A stretch of 64,000 nucleotides of DNA, taken from positions 62,001 through 126,000 of the forward strand of contig JAUHWH010000008.1 in the NCBI GenBank assembly GCA_030424715.1. The letters are read 5' to 3'. Of the stretch, positions 1 to 64,000 are shown piece by piece. Position 1 is the stretch's first letter. Each line of letters begins with the position of its first letter. The DNA is from Bdellovibrionia bacterium. GTDB taxonomy: Bacteria > Bdellovibrionota > Bdellovibrionia > Bdellovibrionales > JAGQZY01. The position numbers and the translations under genes were made by a program. The notes beneath the pieces are model-generated. The model worked only from the letters and a program-made list of their open reading frames with translations, was not told the DNA's origin and searched no databases.

Positions 1-217
1 TAAAAAAACTGACCAAGTGGCTCATAAACTTTTGCCCGGTCATCTCAAAGTACTCAGCCTCTGAGAGCGTCACAACTTCGCCCGCATCATTGGCCTCAAC
101 GACGATTCGATCACCGATAAAAGTGGGCGGCGTCTCAAACACACCACCACTGGCGTGGCTGTAACCACCAAAAAAAACAGAAAATACTGATGCTAATACA
201 AGCGACACACGGCTCAT
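1..217 (-). CDS. N-terminus of secreted hypothetical protein (cut by window edge)
   Basis: This reading frame is missing from the ORF track because it runs off the left edge. It starts with an ATG at 217 preceded by a run of six G, a good ribosome binding site. The first 72 residues begin MSRVSLVLASVFSVFFGGYSHA, a clear signal peptide with an SHA-S type cleavage site, followed by a mature part rich in acidic residues (GDRIVVEANDAGEVVTLSEAEYF). It is transcribed away from coaD. The family is not recognisable from this fragment; the protein is exported, and no function can be assigned. Confidence 0.65.
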   Translation of the reverse strand, partial: MSRVSLVLASVFSVFFGGYSHASGGVFETPPTFIGDRIVVEANDAGEVVTLSEAEYFEMTGQKFMSHLVSFF

Positions 218-491
218 AAATCCCCCCAAAATATCTCGGCAGAACGCCGAATAAGCCCAATCAGTGCACGAGTTGAGTAAAAATTGCAATGAATCCGTCC
301 CCAAAATGGGTCACTACCGAAGTCTTCACGGCTTTGACAGCTATTGAATGTACTTTTTTCAGTGCTCTCGGAACTGGGCTCTTTGCTCCGACTGGCGCCC
401 CTTAGGGATGGACGAGCCCAGGCTTGCCCCCAAGCGGCCCCGCACCAAATTGCACTTGTGCCCCACAAAAATTGCGTTACAGTATCAAACT

Positions 492-995
492 ATGAAGTTG
501 CGAAAAGCCGTCTATGCAGGAAGTTTTGACCCCCTCACCCATGGCCATATTTGGATCATGCAACGGGCGGTGACCCTATTTGATGAAGTGACCATAGCCA
601 TCGGCGTGAATCCCACGAAATCTTATTTCTTGTCAGCACCAGAACGGCTGCAAAACATCCAGTCGCTGATCGACAGTCAAAACTGGGATGCCTGCAAGGT
701 GGATGTGAAAATCATTGAAAACCAGTTTCTAGCGAAGTTTGCCGCCTCAGTGAACGCCTCATGCTTGATCCGAGGCATGCGATCGGAGGCCGACTTTAGT
801 TACGAGTACGCCATGGCTCAAGCCAACAAGGCGCTAGCACCCCAAATTGAAAGCATATATCTGATGCCGCCGCCTCAGCTGGCCCAAGTGAGCTCATCCT
901 TGGTAAAATCCTTGATCGGTCCCGATGGCTGGGAGGACTTAGTCAAAGACTATGTTCCAGAGAATGTTTTTCAAACCATCTTAAATAAAAAATAA
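492..995 (+). CDS. coaD: Phosphopantetheine adenylyltransferase CoaD
   Basis: CoaD transfers AMP from ATP to 4'-phosphopantetheine, the penultimate step of coenzyme A synthesis in the cytoplasm. The protein opens MKLRKAVYAGSFDPLTHGH, with the nucleotidyltransferase GSFDP and T-x-GH motifs at residues 9-19, and has IRGMRSEADFSYE in the middle and VSSSLVKSL (the conserved ISSTxVR-type loop) near the C-terminus. The ORF track starts at 348, but the 48 extra residues are low-quality sequence. An ATG at 492 gives 167 aa, the usual family length. No strong Shine-Dalgarno precedes this ATG. The gene converges on the ntrYX operon, with 69 bp between the stops. Confidence 0.95.
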   Translation: MKLRKAVYAGSFDPLTHGHIWIMQRAVTLFDEVTIAIGVNPTKSYFLSAPERLQNIQSLIDSQNWDACKVDVKIIENQFLAKFAASVNASCLIRGMRSEADFSYEYAMAQANKALAPQIESIYLMPPPQLAQVSSSLVKSLIGPDGWEDLVKDYVPENVFQTILNKK

Positions 996-1064
996 GGTTT
1001 TCTCTAAAAAGCGGACAATGGGAATTGCCCCCCTTTTCAGAACGAAGGTTTGCAAAGTGACCGG

Positions 1065-2435
1065 CTAGTGACCGTCGAGCTCGATTCCAAAAGACTTTAT
1101 TTTTCGATGCAGGTAGGAGCGCTCCAGCCCAATGGCCTCGGCCGTCTTGGATATATTGCCGTTGTTCTCGTTAATCTTTTTAATTATGTACTCTCGCTCG
1201 AACATGGAGCGCGCCTCACGAAAACTACCGGCATCATCGTAGACAGCTCCGCCATTCTTCTGGTTGAGCCCCGCGAATGTGAGGTCATGGACATCGATGG
1301 TGTCTTCCGGAGTGAGGATGTAAACTCTTTCGATAAAGTTTTTAATTTCACGGACATTACCTGGCCAGTCGTGCTTTATGAGCTCTTTGAGAGCTTTGTT
1401 TGAAAATTTCTTTTCAGCATAACCACCACTGAGACAAGCCTTCTCGCTGAAGTGGATCACCAGGGGCTCAATATCCTCACGTCGGTCACGAACCGGGGGA
1501 ATATCAAATGGCACCACATGCAACCTATAGTAGAGGTCTTCACGGAACAGACCTTTTGAAACCAAATCTTGCAGGTCTTTTGTTGTGGCGGCCACGACTC
1601 GAACGTCTAACTCGATTTGTCGATTCCCACCCACTCTTTGAATCTTGTGGTCTTCGAGATATTTTACCAATTTGGCTTGCACCGACATCGGTAAAGTATC
1701 GACATCGTCCAAAAACAACGTGCCCTTGTCGGAGTGGTCAAACACCCCTTTTCGCTCGTCACTATTGCCAATCACAGCGCCCTCTTCGTAGCCAAACAGT
1801 TCGCCTTCGATCAGGTCCTCTGTGTTGTGGGCACACTTGAAGTCCACAAAAGACTGACCCGCACGTTGACTCAGATAGTGGATATTCATGGCGACAAGCT
1901 CTTTGCCAACACCGACCTCACCCTTGATGAGAACCCAGGAGTTGGTGGGAGCAATTCTTGAAATCAGTTCTTTGACCTTTTTGGCCTCAGTGCTGTTTCC
2001 GATAATGGCCATGTTCTGCCGTAGCTTATTGAGGAGAGACCCTTTCTCGCGACGGACATTACGGACCTCGATTAAGTTGTTGAGTAAGATCGATACCCGA
2101 TCCATGGATATTGGTTTTTCCACAAAATCCCAGGCGCCGAGCTTCGTCGCTTCAACGGCGGTCTCGATGGTGCCATGCCCTGACATCACGATGATATCAG
2201 GCCGCCCCGGTAACACTGAAACCTCTCGGAGCAAATCCATGCCGTCTTTGTCACCAGGCATCCAAATATCAAGAAGGACGATGTCCGGCTGAAAACTTTC
2301 TATTTTTTGCAGACCCACATTGGCGTTTTCAGCGGAATCAACCACGTAGCCCTCGTCGGCAAGGGAGGCACAAAGAACTTCTCGAATGGGCGCTTCATCG
2401 TCGACGACCAAGATTTTCTCGCTTTTATATTCCAT
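1065..2435 (-). CDS. ntrX: NtrX-like response regulator with altered GAFTGA loop
   Basis: This 456-aa response regulator has the NtrC-family layout. The receiver domain (1-120) has phospho-acceptor Asp56 (LLDIWMP) and Lys107. The AAA+ domain (about 143-375) has Walker A GEVGVGKE (172-179) and Walker B LFLDD. A Fis-type helix-turn-helix ends the protein (NGNISKTAEAIGLERSYLHRK). The loop that normally reads GAFTGA and touches sigma-54 reads GAVIGN (219-224), and Walker A lacks the usual GESGTGKE form. It may therefore not open sigma-54 promoters, and may act as a DNA-binding or sigma-70-type regulator instead. It lies 68 bp after ntrY, its presumed kinase, at the end of the riboflavin operon. 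Confidence 0.9.
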   Translation of the reverse strand: MEYKSEKILVVDDEAPIREVLCASLADEGYVVDSAENANVGLQKIESFQPDIVLLDIWMPGDKDGMDLLREVSVLPGRPDIIVMSGHGTIETAVEATKLGAWDFVEKPISMDRVSILLNNLIEVRNVRREKGSLLNKLRQNMAIIGNSTEAKKVKELISRIAPTNSWVLIKGEVGVGKELVAMNIHYLSQRAGQSFVDFKCAHNTEDLIEGELFGYEEGAVIGNSDERKGVFDHSDKGTLFLDDVDTLPMSVQAKLVKYLEDHKIQRVGGNRQIELDVRVVAATTKDLQDLVSKGLFREDLYYRLHVVPFDIPPVRDRREDIEPLVIHFSEKACLSGGYAEKKFSNKALKELIKHDWPGNVREIKNFIERVYILTPEDTIDVHDLTFAGLNQKNGGAVYDDAGSFREARSMFEREYIIKKINENNGNISKTAEAIGLERSYLHRKIKSFGIELDGH

Positions 2436-2503
2436 AGTGCCTCCAGTGTAGTTGAGTTTTACACCAGCCCAAGCCCATTGAGAAGTGATTTGTCAGCCGC
2501 GGC

Positions 2504-4690
2504 TTAGGCTTTCTTGTAAGGCAATTCAATCTGTGCATGTAGGCCGCGTGGCTCATTGGGCTTCAGGCGCACATAGCCATTGTGGTCTTCAATAATCTTT
2601 TTGACGATGGTCAACCCCAACCCAGAGCCTCCCGGATGTTTTGAATAATAGGGCTCAAACATGCGTCGCATTTCTTCTTCCGTCACATTCTTTCCGTTGT
2701 CGATGACACTCAAAGACACTAGCTTATTGGCATCATCCACCGCCGTTTCAATGCGAATCTGGGGCTGAGCAACTCCCGTGGTGGCATTGACCGCGTTTTC
2801 AACCAAGTTAAAAATAGCGCGCTTTAATTGCTCAGGGTCAAAATAAAAGTCAACCAAATGATTATCTAAAGAACCGACAAACTTGATGTGACGATGGGCG
2901 TGCTCATAAAACGCAATGACCTTCTCGACCATGACATTGAGGTCCCCCAGACGCGTGTGGGTTTCGGGCATACGAGCAAACTGGCTGAACTCGTTGATCA
3001 AGTGCTTTAGGGAGTCCGTTTGCTCGATGATCATGGTGGTACAGTCGGTAAAGGCAGGATCTTTGATTTCGCTAGAGAATTTTTTTTGCAGCCTTTGCGC
3101 CGATAATTTTATGGGGGTCAGAGGGTTTTTGACCTCATGGGCGATTCGGCGAGCCACCTCTTTCCAGGCGGCGGCTCGTTGGCCATGCACCACGTCTGTC
3201 AAATCATCGAAGGCCACCACCTTACCCAGATCTTCACCCTTGTCGTTGTAAAGAGTGGAAATCTTTAGCATGGATGGAATGCTTGAGTCCTTTCTGTCCA
3301 AGATGATTTCTTTTTCAATGGTGTTGAGGCGATGAGTTTTCATCTTGGTGACCATCTGTCGATACAACCGGAAGTACTTTTCGCCCAAAACCTCTTGTGC
3401 GCTTTTGTTGATGAACTCTTTTGATTCAATTTGCAAAAGGTTCGCCGCCTTTTCATTGACCATCGTGATTCGATCAGAGGAATCAAGAGAGATGACTCCC
3501 GTATTCACGTTGGATAGGACGACGTGCATGTAGCGACGACGCTGATCCAGCTCTTGCAGTGTGGCTTTTAGACTATCATTAGCATCACTGGTTTCATTGC
3601 GATAACGAATTAGAGCACCCACCATGGCGTTGAAGTGCTCCGCCAACTTCAAGACCTCCGTCTCACCCGAAGGAAGGTTCACTTTCTGATAGTTGCCCTC
3701 GGCGATCTTTTGGGTGGCACGACCCAGAGTGTCCAGCGACGAGGAGAGATGCTTTGATATGTAAACCCCAAACCAAATCGAGCAAAACAAAATCATCAGA
3801 GTCATTAAGATCAGCACAATCACATAGATCGACTTCAGTGGATATTCCAAGGGATTGACCCCTCTCATTTCCTCGTAAGCGAGAGACACATCGTTCATCT
3901 TTGAGATCACTGAAACAGGAATAAAAGAGGAGATGGCGACCACCCCCAAGTCATTGTCGAGTGGGACCAAAACCCGCACCAGATTGCCCTGATTAAGTGT
4001 CTCCACACTGCTTTTTTCGATGCGATCTTCAGCGACCCGCTTTAGGATCTCCATATTGGGCGGTGGGATGATGGGTACCGTCGCGTCGTCAACAATCGCG
4101 ATCAGTCGCTCAGTCTGCAGGTTTGGGTAGTATTCAACCACATCGAGACTTTGCTCTTTGCGAAAGTTTTGTAGCAATGTTTTTTTATCTTCTAAGGACT
4201 GCTCTGAATTCAAGCGGTCCGCCAAGATAAAGCCAGCGTTAAAATTCTTTTTCTTTGCCGTCGAGTAGTATTCGTCTTGAATGACGATCGCACTTTTCAA
4301 GACCCCCTGCATTTTGTCGCTGAACCAGCGGTCAAAACTGGAGTTGATATAAAAAAGCGAGATGACAAACATCAAAGCCGTCGGCACTAGACTGAATACC
4401 AAAAAGGTGGCGATCAACCGAGACTTCAGAGAATTGCCAATCCAACCGGTTTGGTTATCCACAAAGGCTTTAAAGAGGTTGCGTAATATAAAGAAGCTGA
4501 GCAACAGCAGCAGAATCAAGTTGAAGTTAATCAGACCAAAAAAGAAGATGGATTGATTGAGGGGAAGCTGCTCACCAAAGCTAAAAATCTTGATCTCAAA
4601 CCAGGCGAGAATACAAAAAAGAATGGCCAGAAAGATTGAAAAGGTAATTTCGCGATTCTTTTTTCGAGCCTCTAACTTTTTAGATAACAT
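2504..4690 (-). CDS. ntrY: NtrY-like membrane sensor histidine kinase
   Basis: The 728-aa protein has two N-terminal membrane helices (about 14-36 and 48-70), a third at 93-115, a periplasmic sensor region (about 116-287), and a fourth helix at 288-311. These are followed by a HAMP linker, a PAS domain (about 385-500) and a HisKA domain with phospho-accepting His518 (RRIAHEVKNPLTP). The catalytic domain has NLVENAVNA (N box) and GGSGLGLTIV (G2 box). The usual DNGxG (G1) box reads DNGKN. The layout matches NtrY, the partner of NtrX. The start codon is 2 bp from the ribH stop, so the kinase is co-transcribed with riboflavin genes. The signal it senses cannot be read from sequence. Confidence 0.92.
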   Translation of the reverse strand: MLSKKLEARKKNREITFSIFLAILFCILAWFEIKIFSFGEQLPLNQSIFFFGLINFNLILLLLLSFFILRNLFKAFVDNQTGWIGNSLKSRLIATFLVFSLVPTALMFVISLFYINSSFDRWFSDKMQGVLKSAIVIQDEYYSTAKKKNFNAGFILADRLNSEQSLEDKKTLLQNFRKEQSLDVVEYYPNLQTERLIAIVDDATVPIIPPPNMEILKRVAEDRIEKSSVETLNQGNLVRVLVPLDNDLGVVAISSFIPVSVISKMNDVSLAYEEMRGVNPLEYPLKSIYVIVLILMTLMILFCSIWFGVYISKHLSSSLDTLGRATQKIAEGNYQKVNLPSGETEVLKLAEHFNAMVGALIRYRNETSDANDSLKATLQELDQRRRYMHVVLSNVNTGVISLDSSDRITMVNEKAANLLQIESKEFINKSAQEVLGEKYFRLYRQMVTKMKTHRLNTIEKEIILDRKDSSIPSMLKISTLYNDKGEDLGKVVAFDDLTDVVHGQRAAAWKEVARRIAHEVKNPLTPIKLSAQRLQKKFSSEIKDPAFTDCTTMIIEQTDSLKHLINEFSQFARMPETHTRLGDLNVMVEKVIAFYEHAHRHIKFVGSLDNHLVDFYFDPEQLKRAIFNLVENAVNATTGVAQPQIRIETAVDDANKLVSLSVIDNGKNVTEEEMRRMFEPYYSKHPGGSGLGLTIVKKIIEDHNGYVRLKPNEPRGLHAQIELPYKKA

Positions 4691-4692
4691 TG

Positions 4693-5160
4693 CTATAGCT
4701 TATGGATGGAATCCATAACTTGCAACATATCTAATGTGACTTGAGCCGCTTCGGCACCTTTATTACCCTTGGCGCCACCACACCGGGATTCCGCCTGTTC
4801 ACGGTTCTCTGTTGTTAGCACACCAAAGCCCACCGGCTTACCGGTGGCCAATTGCAATTGCGAGCAACCCCGCTCAACGGCGTTGCAGACGTAGTCGTAA
4901 TGACTGGTCTCTCCACGAATCACAATCCCCAATGCCACAACACCGTCACAGTCGTCTTTTTGCAACAAGGCCTGCACTGCCAAAGGAATTTCAACAGCGC
5001 CCGGCACGTAGACGCGTGCGTAGGGCTCTAGATCATAATTGGCCAACATCGCCAGAGCGCCAGACTCCAACTTTTTCGTGAGCTCTTCGTTAAAAAGAGC
5101 GGTCACAATAGCGATTTTCTTTGAGCTTTTCAGACTGGGTTGGGCTTCGATAATATTCAT
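4693..5160 (-). CDS. ribH: 6,7-dimethyl-8-ribityllumazine synthase
   Basis: RibH condenses 5-amino-6-ribitylamino-uracil with 3,4-dihydroxy-2-butanone 4-phosphate to give the direct precursor of riboflavin. The 155-aa length is normal. Family motifs present are ALFNEELTKKLESGAL (substrate loop), VPGAVEIPLAVQ, ALGIVIRGETSHYDYVC (with the catalytic His) and the C-terminal CGGAKGNKGAEAA. It sits between the RibBX gene (11 bp upstream) and ntrY (2 bp downstream), so all are very likely on one transcript. Confidence 0.97.
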   Translation of the reverse strand: MNIIEAQPSLKSSKKIAIVTALFNEELTKKLESGALAMLANYDLEPYARVYVPGAVEIPLAVQALLQKDDCDGVVALGIVIRGETSHYDYVCNAVERGCSQLQLATGKPVGFGVLTTENREQAESRCGGAKGNKGAEAAQVTLDMLQVMDSIHKL

Positions 5161-5171
5161 CAGGGTTTCCT

Positions 5172-6311
5172 CTAGTTGTACACGACAGGTTCTGTTGTCG
5201 CTGTGTCGGATGAAGCTTCAGTGGAGGTGAGCGCTACGATTTCAAGGCCAAAGCCTTTCAACCCAATGTTGTTAGGCTGCATTCGAGAGACCAAATTGAT
5301 TTTGCCAACGCCGAGAGCTCGTAAAATCTGAGCTCCAATGCCGTATTCACGGGGGTCCATCTTTCTTGGCTTAGGAATCTCTTTAAAAGCGTTCACCATT
5401 TCTGAGATGACAGAGTTCTGTCCCTCTTTGCGGAGATAGACCAAAACTGCTGATTCTTGCTGAGCCATCTGCTTCAAAATGCCGTGGATTCTTGAAGCGG
5501 AGTCATAGGGGCCGCCTCGAAAGACGTCGCCTAAAACATTCTCGACTTGCACTCGCACCAAAGTCGGTTGGTCGCGGTCGATGGTGCCTTTCTGAATAAC
5601 GATGTTCTCTGAGCCATCCAAAACATTCTTGAAAACTTTGACAACGAAGTCTTCGCTATAGGGATTGGGCAAAGGCTCACTGGCGATTTCTCGGACAAAA
5701 GTTTCATTTTCTAAGCGGTAGCTAATCAAGTCTTCAATGGTTCCAATTTTCAAATTGAATTTTTCTGCAAAGGCCCTGAGGTCCTTCAACCTGGCCATTG
5801 ACCCATCTTCTTTCATAATCTCACAAATCACCGCGCCCGGATTGAGACCAGCCAACTTTGCAAGGTCAACACTGCCCTCGGTATGCCCCGCTCGCCGCAA
5901 GACCCCCCCTTTTTGAGCACGGATAGGAAACACGTGCCCCGGCATAATCACATCACTGGGCTCCGCATTGGGGCTGGCTGCGACTCGAATGGTGTGAGCC
6001 CGATCGGCTGCGGAAATACCGGTGGATACCCCAGAGGCGGCTTCAATACTCACGGTAAAAGCCGTTTTGTTGGGTGAGTTGTTGGTGCGAGGGCCGACCA
6101 TCAGAGGAATACCGAGTTTTTCAATTTGCTCAGCCGTCAGCGCAAGGCAGATGAGTCCGCGAGCTTCTTTCGCCATAAAGTTGATAAGCTCGGGAGTTAC
6201 GAAGTCAGCCGCTAATACAATATCGCCTTCATTTTCTCGGTCTTCGTCATCCACAAGAATAACCATTCGACCGTTGCGAATGTCGTCGATTAATTCACGA
6301 GCGCTATGCAT
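5172..6311 (-). CDS. ribB: 3,4-dihydroxy-2-butanone 4-phosphate synthase with decayed GTP cyclohydrolase II domain (RibBX type)
   Basis: The N-terminal half (1-200) is an intact RibB domain that makes 3,4-dihydroxy-2-butanone 4-phosphate from ribulose 5-phosphate: [51 protein letters not shown]. The C-terminal half (about 205-365) aligns with GTP cyclohydrolase II but has lost its active site. The zinc ligands of the E-C-x(10)-C-x-C motif are replaced in [17 protein letters not shown], and the catalytic R-x-EGRGIGL reads RKEGQNSVI. The protein is therefore predicted to have only RibB activity; such proteins are known as RibBX. A true RibA is expected elsewhere in the genome. Its start overlaps the ribE end by 8 nt. 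Confidence 0.93.
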
Positions 6312-6903
6312 TTTGAACTCCTTGGGATTTCAACAGTCCCTTCATATAGTAGTCAGTTTCAATGTTCACAGTTTGACCTTCTTCAAGAGCATCCATATTT
6401 GTTTGTCTCAGGGTTTCAGGAATCAGGCAGACCTGAAAGTCGACGGCATCGACCCAGTTCACAGTGAGGCTAACCCCGTTGATGGCGACACTCGACTTCT
6501 CCCAAATTTCGTTTCTACGATGCGCGGGCAACTGAAAGGTTAGCAAAAGACAGTCACCCGCCCACTCCTTCACTTTTAAGGTAGACACAGCGTCCACATG
6601 TCCAGACACCAAGTGACCATGAATTCGATCGCCAAAGCGTAGGGAGCGCTCCAAATTAAAAGACGCCTGTTGAAGCTCAGGGGCCGACCAGCCAGTCACT
6701 TGGAGAGTTTCGTGACCCACCGTGAACTTCATAGTCTCTTTATCATAAGCTTCAACGGTCAAACAGACACCGTTGCAAGCCACGCTATCGCCGATCTTGA
6801 TATCATCAAAAGAAACAGGGCGGGCCAATTGAATTTGCAGAGACTGATCACCCTGCTGGATTTCAATAATTTTTGAATTTGCTTCGACGATACCAGTGAA
6901 CAA
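6304..6903 (-). CDS. ribE: Riboflavin synthase alpha chain
   Basis: Riboflavin synthase dismutates two molecules of lumazine to riboflavin. The two tandem lumazine-binding barrels are visible: [13 protein letters not shown] and [15 protein letters not shown] in the first, then [12 protein letters not shown] in the second. Typical members begin MFTGIVE. The track starts two codons earlier at a TTG, but a second TTG at 6903 gives exactly MFTGIVE and sits 7 nt after a perfect GGAGG (6911-6915), so I use that start (199 aa). It is the first gene of the ribE-ribBX-ribH-ntrY-ntrX transcript. I see no FMN riboswitch in the short leader. Confidence 0.96.
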
Positions 6904-7009
6904 CCCCAAGCCTCCAACCGCTTAATTTTGTTGGGAGAATAGAGTTTTTGATTCGCATTGTCAACAAGGTGGGCGATTGATTAATCCAGTGATTACAGTC
7001 GCTTACGAG

Positions 7010-7906
7010 CTAGAGACTTAAAAAGTCCGCCAGAGAGGTCGCATCGATGGAGCAGTGGTCGCCTGCCGTTGGTCGCCACTGCACCTGCGCGCCGGCTCCC
7101 TGCAGTCGAAGTTGCAGCTTGTGGGCGCCCTCAAAAAGGCCATAGCGATCTTGCATTCCGGCACTGATATAAAACTTTTGATATTGCGACAGGCGAGCCG
7201 ACCGAACGGTGTTGAGGGGAGAAAACCTTTGCCACTCCTCTTCGTTGGCAAAATATCGACGCCCCATCAGCAGGGCAGAAAGGAGGGCGCGTGGCTTCGC
7301 CCCGCTCTGTACCAAAAAGGTAGCTAAGTCAGAAGCACTGGCGTGAGGAGACAGTTCATACAACGGAGGACAAAGGGCCGCCACTCGAGAAAAGTTTTGC
7401 GGCATCTCAAGAGCGATCGCCAGAACGTTCAGCCCCCCCATAGAAGCCCCCATTAAAAAACGCTGCCGAGGCGTGCCGGTCCGTTGTTCAATGGTGGGAA
7501 ACACTTCGGTCTTAAAACGCCCGAGCAGACCTGTTTCTGCATAGGTCATAAAGGGGGTCACCAACCAAGAGTCACCAAATGACAAGGTGATGACAGTGGG
7601 AACCTTGGTTGCCTTCTGTTGCCAGCGGCTCTGCACTAGCGCCGTGTAGGCTCCACCATCGATCCAGAGGTTCTCGTCTTGTCCTTTGCCGTGAAATACA
7701 TAGAGGAGGCGCTGAGGATCACTGGTCGCCGAAGTGTGAACACAGTAGTTCCAGTCGGCCCCTCCAACGTAACAGAGTTGTTTTGCTGGAATGAACTTAG
7801 CCTGCTGGCGTCCAAACCGAAAATCACTCAGGGTTTTCACACTGACGTAGCCAGCAAGAAGGATGACGTAACCGACGAACAAAAAACGTAAAGCTTTTTT
7901 AATCAT
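7010..7906 (-). CDS. Exported or membrane-anchored esterase-like alpha/beta hydrolase
   Basis: The 298-aa protein starts with one hydrophobic segment (RFLFVGYVILLAGYVSV), a membrane anchor or signal peptide, followed by an alpha/beta hydrolase domain of the putative-esterase (esterase D / PHB depolymerase-like) type. LLYVFHGKGQDENLW matches the oxyanion-hole region, FLMGASMGG is the nucleophile elbow with the catalytic Ser, and GDHCSID near the end carries the likely catalytic His. An Asp in SAGMQDRYG would complete the triad. The substrate is unknown. It lies just downstream of clpB on the same strand, with a weak hairpin between, and could be a secreted ester hydrolase. Confidence 0.8.
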   Translation of the reverse strand: MIKKALRFLFVGYVILLAGYVSVKTLSDFRFGRQQAKFIPAKQLCYVGGADWNYCVHTSATSDPQRLLYVFHGKGQDENLWIDGGAYTALVQSRWQQKATKVPTVITLSFGDSWLVTPFMTYAETGLLGRFKTEVFPTIEQRTGTPRQRFLMGASMGGLNVLAIALEMPQNFSRVAALCPPLYELSPHASASDLATFLVQSGAKPRALLSALLMGRRYFANEEEWQRFSPLNTVRSARLSQYQKFYISAGMQDRYGLFEGAHKLQLRLQGAGAQVQWRPTAGDHCSIDATSLADFLSL

Positions 7907-7925
7907 GGCTAAATTGTAAACTGAA

Positions 7926-7955
7926 ATTTTTAGGGGTCAATGACTAACCCCCTTA
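7926..7955 (-). terminator. Weak hairpin after clpB
   Basis: Directly after the clpB stop, the minus strand can fold GGGGTTAG/TTGACCCC with G-U pairs and a 3-nt loop. It is followed by an AT-rich tract that is not a clean T-run. It may be a weak or partial terminator between clpB and the esterase gene. Confidence 0.3.
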
Positions 7956-10532
7956 TGAAAACTTCAATCCTAGGTCATGCCCAGCAACAGAGACCTTGCT
8001 GCCTTTACCAATCTCTCCGGCCAAAAGTTTTTTCGACAGCACATTGACGATTTCTTTTTGTATGAGCCGTTTTAGCGGACGAGCTCCAAAGGTCGGATCG
8101 TAGCCTTTTTTAGCTAGATAATTAATGGCCGAGTCTTCTAGTTCGATAGCGATACCCTGCTCCTGCAGGCGGCGAGTCAGTTGCTTCAGTTGGATTCGGA
8201 CAATTCCAGAGATATTGTCTTCGCTTAACTTTTTAAATACCACCCGCTCATCGATTCGGTTTAAGAACTCGGGGCGGAAAAAGTGTCCTAGGTTTTCATC
8301 GATTTTACTCTCAACCTGTTCATCGGTCAGCGCCTCATCCATGATAAACTCGGAGCCCACATTGGATGTCATAATGATAATGGTATTCTTGAAATCTATG
8401 GTTCGCCCCTGCCCATCCGTCAAGCGCCCTTCGTCAAACACTTGCAATAAGACATTGAACACATCGCGATGGGCCTTTTCCACTTCATCCAGTAAAACCA
8501 CGCTGTAGGGACGACGGCGAACCGCTTCTGTGAGTTGCCCCCCCTCATTGTACCCCACATACCCTGGGGGCGCTCCAATCAAACGGGCCACAGAATGTTT
8601 CTCCATATACTCGCTCATGTCGATTCGAATGATATTGTCTTCGCTATCAAACATGAACTCAGCCAAGGCTTTGACGACCTCAGTTTTCCCGACCCCTGTC
8701 GGACCTAAAAAGAGGAAGGCGCCAATGGGTTTGTTTGGGTCGGAGAGTGCGGACCGCGAGCGACGAATGGCATCGGACACCACTTCAAGGGCCTGATCTT
8801 GGCCTACGACTCGTCCAGCAAGGAGTTCTTCCATCTGCAAAAGCTTGTCGCTTTCACTCTTAATCATTTTATCAACCGGTATTCCAGTCCAGCTGGAGAC
8901 CACCTGTGAAATCAGCTCTGGATCGACAATCTCCCGAAGCAACTTATCGTCCGAATCTTTTTCTTCATCTTGAATGGCTTCATCCAGACTGCTTTTTTCT
9001 TTCTCTAAGTTAGGCAGCTCCCCGTACTTCAATTGCGCGGCCCGCTCGAGATCTCCCTCACGCTCCGCTTTTTCGATATTGGCTCGGGTTTCTTCAATTT
9101 TACTTTTAACCTCTTTGAGTCCATCAATACTGAGGCGTTCTTTTTTCCATTGGGTTTCAAGGGTATCAAGCTCCGCCTTAAGGCTGGCCACCTCATCGGC
9201 AATATCTGCCAGACGCTCTGGGTTTTCATTTTCGTTTTTCAAGGCCTGCTCTTCGATTTGAAGTTGCATTATTTTACGCTGAACCTGATCAATTTCGACA
9301 GGAACCGATTTGATCTCCATACTTAGTTTACTGGCGGCCTCATCGATCAGATCAATGGCCTTATCTGGTAGAAAGCGATTGGCGATATAACGATCTGATA
9401 AATGAGCCGCGGCAATCAAAGCTCCATCAGTGATGCGAACACCGTGATGCACCTCATACTTCTCTTTGAGACCTCGTAAAATTGTAACCGTATCGGCGAC
9501 AGTGGGTTCATCGACAAAGACCGTTTGAAAGCGACGCTCGAGGGCCTTGTCTTTCTCGATGTATTCTCGGTATTCATCGAGAGTTGTCGCACCAATACAA
9601 CGCAGCTCACCTCGCGCCAAAGCCGGCTTTAAAAGCTGCCCAGCGTCCATAGCTCCATCAGTTTTTCCGGCGCCGACAAGAGTGTGCAACTCATCGATAA
9701 ACAGAATGACCGAGCCGTTGCTCTCTTGCACTTCTTTGATTACACCTTTCAGTCTTTCTTCGAACTCGCCACGGTATTTAGCCCCGGCGACGAGGGCTCC
9801 CATATCTAAACTTAGAATTTTTTTATCGTTGAGGACTTCGGGGACATCCTTACTAAGAATTCTCAAAGCTAGGCCCTCGGCAATCGCGGTCTTACCGACG
9901 CCGGGCTCTCCAATCAACACAGGGTTGTTTTTCTTGCGACGAGCGAGCACTTGAATCGTACGACGAATCTCATCGTTACGACCGATGACAGGATCAAGAC
10001 GGCCCTGGGCGGCAAGCTCTGTCAGGTCCCGCGTGTACTTTTGTAAAACTTTGTATTCCGCATCGGGATTCTCAGACTGAATCGTCTCACCACCGCGGAG
10101 TTCTGAGTAGGCTTTGTCTAGTTTCTTCTCGTCAATGCCCAATCGCTTGTAGATGCTATTGAGTTCACGGTCTCCCATCTTCAGCGAACAAACAAAAAAG
10201 TGTTCCACCGAAATAAAGCCATCACCCAGTTCTCCCGCATAGCCTTCGCTGAATTTAAATAAGGTTTGCAGTCGAGTGCTTGCCAAAATTTGACTCGGGC
10301 CCGAGGTGACTTTCGGAAAGCCATCGATGCGACTCTTGAGGGCTTTCGACAGCTCGTTGCCGTCGGCGCCAAGAGCTTTAAGCAAATCAGAAATACGGTG
10401 GGTGGAGTCGGTGATGACATGAAACAGCAAATGCTCCGGTTCAACAGACGGATTCTGCAACGATTCGGCCGAACGAGCGGCTTTCTGCATGGTTTGCTTT
10501 GCTGGCACTGTCATTTTTTCTATATCGTTCAT
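7953..10532 (-). CDS. clpB: Chaperone protein ClpB (AAA+ disaggregase)
   Basis: ClpB works with DnaK to pull apart aggregated proteins in the cytoplasm. The layout is complete: an N-terminal Clp repeat domain (about 1-145), first AAA+ domain with [15 protein letters not shown] and [11 protein letters not shown], a long coiled-coil middle domain (about 400-525), second AAA+ domain with [16 protein letters not shown] and LLDEVEKAH, and a C-terminal domain ending [16 protein letters not shown]. The track begins at a GTG, but ATG at 10532 follows a GAGG at proper spacing and gives 859 aa. No CIRCE element is seen upstream. A hairpin-forming inverted repeat lies in the short divergent promoter region. 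Confidence 0.98.
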
Positions 10533-10559
10533 CGACACCTCTTCGCGTTTGACGGATCA

Positions 10560-10580
10560 CCCATCTATCCATAGGATGGG
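10560..10580. promoter_or_regulatory. Inverted repeat between clpB and the divergent gene
   Basis: CCCATCTATCCATAGGATGGG pairs as CCCAT-CTAT / ATAG-(G)-ATGGG with a 2-nt loop and one bulged G. It lies in the 67 bp between two divergent starts, where an operator or an RNA leader hairpin of clpB could sit. The function is inferred only from position. Confidence 0.3.
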
Positions 10581-10599
10581 GCCGATTTCGGAGTTGTCA

Positions 10600-10857
10600 A
10601 TGTCGAAAAGCAGTCAAAACCAAGGGGCTTTCACCCCAAAAAGAATACGGCGAACGATCAAGTTAGATAGGGTCCAGGCCGCAGATTTTCTTAAATACGA
10701 CACGATTTTTGCCTGTGAACAGTGCTCTTTTTTCAACCCCGAAACAACAGAATGCGTGATGGGATTTCCGCCCCAGAACCACTTACTTCGCCAGCAACTG
10801 CATACTTTTAATACCACCGGGCATATGGCTTTCTGCCGATTTCTCGAGATCGATTGA
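10600..10857 (+). CDS. Small Cys-rich protein, possible metal-binding
   Basis: The predicted 85-aa protein carries CEQCSFFNPETTEC and a later FC near the end (HMAFCRFLEID). Four cysteines are thus arranged like a zinc or iron-sulfur site. The track begins at 10489 inside clpB. An ATG at 10600 is preceded by GGAG at 6 nt, a better choice than the ATG at 10576. The last codon overlaps the next gene's ATG by one base (TGATG), so the two are translationally coupled. I do not recognise the family and assign no function. Confidence 0.7.
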   Translation: MSKSSQNQGAFTPKRIRRTIKLDRVQAADFLKYDTIFACEQCSFFNPETTECVMGFPPQNHLLRQQLHTFNTTGHMAFCRFLEID

Positions 10858-11765
10858 TGGGTGTCGAGACCACAGTCGCTCTTTTGACCCTCTTTTTGGT
10901 GTTGGGAGTCGTCCTACTCATTGTCTTTCTATATATAAAGACAAGCGAAGAAACCGCAGCTGAGGGTTCCTATTTTGAAAGCGAAAAGGGGCCCATTTAT
11001 TACGAGCTACAAGGTAAAAAGGGCCCTTGGGTCGTGCTTATCCACGGCCTCGGATCTTCTACCTATGGGTGGCGGTATCTCGTCGACTCTTTAAAAGACG
11101 ACTATCGAGTTCTCACCTTCGACCTGTGGGGCTTTGGGCGCAGCTCGAAAGAAAACTACAGGTCCATAAACCTTGATTCGCAGGTCGCAGTGATTGAAGC
11201 TCTGATCACGTTTCTCAATATCGAAAGCTATCACGTGATCGGACACTCCATGGGCGGAGAGATTGCTCTGTGGATGTCTTTAAACGACTCACGGGTGGAA
11301 AAGTGCATCGCCATCACACCAGCGGCCAACCCGCGCTTGATTTCAGACAGTCTCAGAGCCTTTTCATGGCTGGCCCACTTGACGCCTCTGGTGTTAAAAT
11401 CCCAGGCGATCCGTCGGATCCTCCTCCACAACATCCACGATGCCTCCTTTATCACAGATGAGATGGTTCAAAACTACTATCAACCCTACACCAACCCCAA
11501 TGCGCATCGTTGTTTTGTGGCTGCCCTCAATATTATCAAAGACCAAAGAGTCTTTGATTCACTCAAAGACCTTGACGACCAGGTCACCTTAATCTGGGCT
11601 CAGCGAGACAAGGTCATTCGATCGAGAACACGCAAGGCCATTAACAGTAAAGTGTCCGGCCCCACCATACTCACCCACCCTTGGTCGGGGCATTTGTTAA
11701 TGGAAGACGATCACCTTTGGCTAGCTCAACAGGTTTTATTGACGCTAAAAAACCAAAAAGGCTAG
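10857..11765 (+). CDS. Membrane-anchored alpha/beta hydrolase
   Basis: The 302-aa protein has an N-terminal transmembrane helix (VALLTLFLVLGVVLLIVFLYI) and then an alpha/beta hydrolase fold. VVLIHGLGSSTYGWRYL is the HG oxyanion motif, VIGHSMGGEIAL the nucleophile elbow with catalytic Ser, a likely Asp lies in IWAQRDKVI, and a His in HPWSGHLL. This is the pattern of lipases, esterases and epoxide hydrolases of the fold; the substrate is unknown. ATG at 10857 overlaps the previous stop; the track's TTG is one codon earlier. No clear terminator follows. Confidence 0.85.
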   Translation: MGVETTVALLTLFLVLGVVLLIVFLYIKTSEETAAEGSYFESEKGPIYYELQGKKGPWVVLIHGLGSSTYGWRYLVDSLKDDYRVLTFDLWGFGRSSKENYRSINLDSQVAVIEALITFLNIESYHVIGHSMGGEIALWMSLNDSRVEKCIAITPAANPRLISDSLRAFSWLAHLTPLVLKSQAIRRILLHNIHDASFITDEMVQNYYQPYTNPNAHRCFVAALNIIKDQRVFDSLKDLDDQVTLIWAQRDKVIRSRTRKAINSKVSGPTILTHPWSGHLLMEDDHLWLAQQVLLTLKNQKG

Positions 11766-11893
11766 GTATGGACGATTGTCACGTTCACTTTTTGTTATCG
11801 AAAAGCTCGACCTAACAACTGATTTCAATACGATCATCCTAAGACCTCAATCCAGAAAATCACCTGAAAGTCCTATTCAGGACTGACGTCTTG

Positions 11894-11920
11894 TCAAGAG
11901 TCCGACGCATTTCCCGAAAG
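11894..11920 (+). promoter_or_regulatory. Possible FliA (sigma-28) promoter of flagellin gene
   Basis: TCAAGAGT, 11 nt, then CCCGAAAG. Against the consensus TAAAGTTT-N11-GCCGATAA this matches 5 of 8 in each box with exact spacing, about 55 bp before the flagellin ATG. It is a weaker match than the two other FliA-like sites in the window, but it sits where a flagellin promoter is expected. Confidence 0.35.
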
Positions 11921-11975
11921 GTGTGTTGTCTAGTTTGAATAGATTTATTTTTTAAAAAAAACGGGAGGAAAAATT

Positions 11976-12809
11976 ATGTCTATGAGAGTTGCAACGAATA
12001 TGTCGGCGATTAACGCCCATCGTACCATGCAAGGAAACAACCGCGCGATCGCTAAAAGTTTTGAAAAACTTTCTAGCGGAAGCCGAATCAACAGAGCCGC
12101 GGATGATGCTGCGGGACTCGCCATTTCTGAAGGATTGAAAGCGCAGATTCGTTCTGCTGGTCAAGCCAAAAGAAACTCGAATGATGCGATCTCTTTGATC
12201 CAAACCGCTGAAGGTGGATTGAACGAAATCGGTAACATGGTTGTTCGATTGAGAGAGTTAGGAATCCAAGCGGCTTCTGACACTGTTGGCGCGGATGAGC
12301 GTGGTTTCATCAACGCTGAGGTCAACCAACTTAAAGAAGAAATGCAGCGTGTGGCTGACTCCACGAAATGGGGAACAACCAACCTCTTGGATGGTTCAAC
12401 ACCTGTTTTCGACTTTCAAGTGGGAACTTTCAACAACGACTCTGCTGATCGTATCAGCTGGGACGGATCAACCAACGTGGCAACACTCGACTCTTTAGGA
12501 CTAACCGGTCTCGATTTTACAAACAAAATCGGTGCCCAAACAGGACTTGAGGAATTAGATGCTGCACAAACTGAGGTGAACAGAATTCGCGCCAACATCG
12601 GTGCTGTTCAAAACCGCTTAACGAACACGGTTTCTAACTTAGCCAGCATGGAAGAGAACCTTTCTGCCGCTAATAGCCGAATTCGCGACACGGATATCGC
12701 CGCAGAATCTGCAGAGTTGACTAAAAACCAAATATTAATGCAGGCAAATACGGCAACATTGGCCCAGGCCAACCAGAAAAACAGCTTAGCACTACAGCTA
12801 CTCGGATAA
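11976..12809 (+). CDS. fliC: Flagellin
   Basis: This is a structural subunit of the flagellar filament, exported by the flagellar type III system. The 277-aa protein has the conserved D0/D1 helices at both ends: N-terminal MSMRVATNMSAINAHR, LSSGSRINRAADDAAGLAIS and NDAISLIQTAEGGLNEI; C-terminal NLASMEENLSAANSRIRDTDIAAESAEL and ANQKNSLALQLLG. The variable middle is short (about 140-190), so the subunit is small. A strong GGGAGGA precedes the ATG. A strong terminator follows, so it is a single-gene transcript. No other flagellar genes are nearby. Confidence 0.97.
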   Translation: MSMRVATNMSAINAHRTMQGNNRAIAKSFEKLSSGSRINRAADDAAGLAISEGLKAQIRSAGQAKRNSNDAISLIQTAEGGLNEIGNMVVRLRELGIQAASDTVGADERGFINAEVNQLKEEMQRVADSTKWGTTNLLDGSTPVFDFQVGTFNNDSADRISWDGSTNVATLDSLGLTGLDFTNKIGAQTGLEELDAAQTEVNRIRANIGAVQNRLTNTVSNLASMEENLSAANSRIRDTDIAAESAELTKNQILMQANTATLAQANQKNSLALQLLG

Positions 12810-12825
12810 ACTTTACTGCCCGTTT

Positions 12826-12858
12826 CAGGAGGGATCATGGGGGTCCCTTCTGTTTTTT
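12826..12858 (+). terminator. Rho-independent terminator of flagellin gene
   Basis: An 11-bp stem (CAGGAGGGATC / GGTCCCTTCTG, two G-U pairs) with a 5-nt loop, followed by six T. Confidence 0.9.
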
Positions 12859-13013
12859 CGACCGGGAAAATGCGAAGACTTGTACTATTTTTGACCCCAT
12901 TTTTTAAGCCCTCGGTCTGTTAAGGGCGCGTTAAATCCATTTCCTTTTGACAATCACAGCCACCTATCGAAAATAAGCTCTTCTAAGATGATTTTTCCTT
13001 GGGGGAATTTGCT

Positions 13014-13844
13014 ATGGCGAAAAAGAAAAAAGCAAAAAAAACAGCTCGAAAAAAGGTGACCAAAAAAAAGGCACTATCACGTTCGAAAACTGCCAAAAAA
13101 GCAAAAAAGAAAAGCTCCAAAAAAGTGACCAAAAAGACCAAAAAGACCAAAAAAACGGCTGCTGCGAAGAAGTCTAAGAAAAAGGCTACGAAAAAGAAGG
13201 CTGCTAAAAAGACCAAAAAGAAAGTCGCAAAAAAGAAAGCCACGAAAAAGGCTAAGAAAACCACCAAAAAGAAAACGACTAAAAAAGCCAAAAAGAAAGC
13301 CGCTAAAAAGAAGACGGTGAAAAAGGCGACTAAAAAAGCCAAAAAGAAAGTCGCAAAGAAAAAGCCCACGAAAAAGAAAACCGTTAAGAAGGTCACTAAA
13401 GCCGCAAAAAAGGTGACTAAAAAGGCGACTCCAAAGAAGACTGCCAAGAAAGCTCCAGCAAAAAAACCAGCCTCTGAAGTGGCCAAGGCTAACAATGAAG
13501 CGGTAAAAGCTCTTAAAAAACCTGAAGTCCCCTCTTTCGAAGATATTATCGCTGGTGGAGGCGCAGAAGGACCAATCACCGGGACTAACCCGTTCAAGGT
13601 TGAAGATAAGAAAGGTTCTCAAGGGGACTTTTTCGACAATGAAGATGATTTGGGTGACGACATGGAAGATCTGCGTGGCGACATGGACAGCCTTGGGACT
13701 TCCGTCGGTTCGAACGACATCGCCGAAGCCGAAGAGGAAGAAGCCGAAGACGACGACCTGTTTGACGACCCCGAGCTCAACCCTTTCGACGATCTCGATG
13801 ACGACAACGACTTCGACGAAGACGACGAAGGCAGCTACTTCTAG
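13014..13844 (+). CDS. Lysine-rich histone H1-like protein with acidic C-terminal tail
   Basis: The 276-aa protein has two opposite halves. Residues 1-155 are almost only Lys, Ala, Thr and Val in repeats such as KKATKKAKK, like the tails of eukaryotic histone H1 and bacterial H1-like nucleoid proteins. Residues 175-276 are strongly acidic (EEEEAEDDDLFDDPELNPFDDLDDDNDFDEDDE). The basic part should bind DNA; the acidic tail could regulate that binding or recruit partners. The track starts at a TTG at 12999, but ATG at 13014 follows GGGGGAA. The ORFs on the opposite strand here are artefacts of the low-complexity sequence. Confidence 0.85.
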   Translation: MAKKKKAKKTARKKVTKKKALSRSKTAKKAKKKSSKKVTKKTKKTKKTAAAKKSKKKATKKKAAKKTKKKVAKKKATKKAKKTTKKKTTKKAKKKAAKKKTVKKATKKAKKKVAKKKPTKKKTVKKVTKAAKKVTKKATPKKTAKKAPAKKPASEVAKANNEAVKALKKPEVPSFEDIIAGGGAEGPITGTNPFKVEDKKGSQGDFFDNEDDLGDDMEDLRGDMDSLGTSVGSNDIAEAEEEEAEDDDLFDDPELNPFDDLDDDNDFDEDDEGSYF

Positions 13845-14220
13845 GGACAATGGGTTTTGCCTGTGACGGCCTGAGAACTCCCCGGCGAGGATCGCTAGCA
13901 GATAGTCGATGATCAGCTCCTACAGCGGCGCTGATCGTCGCTCCTTGGTGATTTAAATCCCCCAAAAAGAGACACCTGCCATCCCATCTGGCCTCAATAT
14001 GGCGAGAGCCTGTGAATCCAAGCCCTCAAGAAAAAGGTCCCTAGCTCCCAAAGATTTTTTGAACCTTTGCACCCATCATAAAACCGCGCCTGATTGAATC
14101 GAGGGCGATTCTCCTCACACAGACCGGTTGGGCGAGTTCTATTTTTTAGTTTTCGAATCAACAGCCTTGTCCTGACCATGGCTTTTTGCTAGATCGAAGG
14201 TTCACGCAAGGAGCTGAGGG
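13845..14220. other. 376-bp intergenic region with a long inverted repeat
   Basis: No convincing gene is seen. The short minus-strand ORFs here lack ribosome binding sites and look random in composition. The region contains an 11-bp inverted repeat (annotated separately). The last 20 bp carry the AGGAG site for the next gene. Confidence 0.5.
13907..13940. repeat. Inverted repeat forming an 11-bp hairpin
   Basis: CGATGATCAGC and GCTGATCGTCG are separated by 12 nt and pair along 11 positions with one G-T. No T-run follows, so a simple terminator is unlikely on the plus strand. It may be an operator or an RNA structure. Confidence 0.5.
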
Positions 14221-14520
14221 ATGAAACTAATCGCTTTAATTGGACTGCTAAGCCTGTCGACGACCACTTTTGCCGGATATTTATCCTGCAATAACATCGA
14301 CTCGGTCTGGCCCCAAGACACCCTGGAGTTCGCCCCAGAAGGCACAACCACCTACGCCTACTACTTTGATACCGAAAGTCACTACAGCCTGGCTTGCGAA
14401 GTCACAAAGGGTGATGGCTATCAATGTGAAGGCAGTGGCTTAGAAGTTCGACTTTACGAAACGGGCGAGGCCTTTGTTTCTAACGGTGTGGATTCTGACG
14501 TCGCCTTTCAATGCCACTGA
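14221..14520 (+). CDS. Small secreted protein with four cysteines
   Basis: The 99-aa product starts with a clear signal peptide (MKLIALIGLLSLSTTTFAG). The mature part has four cysteines (LSCNN, LACEV, YQCEG, FQCH), which could form two disulfide bonds in the periplasm or outside the cell. A good AGGAG lies upstream and a terminator follows directly, so it is a single-gene unit. I do not recognise the family. Confidence 0.75.
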   Translation: MKLIALIGLLSLSTTTFAGYLSCNNIDSVWPQDTLEFAPEGTTTYAYYFDTESHYSLACEVTKGDGYQCEGSGLEVRLYETGEAFVSNGVDSDVAFQCH

Positions 14521-14551
14521 TGGAAGACCTCTGGTTTAATACCTCAGGGGC

Positions 14552-14579
14552 AAAAAAAAAGAGCCCGAAAGCTCTTTTT
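14552..14579. terminator. Bidirectional rho-independent terminator
   Basis: AAAAAGAGC CCGAAA GCTCTTTTT: a GC-containing stem with A-run and T-run on either side. It lies between the convergent ends of the small secreted protein gene and the sigma-54 activator gene and can serve both. Confidence 0.85.
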
Positions 14580-14603
14580 CTATTTCAATAATAATGGATT
14601 CGG

Positions 14604-15635
14604 CTAGGCCTTTTTCGGCTTGCTGTGAATAGCAAACTTCTCGAACTCTCCGTACTCATGCAACTTGTTATACAACGTCTTAATTGTAATTCCTAAGGCA
14701 TTGGCTGCTTGAGTTTTGTTTCCTTCAAAGTAGTTCAATGCCTTAATGATATGACGTTTTTCAAGCTCATAGAGAGTCATGGAGGGATCATATTCATCCA
14801 TGGAAATGCGATTCTCTGGATTAACTATAGAGTTTGGCAGGTCACTGGCCAAAATAATTTCTCCATCGGCAAGAATCTGCAATCTCTCACAAAGGTTTTG
14901 CAATTCACGAATATTCCCTGGCCAATCATATTTCATGATAATGGACATGGCCTCATCACTCATCGTGCGACCTCGGTTTAAGATGCGGCTCGTGCTTTTT
15001 GCCAAGAAGTGCTCAACCAAAAGCGGGATGTCCTCTTTGCGACGACGCAAAGGGGGAGAATGAACAGTGATGGTGTTGATGCGATAATAAAGATCTTCTC
15101 GGAAGGTCCCTTTCATCACTTCGGCATCAAGTTCGCGGTTGGTTGCAGAAATTAAACGAATGTCGACTTTGATGGGCTCTTTACCACCCACTCGGTAGAC
15201 TTCGCCTTCTTGAATAAAGCGCAAAAGTTTGGCCTGCATGCCTGGGCTTAACTCACCGATCTCATCGAGAAAGAGTGTTCCACCTGAGGCCATCTCGGCT
15301 AAACCAATTTTCTTTGCATAGGCGCCAGTGAAGGCTCCTTTTTCGTGACCAAAAAGCTCGCTTTCAAGCAAAGTCTCGCGAAGAGCTCCACAGTTGATAG
15401 CGACAAAAGGCTTGTCACGACGCTGACTTTTAGAGTGAATGGCGTGAGCCAAAAGCTCTTTACCGGTGCCACTCTCACCGAGAACAAGAACGGAAGCATT
15501 GCTTGGAGCGACTCGATCCACCATTCTCATGACCTGTTTCATAAGGTCTGATTTGTGAATCACCTTGTTTCCGGCTAGAATTGGATTCGAGGCACCACCC
15601 GTGATGGAGCTACCTGGAAAAGTGTTGTTTGACAT
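14604..15635 (-). CDS. Sigma-54-dependent transcriptional activator without receiver domain
   Basis: After a 30-residue N-terminal tail the 343-aa protein is an AAA+ enhancer-binding domain with Walker A GESGTGKE, intact sigma-54 contact loop [18 protein letters not shown] (Walker B), and a Fis-type HTH ([23 protein letters not shown]). With no receiver or sensor domain it resembles PspF-type activators, which are controlled by partner proteins. The track start at 15866 runs into the Xer gene. ATG at 15635 follows AAGGTGG and begins [11 protein letters not shown] perfect palindrome upstream may be its own operator or that of the divergent gene. Confidence 0.92.
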
Positions 15636-15660
15636 ACGTACCACCTTATTAGTTGCGTAT

Positions 15661-15675
15661 TGATACAATGTATCA
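15661..15675. promoter_or_regulatory. Perfect palindrome TGATACA-A-TGTATCA, putative operator
   Basis: A 7-1-7 perfect palindrome lies in the 58-bp gap between the divergent sigma-54 activator and recombinase genes, where promoters of both must be. This is typical of a dimeric repressor site; the regulator is unknown. Confidence 0.45.
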
Positions 15676-15693
15676 TTTTGACACGGAGTATAA

Positions 15694-16698
15694 GTGCGGC
15701 GCGTAAAAAATGCAAGAAAAAATTCAAAAAAGTGCACTTTTTCCAATGAGAACGAAATCAGGGGCACTTCAAGGCCTCTGAATCTCCCCGAAATGCTCTG
15801 CAAGTATTTGGAATTCAATGATTTCCAAAGAAATCTTTCACCCCACACTCTTCGTGCGTATAGCACAGATGTACTGCAAGTTTTTCAACTCCACAATCTT
15901 TGTTTTGTCTCAGGCCCCAAATTAGACGGATTTGAGCATTATTCTTGGAGATCAGAAGGTTCTCCAATGATATCAAATACTTGTGGAAAATGGGCTGAAA
16001 TTGCCCTCAATAAAATGAGAACTTGGGAAAATTTGAGCATCAAGGCCCGCAAAAGAAAGATCAGTAGCCTCAACAGCTTTTGCGAATGGCTGAGCACCTA
16101 TCAGAAAATCCAACTTCAGATCCCCATCGAAGCCCCCAGCGATCGCGCTCGTAAGCTTCCTAATTTTATTTCCGTGGATGAGGTCCATAGCCTGATTCAG
16201 TACCTCTCCAGCGCTCCTGACAGCCCTATTAAAACTCAACAAGAATTGCTCTTTCTCCTCCTTTATGGTCTGGGCCTGCGGCTGTCTGAGGCTTGTGAGG
16301 CTCGAACTTCAAACCTCTCGCTGATGGCCAACACCCTAAAGGTTATGGGAAAAGGGAGCAAAGAACGACTGACCATCTTGCCTGTACCGGTGACTGTGAG
16401 ACTTGGATCGCTGCCCCTTGGTGAGCCTTTTCTGTTTGGAGACAAGCCTCTCCCCACCCGCACGGCCTATAAAAGGATCAGAGACTTGGGAGCGGCCGCT
16501 GGTTTGCTCAAGCCCATTCATCCCCATGCCCTTCGGCACAGCTATGCCACCCACCTACTCACCAGTGGCTCCGATCTGCGGGTTTTACAACAGCTGTTGG
16601 GCCACCAAAGTTTAGCCGCCACCGAACTCTACACCCATTTGGATCAAGATCATTTAGCGAACACTCTAGAGAGCCACCATCCCTTGTCGAAGAAATGA
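15694..16698 (+). CDS. Tyrosine recombinase of the XerC/XerD type
   Basis: The protein cuts and rejoins DNA through a phosphotyrosine; XerC/D members resolve chromosome dimers at dif. In the 334-aa frame the SAM-like N-terminal domain spans about 34-135 ([14 protein letters not shown]). The catalytic domain has the full set: Arg196 (LRLSE), the KGSKER lysine region (220-224), HPHALRH (His278, Arg281), GHQSL (His304) and nucleophile Tyr313. The GTG at 15694 has a GGAG 6 nt upstream. An ATG at 15793 is an alternative and would drop a poor-quality 33-residue extension. No integrase neighbours or att sites are visible, so a housekeeping Xer role is more likely than a mobile element. Confidence 0.88.
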
Positions 16699-16779
16699 TC
16701 GACACTCTTCAATGCTGAGCGCAGCAGTTGCCAGAGCCCCAAGGGTGGGTTAGCAATCAAGTCACCGAACGAGGAAGCA

Positions 16780-17325
16780 ATGAGAAAAGTGGTTTTTTTT
16801 GATCGAGATGGAACACTTATATACGATAAAATTTATCTCAACGACCCCCAACAAATTGAATACTTGCCGGGCGTAAACGAAGGCTTGAGGTTACTGCGTG
16901 ACCAAGGGTTTGAGTTCGTCGTCGTTACAAACCAATCCGGGGTGCCTCGGGGTCTGGTTGACGTGGAAAACCTTAATGAGATTCACCGAATCATACGTTC
17001 CGATTTCGCCGCCGCTGGGATTGATATTTTAGGCTTTTACTACGCGCCTTTTTTGGTGGAGTCAGGACACCCCATGCGAAAGCCTGGCCCAGGCATGCTG
17101 GAAGCCGGCATTAAAGATTTTAATATTGATCGCCAGACGTCTTGGATGGTGGGTGACCGTATGACCGATGTGGAGGCCGGCCACCGTGCCCAGGTGAAAA
17201 GTGTTTTTCTGCATGGGACGGAAGACCCAGAAAACTCTGAGTTTGCCCCTGCCGAATACTACTCCCACACATTTCTCGACCTCAGCCAATACATTTGCGA
17301 GCAAGATCAAAAACGCAATTCGTAA
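16780..17325 (+). CDS. HAD-family phosphatase, GmhB/HisB-N type
   Basis: The 181-aa HAD-IIIA phosphatase has DRDGTL (motif I, Asp nucleophile and acid), VVTNQSG (motif II) and RKPGPGML plus MVGDRMTDVEAG (motifs III/IV). This is the D-glycero-D-manno-heptose 1,7-bisphosphate phosphatase / HisB N-terminal group. The zinc-binding loop of true GmhB (C-x-H ... C-x-C before RKP) is absent; the sequence there is FLVESGHPMRKP, without cysteines. The substrate is therefore uncertain, though a sugar phosphate for LPS heptose is plausible. GAGGAAG precedes the ATG. Confidence 0.85.
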   Translation: MRKVVFFDRDGTLIYDKIYLNDPQQIEYLPGVNEGLRLLRDQGFEFVVVTNQSGVPRGLVDVENLNEIHRIIRSDFAAAGIDILGFYYAPFLVESGHPMRKPGPGMLEAGIKDFNIDRQTSWMVGDRMTDVEAGHRAQVKSVFLHGTEDPENSEFAPAEYYSHTFLDLSQYICEQDQKRNS

Positions 17326-17437
17326 AAGCCCTTTCTAAAATTAAAGAGCGTCATAAATTGAGACTTTAAATTGTTACCCGTCGTGCTTGTGTTTTAAAAA
17401 AAGCACGTCTCGTATTGGTGCAAATGGTGGTTTTTCT

Positions 17438-17464
17438 TTAAGTTCCCAAGCCAAAAGCCGATAA
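17438..17464 (+). promoter_or_regulatory. Strong FliA (sigma-28) promoter match before FecR gene
   Basis: TTAAGTTC, exactly 11 nt, then GCCGATAA. The -10 box is a perfect match to the enterobacterial flagellar consensus and the -35 matches 6 of 8. It ends 35 bp before the FecR gene start. The upstream HAD gene ends at 17325, so the site is intergenic. Confidence 0.6.
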
Positions 17465-17499
17465 ATCTTCTATAGAATAACTCTAAATTCGAGGAGCCT

Positions 17500-18780
17500 A
17501 TGGTTCGTTTAATGATCATCTTCGCCGCCTTTATGTTCTGTACCCAATCTTACGCCGCCGATTGCGGACTTTTTAAGGTTGTTAAAGGTAAAGTGAGTTT
17601 TAAGAAGAACGGGAAAAACAAATTCCGTAAGGCCACAAAAAATAAAAAGGTCTGCCAAGGTGCTACCGTCAAAACGGAAGCCGCCTCGCGCGCCAAGATC
17701 ATTATGGCAGACAAAAACGAAATCAATATCTCTCCAAACACTGAACTTGTCATTGAAGTCTACCAAACCGATCAGAAAGCTGTTCTTAATGTGATCAACG
17801 GTAAGGTTCGCTCCAACGTTAAACGAAAGTATCAAGACAGTAATGCCAGTCATTATCGCGTGAAGACCAAGTCGGCGGTGGCCGGGGTTCGTGGTACCGA
17901 ATTTATGGCAAGCTACAATGCCCAGACCAACCAAGCCCGCGTCGTAACCTTTGAAGGGGAAGTGGCCGTTGGACAAATGCAAGGCAACAACTTTGTGGCC
18001 ACTGTGACTGTTAAACCCGGTCAGTTCACTTCGAACTCACCAGGACAACCGCCCCACCCCGCTAAAGAAGTGCCGCCTCAAGAGCTGGCGCAAATGGATC
18101 AAGAGACCAACCTTGGTGAACCTTCTGGCGCGGGTGATAAACAACCAGCCAGCACCAACCAAGATTCGAACTCCGACGATGCCGGTGATTCAAAAGACGG
18201 CCCCGCAGCCGATGAACCCGCCGGAAAAGATGACGCCGCCGGTGATTCCGCAGGGCAAGACGATGCTGCCGGTGACAAACCAAAAAGTAACGACGGAGTC
18301 TCTGGTGAGAAAGGTGGCGATTCCGCCGCCGATCAAGCCGGCGAGCCTGACAACAATCAAAAAGATGCGGGCGGCTCGGGAGCCAATCCATCGGATACCA
18401 ATGGCGAACAACGGAAACCCGCATCAAAGCCGGCCCCCGCTCCTGGTCCAGATGACGGAGCCAGACCAACTGACCCAACTGACCCAGGTCCCTCACCTCG
18501 GAAACCTACACCAGGACCTAGAACTCCAGCACCAGGACCTAGAACTCCAGCACCAGGACCTGGAGCTCCTGGCCCCGATACTCCTCCGACAGATCCTCTT
18601 CCGCCACCAGATTTACCAAAAGGACCGATGCCCGGGGGGCCACCTCTTCCTCCCACGGTTTTTTTGCCGCCGGACGTGAGTGATATCACTAATGTGTGTG
18701 GAGCCGCTTGTAACGATGCTGTGATCAATAACAATCAAAAGGTTAAGGTCATTATCAATACGATTCTCCCGGGCCAGTGA
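17500..18780 (+). CDS. Secreted FecR-domain protein with Pro/Gly-rich tail
   Basis: The 426-aa protein has a signal peptide (MVRLMIIFAAFMFCTQSYAAD) and a FecR domain at about 22-180: KVSFKKNGK, GATVKTEAASRAKI, INISPNTELVIE, then TKSAVAGVRGTEFMA and VTFEGEVAV. A long disordered region follows, first acidic/Ala-rich repeats (DDAAGDSAGQDDAAGDK) and then Pro-rich repeats (PGPRTPA). It ends in a short conserved-looking tail with two Cys (VCGAACNDAV). FecR domains of this exported kind often occur with outer membrane proteins; here the next gene encodes one. GAGGAG precedes the start, a FliA-like promoter lies upstream, and a strong terminator follows. Confidence 0.88.
   Translation: MVRLMIIFAAFMFCTQSYAADCGLFKVVKGKVSFKKNGKNKFRKATKNKKVCQGATVKTEAASRAKIIMADKNEINISPNTELVIEVYQTDQKAVLNVINGKVRSNVKRKYQDSNASHYRVKTKSAVAGVRGTEFMASYNAQTNQARVVTFEGEVAVGQMQGNNFVATVTVKPGQFTSNSPGQPPHPAKEVPPQELAQMDQETNLGEPSGAGDKQPASTNQDSNSDDAGDSKDGPAADEPAGKDDAAGDSAGQDDAAGDKPKSNDGVSGEKGGDSAADQAGEPDNNQKDAGGSGANPSDTNGEQRKPASKPAPAPGPDDGARPTDPTDPGPSPRKPTPGPRTPAPGPRTPAPGPGAPGPDTPPTDPLPPPDLPKGPMPGGPPLPPTVFLPPDVSDITNVCGAACNDAVINNNQKVKVIINTILPGQ
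18511..18573 (+). repeat. 21-bp tandem repeat inside FecR gene
   Basis: Three copies of a 21-bp unit beginning CCAGGACCTAGAACTCC; the first two are identical and the third diverged. They encode PGPRTPA repeats in the Pro-rich region. Copy number could vary by slippage without a frame change. Confidence 0.8.
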
Positions 18781-18806
18781 GTTTGCTTGCCCTACCTTTG
18801 GAAAAT

Positions 18807-18836
18807 AAAAGCCAAGACCTTTGTCTTGGCTTTTTT
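18807..18836 (+). terminator. Rho-independent terminator of FecR gene
   Basis: GCCAAGAC CTTT GTCTTGGC, extended by A-T pairs and ended by six T. Confidence 0.93.
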
Positions 18837-18893
18837 CGTTTTTCAATACCCCAAACCCTAGCCCCGTCCTTTGCCCAATCCGGGGGGCAAGCG

Positions 18894-18922
18894 TTGTCAT
18901 AACTTACTGAAGCCTTTAGACT
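18894..18922 (+). promoter_or_regulatory. Putative housekeeping promoter of the TPR/barrel gene
   Basis: TTGTCA, 17 nt, TAGACT: 5 of 6 and 4 of 6 matches to the sigma-70 boxes at ideal spacing, about 30 bp before the ATG. Together with the terminator just upstream it suggests independent transcription from the FecR gene. Confidence 0.4.
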
Positions 18923-18953
18923 ATTCTCATAGTTTTCAAGAAGGACAACTGAG

Positions 18954-21083
18954 ATGAAACAACTTGTTATGATGGCGATTCTATTGAGTCTCGGCTCACA
19001 AGCATGGGCCCAAAAAAATCGCTTCAAAGTCTACAAAAGAAATAGCACCGAACGTGCGGTCATTAAAAACTCAAGACCTCTTGCCGTCTACTACGAGAAA
19101 GTGTCCTGGAACGAAAACCCCACAGCCATTGAATCAGGCTATATGTATTTACGAGACAACCAGTCAGGCGAGCTCACTGAACTGCTTTTGCATGAGACAA
19201 AGCCCGACTCCGGAGTCTTTAGTACACAATTCCCCATCGGCGCCCTAAAGCAGGCGCGCATCGCCACCGAGATTTATTCAGCACCGCCCTCTATGCTGGT
19301 TAAAGGCAACCGACTTGAGTTAATGAAGACTTTTATTGAAGATGGCTCGATCAAGCGAAAACCCTTTTTACTAAGAGTTTTACGAAACAAAGGTCAGGTT
19401 ATCGATATCTTTGACACCAAAGGCCAGGCTCTGACCGCCTACGAAGAGTTCAAAACCCAGTTGGGCCTCGCTGCCGATGGTACCGAAAGCCAAAGTATTA
19501 TTGAAATCGCCAACCAAAAAGGAGCGATCAAGACAAAAGCGGTGGATTCTTCGACTCTGCAGTCTCTGTTTATGGCCAATGAGAGCGGGCAACAGGCAAC
19601 CAACGAGAAAAATGCCGAACTCCGCGAAGTCTTATTGAACATTGAAAAAAAGCGCCGTGCAAAAGTCAAAGCCGAGGAAAAAGTTTGGCCTGCTAGTTTA
19701 GAAAAGGCCAACGAAAAGAAAGCGGTGGACACAGTCAAAAGTGCGGTTACCAAGCTCACCGCTGGAGAACTAGAAGGTTCAATGAATGAGTTTTTAGAGG
19801 CCTCGAACCTCAACCCTTCTGAAGAAGACTTTTATCAACAGTATGGGGTCAGTCTGTTTCGCAACAAAAACTTCAATCAAGCCATTGTGGTCCTACAAAA
19901 CTCTAGTCCCTCGAAAAACCGACTGGCTGAGAAAGACTTTTATATCGCAATGTCTTTCTTTCAACTGAAAGACTACCCCAATGCCGTAGAATACTTTGAT
20001 AAGGTGATTCAATCGGGCAACGCTTCTTTTGGCCCGACCTCGGCTTTCTACAAAGGATCAGCCCTTATCGAGTTGCAAGAGTTCGATAAAGCCAAAGAAG
20101 CTTTTCAATATGTCTTGGACAATTCGAAAGACCCAAAACTAGATCAACAGGCCGAAAAATACATTGAATACTCTTTAGATAGAAAAGCCTTGGCTGAAAA
20201 GCAATCCAACTGGTTTTTCTTGGATGGGGTGCTCGGTCTTATCTATGACTCCAATATTATCTTGGCAGACGACCAACTGTTGGGGCGTGGTGACATCACC
20301 AATGAAAACGGCTGGCGCTTTCTAGCCCAAGTGACACCAAAGTTCCGCCCCTATTACTCTGAGAAAAATGAAATCAATATTGCCCTGAACCTCACCACCA
20401 TGAAGAGTTTCACTGATGGCTTTGCCACCAACGCTCGGGCGGAGACGGCCGACCCTCTACTACTGGGCTTGAGTGTTCCATGGACTCACCGAACCACTAT
20501 AGGGGGCAAGGGATACTTTTTTGACCTGGCTCCTGGGTACGACTCTATTATTATGGATTTGGACGGCACAGGTGCTGCCACCATCACCAACTCGACGAAG
20601 CTGGACTTTCGTAACACATGGATCATTAACAAAAACTGGATCGCCAAGGGTGATTTAAGCCTGAGCTCCAATGATGCCAATATTTTAGGAGACGAGACAA
20701 GTGCCGATGCCTTCGGTACAGCCTTGCGACTTTCCAGTATTTTTATCCTCAACAAAGATCTTGAGCGTTACCTGATCCCTGACATCGGATACCGAATCAA
20801 CGCCGCCGAGGCTTCGACATTTGCTTTCAATCGGATCGATTTTGGACTCACCTACACCTCATCCATCTTTGACTCGTTTATGTGGAACAACCGTATCGCT
20901 TATTTTTTAGCAAACTACGAAAGCAATCGGACCGACAACAACTACACTCTTTCGTCGGGCGTCTCTAAAAGAATCAACAGTCATTGGAACTGGGGCCTTA
21001 TGGCCACCTACACGATCAACAACTCGACGACAAATCAGTATGACAAATACAATTTTGTGTCGACCTTTTCGTTTTCTTATTAA
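18954..21083 (+). CDS. Outer membrane protein with TPR repeats and C-terminal beta-barrel
   Basis: The 709-aa protein has a signal peptide (MKQLVMMAILLSLGSQAWAQ), an N-terminal beta-rich domain (to about 130, with ETKPDSGVFSTQF), a charged helical linker, TPR repeats (about 265-405: SEEDFYQQYGVSLFRNKNFNQAI and following), and a C-terminal part of about 290 residues with alternating strands. The last residues are YNFVSTFSFSY, an aromatic end typical of outer membrane barrels. TPR plus barrel resembles porin-like assembly factors, but no exact family is recognised. It follows the FecR protein and may work with it at the outer membrane. The end overlaps the convergent recO stop by 4 nt. Confidence 0.8.
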   Translation: MKQLVMMAILLSLGSQAWAQKNRFKVYKRNSTERAVIKNSRPLAVYYEKVSWNENPTAIESGYMYLRDNQSGELTELLLHETKPDSGVFSTQFPIGALKQARIATEIYSAPPSMLVKGNRLELMKTFIEDGSIKRKPFLLRVLRNKGQVIDIFDTKGQALTAYEEFKTQLGLAADGTESQSIIEIANQKGAIKTKAVDSSTLQSLFMANESGQQATNEKNAELREVLLNIEKKRRAKVKAEEKVWPASLEKANEKKAVDTVKSAVTKLTAGELEGSMNEFLEASNLNPSEEDFYQQYGVSLFRNKNFNQAIVVLQNSSPSKNRLAEKDFYIAMSFFQLKDYPNAVEYFDKVIQSGNASFGPTSAFYKGSALIELQEFDKAKEAFQYVLDNSKDPKLDQQAEKYIEYSLDRKALAEKQSNWFFLDGVLGLIYDSNIILADDQLLGRGDITNENGWRFLAQVTPKFRPYYSEKNEINIALNLTTMKSFTDGFATNARAETADPLLLGLSVPWTHRTTIGGKGYFFDLAPGYDSIIMDLDGTGAATITNSTKLDFRNTWIINKNWIAKGDLSLSSNDANILGDETSADAFGTALRLSSIFILNKDLERYLIPDIGYRINAAEASTFAFNRIDFGLTYTSSIFDSFMWNNRIAYFLANYESNRTDNNYTLSSGVSKRINSHWNWGLMATYTINNSTTNQYDKYNFVSTFSFSY

Positions 21084-21676
21084 AGACGTTCTTCCCGGAT
21101 GCTGATGTCGCTCTCTCTGAGTCGACGGCGAGTGAGCTGAGCCAAATAGGTGTGCTCGTCCGGGGTCAACTCGATTTGACGATGCAAGTGAATGGGCTTG
21201 GCGACAAACTCGGCGACATCGTCATCAAGACCTAAAAAGCCCAAATAGTACAAATACTTTAACTCGAACTGTAGCTTTAAGGTTTGAGGAGCATCGGTCA
21301 CCTCAAGTGCTCTTAAAGTATTGCCCAATAAGTCAAACAAGCGCTTGTTATCGGGCAAGCCCTCGTAGGTGGCTTTCGAAATCAGTTTTAAAAAATGAAA
21401 GGATAACTCTAGTTTTTTATAGTCATCACGCAGACCGCTGAAGGGGTAGATAACCTTAGCCTCTTGTACATAGAGGTAGCCCGATTTTGCTTCGGTGTAA
21501 GAGATCTCAACAAAATTCAGCGGCTCTAAAACCCCACCACTAAAGCGTCTCTTGCTCATCAACGCATTCTTGGCGGTAAAAACCAGGCGCTCCCCCTCTT
21601 TACTTAAAGCATCGATAATAAGGTCGGCATCTTTAAACGGCTTGGCGCGAAGATTGATAAACCTACCAGACGGCAT
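21080..21676 (-). CDS. recO: RecO-like DNA repair protein
   Basis: RecO helps load RecA at gaps through RecFOR. The N-terminal OB-fold pattern is visible: RAKPFKDADLIIDALSKEGERLVFTAKNAL, RFSGGVLEPLNFVEISY, followed by a helical region. At 198 aa it is shorter than the usual 230-250 aa, and the zinc cysteines found in many RecO proteins are missing. The track start is a TTG at 21697. ATG at 21676 (MPSGRFINL) fits the family better and leaves a 14-nt overlap with mgtE, on the same strand. Confidence 0.7.
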   Translation of the reverse strand: MPSGRFINLRAKPFKDADLIIDALSKEGERLVFTAKNALMSKRRFSGGVLEPLNFVEISYTEAKSGYLYVQEAKVIYPFSGLRDDYKKLELSFHFLKLISKATYEGLPDNKRLFDLLGNTLRALEVTDAPQTLKLQFELKYLYYLGFLGLDDDVAEFVAKPIHLHRQIELTPDEHTYLAQLTRRRLRESDISIREERL

Positions 21677-23003
21677 AGTAGAACACCAAAATTCCAATGG
21701 CCGACATATTAGAAAGAATCATGGAAACCGAAGGACCCGAGACAATCGGATCAAAATTGAGACGTCTTATAAAAAGAGGGACGCCCATGGAAACCAAAAC
21801 CGTTGCTAACATCTGCAGAGCCAACACACCACTGAGAACAAGGGGAATATTAATGGAGGATTGAGTGAGTAAGGTTCCGGCTAGAAACAAGAGGCTTATT
21901 AACAGAGACAGGCTCAGCCCAATGAATAGCTCTTTCTTGAGATCCGACCAAGATTTCAGCGTCGAGGTGGCATGACGCCGGAGCAGCCCCACCAGCATCG
22001 TGACCGTCTGGCTACTTAATGTGGAGACCACAAAAAAGACCAAAGGCATTAGACAAATAGCCGACACCAACACGGCATCAATTTCAAAGGGCTTTAACGA
22101 GGTCCAAAGTAAAAAGAAGCACAACAGCCCACCGCCACCAGCCATTAGAAGCCAAGGCAAGCGTGCCTTAATGTGAGTCCAATAAGACTCGTCAAGGTCG
22201 GCTCCCCCCATCCCCATGGCATGGATGTCTTCATTGGCTTCTTCTCTGATAACGTCAATCACATCATCTACGGTAATGACACCCACCAAATCGTTATTGT
22301 CGTCGATCACTGGCAAAGATAAGAAATCGTATTTCTCGACCACTCGAGCCACTTCGTTTTGATCCGTTGAGATATCCACCGAAATCACGTCTGTCGACAT
22401 GATGTCTTTCAAGAAATCTTGCGGACGGGACAAAAGAAGTTGTTTTAAACTCAAAACACCCACCAGGCGTTGTGAGTCGTTAATCACGTAGATATAAAAA
22501 GAAATGAGGTCTTCATCCATACTCTGAATGGTCTCGATGGACTCTCGCACAGTAAGGCTCTCACTGATGGTGAGAAACTCAGAGCTCATCAAACCACCCG
22601 CCGAATCCTCGGGGTAACTCATTAGCTCTTCGACCTCTTGCAACTCGTCTCGATTAAGTCCCCTTAGGGCTTGCTGTGAGAGCTCTTCTGGCAGGTGTCC
22701 GAGTAGATCAGCGGCATCATCACTATCCATAAACCCAAGCAGCTGTTGCAATTTGCTGATTTCAAAAATATGAGCGATCTCGAGCTGAAACTTTTTGTTC
22801 AAATGGCTTAAGATATTGGCTTGTCGTTCTGGGTCAGGGATCAACTGAAAGACGGAGATTCGGCCTTCAGTATCAAAAACCTCGAGCACGCTGGCCACGT
22901 CGGCGTCATGCGCTTTGTTGAGAATTCGACGAATGTTTCTCTCAGCCCCTCGACGATGCAACTTGGTGATACTCGTGGCCAATAATTTTGTCTTCTGATC
23001 CAA
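21663..23003 (-). CDS. mgtE: Magnesium transporter MgtE
   Basis: MgtE is a Mg2+ channel in the inner membrane, gated by cytoplasmic Mg2+. The 446-aa protein has the MgtE N domain (about 30-135), two CBS domains (about 140-260: MSSEFLTISESLTVRESIE, MSTDVISVDISTDQNEVARVV) and a C-terminal membrane part with about five helices, including PLVFFVVSTLSSQTVTMLVGLLR, where the pore lies. It starts with TTG preceded by GAGG, 1 nt after the flippase-like gene stop, so the three minus-strand genes form an operon. Confidence 0.95.
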   Translation of the reverse strand: MDQKTKLLATSITKLHRRGAERNIRRILNKAHDADVASVLEVFDTEGRISVFQLIPDPERQANILSHLNKKFQLEIAHIFEISKLQQLLGFMDSDDAADLLGHLPEELSQQALRGLNRDELQEVEELMSYPEDSAGGLMSSEFLTISESLTVRESIETIQSMDEDLISFYIYVINDSQRLVGVLSLKQLLLSRPQDFLKDIMSTDVISVDISTDQNEVARVVEKYDFLSLPVIDDNNDLVGVITVDDVIDVIREEANEDIHAMGMGGADLDESYWTHIKARLPWLLMAGGGGLLCFFLLWTSLKPFEIDAVLVSAICLMPLVFFVVSTLSSQTVTMLVGLLRRHATSTLKSWSDLKKELFIGLSLSLLISLLFLAGTLLTQSSINIPLVLSGVLALQMLATVLVSMGVPLFIRRLNFDPIVSGPSVSMILSNMSAIGILVFYYAVW

Positions 23004-23004
23004 A

Positions 23005-23958
23005 TCAAACCTCTTTCTTTTTGTATAACACGAAGACCAGGCCTCCGAGAAGCCCCACTAAGAACTGGACGGCTTGAAAGAAAGTGATTACCAAAACACC
23101 AAACTCCCCGTTTCCGGAGACCTTCTCAAACAAGTAATAGAAGGCCATCTGTCCAACCCCGACCCCGGCGGGGGAAATGGGCAAGATCGTTGCCAAAAAA
23201 CCAAAGGGGAACACCAACAAAAGAACCCAAACGGGAATGTTGACGTCGAGAAAAAAGATAAGAAAGCCACCCATCCCGATAAGAATCCCCTGGGAACACA
23301 AGCTCAACAAGAAAGGCACTAGCATTTGCCTGGGCTTTTGAAAAAAGAAGAACAAGGGGTGCAAAACTTTCTCGAGCAGAGGGTGCGAGCGCAACAGTTG
23401 GTCGATTCTTTTTTTGGGGCTTAAAATCAACAAGGCCAACAACACAGCAAAGCCTGTCAGAATACCAACACTGAGTGTGAAAAAACTGGCCTGCAACAGG
23501 GGCGATAGCTCGTCGTGAAACAGAATCCCAGTGATTCCCGAATAGAGCAAAAGAGCCATCATGCCAAAGATACGGTCCACCAAAATACTCCAGCCAATGA
23601 ACCACTTTTTTTGCTTTTGGTCTCGCATCAGGTACCCTGCCTTGACGACGTCTCCCCCAACCCCACCAGGCATAAAGAAGTTGAAAAATATACCCACCAA
23701 AGACAACCGAACGGTTTCTAAGAAGCTGACAGAGACGTTCTCGAAGCGCAAAAGCACCTGCCACCTGCGACTGTTGATAAGCACCATGATGAGAAAGAGG
23801 AGACAACCACTCCCCCACACCAGGGGTGAGTTGATCTTGTTGAGTGCCTTTAAATCGAAGCGTCCCGATTGTATCAGCCAATAGATTAACCCACCGGCCA
23901 AAGAGAGCTTTATTACCGGCATCAGCCATTGCTTCAGAAGATTTTTCTTGATAACCAT
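23005..23958 (-). CDS. Flippase-like integral membrane protein (UPF0104 / LPG synthase TM family)
   Basis: The 317-aa protein has about eight membrane helices and the family signature FFNFFMPGGVGGDVVKAGYLMR plus SILVDRIFGMMALLL. Members share the fold of the membrane domain of MprF and AglD and are thought to move lipids or lipid-linked sugars across the membrane. It is the first gene of the flippase-mgtE-recO operon, with AAGGA before the ATG. The divergent neighbour ugd makes UDP-glucuronate, so a role in envelope polysaccharide or lipid modification is possible but only inferred. Confidence 0.85.
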   Translation of the reverse strand: MVIKKNLLKQWLMPVIKLSLAGGLIYWLIQSGRFDLKALNKINSPLVWGSGCLLFLIMVLINSRRWQVLLRFENVSVSFLETVRLSLVGIFFNFFMPGGVGGDVVKAGYLMRDQKQKKWFIGWSILVDRIFGMMALLLYSGITGILFHDELSPLLQASFFTLSVGILTGFAVLLALLILSPKKRIDQLLRSHPLLEKVLHPLFFFFQKPRQMLVPFLLSLCSQGILIGMGGFLIFFLDVNIPVWVLLLVFPFGFLATILPISPAGVGVGQMAFYYLFEKVSGNGEFGVLVITFFQAVQFLVGLLGGLVFVLYKKKEV

Positions 23959-24007
23959 ATTCCTTAGTTTCTAAACTTTTGAGTGGACTCTTGCCAAGGT
24001 AAAGATT

Positions 24008-25318
24008 ATGGAAATTGCAGTTGTTGGAACCGGTTACGTTGGACTCGTTGCTGGAGTGTGTTTTGCTGATGTGGGTCATAATGTGACCTGTGTCGACAAC
24101 AACCCTGAAAAGATCAACGCCCTTAATGATGGCAAGATCCCCATTTTTGAGCCAGGCCTTGAGGACATCATTCGCTCTGCCAAGAGCCGTCTCACTTTCA
24201 CACTCGATCTGAAGCAGGCCCTGGATAACTCTGAGGTGGTTTTTATCGCCGTAGGAACACCGGAGACCGCCGATGGCAGTGCCGACCTGGGCCCCACCTT
24301 TAGTGTGCTCGAGGGCATTTGTAAGGCCGCCAAAGAGCCTAAAATTATCGTGCTCAAAAGCACAGTCCCTGTTGGCACCAGCAAGAAGGTGCAACAGTAC
24401 ATCGATGAAAATAGTGATTTTTCCCATGAGGTTGTGAACAATCCTGAGTTCCTCAAAGAGGGCGCAGCGATCGATGACTTCTTGCGTCCCGATCGAGTGG
24501 TGATAGGTTGTAAAACGGAGCACGCTGAAAAAGTGATGAGTGAAATCTACGGACCTTTCGTTCGCAACGGTCACCCCATCTTGTTTATGTCCAATACGGC
24601 AGCGGAACTGACCAAATACGCCGCCAACTCTTTTCTCTCTGTAAAGATCAGCTTCGCTAACGAGCTCGCCGCTCTGGCTGACAAAGTGGGTGCGGATATC
24701 GACGAGGTCCGTGCTGGCTTCACTTCAGATGGTCGAATCAATCCTTCTTTCTTTTACCCTGGTTCTGGTTACGGTGGCAGCTGCTTTCCGAAAGATGTGC
24801 AGGCTCTCATCCACACGGCCGAAGAGGCGGGCACCACCATGAACATCGTGAAAGCCGCCGACGCCGTCAATGATAAGCAAAAGACCATTATTGTGGATAA
24901 GGTAATGGCTCGCTACCCAGACGTGAAAGGTAAGACTTTTGCACTTTGGGGATTGGCTTTCAAACCACGCACCGATGACGTCCGAGAAGCACCGGCCCAC
25001 TACGTGATCAAAAAGCTCACCGAAGCTGGCGCCAAAATAGTAGCCTACGACCCCATCGCCACTGAAACGGCCCGCAATCACTTTAAAACGGATTTTACCA
25101 TTGCCGACTCCCCTATTGCGGCCTGTGAAAATGCCGACGCTCTTTTGATCGTTACTGAATGGAACGAGTTTCGAAACCCCGATTTCGAAGCGCTTGCAAA
25201 AAAACTAAAAGAACGGGTTATTTTTGATGGTCGAAATGCCCTCAACCCCGACGATGTCAAAAGGCATGAGTTTGAGTACCACTGCGTGGGTCGTCAATCT
25301 CTGTTCAGTGAGGTTTAA
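24008..25318 (+). CDS. ugd: UDP-glucose 6-dehydrogenase
   Basis: Ugd oxidises UDP-glucose twice with NAD+ to UDP-glucuronate. The 436-aa protein has the Rossmann motif GTGYVGLVAGVCFADVGHNV, VGTPE, STVPVGTS, NPEFLKEG, and the catalytic-Cys motif PGSGYGGSCFPKDVQAL. The C-terminal UDP-binding domain has WGLAFKPRTDDVREAPA. It is directly followed, with no gap, by the decarboxylase that uses its product, so the two form one pathway operon. Confidence 0.97.
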   Translation: MEIAVVGTGYVGLVAGVCFADVGHNVTCVDNNPEKINALNDGKIPIFEPGLEDIIRSAKSRLTFTLDLKQALDNSEVVFIAVGTPETADGSADLGPTFSVLEGICKAAKEPKIIVLKSTVPVGTSKKVQQYIDENSDFSHEVVNNPEFLKEGAAIDDFLRPDRVVIGCKTEHAEKVMSEIYGPFVRNGHPILFMSNTAAELTKYAANSFLSVKISFANELAALADKVGADIDEVRAGFTSDGRINPSFFYPGSGYGGSCFPKDVQALIHTAEEAGTTMNIVKAADAVNDKQKTIIVDKVMARYPDVKGKTFALWGLAFKPRTDDVREAPAHYVIKKLTEAGAKIVAYDPIATETARNHFKTDFTIADSPIAACENADALLIVTEWNEFRNPDFEALAKKLKERVIFDGRNALNPDDVKRHEFEYHCVGRQSLFSEV

Positions 25319-26245
25319 ATGAAAATTCTCGTTGCTGGCGGCGCCGGCTTTATTGGTAGCCACTTGGTGGATCGCTTGCTCAACGATGGTCATACTGTGG
25401 ATGTGATCGACAATTTTGTCACCGGTCGCAAAGAGAACATTGCCCACCTGACAGAAAACTCACAGTTCACACTGATCGAACAAGACATTGTGAAAGAGGT
25501 CCCTGACAAAAAATACGACCGCATTTACAATCTAGCGTCACCGGCGTCACCCATCGACTTTGCCAAGATTCCATTTGAAATTTTAATGGTGGGATCCATG
25601 GGACATAAAAACCTTTTGGACCTAGCCGAGAAAACCGGAGCTCGTATCCTTTTTGCCAGCACAAGTGAAGTGTATGGCGACCCCAAAGTGAATCCCCAGC
25701 CTGAAACCTATTTTGGAAACGTCAACTGCCGAGGGGCGCGCTCTTGCTATGACGAAGCCAAGCGCTTCGGCGAAGCCCTCACCGTTAATTACCAAAAAAT
25801 GAAGGGTGTCGACACTCGCACCATTCGCATCTTCAACACCTATGGCCCACGCATGGCCCCCAATGACGGTCGTGTGATCCCCAACTTTTTTATGCAAGCC
25901 TTAAAGGGCGAGGCGCTGACCATGTACGGTGATGGCACCCAAACCCGCAGTCTTTGTTACGTGAGTGATATGGTCGAAGGCATGACTCGCCTTATGGAGA
26001 GTGATGTCACCGAGCCGGTGAATATCGGCAACACTGACGAAATGACCATCCGTAAAATTGGTGAACTGATCACGGAGTTAACGGGGAGTTCTGCCGACAT
26101 TAAGTTTCTGCCTCTTCCAGAAAATGATCCAAAGCTGCGTCAACCGGACACCTCGCGAGCCAAAGCCCTTTTGGACTGGCAAGCTGTAGTCCCCGCCCAC
26201 AAGGGCCTGCAAGAGACTATGACCTATTTTCAAACTTTTTTGTGA
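25319..26245 (+). CDS. uxs: UDP-glucuronate decarboxylase (UDP-xylose synthase)
   Basis: The 308-aa extended short-chain dehydrogenase turns UDP-glucuronate into UDP-xylose. It has the NAD motif GGAGFIGSHLVDRLL, STSEVYGDP, the catalytic Tyr and Lys in SCYDEAKRFGE, RIFNTYGPRM and DGTQTRSLCYVSDMVEG. The RGARSCYDEAKR region matches the Uxs signature rather than that of 4-epimerases. Its ATG directly follows the ugd stop. UDP-xylose would feed LPS, capsule or exopolysaccharide synthesis; no glycosyltransferase is adjacent. Confidence 0.93.
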   Translation: MKILVAGGAGFIGSHLVDRLLNDGHTVDVIDNFVTGRKENIAHLTENSQFTLIEQDIVKEVPDKKYDRIYNLASPASPIDFAKIPFEILMVGSMGHKNLLDLAEKTGARILFASTSEVYGDPKVNPQPETYFGNVNCRGARSCYDEAKRFGEALTVNYQKMKGVDTRTIRIFNTYGPRMAPNDGRVIPNFFMQALKGEALTMYGDGTQTRSLCYVSDMVEGMTRLMESDVTEPVNIGNTDEMTIRKIGELITELTGSSADIKFLPLPENDPKLRQPDTSRAKALLDWQAVVPAHKGLQETMTYFQTFL

Positions 26246-26249
26246 GTGA

Positions 26250-27215
26250 TTACTGAGACAATTCTTTCAACTTCTCAAAGCAAGCTTTGAAGGTCTCGGT
26301 GAATTCGGCATTGATAATGGAACCATCGATCATCATGAGTCCCTGCATATCCTGCCTTGAACGCCCGACCTTTTCAGCCTGCTGAAACCAACTGTCATTG
26401 TTCCACCGACACAGGCTGGCCGCTTCGATCGGATTGGAGTGCCCCAGCGGGCAGGTTTCAATTCCTAAAGCTTGATTCAATAGATCCAACAGAGCCGCTC
26501 CGTCATGATCTTTTAAAATAACCACGGCCCGGTCATGGATTCGGCGAGCCGGCTGTTCCGTGAACCACGGCTGCACGCCCGTGGGTAGGTCGGTCTCAAA
26601 TTTCGTGATCTCCGATTGAAACAATTTCTCTTGGGTCTCTAGAGCCTGTAAAACTGGGGGCCAATCCGTCTCAAAGTTCCAAGGGAGCTGCCCCACCGTG
26701 AGCCTGGGGAGCACCACCTTTTCTCCCGTGAAGACGAGGGAGTAATCACTGCTAAGAGCCACAATAATAATATCGAATTCAGAAAGGCTTTGCACAAAAC
26801 TCTTTCGAATATGAAACAGGTGATGAGCAAGGTGAATACGGTAGATCTTGGTGGCAGCGATGCTCTTTAGAGTTTCGATGTGATCATAAAGTTCAGCTGT
26901 AAGAGCATCGTCGAGATCGTGTATGTAGGCAAGGCAGCCCTTTTCTTCTTTGGCTATGTCCTCATCGAATCTGTCTTTAAATCGCACACCGAGCTTCGCT
27001 AGCTCAATTTCCGTTTGGGACAAATGATCGCCAAAGCCCGCCTCTGCCACGATTTTGCGCTTGTGACCAAAACGCAGGTGGAGACCCAGACAGGTTTCAA
27101 ACACCGCTTGATGAAGCCCACGATACAGAAAAACACGGGAGTCACATCCCAATTGTTGTTTAATTTTCTCATTGATCTGTCGCCACACGAAGGGCGACTG
27201 GGCATCCAGTCTCAT
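26250..27215 (-). CDS. Uncharacterised protein, possibly aminotransferase fold
   Basis: The 321-aa soluble protein has no signal peptide or membrane segment. The order of elements (VFLYRGLHQAVFETCLGLHLRFGHKRKIVAEAGFGDHLSQTE, a later EFDIIIVALSSDYSLVFTGEKVVLPRL, and a C-terminal mixed region) loosely recalls PLP-dependent aminotransferases, but I cannot see a catalytic lysine in a convincing context, so this is only a guess. It converges on uxs with 4 bp between stops. The function is unknown. Confidence 0.7.
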   Translation of the reverse strand: MRLDAQSPFVWRQINEKIKQQLGCDSRVFLYRGLHQAVFETCLGLHLRFGHKRKIVAEAGFGDHLSQTEIELAKLGVRFKDRFDEDIAKEEKGCLAYIHDLDDALTAELYDHIETLKSIAATKIYRIHLAHHLFHIRKSFVQSLSEFDIIIVALSSDYSLVFTGEKVVLPRLTVGQLPWNFETDWPPVLQALETQEKLFQSEITKFETDLPTGVQPWFTEQPARRIHDRAVVILKDHDGAALLDLLNQALGIETCPLGHSNPIEAASLCRWNNDSWFQQAEKVGRSRQDMQGLMMIDGSIINAEFTETFKACFEKLKELSQ

Positions 27216-27347
27216 TTCCTAATTTTACGTGAATTTATGAGTAGGTCAACGAAGGTCCATCAAGACCGAGGCCTGGACTATGAAATATTATGTTACTTTT
27301 TAGCTTTTAAGGTCGCACTTTTCGGCAGACAGTCTTAAAATGGAAAC

Positions 27348-27845
27348 ATGTTGAAACGCCTCCTAATTGTTGTTCCTCTTTTCTTCATAGCCTGTGCTGT
27401 GAGCGATCGCGAAAAAGATGGCCCCGTGTTCTGTCAAATCGACCAGACGGAGACCTTTCAACTGGGAACGGACCCCGGCGTGGATTTTAATGTGACCAAT
27501 TTGGTTAAGAACATCAATTTTAATGCTGTGGACTGCCCCAGGGTAAGCAACGAGGGTTTTTCTACTTTTGTGAGTCGCGTGAAACGCGTGGGCAATACCG
27601 TCACTGTGATCGAGGCCATGTATTCCCCGGGTGAGTTCACTCTCGATATGATCGTCTCCGGAACGACCCTACTACCGGTCACTCGCAAGGTGAATATCAA
27701 CAACTGCTCCATCATCAGAACTTGGACCGGCACCGTCAATTCACCCGGAACCACCATTGCGATCAACGAGGTGGTCACCTACAAAGGCGCCTGCCAGTCC
27801 ACCTTCTACAACCCCGACCTAGACACCACCAACCCAGGCTCATAA
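27348..27845 (+). CDS. Small lipoprotein of unknown function
   Basis: The 165-aa protein has a lipoprotein signal peptide with lipobox-like FFIAC (Cys16), so it should be lipid-anchored. The mature part is rich in Thr, Val and Asn with three further Cys pairs or singles (PVFCQ, VDCPR, NNCSI, GACQS). It looks beta-rich. No family is recognised. Confidence 0.7.
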   Translation: MLKRLLIVVPLFFIACAVSDREKDGPVFCQIDQTETFQLGTDPGVDFNVTNLVKNINFNAVDCPRVSNEGFSTFVSRVKRVGNTVTVIEAMYSPGEFTLDMIVSGTTLLPVTRKVNINNCSIIRTWTGTVNSPGTTIAINEVVTYKGACQSTFYNPDLDTTNPGS

Positions 27846-28090
27846 AAAAACCCGACTGCCATCCTGATCTATCGCCGTCGCCCAGAGAATCGCGAAGGAC
27901 CTACCGCGCGACACCCTGTCGGCCACTTTGTTGGAATATTGGCCAGCACTTCGCCTGGACTCGACTAACTTTTCTTGAGTGTAAATTGTGAGAGTATCAA
28001 CTGACAGCACATCCAACCATTTTGGACACATGTCGATAAAATAATTGAACTATCGTTGCTAAAGTAGAACGAACAAGTCATATTAGTAAC

Positions 28091-28900
28091 GTGAGAAAAT
28101 GGTCGTTGCGTTTCTTTTATTTGGCGTTAATTTTGCTCCTCATTTTGGTTGTAGTAAACATTTTTGCTATCAATCGGAATCGCAATAAAATCATTTCCGC
28201 TGGTGGTTCTGCCATCCTGTTCTCTCCATTTTTTGATTGCCAGCGCTGGATCCCTCTGACTAACTATGAAAGCATCTTCTATTTTTCGACCCCATTTACA
28301 GAGGTCGGGTTGCTGAAAAATTTTGTATTAGCGCCTGACGAAATAGTGCTTTTTAGTCACTTGGATGACGGGACGCCCAGGACATCGCTCCATGGAGAGT
28401 CTAGTCTCTTATTTCACATAAATAATAAAAAAATATTATTCACAAAAGATCGTATGCGACTTCAAGTTTTTAAAATAAAAACATTAAGCGGAAAGGGAAA
28501 CGCGATCGGAAAAATTGATTGGCTTTTAATCAACAAAAATAGATTCAATTTTGAGTATGGTCTACTAGCAAAGAAGTCTCCAGTTTTAACTTTTAGAACA
28601 GATGCATTTCCTGACTCTTTTATATATTGTAAAACTACGTCACGAGGGAAATCTTCAATATGTAAATCTAATCCCGAAAACTCTTCTTTAGAAAATTTCT
28701 TTGCAATGAATAAGGGTAAACTCATTCGCTCTATGGATATTCTCTGTGAAGATATTTTGCCAAACTTAACTCAACACTGGAAGCCTTTACCAGAGATCAA
28801 GAGATGTGACATGGATACATTCTTTGATTTTAGGAAGCAGATTCCAGCTTATAGCAAGGCCTGTAGTGATTATAAGTTGATTCTAAGAAATAATATTTAG
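28091..28900 (+). CDS. Membrane-anchored hypothetical protein in AT-rich region
   Basis: The 269-aa protein begins at GTG with an N-terminal membrane helix (FFYLALILLLILVVVNIFAI). The rest is probably outside the membrane, with five or more cysteines (FDCQRW, IYCKTT, SSICKS, DILCED, KRCDM, KACSD). Codon use is clearly AT-rich compared with genes before 27.8 kb and after 31.4 kb, suggesting recent acquisition. No strong ribosome binding site or known domain is seen. Confidence 0.6.
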   Translation: MRKWSLRFFYLALILLLILVVVNIFAINRNRNKIISAGGSAILFSPFFDCQRWIPLTNYESIFYFSTPFTEVGLLKNFVLAPDEIVLFSHLDDGTPRTSLHGESSLLFHINNKKILFTKDRMRLQVFKIKTLSGKGNAIGKIDWLLINKNRFNFEYGLLAKKSPVLTFRTDAFPDSFIYCKTTSRGKSSICKSNPENSSLENFFAMNKGKLIRSMDILCEDILPNLTQHWKPLPEIKRCDMDTFFDFRKQIPAYSKACSDYKLILRNNI

Positions 28901-29039
28901 ATCAACCTCCTTCTTCGACTGGGACGCATACCGTAAACTAATGTTATATTAAATACTACATCCGGACCACGACTATTATTTGAAACCGTTTAAGTTCCTC
29001 GATACCACTTGCTATGCACCATGAATAACGAAGTGGCGC

Positions 29040-29939
29040 TCACGAAAAGCTCGCCTCAGTGAATAGCTTATGATGCTCCCGACAGAGTAGCCTCAAGTTT
29101 TCAATCTGGTCATTTCCACCAAGCCCTAATGGACGAATGTGATCGATCTCAAGCCCCTTGGAGCTTTGGCAGCAACGCCCACTATTGTGGTCCTTAAACT
29201 GGCAAGAGGCCTTGGCTTTTTTCCACACCTGATGTCGTTCCACTTTACTTAAATGACGTCTTTGTGGTGGTGGGCACTGCCGCTGCGGCATCGAGTTTCT
29301 TGTTCTATTGTTTGTTCTTTTGGGCTTCTCTAAAGGGTCGATCTGTCGAAGACTGCGAGAGAGCATCCAATCCAATAGCTCTTGAGTGCTCAAATTTGGT
29401 TTCAATTCTCGCAAACGATTGAGTTTATCGGCGGTGCCCCTTGGTAAGGTGAAGCGTAGTTCCGTAAGTTCTTCCGTGATGACACGCTCTTTATCAATGT
29501 TTTGAAAAGGCTTGGGACTGATCTTAATTAACTGAACTTCCGCTTCTTTCTGGGTTTTCCCCTGAAGGCTTCGCAGGATCTCAGCCTTTTCTTGAGGCCC
29601 ATAGGTTTTCTCATTTATTTTTTGCTCTTGTTTAAAAAAGCTAGCCGCCTTTGATACATTGGACAAGCTCAACTCTCCTGACGTGACTTGCTCTTTAAGC
29701 TGTGGAACTTCTCTTAAAAGCCGCATGGCGCTGATTCTTCTTTGAGCCGCACTCTCACTGTAGCCAAGAAACTCGGTGCAATAAGAAAACAAAGAGGGGT
29801 AGCCTCTTTTGGCAAAGAGCTTTCGATCTTCCACTTCTTTTAAATAGTCTAAGATTTGGCTAGTTAATTTTCTTTCTTGCCGAACCAGCCTTAATAAACT
29901 GTGGCTCAATTCCTCATCACTTACATTCTTTAACCCCAT
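29040..29939 (-). CDS. HNH endonuclease domain protein
   Basis: The 299-aa protein has a helical N-terminal region of the type linked to DUF222-like HNH proteins (SLFSYCTEFLGYSESAAQRRI) and a C-terminal HNH nuclease motif: CQFKDHNSGRCCQ, LEIDHIRPLGLGGNDQIENLRLLCREHHKL. The Cys pairs and Asp-His should bind metal and cut DNA. The track start at 30023 is replaced by ATG at 29939, which has a perfect GGAGG 4 nt upstream. It lies in an AT-rich patch with unknown genes, so defence or mobile-DNA origin is possible. No integrase or IS is adjacent. Confidence 0.85.
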   Translation of the reverse strand: MGLKNVSDEELSHSLLRLVRQERKLTSQILDYLKEVEDRKLFAKRGYPSLFSYCTEFLGYSESAAQRRISAMRLLREVPQLKEQVTSGELSLSNVSKAASFFKQEQKINEKTYGPQEKAEILRSLQGKTQKEAEVQLIKISPKPFQNIDKERVITEELTELRFTLPRGTADKLNRLRELKPNLSTQELLDWMLSRSLRQIDPLEKPKRTNNRTRNSMPQRQCPPPQRRHLSKVERHQVWKKAKASCQFKDHNSGRCCQSSKGLEIDHIRPLGLGGNDQIENLRLLCREHHKLFTEASFS

Positions 29940-30428
29940 GATACCTCCGTTTGAAAAGATATTACCATGGCTTTTTATGGGAGATTTTTTCGCTCGAGAT
30001 TGAGCTCTAACAAGAGTTTCCATGGAACATGGGGAGCGATTCGATTTGTTTTATATGCAGTGCTGGAGCGGGTTCTTGAGGGTTCCAACGCAAAACTACA
30101 GTCGGTACTAAACCCGTCACAAAAGGATTCATTTTTTCAATCAAACACTGTCAAACAAAACATGATTCATTAAGAATTCGGAATCTGAACTTTCACTGCC
30201 GCTACGGATGTAGTAGCTTTCATTGAAACTTGCTTTAACGGCTTGTCAGCCGAGGGGAGGGAGCTGTCCTGTTAATGGCAATTCTATATATAAATTTGAG
30301 TTTTTAAAATATGTTTATTTCATCCGACTTTAGTCAAAAAGACAAAGCTTCATGAGCAAATGAAAAAAGCTTTTCATTTTCCGAAAAGCTCAGTAGGTCT
30401 AACAACTCTTAGATCAATCAATAGAGCT
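29940..30428. other. 489-bp AT-rich intergenic region
   Basis: It contains the promoter region of the HNH gene and ends with the terminator of the next minus-strand gene. A 68-codon plus-strand frame (29967-30173) overlaps the HNH leader and has no ribosome binding site; I do not call it. I see nothing else. Confidence 0.5.
30363..30390 (-). terminator. Rho-independent terminator of 30429 gene
   Basis: On the minus strand AGCTTTTC GGAAAAT GAAAAGCT is followed by a T-run, 39 bp after the stop of the hypothetical gene. Confidence 0.75.
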
Positions 30429-30995
30429 TTATTTGTGTTGTTGCTGTAACTGTCTTGCCTTGCTAATTATGTCTAAAGCGTAATCTTTAATACTTTCAAG
30501 GGGCGATTTAATTGTTTCTCGTTCATTTTGGGTAAGCAGTGCCCCCCAAGCTAACTGCGAAGTTAATATGCTATTTGTAACAAGTGAATCGCCATTATTT
30601 ATATGCAAATATGTGCTTACCAACACCCTCAAATAGCCAAGGATCAGCTCTGAGTACAAAGGCTCTGCTTTATGACTACACAAATCACTGATACTACTTA
30701 TTAAACTACGTGAAAGCAGCAGTCCTCCGAGAAAATCGCTGTTGCTATTACTAGTAGAATGCTGGCTGATAAGAATGTCTCGTGTAAGCGTGATGTTTGA
30801 ATGTAATTTTGAAGCGCTCCATCCAGTTCTTGAGCAAAACGTCAAACCATCAATGCTTGGATCGTTTGCATTTATTTTAATGTACATTAATGTTTGAATA
30901 TCATTTTCAATACCTTGCAAAAGAGCTTGAGAGATATCTGCTAAAGCAAAAGAAGAGGAAAGTAAAATATAGAAGATCAAAAAATAAAAACGCAT
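30429..30995 (-). CDS. Secreted hypothetical protein in AT-rich region
   Basis: The 188-aa protein has a signal peptide (MRFYFLIFYILLSSSFALAD) and a largely alpha-helical mature part with two Cys (TFCSRTG, DLCSHK) that could form a disulfide. It is AT-rich and followed by a terminator, so it is a stand-alone unit. No family is recognised. Confidence 0.6.
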   Translation of the reverse strand: MRFYFLIFYILLSSSFALADISQALLQGIENDIQTLMYIKINANDPSIDGLTFCSRTGWSASKLHSNITLTRDILISQHSTSNSNSDFLGGLLLSRSLISSISDLCSHKAEPLYSELILGYLRVLVSTYLHINNGDSLVTNSILTSQLAWGALLTQNERETIKSPLESIKDYALDIISKARQLQQQHK

Positions 30996-31414
30996 CTTAA
31001 CAACTACAACAGCAAAAGTTATGCCTGAAAACCCAATGCTAAAACCGAATTTATGGCTAGAAGAGCACGTTCTAACTGTCTAAGTGGACGCGCAAAATGT
31101 CACCGTTGAGTTTCAACAGAATTTCAAAAACGAAAACCCTAGTCTTTTCGAAAGGAGTATCAGAAGTTCAATAGCGATAGTTGTTCCATTTTAGAAGTTT
31201 TTCGGAATTGCTAGAGTTTGGTGTGTCGGTTCGGTTGTTCGCGAATCTCGGCATTGACTCCTCCATTGACTCCTCTATGGACTCTTTTAATCTCTCTTCT
31301 TTTCGGCATGGTCTTTGAACTCTCTAATTTGCATTATCGATGAACAACGTATTATCAGTGTAAATTCTGTCAGATTATCGACAGTTGTCAGCGCTGATTG
31401 TCACAGGAGAAGAA
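30996..31414. other. 419-bp intergenic region with short direct repeats
   Basis: No gene is supported. The region separates two divergent genes and must hold both promoters. It contains a triple 12-bp repeat (annotated separately). The last 15 bp hold AGGAG for the large lipoprotein. Confidence 0.5.
31252..31287 (+). repeat. 12-bp tandem direct repeat (three copies)
   Basis: CATTGACTCCTC occurs twice back to back, followed by a diverged third copy (TATGGACTCTTT). It is non-coding and lies upstream of the large lipoprotein gene. The regular 12-bp spacing could mark a regulator site array. Confidence 0.6.
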
Positions 31415-34144
31415 ATGAAGCGCTTACCCGTTACTCTTTTATTATTGTTTGCAATGATTGGCCTTGGCTGCGAAGGCAACCCCTTCGGATGCAGCGGAAA
31501 AAATGATCGCCCCATCGATCTTAGGCTCGGCACCCCCGGGGTCACCAAGTGGGACAATCAGCTACCCGCCAATGACAATGTAAAGACTCTGAATGACGAC
31601 GAAACCATCGAGTTTCAGAATGAATCCGGTGAAGCCATTATCAATCACAGCGTCGATCGAGAGATCAATGTGGGTGATATTATTGTCGCCAACTCCGAAC
31701 AGCGCTACTTGGTTCGGGTGAAAGAAGTCATCAAACGCGACAGTGGCAGCACTCAAACCATCCTGCGACAGGCCCGAATCGCCGACATTGTGGGTGATGA
31801 GAACGGCTCTCTTACACTTGAATCAACCCCCGTCTTTGACCTCGAGGACATCGATCGCATCGCCCGCTTGGCCAAAGACCGCCGCTGGGGTGACGCTTCT
31901 TACGAGACCGACAGCCAAGGGCGCATGGTCATTCGTGACTTGGAGTTGTTTAATGTCGATATCAATGGAAACGGCAATATTTCAGGGGGCACCAACAAGA
32001 TCCTTGGTATTCCCATTACAAATCCCTACGAAAAATTTAGTGTGTCTTCGGCGGCTGGTGGCAAATACCGTGCGGTGATCAACGAAGCCATCGTTGATGT
32101 GGTCCCCACCATTCGATCGGATGCCAAGTGGGAGTCCGGTAAAATATCTCATCTTGAGACACGTCTGGACACCAAAGTGCGATACCGCGTGGACATCACC
32201 TATGAGGCCGCTGGCACCATCCAGCTTGAAGCCTTGATCGATGCCTTTATGCCTAAGAAGGTGATCCCCTTTCGCGTGCCAGGCCCTGTTCCGGTCTATT
32301 TGGACATTGAATTGGGAATCCCTGCTGGAGCCTCTTTAAAGGCCACCAAAGAGGGAAAAACTCGAATCGTTTTTGAATCCGAATATGAGTTTTTCACCGT
32401 TATGGACTTTGACCACGAGACCGGAATCTCTACGGAGAAAGACCGTCGCGTGAAAATCAATGACAAGATGATTGAAACAAAAGAGGGCGACCTTAAGCTA
32501 GAAGCCGAATTGTTTTTAAAACCTCAAATCACAGCCCGCCTTTATCGCGTGGTGGGTCCCCATGCCTATCTGAAGCCTTACGTTAGAGGCGAAGTGGAGT
32601 GGCCCAGTCGTGAGAAAAAAGATGATCTCTTTATCGGTGTCACCGGTGGTGTAGGCATTGAACTTTCCGAGCCCATCTTTTTAGGCTCCCTGGTGAGTTT
32701 TGACTCGGGAAAGCTTTTTGACTGGAACACCTCGTTTGATCTCGACGAAGCGGGAACGCCGGCTGTGGCGGCCCTGCAGGTCGGACAAAACGTGAGGGAC
32801 ACTGTGACCGTCGACCAAATTGGCCCCGAGGGCTTTGTTCGCTTGAACTTAAAAGAGCATCTTGACGATGGTTTTTTGCGCTATGAACTGCTGCAGTCCA
32901 CCCAGACAGGGCTGACTGTGCCTTCTGACACTTTTTATATGGACGGTGAGTTGTACTACTACCCCATGCCTGATTCTCGAGAAGAAACCTTCACCGTACG
33001 CATCTTTGGAAAGAACAATTCTAAAGAAGACGTCACCATTGCCATCAAAGTCAATGACAGCGTGATCTCAGAGGTCTCAAAAGATCGTTACGGAATCACC
33101 AACAACTCTTACAAAGTCTCTTCGGGCACCCCTGGAGAGTTCAAGGGTGAGGTGCCGTTTTATAACCTCGGCGGCGGCGGAGTCTATGCCGTCCCCGTCA
33201 CCCGCGGTGACATTGCTGAATGTCTCGCGCAATTCAATATGTTTGAAAACAACCATAGAAGCTCTCTCACAGGTGCTGACTGCAGCCACTACGATAAACT
33301 CGCAATGGATTGGCTCACCTTTTTGGGCGCCGCCCGCCCCATGGAGAGCAGCGACGGCGATGTCGAGGGCGAGTCCAAGAAATTGCGGATCGACGGCGCC
33401 TTGCCCGCCTTAACCCAGCCCAACAGCGAAAAGTACACGGTCCTGACCGAAGTGATGCAAGAGCCTAACAATGCGATTTTTCAATACTATAACTTGCTCG
33501 ATTTTAACTCTTACGTGGTCAACAAAAACTCAAAGCAGTTGGACTGTCGCCCATCGATTCAGCTAAAGACCACCAACACCGCCACCCACGTGGGACTGAT
33601 ATTTGCCACCAACGGCTGCGATGAGCTGATCCGGCCCTTGCAATTCAACACCAACTTTTTTGCCCACCCATTCTTGAAAGAGACCGGGGTGAAATGGAAC
33701 ACCACCCGCGGAGAAAGCCGAGACAACTTGATTGTTACAGAAATGGCGATTGCAAAGGAGGCTTTGATTGATCGCCATGAAACTGGTTTCGAATATAAGA
33801 CAACGGTCTATGTTATGATTCCGTTTTCACCCTCGTTGCATAACTTTATGATCACCAGTGCGCCCCAGAAAAGCATGCGATACAGCGAGGAAAGACCCGC
33901 TGGCGGTGTGTTTGAGGGTCTTCAGGGCTTTGGGGGCTATGGGCAGGGCACCAACAATCCGGCAGCCTACAACCAGGGGTACTTCGAAGGAGGAGGGTCT
34001 TACTCTGGTCGCATGTTGAAAGTCGATCTTTTTCTGCACAGTAAAGGCTCTCGCTCGGAACCCGTCTTAGATATGAAAGTGCAACCCATCACTTTTGGTG
34101 ACAAGCCTGACACAATAGCGAATCATGAAGGGCATGATCACTGA
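31415..34144 (+). CDS. Large lipoprotein of unknown function
   Basis: The 909-aa protein begins MKRLPVTLLLLFAMIGLGCEG, a lipoprotein signal peptide with lipobox Cys19; a second Cys follows soon (FGCSG). The track start is 10 codons upstream, but ATG 31415 has AGGAG at good spacing. The mature chain is long and beta-rich with many short strands (VEWPSREKKDDLFIGVTGGVGIELSEPIFLGS), a possible exposed surface protein. It ends with Gly/Tyr-rich FGGYGQGTNNPAAYNQGYFEGGGSYSG and a His-rich tail (NHEGHDH). No known domain is recognised. Confidence 0.8.
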   Translation: MKRLPVTLLLLFAMIGLGCEGNPFGCSGKNDRPIDLRLGTPGVTKWDNQLPANDNVKTLNDDETIEFQNESGEAIINHSVDREINVGDIIVANSEQRYLVRVKEVIKRDSGSTQTILRQARIADIVGDENGSLTLESTPVFDLEDIDRIARLAKDRRWGDASYETDSQGRMVIRDLELFNVDINGNGNISGGTNKILGIPITNPYEKFSVSSAAGGKYRAVINEAIVDVVPTIRSDAKWESGKISHLETRLDTKVRYRVDITYEAAGTIQLEALIDAFMPKKVIPFRVPGPVPVYLDIELGIPAGASLKATKEGKTRIVFESEYEFFTVMDFDHETGISTEKDRRVKINDKMIETKEGDLKLEAELFLKPQITARLYRVVGPHAYLKPYVRGEVEWPSREKKDDLFIGVTGGVGIELSEPIFLGSLVSFDSGKLFDWNTSFDLDEAGTPAVAALQVGQNVRDTVTVDQIGPEGFVRLNLKEHLDDGFLRYELLQSTQTGLTVPSDTFYMDGELYYYPMPDSREETFTVRIFGKNNSKEDVTIAIKVNDSVISEVSKDRYGITNNSYKVSSGTPGEFKGEVPFYNLGGGGVYAVPVTRGDIAECLAQFNMFENNHRSSLTGADCSHYDKLAMDWLTFLGAARPMESSDGDVEGESKKLRIDGALPALTQPNSEKYTVLTEVMQEPNNAIFQYYNLLDFNSYVVNKNSKQLDCRPSIQLKTTNTATHVGLIFATNGCDELIRPLQFNTNFFAHPFLKETGVKWNTTRGESRDNLIVTEMAIAKEALIDRHETGFEYKTTVYVMIPFSPSLHNFMITSAPQKSMRYSEERPAGGVFEGLQGFGGYGQGTNNPAAYNQGYFEGGGSYSGRMLKVDLFLHSKGSRSEPVLDMKVQPITFGDKPDTIANHEGHDH

Positions 34145-34208
34145 GTTTCCACTGCGCTGGCGGCCAGAGGGCGTTTCAACTTTTGAAGCCAAGCCTCCTC
34201 TTTTCGCT

Positions 34209-34330
34209 AGGGCTCGGAAGAGCAATTGTCCCCTTCTTCTCTAAAGGGCTCGGAAGAACACTTGGCCCCTTCTTCTCTAAAGGGCTCGGAAGAACACTTG
34301 GCTCCTTCTTCTCGATTGGGCTCAGAAGAG
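34209..34330. repeat. 36-bp tandem repeat, about 3.4 copies
   Basis: The unit begins AGGGCTCGGAAGA and ends TTCTTCTCTAA; copies start at 34209, 34245 and 34281, with a partial fourth at 34317. The unit is 12 codons, so frames stay open on both strands. The plus strand could encode GLGRTLGPFFSK repeats and the minus strand REEGAKCSSEPF repeats, but neither has a good start. It lies between the large lipoprotein and the nuo terminator. Confidence 0.85.
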
Positions 34331-34373
34331 CCTTTAGCTCGGCATTCTCTACATTGGTCTACAGAAAAAACTC

Positions 34374-34406
34374 AAAAAAAAGCCAGATCTTAAAGAGCTG
34401 GCTTTT
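34374..34406. terminator. Bidirectional terminator at the end of the nuo operon
   Basis: GCCAG-a-TCT-taa-AGA-g-CTGGC, with an A-run of seven before and T-run after. On the minus strand it ends the nuo transcript 27 bp after nuoI. Confidence 0.88.
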
Positions 34407-34432
34407 CTACTTTTAGAGTGCGTGACTTGGGT

Positions 34433-34969
34433 CTAAATACCCAGCTTGTGACGGTCCTTGTCTTCGACCACCGAGGGTACGCCTTTGCCGTCGTTGAGGT
34501 TGGCGCGATAAGCCAAGTGTTTAATGTCATAGACAAAGTTGTCGCCGTTCTCGCCAGGGGTTTGCCACTCCGGACCCATACGAATGGCATCGACCGGGCA
34601 GGCTTCTTCACAGTAGCCGCAGAACACACAGCGAAGCATGTCGATTTCATAATTGATCGGGTATTTCTCTACACTGGGGTCTTCGTCTTCAGATGCCACA
34701 ATAGTGATGCAGTCCGCGGGACAGGCCGTGGCACACAACATACAGGCCGTACAGCGAATGTCGCCATCTTCTTTAACCGTTAATACGTGGTTACCCTTAA
34801 AACGGGCCGAGTACTGATACTTCTCTTCGGGGTAATTTAAGGTCGCCATCTTTTTCTGATTAAACAAGTTTTTAATCATGGTTGAAAAAGTCAGGCCCAT
34901 CCCAGAGAGGATTCCAGGTAGGTACCAGCTTCGGCTCATCTTAGGTCGTTGAACTCGAATCACACTCAT
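34433..34969 (-). CDS. nuoI: NADH-quinone oxidoreductase subunit I
   Basis: NuoI carries the two 4Fe-4S clusters (N6a, N6b) that link the peripheral arm of complex I to NuoB. The 178-aa protein has both ferredoxin motifs: CTACMLCATACPADCI and CVFCGYCEEACPVDAI. Its start overlaps the nuoG end by 4 nt (ATGA type). It is the last gene of the operon and is directly followed by a terminator. Confidence 0.97.
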   Translation of the reverse strand: MSVIRVQRPKMSRSWYLPGILSGMGLTFSTMIKNLFNQKKMATLNYPEEKYQYSARFKGNHVLTVKEDGDIRCTACMLCATACPADCITIVASEDEDPSVEKYPINYEIDMLRCVFCGYCEEACPVDAIRMGPEWQTPGENGDNFVYDIKHLAYRANLNDGKGVPSVVEDKDRHKLGI

Positions 34970-36534
34970 AATTGTCCTCGCTCGTGTACAAACTCGTTGC
35001 TCACACTGATAACTTTATTGGTTTCTGATAGCTCGACGGACTCACCTTTGAGCAAGGCCACCGCCTCGGTCAGGCTAAGGGCTTGATCAACAAAGAGGTC
35101 GACGGCCTCAAAACTTTGCTCTCGCCCATCGAAGTTGACAAACGTTCCGGACTTTTCAGCAAAGGTTTTGGTTGGGATAAAGTGGAAATGTCCACCCGCT
35201 TGCTCGGCCGCATCCACATGACAGGCCGACATCCAAATCACTTTTTTGTTTGAAGCCAAGGCTTTTGCAATCACATGAATATCGTCGTAAACCCACTGAT
35301 TTTCAGGTCCTGCCACCACCACCAAGTCTTGGTCGGACAGACTGGTCACATCTTTTTTAGCTGTGATGCCATGCTTTTCAAGTGCCTGTAAAAGTCCCTT
35401 GGTATTGGGGTTTTTATCGCCACGGATCAGCAAGCCGTCAAAGTCATTGAACTGCGCTTCGTTGTTCGCCCAGTGGTAAACATTGTCTGTGCCAAACTGG
35501 GACTTCCAAAAACCGAGAAGAGCGTCGTATTCTTCTGACGTGTATTGCCCAGTCACTACGAGGGCGGCTTTCGAATAGGAGTCCAACTTTTCTTTAAGAG
35601 AGTTCAGCGACTCGGTGGCGGTCTTGTAATTTTTGTCGCCAGCGTTGATATGGATAGCCTGGGTCAGGCGGTTTTCTTTTTTCACCGCTTTGGCGGAACC
35701 ACGCTCACCCACGAAGTCTGTGGTCATCACGTTGGTGGACTTATAGATCTCGCGACCTTCATCACACATCCAGTAACCATTCACCTCGGAATGACGAGGC
35801 TTCACGCGCCACATGCCCTCTTTGTTGTAATACACATCCACGGAGCAGCCTGTGGAGCAACCGGTGCAGACCGAAGGTTTGTCTTTCAAAAACCAAACCC
35901 GTTGTCTGAAACGAAAGTCTTTTGACGTGAGAGCGCCAACCGGGCAGATGTCTACCGTGTTGACCGCATAGTCATTATTTAAAGGCTTGCCCGCGTAGGT
36001 TCCGATTTCAGAATGATCGCCGCGATTGAAAATACCGAGCTCGTTGGTTTTTGAAACCTCTTCAGTGAAGCGCACACAGCGCGAGCAAAGAATGCATCGT
36101 TCGGTATCCAAAACAATTTTCTCACCGAGGTCGACGACTTTTTTCTTTTTCACTTTTGCCTGACCCATCTCAGAGTCGTATTGACCAAATTTCATATATT
36201 GGTCTTGCAAACCACACTCACCGGCTTGGTCACAAATGGGGCAGTCCAAGGGGTGATTGATCAAATGGAAATCCAACCCCCATTTAACAGCATCTTTCAC
36301 CATCTCGGATTGATTGGTGACAACCATGCCGTCAGTGACAGGCGTGTTGCAAGCGATTTGTAAACGGGGATTGCCTTCGATCTCAACCATGCAGAGACGA
36401 CAAACCCCGGCCACGCTGAGCCCCGGGTGCCAGCAGTAATGGGCGATGTCTTCACTGTGCTCGCGAAAGGCCTCGATGATTGAGGTTCCCTCTTTAACTT
36501 CAACTTCTTTGCCGTTGATTGTGCACTTAAGCAT
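34966..36534 (-). CDS. nuoG: NADH-quinone oxidoreductase subunit G (short form)
   Basis: The 522-aa NuoG is shorter than the roughly 800-900 aa of enterobacteria. It keeps the 2Fe-2S domain ([17 protein letters not shown]), the His-Cys3 cluster region ([20 protein letters not shown]), CILCSRC with CPVGAL, and a further 4Fe-4S site like N7 (CTGCSTGC with Cys 26 residues later, WMCDEGR). The C-terminal part is a reduced molybdopterin-oxidoreductase-like domain. Electrons pass from NuoE/F through it to NuoI. It overlaps nuoF by 8 nt. Confidence 0.95.
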
Positions 36535-37804
36535 TGGCCCGCCCCTGTACTTTAGAGTAACCCTGTTCGATAAAAAACTGAAACTCGTCGCGAAATTTAG
36601 GCACTATCCCTAGCACAGGGAGAGCTGCGGCGTCTGAAAGAGCACAGATAGTGCGCCCCTTCATTTTGTTAGCCACCTCACAGAGAAGATCAATGTCACT
36701 GACCTGCGCCGTCCCGTTGACCACACCGCTAACCAGTTTGTGGAGCCAGCCCGTGCCTTCTCGGCAAGGGGTGCACTGACCGCAGGATTCGTGATGATAG
36801 AAGTGAGCAATCACCTTTAGCATATCCACCATGCAACGGGTTTCGTCCATAATCACGATCGACCCAGACCCAAGCATCGAGCCCATCTCGGCAAGACACT
36901 CATAATCCAGGGTGGCACGCTCCACTTCTTCGGCATTGAGAATAGGCGCCGAAGTTCCACCAGGGATTGCCGCCTTCAGCTTCTTGCCGTTCTTCATACC
37001 ACCACATTCGTTATTGATAAGATCAATCATGGGGTATCCCAGGGGGACTTCGTAGTTGCCCGGCTTGTTCACATCGCCGGCTACCGAGAATAATTTGGTG
37101 CCGGTTGATTTTTCAGTGCCATGCTTTTTGTAGGCTTCGGCCCCGTCACGGATGATGTATTTAACGGCGGCAAGAGTTTCTACGTTATTTACGATGGTTG
37201 GTTTTTTTAAGTAGCCCTGCACCGCTGGAAAAGGCGGCTTCAGTTTGGGTTGCCCCTTTTTGCCCTCAAGAGAAGAGATCATTCCTGTCTCTTCTCCACA
37301 GATGTAGGCTCCAGCGCCAACATAGACATCCATGTCGTGGTCAAAACCACTGCCCATGATGTTTTTGCCAAGCAATCCGGCGTCGTAGGCTTCTTTTAAT
37401 GCTTTTTCAATAACACGAGTGGCATAAACATACTCACCTCGAATGTAAATATAAGACTTCGGAGAGTTAACCGCAAAAGCCGAAATAATCATTCCCTCGA
37501 TCAACTGATGGGGAGCACGCTCCATCATCATACGATCTTTAAAAGTGCAAGGCTCGCCCTCGTCTGCGTTGCAAAGCAGGTAGCGGGTTTCACCATTGTT
37601 GGGCAAAAAGCCCCACTTCACACCGGTCGGAAAGCCGGCTCCCCCACGACCACGTAGGCCCGAGGCTTTGACTTCACTGATAATATCTTCAGGCTTCATT
37701 TTAAAAGCCTTGGCCAGGTCTTCGTACCCGCCTTTGGCTTTATAGCCTTCGAGGGTTCTATAATTGTCATCGCTATAATGTTCGGTGAGTAATTTAACTT
37801 CCAT
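36527..37804 (-). CDS. nuoF: NADH-quinone oxidoreductase subunit F
   Basis: NuoF binds NADH and FMN and holds cluster N3. The 425-aa protein has GLRGRGGAGFPTGVKW (FMN/NADH site), YICGEETGMISSLEGKKGQP, and the 4Fe-4S motif ESCGQCTPCREGTGW with a later Cys in the RTICALSDAA region. It overlaps nuoE by 1 nt and nuoG by 8 nt. Confidence 0.97.
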   Translation of the reverse strand: MEVKLLTEHYSDDNYRTLEGYKAKGGYEDLAKAFKMKPEDIISEVKASGLRGRGGAGFPTGVKWGFLPNNGETRYLLCNADEGEPCTFKDRMMMERAPHQLIEGMIISAFAVNSPKSYIYIRGEYVYATRVIEKALKEAYDAGLLGKNIMGSGFDHDMDVYVGAGAYICGEETGMISSLEGKKGQPKLKPPFPAVQGYLKKPTIVNNVETLAAVKYIIRDGAEAYKKHGTEKSTGTKLFSVAGDVNKPGNYEVPLGYPMIDLINNECGGMKNGKKLKAAIPGGTSAPILNAEEVERATLDYECLAEMGSMLGSGSIVIMDETRCMVDMLKVIAHFYHHESCGQCTPCREGTGWLHKLVSGVVNGTAQVSDIDLLCEVANKMKGRTICALSDAAALPVLGIVPKFRDEFQFFIEQGYSKVQGRANA

Positions 37805-38280
37805 TATTTGAGATCCTTTAACAACTGTTGCGCAGACTCTGGGGTCAAATTTTCGTGGTAATCATCGTTGATTTGCATCATTGGCGCCGTATCACAGGAG
37901 CCCAAGCACTCGACGCGAGTGAAAGTAAAGCGCCCGTCGGAGGTCATCTCGCCCTCCTTCACGTCATGCTCTTTCATAAAGGCATCGGCTATTTCGCGAG
38001 TTCCAGCCATGGCACAGGCCACATTACAGCAGACTTGCACGTGGTATTTACCCACCGGCTTTTTATTGAACATGGTGTAAAAATGAAAAACCTCGTTAAT
38101 CCGTGCTTCAGGGATGTTCATCAGCTCACTGAGATGGCCAATGGCGTCTTCACTGACCCAGCCTTCGTTTTCTTTTTGCACACGATAGAGTGCTGGGATG
38201 ATCGCTGACTCTATGGTCTCGTAGCGAGCCAATTCCTTTTTTACAAACTCTTTTCCTTCAGTCGACAATTCAAACATCAT
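37804..38280 (-). CDS. nuoE: NADH-quinone oxidoreductase subunit E
   Basis: NuoE holds the 2Fe-2S cluster N1a beside NuoF. The 158-aa thioredoxin-like protein has the N-terminal helical segment (ESAIIPALYRVQKENEGWVSEDA) and the four Cys ligands in VCCNVACAMAG and CLGSCDTAPMMQIND. It is 6 nt after nuoCD and coupled to nuoF. Confidence 0.96.
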   Translation of the reverse strand: MMFELSTEGKEFVKKELARYETIESAIIPALYRVQKENEGWVSEDAIGHLSELMNIPEARINEVFHFYTMFNKKPVGKYHVQVCCNVACAMAGTREIADAFMKEHDVKEGEMTSDGRFTFTRVECLGSCDTAPMMQINDDYHENLTPESAQQLLKDLK

Positions 38281-38286
38281 TCACCT

Positions 38287-39978
38287 CTACCGATCCAGCT
38301 CACCAGCAATTAGATTCATACTTCCAAGAATGGCAATAACGTCTGCCACCAAACCTCCCGTAATGGACTCGGGGAAAGATTGGTAAATCGCAAAACAAGG
38401 GGGGCGTACTTTCAAACGATAGGGCGCACCACTACCATCACTGACACAATAAAAGCCCAACTCTCCATTGGCAGCCTCCGTGGCGGAGTACACTTCTCCG
38501 GCTGGTGGACGCAAACCATTGATCACCAACATAAAATGATTCATGAGGCCCTCAATGTTCCCATACACATCTTTTTTCTCGGGCAAGACAATGTCTTTGT
38601 CGCGAATGGTGTAATCCCCTTCGGGCACGTTTTTACAGATTTGCTCAACGATACGAATGGATTGTTTCATTTCTTCGATACGAACCAAATAACGCTCGTA
38701 AACATCGCCTGTGGAGCCCACGGGAATATCAAAGTCCAATTGATCGTAACCGTAGTAAGGTTGATTTTTTCTGAGATCCAGAGGCACACCAGTGGCTCGC
38801 AAACAAGGGCCTGTGTAGCCCCACTCGATGGCGTCTTCTGCCGAGATTGCGCCAACTCCGACAGTTCGTTGTAAAAAGATTTTGTTGTTACTTAGCAAGC
38901 GCTCGATATTCGAGACACCTTTCTTGAGTTCCTGACAAACCTGCATGACATCGTCATACCAACCGTCGGGAGCGTCTTGCGCCATTCCCCCAATGCGAGT
39001 CATGGACACGGTTAAACGGGCGCCACACAGCTTTTCAAATAGGGTGTAGACCTTTTCTCGTAGAGAGAACAAATGAAAAAATCCGGTAAGAGCTCCAAGA
39101 TCCACCGCATTCGCACCAATGCAAACCACGTGGTCAATAAAGCGAGACAGCTCACACAACAAAACCCGCATGGCTTTGGCTTTATCAGGAATCTCAACAT
39201 CCAACAGCGTCTCAACCGCTTTGCAGTAGCCCACATTATTCATGGGAGCTGAGCAATAATTGAGACGGTCTGTGTAGGGAATCACTTGGTTGTAGGCGTG
39301 GGTCTCTGCCATCTTTTCAAAACAGCGATGTAAATAGCCGAGCTCGACGTTGGCACGATGCACGCTCTCACCTTTGAGTTCAGCCATCACACGCAATGTC
39401 CCGTGGGTGGCTGGATGAGAAGGCCCGATATTGAGCGGCACAAGGCCCGGAACGTCTTTTTCAACGTAATTCGGGTCATTGTCAAAATGGATGGGCATGG
39501 CCTCGGTGCATTCTTGTTGGCGATCGGCCGGATAGTCTTTACGAAGCGCGTGTCCCACAAACTGATGATGAGTTAAGATTCTGCGCATGTTGAGGTGTCC
39601 TGTGAACTTGATCCCAAACATGTCGTAGGTTTCTCGCTCAAACCAATCGGCACCACGCCACAGTTTTGTGAGAGTGGGCACCTCTTCGCCTTCGGCCAAG
39701 GCCACTTTCACGCGAAGTCTGTTACTTGTTGTTGTGTTGAACAGCTCATAAACGACCTCAAAACGCTTCTCACGCCCGGGATAGTCCACCGCCGTAATAT
39801 CCATCAGCAAGTCAAAGGACCCATTGCCTTTGAGAAAGCCGAAAAAATCAAGAACATGACTCGCGGGAATCATGACGATATCGGCATCAAAACTGTTCGA
39901 CCAGGCCCACTGCTTGGACTCGGTACTGAACTGGTTCTCTAGGTCTGTTTTTATATTATTATTCTGCACTTTGTTCAT
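38287..39978 (-). CDS. nuoCD: Fused NADH-quinone oxidoreductase subunit C/D
   Basis: The 563-aa protein is a fusion of the NuoC 30-kDa domain (about 1-165: [38 protein letters not shown]) and the NuoD 49-kDa domain (about 180-563: [29 protein letters not shown], the quinone-site region, and [38 protein letters not shown]). Fusion of C and D is known in several proteobacterial lineages. NuoD forms the quinone pocket with NuoB. It overlaps nuoB by 20 nt. Confidence 0.97.
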
Positions 39979-40504
39979 AAGGGTTCACCCAGTTGTCGCG
40001 CCAAGGTCTTGGCTTGTGATCAGCAATCAATTTTTGCAAAGAAATAACACCATCGAGCACAGCCTCCGGAGTGGGAGGGCAGCCCGGAACATAAATATCC
40101 ACCGGAATCACGCGATCAATCCCTTGCATCACGTGATACGAGCGGTAAAAACCGCCAGAACTGGCACAGGCACCCATGGAAATGACGTATTTAGGCTCGA
40201 GCATTTGCTCGTAGATGTTAACAAGGATGGGGCCCATTTTTTCGGTGATCGTTCCAGCAACGAGCAAAAGATCTGCTTGCCTTGGTGAAAATCGCACCAC
40301 CTCGGCTCCGAAACGGGCCAAATCGTACTTTGGCCCCATCACTGACATCAACTCGATACCACAGCAAGCCGTACCGTAGGGCATGGGCCACAGAGAGTTT
40401 TTTCGCCCCCAAGCCACCAGATCATCAAGTTTTGTTGTGAACGCGAAAGATTTTGAGATTTCGTCAATATTCTGTTGAGCCGGTAAAGGCCGAGCTTGTG
40501 CCAT
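39959..40504 (-). CDS. nuoB: NADH-quinone oxidoreductase subunit B
   Basis: NuoB carries cluster N2, the last one before quinone. The 181-aa protein has the ligands in [16 protein letters not shown] and [10 protein letters not shown]. It is the first gene of this operon, with AGGAG before the ATG and a TATAAA-like -10 box upstream on the minus strand. NuoA, which normally precedes NuoB, is absent. Confidence 0.97.
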
Positions 40505-40682
40505 TCGCAGAACTCCTATCAGTCACTCCATTTGTAGACCGTCATTCATCCCTTTTATAAGGTGAAATATCAAGTGGTTTTCAGTACTTTGCTACCACTG
40601 TCATAAGTTTACGAAAAAATGCAAACCAGTCTTTTTCTAAGTGTTTTAGGATTCTTCCGAGAGGGTTTATTGAAAGGGTTTC

Positions 40683-41783
40683 TCAATATTGCAGCACAGG
40701 ATCGTAGCAATACTCCACAGGAAGGTTGCGGTCTTCACCGTGAACAAAACCCGTACCAAGGATGATAGCCGTTTTACGCTTGCGAACGTCGGCCTGCCAC
40801 TTCTTGTGACTGTCCACAACTCGAATTTCAAGCATTTCAAGCATTTGCTCTTCTTCTGTGACCCCGGCTTGCTCTGCCATCCATGCATCATACTTATCGA
40901 AATGCTTTTCTCTTAGGCTTCCATTTTGAACCACGATATCAAACAAGAAAAGGTAAGATCGCAACTGCTGCCACCCCAGGCGGTTTTTGTACTCTAGCGT
41001 ACGATCGTGGATGTAGCGGGCCGCCAGGATCTGCTGCGAGACATAGAGAGGGTGACCAGCAATTTCTTTGAGCGCGTTCTTCCAGGCGGTTTTAAATTTA
41101 CGCCCTTTTGAATCCGAATAGAGGGTGTTCTTGGCCCAACGGACGCTGGCCGAATTTGAGCGAAGCTGTAGCCCCACCACGGCATACTTTTTATCAACGT
41201 CAGAATCATGAAATTCTACGGGCGCTCGTTCCGGAGCGTCCATCAACGCAAGCTCCTGACTCGCCGAAGCCAGCCCGCTCCCCTTTGAACGTTCCCAATC
41301 GGCAAGCATGCCCAGCAGAGACTTTAGCATCGCCGGAGTCATCGCATTTTCCAGAACCTCGGGATGATTGTCCCGCATCGTAATAAATAGAGGCTGCAAA
41401 GTTCCCTGTCCAAGATTTTGGTTTAAGATCCCCATGCTGACACCTTGGCCATCGAAGTTGTTTGATAAGTTGGTCCAGCCGGCGTGGCCTTCGAAGCTTC
41501 CTGTGATATTCATGGCCAGTGAAAAGGCCTGCTGATCAATCAAAAGGTAGTCTTGCGGCCAGCGCACGCCCTCAAAATTGAGAGCCGAACAAATGGGAGG
41601 CATTGGTGTGGGGCGCGGTTTTGAAGTGTCGACCTCGTCCGCGACGGGACCAGGCTCTTCGAACTCGGCCTGAGTCGACCCCTGAGAAACCCCTAGGTCA
41701 TTCACTGGTTGGTCCGAGCATCCCCAAACAATTGATATCATCACTACGAAGAAAATAATCTTAGCTGCCTTCAATTTCACCAT
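40683..41783 (-). CDS. Lipoprotein with lysozyme-like domain
   Basis: The 366-aa protein has a lipoprotein signal (FFVVMISIVWGC, Cys22) and a linker rich in Pro and acidic residues. The domain that starts SLAMNITGSFEGHAGWTNLSNNFDGQGVSMGILNQNLGQGTLQPLF resembles lysozyme-like peptidoglycan-cleaving or chitosanase-type folds, in which a Glu (SFEG) and an Asp (NFDGQG) flank the active-site cleft. A role in cell wall hydrolysis, its own or that of prey, is plausible but inferred. The strongest evidence is the motif pair; the exact family is uncertain. Confidence 0.7.
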   Translation of the reverse strand: MVKLKAAKIIFFVVMISIVWGCSDQPVNDLGVSQGSTQAEFEEPGPVADEVDTSKPRPTPMPPICSALNFEGVRWPQDYLLIDQQAFSLAMNITGSFEGHAGWTNLSNNFDGQGVSMGILNQNLGQGTLQPLFITMRDNHPEVLENAMTPAMLKSLLGMLADWERSKGSGLASASQELALMDAPERAPVEFHDSDVDKKYAVVGLQLRSNSASVRWAKNTLYSDSKGRKFKTAWKNALKEIAGHPLYVSQQILAARYIHDRTLEYKNRLGWQQLRSYLFLFDIVVQNGSLREKHFDKYDAWMAEQAGVTEEEQMLEMLEIRVVDSHKKWQADVRKRKTAIILGTGFVHGEDRNLPVEYCYDPVLQY

Positions 41784-41966
41784 CCCTTAACTTTAACAAA
41801 ACGTTGATGCTTATGTTGTCGGCATTTCACAGAAACTTTTTAAATTCGAAATGAGCAATTTTTTTAGACAAAAGGAGAGTCTAGGATGGGATGGGTTCAG
41901 ACTTTCGGATGAGGCCAGCGAGGAAAGCACTGGTCTTCCGGCTGGACGACCACCCCCAGTCTTTGC

Positions 41967-42002
41967 AAAAAAAAAGAGCCATGACATTGTCGTCATGGCT
42001 CT
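41967..42002 (-). terminator. Rho-independent terminator of subtilase gene
   Basis: On the minus strand: GAGCCATGAC GACAAT GTCATGGCTC, followed by eight or more T. It lies 31 bp after the subtilase stop. The rest of the 41784-42032 gap shows no gene. Confidence 0.93.
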
Positions 42003-42032
42003 CTTGATCTCTTCGAGATTTGCCCTCAACTT

Positions 42033-43487
42033 TTATTGCATCAGCTGACGCACATTAAGCTTTCCGTTGGACACGGACTTGCCGCTCATCGCGTTGATCG
42101 GCGTTGCTGTTGAAAGGATGGCTTGCTTCACCTCTCTCCAGTCGGCATTCGGATTTTTCGACATATACAGGGCCGCTGCGCCAGAAACATGGGGAGCCGC
42201 CATGGATGTTCCATCCCAAGTCGCTGTGATCAATCCAGGAATGTCGATAACCGTGTCTTGATAAACATTGTCAGGCACTGTTGAGAAAACGGCGACACCG
42301 GGAGCTGCGATATCCACAGTGTTACGCCCCCAGTTCGAGAATGACCCTAAGGCATCAGACTTATCAATCGCCGCAACACTAATGATGTTGTCGTGATCGT
42401 AAGAAGCAGGATAAGCCGGCTTAGCATCGGTGTCGTTGTCATAACCAACACCCTGATGTCCGTTACCAGCGGCCGCTACAAAAAGTCGCCCCTGATCCAT
42501 GGAGTACTGAATGGCATCTTGTAAAGCTTGGGAAGCTTCTTTGTCGCCGCCATCGCCTTCACTGCCCCATGAGTTTTGTAAAATATGGGCGCCATTATCA
42601 ACGGCGTACTTGATGGCACCGATGGCACCTTCGGTCGTGCCTTGCCCATCTTCGGTTAGAAAACGCATAGCCATAATCTTTACGTTCGGAGCAACCCCAG
42701 TGATCCCCTTACCATTGTCACCGGTTGCGGCCACACAGCCCGCCACATGGGTGCCGTGCCCAGGGTTTCCACCCATTAACAATTGAAAACCTGTCTTGTG
42801 CAGGTCATAGGGTTTATTGTCATCACGGCCAAAATCCCAGCCGACAACATCGTCAATAAATCCGTTGCCATCATCGTCAATACCGTTAGTGGCCATGTTT
42901 TGACCGTTGGCGTCCGTTCCCATCTCGCCAACATTTCTCCACATATTGTCGACAAGATCTTCGTGGGTGTAATCCACCCCGGTATCAATGACTGCAACCA
43001 CGATCTGGTCGCTTCCTTTGGTTCCCGACTGACTCCAGGCTCCTTTAATATCGTTATCGATCATCCCCCATTGCTTATCAAACAGAGGATCTGATCCGGA
43101 ACCGCCGGTGATCGTTAGAGGAATTTCTGGATTGTCCTCTCCCCGGTAAGATAAGATTCCCAAGGCTCTCTGCGCATCAATATGAGCTTGCGCCTGCGCC
43201 CGAATGACAGGGTCATAGGATTCAATGTTGGTCTGTAGTTTCAAAGTTGCGTTTTTCTCAATTGCCAACACATCGGAATGTTGCTTGAGCAATTGCGCCT
43301 CTTCATCAGATATGTCGACCTTCACCCAGTTGGCGAGCTTTAAGTCTTTTACATTCACTTGAGCACGCTCCATATCAGCGGCAAAAGTATGTAAACTGCG
43401 AGAATTTTTTAATTTTACCAGCCAACCATCGGCGGCCGGTGCACTGACTACAAACAACAGTGCTGCGATTGTTAATATTGCTTTCAT
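42033..43487 (-). CDS. Secreted subtilisin-like serine protease (S8)
   Basis: The 484-aa protein has a signal peptide (MKAILTIAALLFVVSAPAAD) and an inhibitor-type propeptide (about 20-110: WLVKLKNSRSLHTF...). The catalytic domain has Asp (VAVIDTGVDYTHED), His (GHGTHVAG), oxyanion Asn (LQNSWGS) and Ser (GTSMAAPHVSGAAAL). A Ca-binding-like DANGQNMATNGIDDDGNGFIDD insertion follows the first motif. It should be exported and self-activated, and may digest external protein. A strong GGGGGAA precedes the start and a strong terminator follows, so it is a monocistronic gene. Confidence 0.95.
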   Translation of the reverse strand: MKAILTIAALLFVVSAPAADGWLVKLKNSRSLHTFAADMERAQVNVKDLKLANWVKVDISDEEAQLLKQHSDVLAIEKNATLKLQTNIESYDPVIRAQAQAHIDAQRALGILSYRGEDNPEIPLTITGGSGSDPLFDKQWGMIDNDIKGAWSQSGTKGSDQIVVAVIDTGVDYTHEDLVDNMWRNVGEMGTDANGQNMATNGIDDDGNGFIDDVVGWDFGRDDNKPYDLHKTGFQLLMGGNPGHGTHVAGCVAATGDNGKGITGVAPNVKIMAMRFLTEDGQGTTEGAIGAIKYAVDNGAHILQNSWGSEGDGGDKEASQALQDAIQYSMDQGRLFVAAAGNGHQGVGYDNDTDAKPAYPASYDHDNIISVAAIDKSDALGSFSNWGRNTVDIAAPGVAVFSTVPDNVYQDTVIDIPGLITATWDGTSMAAPHVSGAAALYMSKNPNADWREVKQAILSTATPINAMSGKSVSNGKLNVRQLMQ

Positions 43488-43684
43488 GAGTTCCCCCTAT
43501 TATTTTGTCTAGTCCCAATAGACTAAAAGCATAGGGAGAGCGCGCAGAGTCTAGCAATGGTCGGGGCCGTCTTCTGGTCTCAAGTCTGTTTGAATTTACA
43601 TTTTTTAGAAAAGAACTCGACCTTCGGCCTGAGAAAGGCCGTGGGAATAACAGGAAAAGACAAAAACTGTTCGACTCAACTCAA

Positions 43685-44440
43685 CTAGAGTCGAGGCACA
43701 TGAAGCGCGAGATGCCGAGTCAGACGCTCATTGCTTTTTTGAAATTGAATAGCAAATCGCTCGTAGTGTCCCTGCTTATTCAGGTTGACCACCCGCCCCT
43801 TCACTTGCACAGAACCCTGTCCATGACTCGCTTTGATGATGGCGTTAACAGTTTGCCCCGGCACCAGCGACGTTGCGTGTTCGACCACTACTCCCAATCC
43901 CTGCAGAGAAAGATTGGAACTTGTGCCTTCATAGAGATCGCCGCCGGCACTTATAAAAACTTCGCGGGTGTACTTGATCCTTGGGGTCTTCCGTCGCGTG
44001 ATAATATTTCGCAGGGGCTCACAGCCAAGAAGCTGATCAAGACTTTTGCCCGCGAAAGGTCCAGACTCTCCAAAGGGAGCCCAAGCGTCACACATCGAGT
44101 GACGGACTCTGTTGTCTTTATAGAGTCGCTTTTGAACATAGAACTCTAACATTTGTAGCAAGGAGAAGGGCCCAAAGGGGGTTTGCCCACCCCTGACATA
44201 CCAATTGGTGAACAGCGAAGACCTCTCACTTCCCGTTGAGGCAAGCATAAGCTTGTCCGCAGTATACAGCGCCAGGGGTTGATGGTTCAGCATAAAGGCC
44301 CAACGATCTTCGTGGCTCAAACGAATTTTTGTATTGAAGTCGATCACACCTGAAGAGAGCATCAACAGTATTTCGCTGAAGCTTTTTTCCCCCAAGAGTG
44401 TCTGCCCCACTTTAACATGACAGCGATTGTTCACACCCAT
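43685..44440 (-). CDS. GYF_2-PilZ protein, putative c-di-GMP effector
   Basis: The 251-aa cytoplasmic protein has two GYF_2-like segments (about 5-55, VGQTLLGEKSFSEILLMLSSG; and about 85-130, WYVRGGQTPFGPFSLLQMLEFYVQ...W) and a C-terminal PilZ domain (about 145-251). The PilZ c-di-GMP site is present: RRKTPR (RxxxR) and NLSLQG (N-x-S-x-x-G). It should bind c-di-GMP and use the GYF part to bind a partner, perhaps in motility or predation control. No neighbouring gene shows the partner. Confidence 0.85.
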   Translation of the reverse strand: MGVNNRCHVKVGQTLLGEKSFSEILLMLSSGVIDFNTKIRLSHEDRWAFMLNHQPLALYTADKLMLASTGSERSSLFTNWYVRGGQTPFGPFSLLQMLEFYVQKRLYKDNRVRHSMCDAWAPFGESGPFAGKSLDQLLGCEPLRNIITRRKTPRIKYTREVFISAGGDLYEGTSSNLSLQGLGVVVEHATSLVPGQTVNAIIKASHGQGSVQVKGRVVNLNKQGHYERFAIQFQKSNERLTRHLALHVPRL

Positions 44441-44576
44441 TCCCCACTTATTCCCTATTACCCAGTATAGTCTGGTTTTCTGTGATTCAAAAATCGAATC
44501 TCAATTTGAGACAGCTTCTAATGACAAATCGGTTTAACCCCTTGAAACAGAGGCACCCATCCTGTACAACCAAGCC

Positions 44577-45281
44577 ATGAAAACATCTTCTGCAATTGAA
44601 ACTTTAAAGAACCCTACACCACAAGATTTTTTTGTGATTGATATCGACTCTACTCTGGTTTCAACCCACCAGCGCAACCAGGTGATTCTCACGGCTTTTA
44701 TTGACCAACACAAAGATCTTTATCCCACCGATTGCGAGATACTAGCGAAGGTGAAATGCCAAGAGGGAGACTATGGATTATCCAGCGGACTTGAGCGGGT
44801 GGGTTTTGACGAGACTCGTCCTGAGTCAAAAAAGTCTTTAGATGAATTTTGGCGCAAGCATTTTTTTTCAAACCTCTATCTGTCCGCTGATCAACCCACG
44901 GGGGGAGCCATTGAATGGGTCGAGAGCCTCCAGAAAAAAAATGTGCCCTACGTATTCTTAACGGCCCGTCATAAGGCCACCATGTGGGACGGCACTCTTA
45001 GTTCATTGACCGCACTTGGTTTTAAAATTTCTCCTGAAACTCTCATCCTCAAAGAAGACCTGCGGATCGCCGACGAAGATTTTAAATCTCAGGCCATGCA
45101 AAAAATTGTGCAGCAACAAGAATCTAAAAATATTTGGTTTATAGATAACGAACCCGTTGTCCTCAACCGAATCGCCGCCGATCATCCTTCAGTCAATTTG
45201 GTGTGGTTTGAATCCACCCACTCAGGACGGATGAGCCCGCCCCCTGGTATCACGAGCCTACAAGACTTTCAGTTTTCTTGA
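44577..45281 (+). CDS. HAD-superfamily hydrolase
   Basis: The 234-aa protein has FFVIDIDSTLVSTH (motif I, DxDST), FLTARH (motif II) and FIDNEP (acidic motif IV). Phosphate removal from a small molecule or protein is likely; the substrate is unknown. There is no signal peptide. The end overlaps the convergent Nudix gene by 32 nt. Confidence 0.8.
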   Translation: MKTSSAIETLKNPTPQDFFVIDIDSTLVSTHQRNQVILTAFIDQHKDLYPTDCEILAKVKCQEGDYGLSSGLERVGFDETRPESKKSLDEFWRKHFFSNLYLSADQPTGGAIEWVESLQKKNVPYVFLTARHKATMWDGTLSSLTALGFKISPETLILKEDLRIADEDFKSQAMQKIVQQQESKNIWFIDNEPVVLNRIAADHPSVNLVWFESTHSGRMSPPPGITSLQDFQFS

Positions 45282-45813
45282 GGTGAGCCAAAGCCTGGTA
45301 GACAGATGCTACCATAATGGAGTGATCGATATCTCCGTTGGCCAAATGTCTTTCCAGCTGATCGCGATCGCACATATAAATTTCTAAATCTTCGAACTCA
45401 TCAAAGTTTTGTTCTTGCACTTTTACACAGTCATAGGCAATGAAGGTGTGCATACGGTTGGATTGCAAGGCCGGGTTGGGGTAGTGGGATAGCACTTTCT
45501 CGACGTTTTGAGAATCATAACCGGTCTCTTCACGGAGTTCACGGCGCGCGCCTTCCGCGATGGTCTCGGTGATTCTGGGATCGAGAGAGCCTCCAGGTAT
45601 CTCGATATGCATTTGCCCCGAGGCATGACGATACTGTTTGATTAAGACAAATTCCCCAGTGGCGGTTATCGGAAGAACATTGACCCAGTCCGGGAAGTCC
45701 ATGACAAAGTACCGCGGCATAATTCGACCGTCGGGCAGTTCACACCTGTGTGAGTTGAGTTGAAACAGCCCTGAAGAGAACAGCTCTGATGACTCTAAAA
45801 CCTTCCATTTCAT
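45250..45813 (-). CDS. Nudix hydrolase, ADP-ribose pyrophosphatase-like
   Basis: The 187-aa protein has a Nudix box GGSLDPRITETIAEGARRELREETGY. The RExxEExG core is intact, and two extra residues lie between the first Gly and the first Glu. The upstream part (ELPDGRIMPRYFVMDFPDWVNVLPITATGEFVLIKQYRHASGQMHIEIPGG) is typical of ADP-ribose and nucleotide-sugar pyrophosphatases. GAGG precedes the start. Confidence 0.88.
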   Translation of the reverse strand: MKWKVLESSELFSSGLFQLNSHRCELPDGRIMPRYFVMDFPDWVNVLPITATGEFVLIKQYRHASGQMHIEIPGGSLDPRITETIAEGARRELREETGYDSQNVEKVLSHYPNPALQSNRMHTFIAYDCVKVQEQNFDEFEDLEIYMCDRDQLERHLANGDIDHSIMVASVYQALAHLKKTESLVGS

Positions 45814-45866
45814 TTTAAGCCTCTTTCATTTTGTGTCGGAGTGCAGACTATGCTAAGTGCTTGAAT

Positions 45867-46523
45867 ATGTCATTAACTCTCGTATCGGTTCCCATAGGCA
45901 ACAGCGGCGACGTGACTCTTCGAGCCCTGGAGTCTCTTAAAAACGCCACCCTTTATATTGGCGAAGAACGCAAACCCATGTTTCGCTTATTGAAGGAGCT
46001 GGGGGTGGCGACTCCGAGCCATTACGAACTTCTTAATGAGCACTCGAGCCAACAAGAGATCCAAAGCTTAGCGGAGCTTTGCCGAGATCAACAGGCGGTG
46101 TTGGTCACCGATTGTGGCACCCCGGGCTTTAGTGATCCTGGAGCCGAACTGGTGCACGAATGTCGTAAACAAAAAATAGCGGTGACGGCCAACCCTGGAG
46201 CGTCTTCCCTCACCACTTTTCTGAGTCTGAGTGGAGTGAAGTTGCCACAATTTGATTTTAAAGGTTTTTTGCCGCGCGAAACCTCGGAGCGCGAGATTTT
46301 TTTTAAAGCTCTGGCTTCATACAAAACGCCAGTGATTGTGATGGACACCCCTTATCGCTTAAAAAAGACACTGGCCCAGTGCGAACAGTTTTTGCCAAAC
46401 AAAAACTTTGTGTTGGGACTCGACTTAACAAAACCTAACGAGCAGGTGGCCTCCGGCTCGATCAAAAACATTCTCAAACAATACTCGGGTGGCAAACAAG
46501 AGTTCTTGCTGTTGATTCATTGA
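45867..46523 (+). CDS. RsmI-like tetrapyrrole-methylase family protein
   Basis: The family includes RsmI, which methylates the 2'-O of C1402 in 16S rRNA. The protein opens MSLTLVSVPIGNSGDVTLRALESLKNA and has GEERKPMFRLL, VTDCGTPGFSDPGAELVHEC, NPGASSLTTFLSLSG, FKGFLPRE and DTPYRLKKTL. At 218 aa it lacks the extra C-terminal domain of RsmI (usually about 280 aa), so it may be a paralogue. The track start 12 codons earlier is weak; ATG 45867 fits the family. Confidence 0.8.
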   Translation: MSLTLVSVPIGNSGDVTLRALESLKNATLYIGEERKPMFRLLKELGVATPSHYELLNEHSSQQEIQSLAELCRDQQAVLVTDCGTPGFSDPGAELVHECRKQKIAVTANPGASSLTTFLSLSGVKLPQFDFKGFLPRETSEREIFFKALASYKTPVIVMDTPYRLKKTLAQCEQFLPNKNFVLGLDLTKPNEQVASGSIKNILKQYSGGKQEFLLLIH

Positions 46524-46553
46524 AGACCGGTATGCAGAAGGCTCCAGTGTTCC

Positions 46554-46835
46554 CTAAAAATTGAAGTTCAAGCCAAAACGACTGAACAACTCCACCCTCT
46601 CTCCTTTATACGGCAATTGGCTCTCGAATTTGGCTGAGGTCAACCCATAGCGAGCCCCTCCGTTCGATCGAAAGCTATGAACACCAACTCTTCGATAGGA
46701 GTCATGAGCTAAAGCCCTCACTGGATGAATTGGAATGCTGACTTGTTTTTTGACAGTTCTTGAATAATTTTCCCAGGCTCCGAGACCAGGTTTCTCTACT
46801 GCCGGTTCATGGTAGGCTTGCCGCCATGATATCTT
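46554..46835 (-). pseudogene. Probable C-terminal remnant of an outer membrane beta-barrel protein
   Basis: This minus-strand frame is open for 94 codons but has no ATG. Only a GTG at 46721 would start a 55-aa product, and no ribosome binding site precedes it. The translation ends SAKFESQLPYKGERVELFSRFGLNFNF, an amphipathic strand pattern with terminal Phe, typical of the end of an outer membrane barrel. It is probably the relic of a gene whose front was lost when the subtilase gene came to lie upstream. This is an inference from a hand translation of a region the track does not list. Confidence 0.35.
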
Positions 46836-47854
46836 CTAAAATGCTCTTTATAACTTTCGTTTTTTTTCTTGGGAGCCTGCCGCTTTTCAGCGGCGCCACC
46901 CCTCTTGTCGAAGAGTTTCATAAAAGGAACAACCTGAGCACCCTGCTCGTAGGATCGCCACAGGTCGCAAGTCTTGTGAGTTCTTATCAAAGAACAATCG
47001 CCCCTGTGCCCGTGGCTGTCATTGACTCTGGGGTCACCCTGCTGCACCCCCTACTCATTGGCAGTATATCGCGCAACCTTTTGGAAATTCCGAACAACCA
47101 GCTGGATGATGACTTTAATAATCTGGAAGATGATATTTACGGCTACGACTATGTCAACCGTCGTACCTTTATGACCGACGACAATGGCCATGGCACTCAC
47201 GTCGCTGGAATTATTGCCGGACTCAACCCCCAGGCTCAGATCCTGGCTATTAAAGTATTGAACGGCGCCGGAGACGGCAGGGTTGCTGATATTCTAGCAG
47301 CGATCAAGTACGCGACGTCACGAGGAGCCCGTGTCATCAATCTTTCACTGGGCGCAATGGACCTTCTCGGCGAAACCGAGGGGGCCTATGATGAGGCCAT
47401 CCTATATGCAAGAAACCATGGCGCCTTGGTTGTCGCAGCCGCCGGTAACACAAGCAACAACAACGACGAGTCCGCTTTTTTCCCGAGTAATACGTGGCAG
47501 GATAATATTATTTCCGTTTGTGCGTCTGACCCGATCGGTCGACTGGCTTCGTTTTCAAACTATGGTCAGTGGAAAGTGCACCTCTGTGCCCCAGGGGTCC
47601 AAATTGTTTCTTTAAGCCATAATTTCCTAATGAATGGATGGAGCACGGCCAGCGGCACTTCTCAAGCCGCTCCCTTCGTATCCGCAGGGGCATCCCTACT
47701 CTTTGGCCTGAACCCGAGCTTGCTTCCCTACCAGGTTCGTGATCTTCTGATGGAATCGGTGACTCCCATGGAGACATTGCGAGGGAGCAACACCTCCGGC
47801 GGGGTGCTCAACATTCCTCGCTCCATTGAAAGACTTTTTCAAAAAAATTGGTGA
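46826..47854 (+). CDS. Secreted subtilisin-like serine protease (second)
   Basis: The 342-aa protein has a signal peptide (MLFITFVFFLGSLPLFSGA), a very short propeptide and a complete S8 triad: Asp (VAVIDSGVTLLHPLL), His (GHGTHVAG) and Ser (GTSQAAPFVSAGASLL), plus NLSLGA and AAAGN. It lacks the long propeptide of the first subtilase, so folding or activation must differ. The track start at 46760 is a TTG; ATG 46826 begins MISSKMLF. It ends 51 bp before the convergent bacterioferritin gene. Confidence 0.9.
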   Translation: MISSKMLFITFVFFLGSLPLFSGATPLVEEFHKRNNLSTLLVGSPQVASLVSSYQRTIAPVPVAVIDSGVTLLHPLLIGSISRNLLEIPNNQLDDDFNNLEDDIYGYDYVNRRTFMTDDNGHGTHVAGIIAGLNPQAQILAIKVLNGAGDGRVADILAAIKYATSRGARVINLSLGAMDLLGETEGAYDEAILYARNHGALVVAAAGNTSNNNDESAFFPSNTWQDNIISVCASDPIGRLASFSNYGQWKVHLCAPGVQIVSLSHNFLMNGWSTASGTSQAAPFVSAGASLLFGLNPSLLPYQVRDLLMESVTPMETLRGSNTSGGVLNIPRSIERLFQKNW

Positions 47855-47905
47855 CGAAATCAAGGGACCAATACGAGGTTCCCAGTGGCGCATTCGCCTG
47901 AATGT

Positions 47906-48361
47906 CTATTTAGTCTCGGGTGCTCGAATCATTTTTCGTACCTCATCAACGTGTTCCACTTCGTTTCGTACAAACTCTCGGGCCATTTCTTCTAAGGCAA
48001 TATCACCCATCTCTGTAGCAACATCGACAAGCTTCTTATAAAGGGCCACTGCTCCCTCTTCGTGCTTGAGGCTTTCATGCAAGAGCTGCAAAATAGAATG
48101 GTCTCCGGATTCTGAAATCTTGGGCGCCACCATGGTCGGATGCCCACCTAGGGAGGTGATCTTTTCTCCGATGGTTGTGGCGTGGGTCATGGACTCTGTC
48201 GCATTCGAGCGAAACCAACTCTGAATGGGAATACGATTGTACCCCATAACCATAAAAGAAAAATGCAAGTACTGATTAATACCCGCCACCTCAACTTGAT
48301 AGATCTCGTTGAGCAGCTCTAGTACATCTTTATTTTGGTAGGTCTTTTCGTTCAAGCTCAT
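47906..48361 (-). CDS. bfr: Bacterioferritin
   Basis: Bacterioferritin forms 24-mer cages that oxidise and store iron. The 151-aa protein has the four-helix pattern with ferroxidase residues: LLNEIYQVEVAGINQYLHF (Glu), ESMTHATTIGEKI (Glu and His) and HEEGAVALYKKL. The heme-Met region of typical Bfr reads FRSNATESMTHA, so heme binding is uncertain. ATG 48361 has GGGGAG upstream; the track start is two codons earlier. Confidence 0.9.
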   Translation of the reverse strand: MSLNEKTYQNKDVLELLNEIYQVEVAGINQYLHFSFMVMGYNRIPIQSWFRSNATESMTHATTIGEKITSLGGHPTMVAPKISESGDHSILQLLHESLKHEEGAVALYKKLVDVATEMGDIALEEMAREFVRNEVEHVDEVRKMIRAPETK

Positions 48362-48468
48362 TGGCAACTCCCCTTCATGGATGACTTAAGGGCATTAAAG
48401 AGAATAGCCAGCACACTGTCAAGCCGTCATCATTCAATGAAACATCGGCGAGGAACAATGCGGCCACT

Positions 48469-49512
48469 CTAGCGAACGCTGACGGGTTGCTCTCTCAGCA
48501 AGGCCAACACCTGTTGCTGGCGCGCGATCAACTCATCGATGGCGCTGGGACTGAGCTCTCCTTGCAAAACTTTACGAATCAGCCCCGGGGTTGTGGCTTT
48601 AAGGTTTCCATGGAATGCCAGGCTCACCTGACTAAGATTTAGGTCCCTGGCCGCCGGCTGACTGCCTGGCCGCTGATTGAAGTGAAAAAAAGAACCATTC
48701 TCAATAGCCCAAACCCCGCTGGTGTTCACAACTCGAGTGTCCTGCCCGCGCTTCCCATTGTGAATGATATAATCAAACACCGAAAGATCGGCGAGGCTTC
48801 GCATCAAGCCCTCCTGCCCCGTGGGAACCGACGCTTCATCAAGGCGTGCGCCTTCAACGAAGACCTGTAAAGTCCCCGCAACACCATTCAATGAGCGACG
48901 CAACGTCATCGGCACTAGGTTTAAGCCGAACAGGCGCGAAAGTTTAGACGCAGCCACCTCAGCTCCAGGGTTGATAAGAGGAGCCCCCTCCCCCGCCTTC
49001 TGAACACCTTGCTCGTGGCGATAGTCGGGCTTGAAGATGGCTCTGACTCCAGAATCAAATTCCACGAGAAAAACTTCGGCACCATCTGAGTCGCGCAGGC
49101 CCTTTGGATAACCTTCTTTAAGAGGAGCTCGTTCCAAGGTTTTACGAAGCACGCGATTGATGAAGAATTGCAAATCAAACAAGCCTTTGTCTCCAGCCAG
49201 GCGCGCCGCCTCTGGCCACTGGCGACTCTCAACAGCTTTATGAATGTCATATTGGAAGCCCTGACTGGTCTGAGCTTTTAACGAAATAATCTCACCCTCA
49301 AGAAAAAAGCGGTCTTTGAACACCTGGGAACAAAAGGACTGAGCGAACGTATTTGGAGTGAACAATCCCAACCCAAGCAGCAAACTAAAGAGCAATATCC
49401 CTCTCCTGAACCCGACCCCCTTCTTTTCCGTGAAAGACCGGCAAGTTTCGTGAGGAAGATCGCCCTGATTTCTTTTACACTTTCCAAGAAAAACTAACAT
49501 CTCTGGTATCAT
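48469..49512 (-). CDS. Secreted kinase-fold protein (FAM20/HipA-like), altered active site
   Basis: The 347-aa protein has a hydrophobic signal segment at about 36-57 after a long N-terminal stretch (RRGILLFSLLLGLGLFTPNTFAQS). The rest follows the order of FAM20/HipA/PI4K-like kinases: VEFDSGVRAIFKPDY (Lys for ATP), NPGAEVAASKLSRLFGLNLVP (Glu helix), then FDYIIHNGKRGQDTRVV where catalytic proteins have a D-R-x-x-N site, and WAIENGSFFHF in place of DNG. The catalytic Asp and Asn seem to be changed, so it may be a pseudokinase or use other residues. It is probably periplasmic; partner unknown. Confidence 0.6.
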   Translation of the reverse strand: MIPEMLVFLGKCKRNQGDLPHETCRSFTEKKGVGFRRGILLFSLLLGLGLFTPNTFAQSFCSQVFKDRFFLEGEIISLKAQTSQGFQYDIHKAVESRQWPEAARLAGDKGLFDLQFFINRVLRKTLERAPLKEGYPKGLRDSDGAEVFLVEFDSGVRAIFKPDYRHEQGVQKAGEGAPLINPGAEVAASKLSRLFGLNLVPMTLRRSLNGVAGTLQVFVEGARLDEASVPTGQEGLMRSLADLSVFDYIIHNGKRGQDTRVVNTSGVWAIENGSFFHFNQRPGSQPAARDLNLSQVSLAFHGNLKATTPGLIRKVLQGELSPSAIDELIARQQQVLALLREQPVSVR

Positions 49513-49596
49513 ACAACGCCTTGACCAGTTTGGCGGCTACAAGTCTGAAGACTATAGAATTTACAGAAGATCAAAGAGTCGCTGGCTAAGATTTAA

Positions 49597-50106
49597 TCAG
49601 TTGCCGGGGCCTCTGATAACAATCGCCGGGATACCAGCAACGGTAGTGCCAGCCGGCACGCCCTTTGTCACCACAGAGTTGGCTCCCACTCGCACACCGT
49701 CACCCAAGGCCACGGGTCCTAAAATTTTGGCTCCGGCACCGACCATCACCCCGTGCCCTAAGGTGGGATGTCGTTTTTCTTGGCTAATACTGACGCCACC
49801 GAGAGTCACTCCGTGATAGACGACACAATCGTCGCCAACCTCTGCGGTCTCTCCGATAACAACTCCCGCTCCGTGATCGATCACAAAACGTTTGCCAATT
49901 TGAGCCCCCGGATGAATCTCGATGAGAGTTAACACACGTGAAACTTCAGACACCAGTCGCGCCAAGAAAAACAGCTTCATTTTGTAGAGAAGGTGAGCCC
50001 CCCGGTGAAAAAACATGGCTCTTGGGCCGGGGTAGAGGAGGATCACTTCTAACAACGATCGTGCCGCTGGGTCATAATTTTTGTAGGCTTTTAAAAAGTC
50101 GATCAT
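49597..50106 (-). CDS. cysE: Serine O-acetyltransferase
   Basis: CysE acetylates serine with acetyl-CoA, the first step of cysteine synthesis. The 169-aa short form lacks most of the helical N-terminal domain. The left-handed beta-helix signature is clear: [64 protein letters not shown] and [12 protein letters not shown]. It overlaps yhaM by 4 nt (ATGA) and is the last gene of the alr-mla-purH operon. Confidence 0.95.
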
Positions 50107-51071
50107 TCTTCAGTTTTCTTAAAATTGTCTTTAAAGAAATGTCTCCCGTACAGTTGATTAAAAGACGTCCATAGTTCATCCCCAGAATTGTCTTGATTCA
50201 TAAACTGGGTGATGGAATCGATCTTGCTGTCCAAGTCATCGATCATCCAAACCACGTAGGCTTCTAAAAGCATTGGAACTTTTGGAGACCCGTACTCAAG
50301 ACGGCCATGATGACTCAACACAATATGCTTAAGGATGACGATTTGCTCTTCTGGGAAGCCCAGGATTTGAGAAGCTTTGCGCTCGACAAGTTCGGCAGAC
50401 ATCACAAGATGCCCCACAAGCCTCCCCTTGTCAGTGTAACGGATGCCCTTGTTGGTCCACTCCAGCTCCCAAATTTTACCGATGTCGTGAAAGATGGCAC
50501 CAAACAATAAAAGGTCAAAATTCATATGGGTGTATTGCTGGCTAACGAACACCATTAGCTTACTGATGGACAAAATATGCTCAATAAGACCACCCACTTT
50601 AACATGATGGATAGACTTCGCGGCGGGAGATGACAAAAGCTTTTCTTTTATTTGTGGATCATTCAGTGTGCTTAGCAATAGCTGTTTAATATGGGGAGAC
50701 TTTACAGACTCCACGATTTGCAACAGCTCTTGCAACACTTCTTCAGGGGCGCGACCAATCTCTCCGACATAGTCTTCAAAGTTCACTTTTTGATCTTTGA
50801 TGGGATCAATTTTGTGGATCACTATTTGCTTTTTATTTTGGAAAAGCTGAACCATCCCCTTCACGATGACGATGTCCCCTGATTGGAAAGAATTGTTCAT
50901 TCTCTCGATGTTGTCCCAGATTTTGGCGTCCACACTGCCACTTCGGTCGCTCAGATGAAGGGAAATGTACTGGTTGCCTTTTTTGTCCGTTAGCAAAACT
51001 TTATTTTTGGCTAAAAACGTGGAGTGCAGGCTCTGTTTTTCTTTGAGATCAGTGACAAATAGTTTTTCCAT
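50103..51071 (-). CDS. 3'-5' exoribonuclease YhaM-like (OB-fold plus HD domain)
   Basis: The 322-aa protein has an N-terminal OB-fold (about 15-90: [40 protein letters not shown]) and an HD domain (about 155-260: [48 protein letters not shown]). This is the layout of Bacillus YhaM and staphylococcal CBF1, 3'-5' exonucleases for RNA and DNA. It lies 6 nt after the previous gene and overlaps cysE. Confidence 0.9.
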
Positions 51072-51077
51072 TGAATC

Positions 51078-51767
51078 CTATGACTTTTTGCAATTGAAAT
51101 TGGGGTAGCGTGAGTCTTTCAAGCGAATATAGCCCAAGAACAAGCGCTCATCAACCAACTGAAAAAAGATGAAGGTTCCTGCCATCAGATGTAAATAATG
51201 ACGCCGAGACGAGGTGACGCGCAACCCAGCGTCACCCACAAATTCATCCATCTTTTCAGAGAGATCATATATTTGCCCACAGCCGTTGCCCCAGGAGTCC
51301 CCGTTGACGGTCTTACCAGGTGAGTCACTGACGTAGAGTAAATGATAAAGTCCCTCATGTTTGAACTGGGGGGAGAAACGCATTTTGAAGCGACCACGCC
51401 CCACCACATAATCAAAGAGATCGACGGCGCCGCCGCCTTCGACAAAGAGTAATCGGTGATTCTTGCGATCTTTCAGCACCAAATGATCTTCTGAAAAAAG
51501 CTCATACTGAATGGCTATGGGCAGTAACGAGAAATCTTCGATGATGGTTTCTTTGACACCATCTTTTCGAAGGACGTCCTTGACCACTTCCCAGAGCTTC
51601 CGAGGCACTTGGATGTTTTGGTAGTTAAAAGGCATCTGTTGAAAAACCCAGCGAGATTCTTCGGCAGCCTCTTCTTCGCTCTCCATCTCTTGAGCCAAGA
51701 CAGGGCTTTGAAAAAGCATTACAATAAGAAGAACGAAAACAGCTTTTGTTTTTAACATGGCATTCAT
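51078..51767 (-). CDS. Secreted hypothetical protein
   Basis: The 229-aa protein has a signal peptide (MNAMLKTKAVFVLLIVMLFQSPVLAQ). The mature part contains VVGRGRFKMRFSPQF, a SDSPGKTVNGDSWGNGCGQIYDL segment and a Cys near the C-terminus. It is in the operon between a TPR protein and yhaM. I do not recognise the family. Confidence 0.7.
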   Translation of the reverse strand: MNAMLKTKAVFVLLIVMLFQSPVLAQEMESEEEAAEESRWVFQQMPFNYQNIQVPRKLWEVVKDVLRKDGVKETIIEDFSLLPIAIQYELFSEDHLVLKDRKNHRLLFVEGGGAVDLFDYVVGRGRFKMRFSPQFKHEGLYHLLYVSDSPGKTVNGDSWGNGCGQIYDLSEKMDEFVGDAGLRVTSSRRHYLHLMAGTFIFFQLVDERLFLGYIRLKDSRYPNFNCKKS

Positions 51768-51786
51768 AAGATGACCCTTCTCCTAC

Positions 51787-53514
51787 TTAAAAATTTCTTC
51801 TGAGTTTCAACAAGGGAGCGAAGTTGGGAGATATTCCCAACCCAAGGTGCACGGACCGTTGACTGCTCCCACGGTCTTTCTCGTACATAAGCTCGCTGTT
51901 CCCCCAGTGAGAGTACAACAAAGATATTCTTTTTGCATGCTTCCCTCTGAAAATGGCTTGGGCACAGTTCAAATCAGACGCGATAAGACACCCTCGCAAG
52001 ATGGTTTCAACCATGGGCTGCTTCTGGTCCACCTGGTCGACGAAACCCAGGGCATTTTTAGCTTGAGAGACGTCATTGAGCTTCAGCAAGGTCGAGGCAT
52101 ATAGGGCCTGTAAAACACCATCATCATTTTTTTGCGACAATAGATTTTCAAAAATCTTTTTCGCATCTAAAGTTCGTCCAACTTTCAACAAACAAAAACC
52201 ATCGAGCATCTTTTGACTGTACTCCGTTAGCTTGCTGTTTAGCTTTTTACAGAGTGGGTAGTAGTCCACCCAATTGAAACTTTGAAAATCGATCAGCGTA
52301 TCGTGAACATGCAATCGCGTCAGTTCGAAGTCGACTCGTAAAAAATTATTCACCATGACCGTGATATTCTCCGCCGGCCCACCCAACTGGGCATTAATGA
52401 CAGCCACGAGAAAGAGAACTTCCTGGCGAAAATCAGAAAATTTTTGTGCGTATTGATCGGTGACGGACAAAGCTTCTTTCAATACTTTCTCGTTGTTTTG
52501 ATTCAAGCCTTGTTCGCTCAAGGAGCGAACATAAAAGTAATGAGCCACAGCTTCATCAGGATGCTCGGAAACCACCTGGCGCATTAAGGCCACCGCCTCA
52601 TCATACTTTTTTAGCTTCATGAGAACCTGAGCCTTATTCAAACGTGCTGGAAGAAACTGATCATCCGATTGCAGAGCAGAGTCGTAAGACACAAGGGCTT
52701 CGGCATAGCGTTGCCTATAGGCAAAGGACAGGCCAATGATGTTTTGGGCCATTTTTTTGACTGACTTATGCCGAGTGGTAGCGACGAGTTTCTCTAAGCT
52801 AACCTGGGCCTGGTCGAACTGACCATCGAACTGAATGGATAGGGGCGACATTTCAAGCAACAGGTTGGGGTCCGTTGGTGAAATGTTCGAGGCTGTCGTG
52901 AAGTTTTGCAGAGCCTTTTGATACTCCCCGACCTTCAAAGCATCGAGTGCCACGTCGGTGAGTTGATCATAAGCCGATATCTTCTGCTCAATCATTCGTT
53001 TTTGTTTGAACTCCAAAACCAAGTATGAGGCACCGCCAATGACGAGGACCAAAAACGAAATAAAAAAGGTGGATGAAAAACGACTTTTCTTGCGGCTCAG
53101 AGGCAAGCCCCGCTCTTGCGGCAAAAATCCTCCACGCTGAGTTCTGTCGCCGGGATACTCTGGTAACGAAGGTTGCGGGCGCCCTAAGGAGTCGTCACCT
53201 CCGGATTCACTATCACTGTCGGCTTGCCCCACAGAGACCGTTTGGGTGCGAGTCAGCTCTTGGGTCTTGGTCCCAAGATCGAGAGTTCCGGTCATTGTTT
53301 CTTCACGCTGTTGGTAAGTGGTGGCCTTTAGCTTTTCAATAGCCGCTGCAAACAACGAATGATCTTTTATCGGGCGCCACCGCTCGAGAGGCCCCTTTAT
53401 TTCATCTAGGAGATGAACCTCACCATTGAATATGTTCTCGACGACCGTGTCGAACTCGTAGGGCCCGAGAATGGAATCACTGGATTTTACTAACCATTTT
53501 TTTTCCTTAATCAT
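51787..53514 (-). CDS. Membrane protein with GYF_2-like head and periplasmic TPR repeats
   Basis: The 575-aa protein has a cytoplasmic GYF_2-like N-terminus (about 5-55: KKWLVKSSDSILGPYEFDTVVENIFNGEVHLLDEI...RWRPI), a polar linker, one membrane helix (about 147-167: FFISFLVLVIGGASYLVLEF) and then at least four TPR-like repeats (about 185-350, such as YQKALQNFTTASNISPTDPNLLLEMSPL). It could tether or scaffold envelope proteins. The same GYF_2-like head occurs in the PilZ protein at 43.7 kb. It follows purH by 12 nt. Confidence 0.75.
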   Translation of the reverse strand: MIKEKKWLVKSSDSILGPYEFDTVVENIFNGEVHLLDEIKGPLERWRPIKDHSLFAAAIEKLKATTYQQREETMTGTLDLGTKTQELTRTQTVSVGQADSDSESGGDDSLGRPQPSLPEYPGDRTQRGGFLPQERGLPLSRKKSRFSSTFFISFLVLVIGGASYLVLEFKQKRMIEQKISAYDQLTDVALDALKVGEYQKALQNFTTASNISPTDPNLLLEMSPLSIQFDGQFDQAQVSLEKLVATTRHKSVKKMAQNIIGLSFAYRQRYAEALVSYDSALQSDDQFLPARLNKAQVLMKLKKYDEAVALMRQVVSEHPDEAVAHYFYVRSLSEQGLNQNNEKVLKEALSVTDQYAQKFSDFRQEVLFLVAVINAQLGGPAENITVMVNNFLRVDFELTRLHVHDTLIDFQSFNWVDYYPLCKKLNSKLTEYSQKMLDGFCLLKVGRTLDAKKIFENLLSQKNDDGVLQALYASTLLKLNDVSQAKNALGFVDQVDQKQPMVETILRGCLIASDLNCAQAIFRGKHAKRISLLYSHWGNSELMYEKDRGSSQRSVHLGLGISPNFAPLLKLRRNF

Positions 53515-53526
53515 GCCCTACCTTTG

Positions 53527-55035
53527 CTAATGTCGAAAATGACGAGTCCCCGTAAACACCATGGGAATACCTAGCTCTTTGGCCTTCGCAATCACAGCGT
53601 CATCTTTTATCGAGCCCCCAGGCTGAATGATTGCTTTTACTCCGTGTTGTGCCGCCAGCTCAATAGAGTCGGGAAAGGGAAAAAAAGCGTCACTCGCTAG
53701 AAACTTATCAGACTGTTCTGGATGAAATTTAGCCGCTCTTCCGAAAGCTTGTTCCACGGCGTCCACCCGGTTCACCTGCCCCATGCCAAGGCCTAAGGTT
53801 TGATCGACTCCCGTAACGGCAATCGCATTACTCTTTAAACAGGCACAGACTCGCCAAGCGAAACTCAGAGCCTTCCAGTCGACAGGAGACAGTTCTCCAG
53901 AAACCAATTTCCAGTTATCGGAGTGACCGGCCACGCGATCCTGATCTTGCGTCAAATAACCGCCCAGCACTGTTCGAAACTGAGTCTCAGTATGCAAGGA
54001 CTCCTGTAATAGGTTTGGCCAAATCAAAACCCGCAAATTCTTTTTTGCCGCCAAAAGCTCTTTGGCTTCGGGACTGATACTTGGTGCAACGATACACTCT
54101 AGAAATAAAGCACTCAGCTGTCTGGCGCAGGCGCCATCGATTTCACGGTTGAGAGCAATGATCCCCCCAAAAACACTCACAGGGTCCGCCTTTAGAGACT
54201 TCTCCAGGGCTGAGGCGATTGTGGCATCGCTGGCAACACCACAGGGATTGTTGTGCTTTACCGAGATCACTGTGATCTCATCTTGAAACTGCCGAAGGGC
54301 CTGTACGGCTGCGTCGAGGTCTAATAGGTTATTGTAAGACAACTCTTTACCCTGCAAAATTTCAGCCTCATGCAAGCCCTGCCCCTCGCCCTTGAACCAA
54401 GCGGCACTTTGACTGGGGTTCTCACCATAACGCAGAGTTTTGTGCAAAGTCCCGTGCAACCCATGGGTTGTTGAGTCCATTAAATAGTCGGCAATATGTC
54501 GGTCATAGTCGCTGACATGGTCAAACACCTTGGCGGCTAATTTTTTTCGACTCTGGTGATCGATCTCTTTGGTTTTTTGCACCCACTGATAATCCTCGGG
54601 GTCACAAACCACGGTGACACTATCAAAGTTTTTTGCAGAGGCTCTTAGCAAAGTGGGACCACCGATATCGACCAGCTCAACCATCTCGGATTCCGAGTGA
54701 TCTTTCTTCAGCCCCTCTTTGAAGGGATAGAGATTGACGACAACAAGATCAAAGGCCTCGAGGCCGTATTCACGCAACAAGGCTTGATCCTCTGGATTGT
54801 CGGCCCGCTGTAAAATGGGCATATGGATGTTGGGATGAAGGGTTTTTACCCGCCCCCCCATCACTTCAGGGAACCCGGTCTGATCTTTGACACGAACGAC
54901 CTGAAAGCCCCTTTCCTCTAGGTAGGAGGCCGTTCCTCCCGATGAGACAATACGCATGCCCTGATTCGCATAGGGACGCAAAAATTCTTCTAAACCGACT
55001 TTGTTGGAGACACTGACAAGGGCATTTTTAAACAT
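53527..55035 (-). CDS. purH: Bifunctional purine biosynthesis protein PurH
   Basis: PurH carries AICAR formyltransferase and IMP cyclohydrolase, the last two steps to IMP. The 502-aa protein has the IMP cyclohydrolase domain (about 1-195: ALVSVSNKVGLEEF, SSGGTASYL, GGRVKTLHPNIHM, VVVNLYPF, IDIGGPTLLRASAKN-like region) and the AICARFT domain (about 205-502: RYGENPSQSAAWF, KHNNPCGVA, with DAFFPFPDSIELAAQHGVKAIIQPGGSIKD). AAGGAAG precedes the ATG, 10 nt after mlaD. Confidence 0.97.
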   Translation of the reverse strand: MFKNALVSVSNKVGLEEFLRPYANQGMRIVSSGGTASYLEERGFQVVRVKDQTGFPEVMGGRVKTLHPNIHMPILQRADNPEDQALLREYGLEAFDLVVVNLYPFKEGLKKDHSESEMVELVDIGGPTLLRASAKNFDSVTVVCDPEDYQWVQKTKEIDHQSRKKLAAKVFDHVSDYDRHIADYLMDSTTHGLHGTLHKTLRYGENPSQSAAWFKGEGQGLHEAEILQGKELSYNNLLDLDAAVQALRQFQDEITVISVKHNNPCGVASDATIASALEKSLKADPVSVFGGIIALNREIDGACARQLSALFLECIVAPSISPEAKELLAAKKNLRVLIWPNLLQESLHTETQFRTVLGGYLTQDQDRVAGHSDNWKLVSGELSPVDWKALSFAWRVCACLKSNAIAVTGVDQTLGLGMGQVNRVDAVEQAFGRAAKFHPEQSDKFLASDAFFPFPDSIELAAQHGVKAIIQPGGSIKDDAVIAKAKELGIPMVFTGTRHFRH

Positions 55036-55045
55036 GGGCTCTTCC

Positions 55046-56422
55046 TTAGAAATTAATTCGCGATAGGAGCACTTTTATATCGTCGTTGGTCAGGAAGAGT
55101 CCAGCCCCAATAAAACTTGACGCATTATCATTCCCATTGGCGAAAATATACTGTTGGCCACCCACCACGTACATGCCCTTAAAAAAGCTGTAACGGAGGT
55201 AAGCTCGCACATTGGGCGTGTCAAAATCAAAGGCGTCGAAGGAGAAGCGCATTTGGTTTCGGTAAAAATTGTACTCCAGACCGACACCACCACGACTCTC
55301 CATCATGCCGCCCTTGATCGTCCAATTGTAAAACTTTTTACCGAAGAGGGCGGTTAACCGAAGTTGAAAATCATTCGCGGTTTCTTGCACCGTCACAGTG
55401 GGCTGCCCACCATCAACGACATTGGTCTGAGTTTGACGAGTGATCACTCCGTCAGGTGACGTGATTCCAGCCACTTCATAAAAGCGATCCAGCCCCGGTT
55501 GAATCCGAATTCCTATGTAGGACCGAACGCCATCACCGTTGGTTAAAACGTGAGAGTAGTAGTCAAAGCTCGTTTGAATTTTAGAACCGGCATCGATAAA
55601 ACTATTAATCCCAGCGATGGCGGTGTTGAGTTCTTCCACCGTCTCTTCATCGTTAACCAAGCGACCGATCGTTCCTTCACCGCGATTGATTTTGCCTGAA
55701 ATATCATCAATATTGCCGAGCGCACTTTCTAAGCGCATCATCGAGCTGTTGAAACGAGCCTGAAAGCCCTCTTGGCTCTCATCATTGATCAGGTCGTCGA
55801 GCGTGCCAGTGACATTGTTGAGGTGGTCAATCAACTCGGCCACTTCGTCTTTTTTACTGCCAACCAGCTGAGAAAGATCGTTGGTCAAGGTCTCGATATT
55901 TTTAACAATTTTCCCGATGGGTTTGGCATCATCGCCTTCGGTGGCGTCGCGAATATTATTCACAACTTCACCCAGTGACTTGGTGATTTTACTGACTTCC
56001 GTCACCAATCGATCAATCGAGGCATTGTCATCAACCACGATAATTTGTTCGCGATCTTTTAAGACGGGATCGTTCATGGAACCAGGAATAATTTCGACAT
56101 GCTTGTCGCCCAAAATCCCGTTGGCTCGGATCTCAATTTTTGCCGATTGTGTGATGACCACGTCTGGTCGGATGGCCATTTCGACAATGGCTTTGCCTTG
56201 GCTCAACTTAATGTCCTCGATCATGCCCACTCGAATACCGGCAACATTCACAGGGCTCTTTTTGATCAGCCCCCCGGCATTTTCAATTTCAAACCAGACT
56301 CTTTTGGTGCCACCCATAAAATTCGGGCTCTCGGAAACTCGCATCGACATGACTCCGACTAATGTCGCAACCACGATAACCATCAAGCCCACTTTAAATT
56401 CGGGTGTTCCCAATAAATTCAT
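55046..56422 (-). CDS. mlaD: MlaD-type MCE protein with long beta-rich C-terminus
   Basis: The MCE subunit of an inner-membrane phospholipid transporter. The 458-aa protein has an N-terminal membrane helix (FKVGLMVIVVATLVGVMSM), an MCE domain (about 35-120: RVWFEIENAGGLIKKSPVNVAGIRVGMIEDIKL), a helical coiled-coil segment (about 125-275), and about 170 residues with strand-like repeats that end GAGLFLTNDDIKVLLSRINF. E. coli MlaD is only about 183 aa. The aromatic C-terminal strand suggests contact with or insertion in the outer membrane. It overlaps mlaF by 4 nt. Confidence 0.92.
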   Translation of the reverse strand: MNLLGTPEFKVGLMVIVVATLVGVMSMRVSESPNFMGGTKRVWFEIENAGGLIKKSPVNVAGIRVGMIEDIKLSQGKAIVEMAIRPDVVITQSAKIEIRANGILGDKHVEIIPGSMNDPVLKDREQIIVVDDNASIDRLVTEVSKITKSLGEVVNNIRDATEGDDAKPIGKIVKNIETLTNDLSQLVGSKKDEVAELIDHLNNVTGTLDDLINDESQEGFQARFNSSMMRLESALGNIDDISGKINRGEGTIGRLVNDEETVEELNTAIAGINSFIDAGSKIQTSFDYYSHVLTNGDGVRSYIGIRIQPGLDRFYEVAGITSPDGVITRQTQTNVVDGGQPTVTVQETANDFQLRLTALFGKKFYNWTIKGGMMESRGGVGLEYNFYRNQMRFSFDAFDFDTPNVRAYLRYSFFKGMYVVGGQQYIFANGNDNASSFIGAGLFLTNDDIKVLLSRINF

Positions 56423-57180
56423 TTCTTATTCACTCCTTTAGAAACAAAACGAGCCACTAAAGGGTTATCGGATTCCAGAAAAACTTTTGGAGGGCCATGG
56501 AGTAAAACTTTGCCGCTGTCTAACATTGCTACATAATCTCCGATGCGAAAAGCTGCGTGTAAGTCATGGGACACCACCAATGACGCAGTGTCCTCTTTAT
56601 GATTATGCGTGCTCAAGATCAGATTATCCACCATTTCCGTTAAAATGGGATCAAGGCCAGTCGTTGGTTCGTCATAAATCAGAATATCTGGATCAAGGGC
56701 GAGGGCTCGCGCCAGGCCACAGCGCTTTCTCATCCCACCTGAAACCTCACCAGGCAATTTGTTGTAGTGCTTCTCATCGAGCCCGGACTGCTTTAGTTTT
56801 TCAAAAGCCATCTCTTTAATCTGAGACTTTGATAGGTCTTTGCGATGCTCTTTTAAGGGGAACTGCACATTCTCTAAAACCGTCATATCATCGAACAAAG
56901 CCGCGTACTGAAAGAGGACCCCAAAGTGCTTACGCATTTTGATGGTCTCTTCGTCTCCCATACTGGCGATGTCCTTGCCCAAAACCTTTATTTGCCCCGA
57001 AGTTGGCTTCAAAAGACCTAATATGTGTTTTAAAAGAACACTTTTGCCCGTCCCACTAAAGCCAATGATGACAGTGATTTTACCTTTGGGCACCTTCAGG
57101 TTGATCCCGTTTAGAACATAGTCGCCTTCAGAGAAAGACTTTTTAACATCAATTATTTCAATCGCATTTTCTTGGGCCAT
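56419..57180 (-). CDS. mlaF: ABC transporter ATPase of the Mla system
   Basis: The 253-aa ABC ATPase has Walker A GFSGTGKSVLLKH, Q loop LFQYAALFDD, signature VSGGMRKRCGLARAL and Walker B DILIYDEPTTGLDP with VVSHD (H loop). The variant Walker A (GFSGTGKS) and the partner order mlaE-F-D match phospholipid transporters of the Mla/MCE type. Confidence 0.95.
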   Translation of the reverse strand: MAQENAIEIIDVKKSFSEGDYVLNGINLKVPKGKITVIIGFSGTGKSVLLKHILGLLKPTSGQIKVLGKDIASMGDEETIKMRKHFGVLFQYAALFDDMTVLENVQFPLKEHRKDLSKSQIKEMAFEKLKQSGLDEKHYNKLPGEVSGGMRKRCGLARALALDPDILIYDEPTTGLDPILTEMVDNLILSTHNHKEDTASLVVSHDLHAAFRIGDYVAMLDSGKVLLHGPPKVFLESDNPLVARFVSKGVNKK

Positions 57181-57204
57181 GACTGTCTCTGCTGAAAATT
57201 AAGG

Positions 57205-58065
57205 TTAGGCTGTCCACTTGTAATAAACTTCAATCAAATTCATTAAAAAGAAATCCAAAATAATGATCATCACCATACTGAGAACAACTCCTCGGTTGGT
57301 GGCATCCCCCACTCCACGAGCTCCTCCCTTGGTGTTAAAGCCCCGGTAGGTGCATATCAATGAAAAGACCGCTCCAAAAACAGCGCCCTTGATAAGACCC
57401 TCGTTAATATGAGCGGGGTTCAACCACAAGGCTGTCTTGTCCCAGAAGATGGCTTCGTCCATTTCAAGAACACGGATGCAAAGAAAATAAGAGCCGATCA
57501 TCGCCACAAAATCAAAGACACCTGTGAGCAACGGCAAGGCGATGATCGAAGCCCAGATACGAGGAGCCACCAGATATTCTTGGGGCTCAACCCCCATCAC
57601 TTCAAGAGCGTCGATCTGTTCACTCACTCGCATCGACCCAAGGTTGGCAGCCATCGCCCCACCGGCGCGGGCCGACACAATCAAGCCGGTAAGAACCGGT
57701 CCCAATTCTCGAGCAATCCCCATGGCGACGATAGGGCCTGTCAGACTCGTGGCATTCACCATCTTAAAGCCGAGGTAGACCTGAAAAGACAAAGCCATCC
57801 CGGTGAATGTTCCCGTTAGAACAACAATAAAAATCGATTTGTTGCCGATGAATTCCATTTGCTGCACAAACTCTTTAAACCGGTAGGGTTTTGAAAAAAA
57901 AGTTTTAAGAGAGTAGGCACCAAAAGAAAAAACGTCTCCGACTTCATAGATAAACCCTTCGAAGGTTTGCCATAAGGTGAGAAAGGCCAAATCGATATAA
58001 TGATTTACTTTTTGTCGAATCTGCTCAACCACTGCAAACCCCGTAGTCGCGTGGGACTCTCTCAC
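57205..58065 (-). CDS. mlaE: MlaE-family ABC permease
   Basis: The 286-aa permease has five to six membrane helices and the family core QMEFIGNKSIFIVVLTGTFTGMALSFQVY, AMGIARELGPVLTGLIVSARAGGAMAANLGSMRVSEQIDALEVMGV. The GTG at 58065 gives an unusually long overlap (41 nt) with alr. A GTG at 58032 would leave an 8-nt overlap and starts after GGGG; the true start is uncertain. Confidence 0.93.
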   Translation of the reverse strand: MRESHATTGFAVVEQIRQKVNHYIDLAFLTLWQTFEGFIYEVGDVFSFGAYSLKTFFSKPYRFKEFVQQMEFIGNKSIFIVVLTGTFTGMALSFQVYLGFKMVNATSLTGPIVAMGIARELGPVLTGLIVSARAGGAMAANLGSMRVSEQIDALEVMGVEPQEYLVAPRIWASIIALPLLTGVFDFVAMIGSYFLCIRVLEMDEAIFWDKTALWLNPAHINEGLIKGAVFGAVFSLICTYRGFNTKGGARGVGDATNRGVVLSMVMIIILDFFLMNLIEVYYKWTA

Positions 58066-59161
58066 TGATCCCGGTCATCACTTCGTAGGTCACCCGCCCG
58101 GCCTTCTCAGCCAACTCTTCAACTGTCACTTCATCGGTCCCTTGTCGACCGATAATCACGACTTCGGAGCCAATCAATAATCTGGGGTTTTGTTGTACCA
58201 AAGTTAAATCCACCATTGTGTAGTCCATACAAACCCGTCCTCGAACGGGAACTCTTTTTCCCTGCACTAGGAACTCGCCTTTGTTGGACAGGGAACGACA
58301 AACACCGTCCCCATAGCCCGCCGGCACAATTCCAATCACGGAGTCCTGAGGAGCCGTCCAAGTGCCACCATAAGAAACAACGTCTCCCGATTTTACTTCC
58401 TGAAGACTAACTATTTTAGACTTGAACTCCATAACCGGACTTACGAGAGGCTTTAATTGTAGGTTTTCACCGGGGTCAATACCATAGACTAGGAGGCCAG
58501 GACGAAAACCATAGCGATAGGGTTGTTTATTTTTGTGAAGAGCAGCGATCGCTGCCGAGTTGTACACATGCTGAATGGGTGCCGATTGTTTAAACAAAGA
58601 CGAAATCTTCTCAAACTCTTGCACCTGTTGCCAGGCACTGCCCTGTTCTTTCACGACGCTGGCTCCCGAATGTAAATGAGTCCCGAGCCCAGCAATCACC
58701 AGCAGCGGGTTTTTGGCGAGAACCTGCAACAGCCCCTCAATTTCATGGGACTGAAACCCCAAGCGGTGCATCCCAGAATCAATCTTTAGGTGAATCGGCG
58801 TCGCTTGCTGAATCTGTTGGCAGAGCTCACTGAGCTGATCGAAGTCCGAAACTACGGGGGTTAGCTGGTGCTCCAGTAAAGCTTGCACAGCGGCCTTGCC
58901 CTGAAATCCGAACACCAAAATATTTTCGGTGATGTGATGCTCACGGAGATGCACACCTTCTTCAACAGAAGACACTCCCATTTGCTGGCACCCTGCTCGG
59001 ATCAAGGTTTTTCCCACCGCAACGTCGCCGTGACCGTAGGCATTGGCTTTGATCATAGGACAAACAAAATCAAAACCCGGACCAAAAGAACTGAGAACGC
59101 GATAGTTTTGGGCAAGACGATCCAGGTGAATGGTCAACGATGTCGGACGGAAGAAAGCCAT
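58025..59161 (-). CDS. alr: Alanine racemase
   Basis: Alr makes D-alanine for peptidoglycan with PLP. The 378-aa protein has the PLP lysine motif CPMIKANAYGHG, HLKIDSGMHRLGF, SGASV, the catalytic Tyr region GYGDGVCRSLSNKG, GRVCMDYTMVDLT and EVVIIGRQGTDEVTVEELA. It is the first gene of the long operon. The leader up to the hybrid kinase gene (59162-59418) shows only promoter-like signals and no gene. Confidence 0.96.
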   Translation of the reverse strand: MAFFRPTSLTIHLDRLAQNYRVLSSFGPGFDFVCPMIKANAYGHGDVAVGKTLIRAGCQQMGVSSVEEGVHLREHHITENILVFGFQGKAAVQALLEHQLTPVVSDFDQLSELCQQIQQATPIHLKIDSGMHRLGFQSHEIEGLLQVLAKNPLLVIAGLGTHLHSGASVVKEQGSAWQQVQEFEKISSLFKQSAPIQHVYNSAAIAALHKNKQPYRYGFRPGLLVYGIDPGENLQLKPLVSPVMEFKSKIVSLQEVKSGDVVSYGGTWTAPQDSVIGIVPAGYGDGVCRSLSNKGEFLVQGKRVPVRGRVCMDYTMVDLTLVQQNPRLLIGSEVVIIGRQGTDEVTVEELAEKAGRVTYEVMTGISERVPRDYGVCSG

Positions 59162-59354
59162 CTTTGGATTTTACAGGCTGGACTCCCCACGAGTCACCCT
59201 CAAAATCGCTTCTGCCCACTCCCTGGGCCGTCATCAATAATTCACTCATGGGAACCTCACTACCGATGCCTAGACCACCTCGTTTGCCTCTAAATTCGAC
59301 TCAATTGTAAACACCACCAGAGCCGCTGTCGGGTCCAAAGATTATTGTTATTAC

Positions 59355-59381
59355 TTAAGTTTATCATCAAAAAGCCGATAG
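59355..59381 (+). promoter_or_regulatory. Strong FliA (sigma-28) promoter match before hybrid kinase
   Basis: TTAAGTTT, 11 nt, then GCCGATAG: 7 of 8 and 7 of 8 matches to TAAAGTTT-N11-GCCGATAA with exact spacing, ending 37 bp before the ATG. It is as good as or better than the site at 17438 and points to control by the flagellar sigma factor. Confidence 0.6.
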
Positions 59382-59418
59382 ATTGGGAACCCCTGGGCAC
59401 GACTTTTAAGAGGCATCA

Positions 59419-61845
59419 ATGAAAAAACCAAAGACTCCCAAAAACGAGAAGAAAAGACTTGAAGATCTTTATCGCTACGAAACCTTAGACACCCAGTCGG
59501 AAACCTGTTTTGATGAAATCACAGCGCTGGCCCAACAAGTTTGTGGAACGGAAATCGCCCTCGTCTCATTGGTAGACTCAGACCGGCAGTGGTTTAAATC
59601 AAAGAAAGGTCTGGATGCTTCTGAAACACCCCGTGATATCTCATTTTGCGGCCATGCTATTTTAACAGATGACTTTTTTCAAATCGAAGACACCCACAGT
59701 GATCAGCGCTTTTCTGACAACCCCTTGGTTACCGGCACTCCTCACATTCGATTTTATGCCGGCTCACCTCTAATAACCCCCAGTGGCAGCGCCATCGGCA
59801 CTCTTTGCGTGATCGACTCGAAGCCAAAAAAACTATCGACTCAGCAGCAAGAAACCCTGCGACTGCTTGCCAAAAGTGTGGTCCAAATTTTTGAACTTCG
59901 CTTGAAAAACAAAGCCTTGCTCGAGACCAATGAGGTCATGACGGAATTTCAGAACGTGGCTCATATCGGCGGCTGGGAGCTCGACCTTGCGACAAAAAAG
60001 ACAGTCTGGTCCCCAGAAATTTACAACATCTACGGAATTCCCCTAGGAACACCCACTGACGAGATCCAAGGTCTGTCATATTACAGTGAAGAGAGTCAAC
60101 ACCGACTCGTTAAAGACCTGGAGAGATGTATAACCACAGGCGACATCATGGATGGCGCCTACGAGCTTACCGATACTGATGGCGAAAAAAAGTGGGTTCG
60201 CAACATCGGGCGCCTGATTCGTAATTCTGGGGGTGAGCCTGAGAAAGTCATCGGGACGACCCAAGACATCACTGATCAAATGGAACGAGAGAATGAACTG
60301 ATTATACAGCGGCAATTTCTATCGGAGACTCTCAACAATATGCCCTCTATGTTCTACACGAGAACGGCCCGAGGCGAGCTCTTGATGGTCAACGACAAGT
60401 TCTCAGAGTTTCACAATTGCAAAAACAAACCCGTTGTGGGTCGTCGAGATCGAGATGTGCTGGGTGAAAAAAACTTTGCGGTCACTTCAGTCAACGATTC
60501 AAAAACTTTGGCGGAAGGTTCGATTGTCGACACCGAAGAAGAGCTCTTTGACCACCAGGGGAACAAAAAAATCTTTCAATCCTTTCGCTTCCCCTACCGA
60601 GATCAAAACGGCGAAATTTATGCAACAGGATGCATCTCTCTCGACATAACCAATAAAAAAATCTTGGAGTCTCAAGCGCTTCATCGGGCAAGACTCGCAT
60701 CCATTGGTGAAATGGCGGCCGGTGCTGGCCACGAAATCAATAACCCGTTGGCGATTATCATTGGCTACATTTCTAAAATCAAAAAGCTGCAGGCCAAACA
60801 AGATCTCAGCGATGCGGAGCTCAGCACTATTCTAGAAAAAATCAATAGGTCGGCTTTTCGTATATCGAAGATCGTCTCTGGTATTCGCAGCTTTTCACGT
60901 CACGAACCCCAAGAGACCATGGACTTTGACGTTGTAGAAACCCTGCGTGAATCGGTCAATATGTTCCAAGAAATCTTTGAAGGAGAGGGTGTAAAAGTCG
61001 AGTTCAGCACCCCACTGCCGTTCAACCAATACTATGTCGAGGGCAACCGTGGCCAAATCCAGCAGATATTAATCAATTTGATGACCAATGCCAAAGACGC
61101 CGTCAGCAAAACTTTAAACCCGAAGATAGAGGTGCATTGCGAAGACTTTAACGACGAGATCCTTATCAAGGTGGCCGACAACGGCTCTGGTATTTCCAAA
61201 CAAGTTCAGTCCCGCATTTTCGATCCTTTTTTTACGACCAAAGCCATCAACAAGGGCACCGGGCTGGGACTCAGCATCGTGCACAAGTTGGTAAACGACC
61301 ACCAAGGGTCCATCCGAATTGACTCCGAAGAAAATGTCGGCACTACATTCAGCATTGTGCTTCCTGTTAAAAAAGACAGCTCCAAAGTTTCAAACGACCT
61401 ACAAAGCCTCGCGGACAGCTTTGAGCTCCCCAGCTTGACGAAAGAAAAAAGCATTTTACTAATTGATGATGAGATCGAAATTCGAGAGCTTCTAAAAGAA
61501 AACCTGACGTTACACGACTTTGATGTCACCACGGCCCACAATGGGGTTGAAGGGCTTAAGCTCCTCGAAAACCCAGAAAACCACTTTGATTTGATCCTTT
61601 GTGATATTCGCATGCCCGAGATGGACGGTTACGAGTTTTTTCAACGAATTCAAAAACTCGACAGAACGCTCCCCAAATTTGTGTTTATCACCGGAGGGGT
61701 GAATATCGACCTCGCCGTGCCCTTGGCCGACTTGGAGAAGCAAGTGGATGGATTTCTATACAAGCCCTTTAGCCACAGCGAAATACTCAGAATGCTCAGT
61801 CAGGTGTTCGAAGAAGAGAGTGAGATTCTCTCCGACGCAGGTTGA
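59419..61845 (+). CDS. Hybrid sensor histidine kinase (GAF-PAS-PAS-HisKA-HATPase-REC)
   Basis: The 808-aa protein has no membrane segment. A GAF domain (about 20-165: DRQWFKSKKGLDASETPRDISFCGHAI, FYAGSPLITPSGSAIGTLCVID) is followed by two PAS domains (about 175-290, 295-415), HisKA with His438 (GAGHEINNPLAII), HATPase (QQILINLMTNAKDAV, VADNGSGI, GLGLSIVHKL) and a C-terminal receiver with Asp729 (LILCDIRMPEMDGYEF) and Lys (LYKPF). Phosphotransfer inside the protein or to another regulator is expected. AGAGG lies before the ATG and a FliA-like promoter is upstream. Confidence 0.94.
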   Translation: MKKPKTPKNEKKRLEDLYRYETLDTQSETCFDEITALAQQVCGTEIALVSLVDSDRQWFKSKKGLDASETPRDISFCGHAILTDDFFQIEDTHSDQRFSDNPLVTGTPHIRFYAGSPLITPSGSAIGTLCVIDSKPKKLSTQQQETLRLLAKSVVQIFELRLKNKALLETNEVMTEFQNVAHIGGWELDLATKKTVWSPEIYNIYGIPLGTPTDEIQGLSYYSEESQHRLVKDLERCITTGDIMDGAYELTDTDGEKKWVRNIGRLIRNSGGEPEKVIGTTQDITDQMERENELIIQRQFLSETLNNMPSMFYTRTARGELLMVNDKFSEFHNCKNKPVVGRRDRDVLGEKNFAVTSVNDSKTLAEGSIVDTEEELFDHQGNKKIFQSFRFPYRDQNGEIYATGCISLDITNKKILESQALHRARLASIGEMAAGAGHEINNPLAIIIGYISKIKKLQAKQDLSDAELSTILEKINRSAFRISKIVSGIRSFSRHEPQETMDFDVVETLRESVNMFQEIFEGEGVKVEFSTPLPFNQYYVEGNRGQIQQILINLMTNAKDAVSKTLNPKIEVHCEDFNDEILIKVADNGSGISKQVQSRIFDPFFTTKAINKGTGLGLSIVHKLVNDHQGSIRIDSEENVGTTFSIVLPVKKDSSKVSNDLQSLADSFELPSLTKEKSILLIDDEIEIRELLKENLTLHDFDVTTAHNGVEGLKLLENPENHFDLILCDIRMPEMDGYEFFQRIQKLDRTLPKFVFITGGVNIDLAVPLADLEKQVDGFLYKPFSHSEILRMLSQVFEEESEILSDAG

Positions 61846-61870
61846 GGATTGCGCCCAGTATCAGGCGGCG

Positions 61871-61888
61871 CGACCCTCTACAGGGTCG
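61871..61888. other. Short hairpin between convergent genes
   Basis: CGACCCT CTAC AGGGTCG is a perfect 7-bp inverted repeat with a 4-nt loop, overlapping the stop of the 61878 gene. No T-run follows on either strand. It may act as a weak bidirectional terminator. Confidence 0.35.
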
Positions 61889-63308
61889 AAAACTCAGGTT
61901 CAAAATTATCGTCTGCGCTGTAAAGACAGACCTTGTTCTTCCCAGAGACCACCACTTGCGAGCAGGCTTGCTTGGCATCCTCGAAGAGCGCATCAGAGTC
62001 ACCCGACAAACTCGGGTATTCACTAACTCCAAAGCATAAACGTAGGGGGGTGTTTTGCGTCTTCAGCCCACGAGCGACCAACTGCCGGCGAAGCGTCTCC
62101 GCCTTTATGGCCGCGTCCTCATAGCGGCAATGGGGTAAAACCATGGCAAAGTGACCCTTGTCGAGATGACAGATAAAGTCGTAGCTGCGCAAACTTTGTT
62201 TGATGATCTCAAAGGCTTGGTTGATCTGAGCGTCCTCGTCTCCGATATATTCGATCTGAGAGACTATCAGGGCCACCGGCAACTTGAGACGCCTTGCTCT
62301 TGAAACTTCACGAGACAAGGCCAAGGGGAATTGTGTTTTCGTCACGGTCATTTCTAGATTGTTGTCGACTTCAACCCCGCGACCCGTTTTTTCTAAATCA
62401 CAGTTGCGTAACGCCAAGCTTAAGTATTTTGCCGTCTTTTGCAAGTAGGGTGTGGCTTCAAAATGAATCGCCACAATCATTCCGTAAAAATGATCAGCAA
62501 ACTCCACCGGTTGCATCAAAAAGTTTTCACAGGAAAAACTTTCTTCAATAAGGCCACGAAGTCGATTGAACTCTTCTCCGCGATCTTTACTGAGTCGGCT
62601 TTCATTAAAGGGTATACTCTGTCCCCGAAAGTAGTTCTCTGAGGCGAAGCTCGTGCGCGTTACGAGCAACTGATCTTTGGAGTGGTAATTTTTAAAGTAA
62701 ACAAACTCACTGGTGGGAAAGTCGCTCTTCAGTTGAGTGATCATTTGCTCGACCATTCCAGACTCCGTCTGCTGACTGGAACTTAGTAAACCGGAGATGT
62801 CTGTCTCCAAGGCCGGACTGCGGGGCTGAAAAGAGTCACGAGAGGCCTGTTCATCCAGGCGCTCGACGATCTTTGCCGTTTCATCAGATCTTTGTTCGGC
62901 GATGAACTTGTATATCGACTTTTCAATGATTTTGTTCAGGCGTAATTCCAGCATCTCTGGCCCGGCCGCTGGCCAGCTTAAAAAATCATCGACCAGTCCA
63001 GCTTTCAGCAATGCGTGCACCCCGGGCCAGAACTCTCGGCCACCGAGTAAAATAATTTCTACCTCTGAGGAGGCTTCTCTGACTTTCGTCAACATTTCTC
63101 TAAAGCGTAGACTCAAAGGCTGATAATAGAGAACAAACACATGGGGTAAGTCTTGCTTCAAAGACTCTAAGAAAAGACCTCGACTGTTAAAAACAGTGAT
63201 ATCAAAACCACTTTTCTTCAAAAGGTCGCTAACTTTATCGCCCCGACTGATCTCCTCATCGTAGCAATAGATTTTGAATTCCTCTTTATAAGCCTCAACG
63301 ATTGACAT
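61878..63308 (-). CDS. Protein with degenerate receiver and GGDEF domains
   Basis: The 476-aa protein has an N-terminal receiver-like fold (FKIYCYDEEISRGDKVSDLLKKSG...HVFVLYYQPLSL, with no phospho-Asp at the usual place), a GAF-like middle (about 180-300: FPTSEFVYFKNYHSKDQLLV), and a C-terminal GGDEF fold (about 320-470: LPVALIVSQIEYIG, SYDFICHLDKGHFAMVLPHC, LRLCFGVSEYPS). The catalytic GGDEF loop reads LDKGHF, so c-di-GMP synthesis is not expected. The track start at 63428 lies inside the next gene; ATG 63308 has AAGGA at good spacing and overlaps the next stop by 14 nt. Confidence 0.8.
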   Translation of the reverse strand: MSIVEAYKEEFKIYCYDEEISRGDKVSDLLKKSGFDITVFNSRGLFLESLKQDLPHVFVLYYQPLSLRFREMLTKVREASSEVEIILLGGREFWPGVHALLKAGLVDDFLSWPAAGPEMLELRLNKIIEKSIYKFIAEQRSDETAKIVERLDEQASRDSFQPRSPALETDISGLLSSSQQTESGMVEQMITQLKSDFPTSEFVYFKNYHSKDQLLVTRTSFASENYFRGQSIPFNESRLSKDRGEEFNRLRGLIEESFSCENFLMQPVEFADHFYGMIVAIHFEATPYLQKTAKYLSLALRNCDLEKTGRGVEVDNNLEMTVTKTQFPLALSREVSRARRLKLPVALIVSQIEYIGDEDAQINQAFEIIKQSLRSYDFICHLDKGHFAMVLPHCRYEDAAIKAETLRRQLVARGLKTQNTPLRLCFGVSEYPSLSGDSDALFEDAKQACSQVVVSGKNKVCLYSADDNFEPEFSTL

Positions 63309-64000
63309 CAGAATCCTTCTTCTTGGGTGAGCGAATTTTAATTTTAAACTGTCCACTGTTGATTTCAAACAAGCCGCGGTCATCAACCGAAACGCCGCCA
63401 TCGCTTTCTGGCTCCGCAACGTCTTCATCCGGACTTTCGATTGCAGAGATCGTCTGCTCCTCTTTGAAACTAAACTCTTTCATCTTGAATTGCTCGATGA
63501 CATCGTCAAAAGACACCGACGGCTCCTCGTCTTCGTCGCGCGTCGCAGAGGAGATATCGATGGGCTCTAGGTCAGAAAACTGGGCCATCATAGCCGGGTC
63601 GGTTTCACTATCATCAATCTCGATACGTTTGAGCTCATCAACCAAGGGTAACACCTCGGGGGTGGCTGGCACTGTATTATCGACCGGCTTGGCCAAATCC
63701 ACCGACAAGCAAAAACCTTGCTTCGCCACCGTTAATGCGTCACCAAACAACCAAGATGCATAGGCGATAATGCCATCGATGCCCTCCATCGACCCATCGG
63801 TTTGGGCGAGCAAAGACAAATCTGTGCCCGAAGGAAAGTGAGAGGTTCGAGTGTCGACATAGATTAATTGAAAGGTGTCAGCCTGTTCAACCAGTTGAAT
63901 CTGGATTTCCTTTTCGGTTTCAGTCTCGAGGGCTAGAACGGAGTTCCCGATCAGTCGCTTGATAAAATCACTCACATGCTGGGGAGAACAGGTCACGCTT
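63295..64000 (-). CDS. Acidic hypothetical protein (continues past right edge)
   Basis: The frame is open to the window edge, so the start may lie outside; the first track codon is a GTG at 63996. At least 233 aa are visible. An N-terminal alpha/beta part (ALETETEKEIQIQLVEQADTFQLIYVDTRTSHFPSG) is followed by an acidic region (DSETDPAMMAQFSDLEPIDIS, RDEDEEPS) and a basic end (KIKIRSPKKKDSD). It overlaps the degenerate GGDEF gene, so the two are co-expressed. Family unknown. Confidence 0.6.
   Translation of the reverse strand, partial: SVTCSPQHVSDFIKRLIGNSVLALETETEKEIQIQLVEQADTFQLIYVDTRTSHFPSGTDLSLLAQTDGSMEGIDGIIAYASWLFGDALTVAKQGFCLSVDLAKPVDNTVPATPEVLPLVDELKRIEIDDSETDPAMMAQFSDLEPIDISSATRDEDEEPSVSFDDVIEQFKMKEFSFKEEQTISAIESPDEDVAEPESDGGVSVDDRGLFEINSGQFKIKIRSPKKKDSDVNR

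Follow-up and report, generated by a model that had tools for sequence, protein, structure and literature searches.

The element at positions 17438-17464 (+ strand) of the window, the 64,000-nt stretch of a Bdellovibrionia bacterium analysed here, is probably a genuine FliA promoter that would place a secreted FecR-domain envelope protein in the motile stage of the cell. It consists of a -35 element, TTAAGTTC (17438..17445), an 11-nt spacer (17446..17456), and a -10 element, GCCGATAA (17457..17464), which agrees with the consensus at all 8 of 8 positions; the -35 element matches the E. coli consensus TAAAGTTT at 6/8 positions and the Bdellovibrio consensus TTAAG at 5/5. Judging from the -10 element, transcription would start at 17470..17473, ahead of a GAGGAG ribosome binding site (17491..17496), and 35 nt lie between the end of the promoter at 17464 and the FecR ATG at 17500. 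The -35/-10 spacing and the position ahead of the gene start are both those of a FliA promoter, so that the core of a sequence-only reading of this DNA—a near-perfect FliA promoter before a FecR-domain gene, with a full-consensus -10 lying 11 nt after the -35—held in motif, spacing, strand, and distance. When the window was scanned with up to three mismatches allowed, this was the zero-mismatch site, and the single further match (two mismatches) fell at 59356-59381. A search for a sigma-70-type site ahead of the FecR gene found none, and no Rfam families were found in the window.

Genome-wide statistics, obtained by pattern searches of the whole assembly (3.13 Mb in 18 contigs), show that this arrangement is enriched ahead of ORFs. 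The exact pattern TAAGTT-N12-GCCGATA occurs three times, where base composition predicts ~0.1, and each copy stands directly ahead of a same-strand ORF; these ORFs encode the FecR protein, a hybrid histidine kinase (window 59419), and a 236-aa protein (contig C15). For the looser AAGTT-Nx-CCGATA, there are 13 matches at N13—the FliA spacing—versus 4, 3, and 1 at N11, N12, and N14, and 7/13 of the N13 matches were judged to lie ahead of an ORF start and outside a large ORF, versus 0/8 of the others (Fisher one-sided p = 0.015). Two results count against the FliA reading: none of the three exact matches precedes a flagellar gene, and the organism's own flagellin promoters are poorer matches to the consensus than the FecR promoter. 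The flagellin gene at 11976..12809 (+), for example, has a weak FliA-like site, TCAAGAGTCCGACGCATTTCCCGAAAGG, at 11894-11921. As separate observations, the weak FliA-like sites of two own flagellin genes (L195 and L196) have the stretch CCGAAAGGTGTGTTGTC in common, and the site at 59355-59381, TTAAGTTTATCATCAAAAAGCCGATAG, has an exact FliA-like core and lies 38 nt ahead of the hybrid histidine kinase gene, which includes a receiver domain (59419-61845).

The sequence-only reading had proposed searching for the same motif upstream of orthologues, and there it was found. Homologues of the FecR protein are present in 30/40 related genomes, the homologue-bearing records being nearly all Bdellovibrionales, and most carry [TC]AAGTT-N13/14-CCGATA or CCGAAA ~20-60 nt 5' of the start codon. 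Scored with the published hexamers, 20/29 other genomes reached at least 10/13, versus 2 for the reversed motif; the 29 upstreams from other genomes gave a Fisher combined p of 8e-14 against shuffles, though such p-values overstate independence because the homologues are related by descent. A second, larger set for testing, drawn from 80 named loci, supplied 43 new (held-out) upstreams, in which CCGATA and CCGAAA were again among the top hexamers. Pooling the sets gave 78 distinct FecR upstreams from Bdellovibrionales, of which 27 scored at least 11/13, versus 0.7 for shuffled sequences and 1 when the motif was reversed; at a threshold of 10/13 the count rose to 46, versus 4.4 shuffled. The excess was absent upstream of the adjacent TPR gene (49 upstreams), HAD (32), c21080 (27), MgtE, flippase, and UDP-glucose dehydrogenase genes, and the DNA flanking the conserved hexamers has strongly diverged among homologues. 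Consensus matches do arise randomly, and looser versions of the pattern gave sizeable control counts; a chance match without function is nonetheless very improbable, being contradicted by the conservation and specificity in homologues and by an exact match at the correct place. Judged on these sequence comparisons, the element is not a product of chance.

Conservation has its gaps and variants. The motif is missing from the Bdellovibrio-genus homologues L062, L064, L066, and L173, as well as from L071 and L044, and no FliA-like site was seen in G003 and a few others among the homologue upstreams. The FecR-TPR pair lies outside the conserved neighbourhood described below in G003 and in two genomes of the genus Bdellovibrio, G028 and G017. 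The genome itself encodes a second FecR-TPR pair (C8:99960-100805, L112), ~40% identical and without a FliA-like site. The distance from TTAAG to CCGATA is N15 in the window and in a same-genus relative and N16 in most other homologues, the spacer one base longer than that of the window being commoner in other families (37 versus 9). A spacer shift as a genus trait was considered and dropped; we make no such claim because the same-genus genome G001 carries both spacings. Separately, an ACGT ~17-25 nt 5' of the FecR start recurs in relatives (L045, L057, L061, and L065, for example) and is absent from the window.

The genome, which falls within the Bdellovibrionales, encodes the sigma factor expected to read such a site (FliA, 267.9 bits; C17:45313-45987), and FliA was found above cut-off in 37/40 genomes searched. 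In B. bacteriovorus, FliA is essential (PMC5430801) and acts as the global, or master, attack-phase sigma factor, with targets that include many non-flagellar envelope genes and surface proteins (PMC3627812, PMC5430801). Its motif, TTAAG-N16-CCGATA, is present at 92/140 mapped attack-phase promoters (PMC3627812), and promoters with a FliA motif tend toward greater strength in attack phase (PMC12622784). Here and in most of the related genomes, the gene next to fliA, in divergent orientation, encodes a second sigma factor (72 bits against the FliA model). This FliA-related protein could share promoters with FliA; that the site is read by a different sigma factor of this kind we regard as improbable, given that Bdellovibrio flagellin and pilus-locus (TAD) promoters are activated in E. 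coli by Bdellovibrio FliA itself (PMC5430801). The divergent pair of sigma genes occupies C17:44626-45987 in the genome studied here. The promoter before the FecR gene resembles the B. bacteriovorus attack-phase promoters in its TTAAG and CCGATA hexamers, in having an envelope gene as target, and in the presence of FliA in the genome; it differs in having N15 rather than N16 between the hexamers, and the FecR homologue of the genus Bdellovibrio differs in having no motif. To our knowledge, the FecR gene has not been reported as a target among the attack-phase promoters of B. bacteriovorus, and none of the papers searched joins Bdellovibrio with ‘FecR domain’.

The gene behind the promoter (17500..18780, +) encodes a 426-aa secreted FecR-domain protein with a signal peptide, a beta domain (~21-180), and a long Gly/Asp/Pro-rich tail. 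The match to PF04773 scores 59.8 bits against a cut-off of 24, and the beta domain is confidently predicted (pLDDT 89.6), its best matches among solved structures being the periplasmic domains of FecR-type anti-sigma factors. The predicted fold resembles the periplasmic signalling domains of FecR and PupR (PDB 4m0n, 6ovk; TM ~0.55, E 1e-6 to 1e-5), but unlike those proteins, the window protein has a signal peptide and a long disordered tail and lacks a cytoplasmic anti-sigma part or membrane helix. Checked against the FecI-FecR-FecA type, the 426-aa protein showed neither an N-terminal anti-sigma domain nor a membrane helix, and the eight nearby proteins scanned included no ECF sigma factor or TonB receptor. 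The protein is not of the FecI-FecR iron-signalling type, which makes its FecR label misleading. The nearest NCBIfam models are those of the Leptospira surface proteins Lsa33, Lsa19, and LipL45, which are also secreted FecR-domain proteins, though the window protein scores far below their curated cut-offs. A hairpin with a 12-pair stem resembling an intrinsic terminator (18807..18834, +) probably ends the FecR transcript.

These results bear on the view in the sequence-only reading that flagellar sigma control is unexpected for the FecR family, which we could not uphold. Because B. bacteriovorus FliA drives many non-flagellar envelope genes, FliA control of this gene is what one would expect and no anomaly, and the argument from family fails since the protein has a FecR fold but is secreted and paired with an outer-membrane barrel, and is no iron-signalling regulator. 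Given both this and the non-flagellar attack-phase role of FliA, we infer that the protein is linked to the motile attack phase as a whole, flagellin being a neighbour conserved at the locus.

The partner gene (18954..21083, +) encodes 709 aa comprising a signal peptide, a beta domain, ~6 TPRs, and a 14-strand outer-membrane barrel. The predicted barrel resembles OmpG, and the architecture of TPRs followed by a 14-strand barrel is like that of BcsC, PelB, and SLAM type proteins; the top Foldseek matches include BcsC, OmpG, and PelBC, although whole-chain TM is only ~0.3. The Slam TPR model gave weak matches in three partner-family members, and a query of the genome contigs with the TPR protein gave no match. 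No FliA site of its own was found at the partner gene, which is preceded by a sigma-70-like site, TTGTCA-17-TAGACT (18894..18922, +), that matches the consensus at 9/12 positions and is proposed from this match alone. The terminator-like hairpin separates the two genes, which are probably regulated separately, since the TPR gene shows no excess of FliA sites. They travel as a pair, occurring together in 18/20 loci examined (exceptions L106 and L111). The gene order ClpB, hydrolase, flagellin, sigma-54 regulator, Xer recombinase, HAD, FecR, TPR barrel, MgtE (window 7953-25318; in relatives, L285-L299) is largely common across several families, and the FecR-TPR locus often includes a flagellin gene as part of this neighbourhood in many families. 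Beside the flagellin gene of the window lies a gene for a Lys/Ala-rich, histone-H1-like protein with an acidic C-terminus ending in DEDDEGSYF (12999-13844); at L068 and L165, the gene directly 5' of FecR has an acidic end like this one.

A second element accompanies the promoter. GTCTCA was noticed by eye shortly before hexamers on either strand were counted in 27 FecR upstreams, where it proved the most enriched word (16/27 versus 2.8). It was also the top hexamer of the held-out set (20/43 versus 3.9), and in the pooled upstreams it occurs in 36/78, versus 6.2 in shuffled sequences, with no excess at neighbouring genes. Its position peaks ~16 and ~7 nt 5' of the -35, as fits the two halves of a 15-bp dyad, GTCTCA-N3-TGAGAC, centred 11-14 nt 5' of the -35; FecR upstreams hold mostly single half-sites, and degenerate dyads recur. 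Nearly always with a 3-base centre, the dyad occurs 21-24 times per genome in two Bdellovibrio-genus genomes, versus 1-3 for a reversed control, and its enrichment is weak in the organism's own genus (4 versus 2; 5 versus 5). Among copies with a 3-base centre, 27/38 lie outside ORFs of at least 120 aa, versus 12-15% of random positions, and many of the dyad loci (L199-L254) stand, as judged by reading, ahead of genes with signal or lipoprotein peptides. No gene families recurring downstream of dyads across genomes were found by blastp. We rejected the idea of an operator near fliA, because the exact dyad ahead of fliA in G028 falls within the coding sequence that precedes it, and the genome studied here offers no good counterpart. 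A few dyad copies do sit in terminator-like hairpins, but a hairpin or terminator in general was also rejected, an equally good inverted repeat (the reversed control) being far rarer (1-3 versus 21-24); we prefer a specific binding site because of that scarcity and because FecR upstreams mostly hold single half-sites.

On these sequence patterns, the enrichment suggests a second, putative regulator. We give close to an even chance to the reading that the FliA site is real and acts jointly with such a regulator at the GTCTCA/TGAGAC half-sites just 5' of the -35, FliA alone giving little expression. The enrichment that recurred in held-out upstreams and spared neighbouring genes speaks for it, as do the recurrent degenerate dyads and the retention of GTCTCA at L062 and L173, which have lost the FliA site. 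There is a precedent in the sigma-28 promoter of E. coli aer, which has CRP at -49.5 (PMC2859248). Many of the FecR homologues likewise have a palindromic site directly 5' of the -35, though a different palindrome, GTCTCA-N3-TGAGAC. Set against this, the window elements are weaker and farther from the -35—GTCATAAATTGAGAC (17350..17364) matches the dyad at 10/12 positions, and GTCTCGTATTGGTGC (17407..17421), a weak 8/12 match, is centred 24 nt before the -35—and no protein is known to bind GTCTCA/TGAGAC. We know of no description of the GTCTCA-N3-TGAGAC motif, and a text search of papers returned nothing usable on it. That the Bdellovibrionales FecR-TPR envelope module is under joint control of FliA and an undescribed regulator binding this dyad is a tentative proposal, one we would put somewhat short of even.

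As the preferred account, then, sigma-28 (FliA) bound at 17438-17464 would transcribe a single gene, from a start near 17471 to the terminator at 18807-18834. The FecR-domain protein would work with the adjacent TPR/outer-membrane-barrel protein, probably as its exported or periplasmic partner. Because FliA drives the attack-phase promoters of B. bacteriovorus, the protein probably appears together with flagella in the motile, prey-seeking stage, provided that the organism does, as we infer, pass through an attack phase. The FecR promoter is a well-conserved addition to a known type of regulon and extends a known pattern rather than establishing a new one; what is new as a lead is the GTCTCA dyad. 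Comparative evidence from several families indicates that the expanded FliA regulon of B. bacteriovorus reaches through the Bdellovibrionales, taking in FecR-TPR as a conserved envelope module. The second operator motif could lead to a further regulator acting on envelope genes within the order. If joint control is real, the protein that binds the dyad would control envelope genes alongside FliA, perhaps covering some of the attack-phase promoters without a FliA motif.
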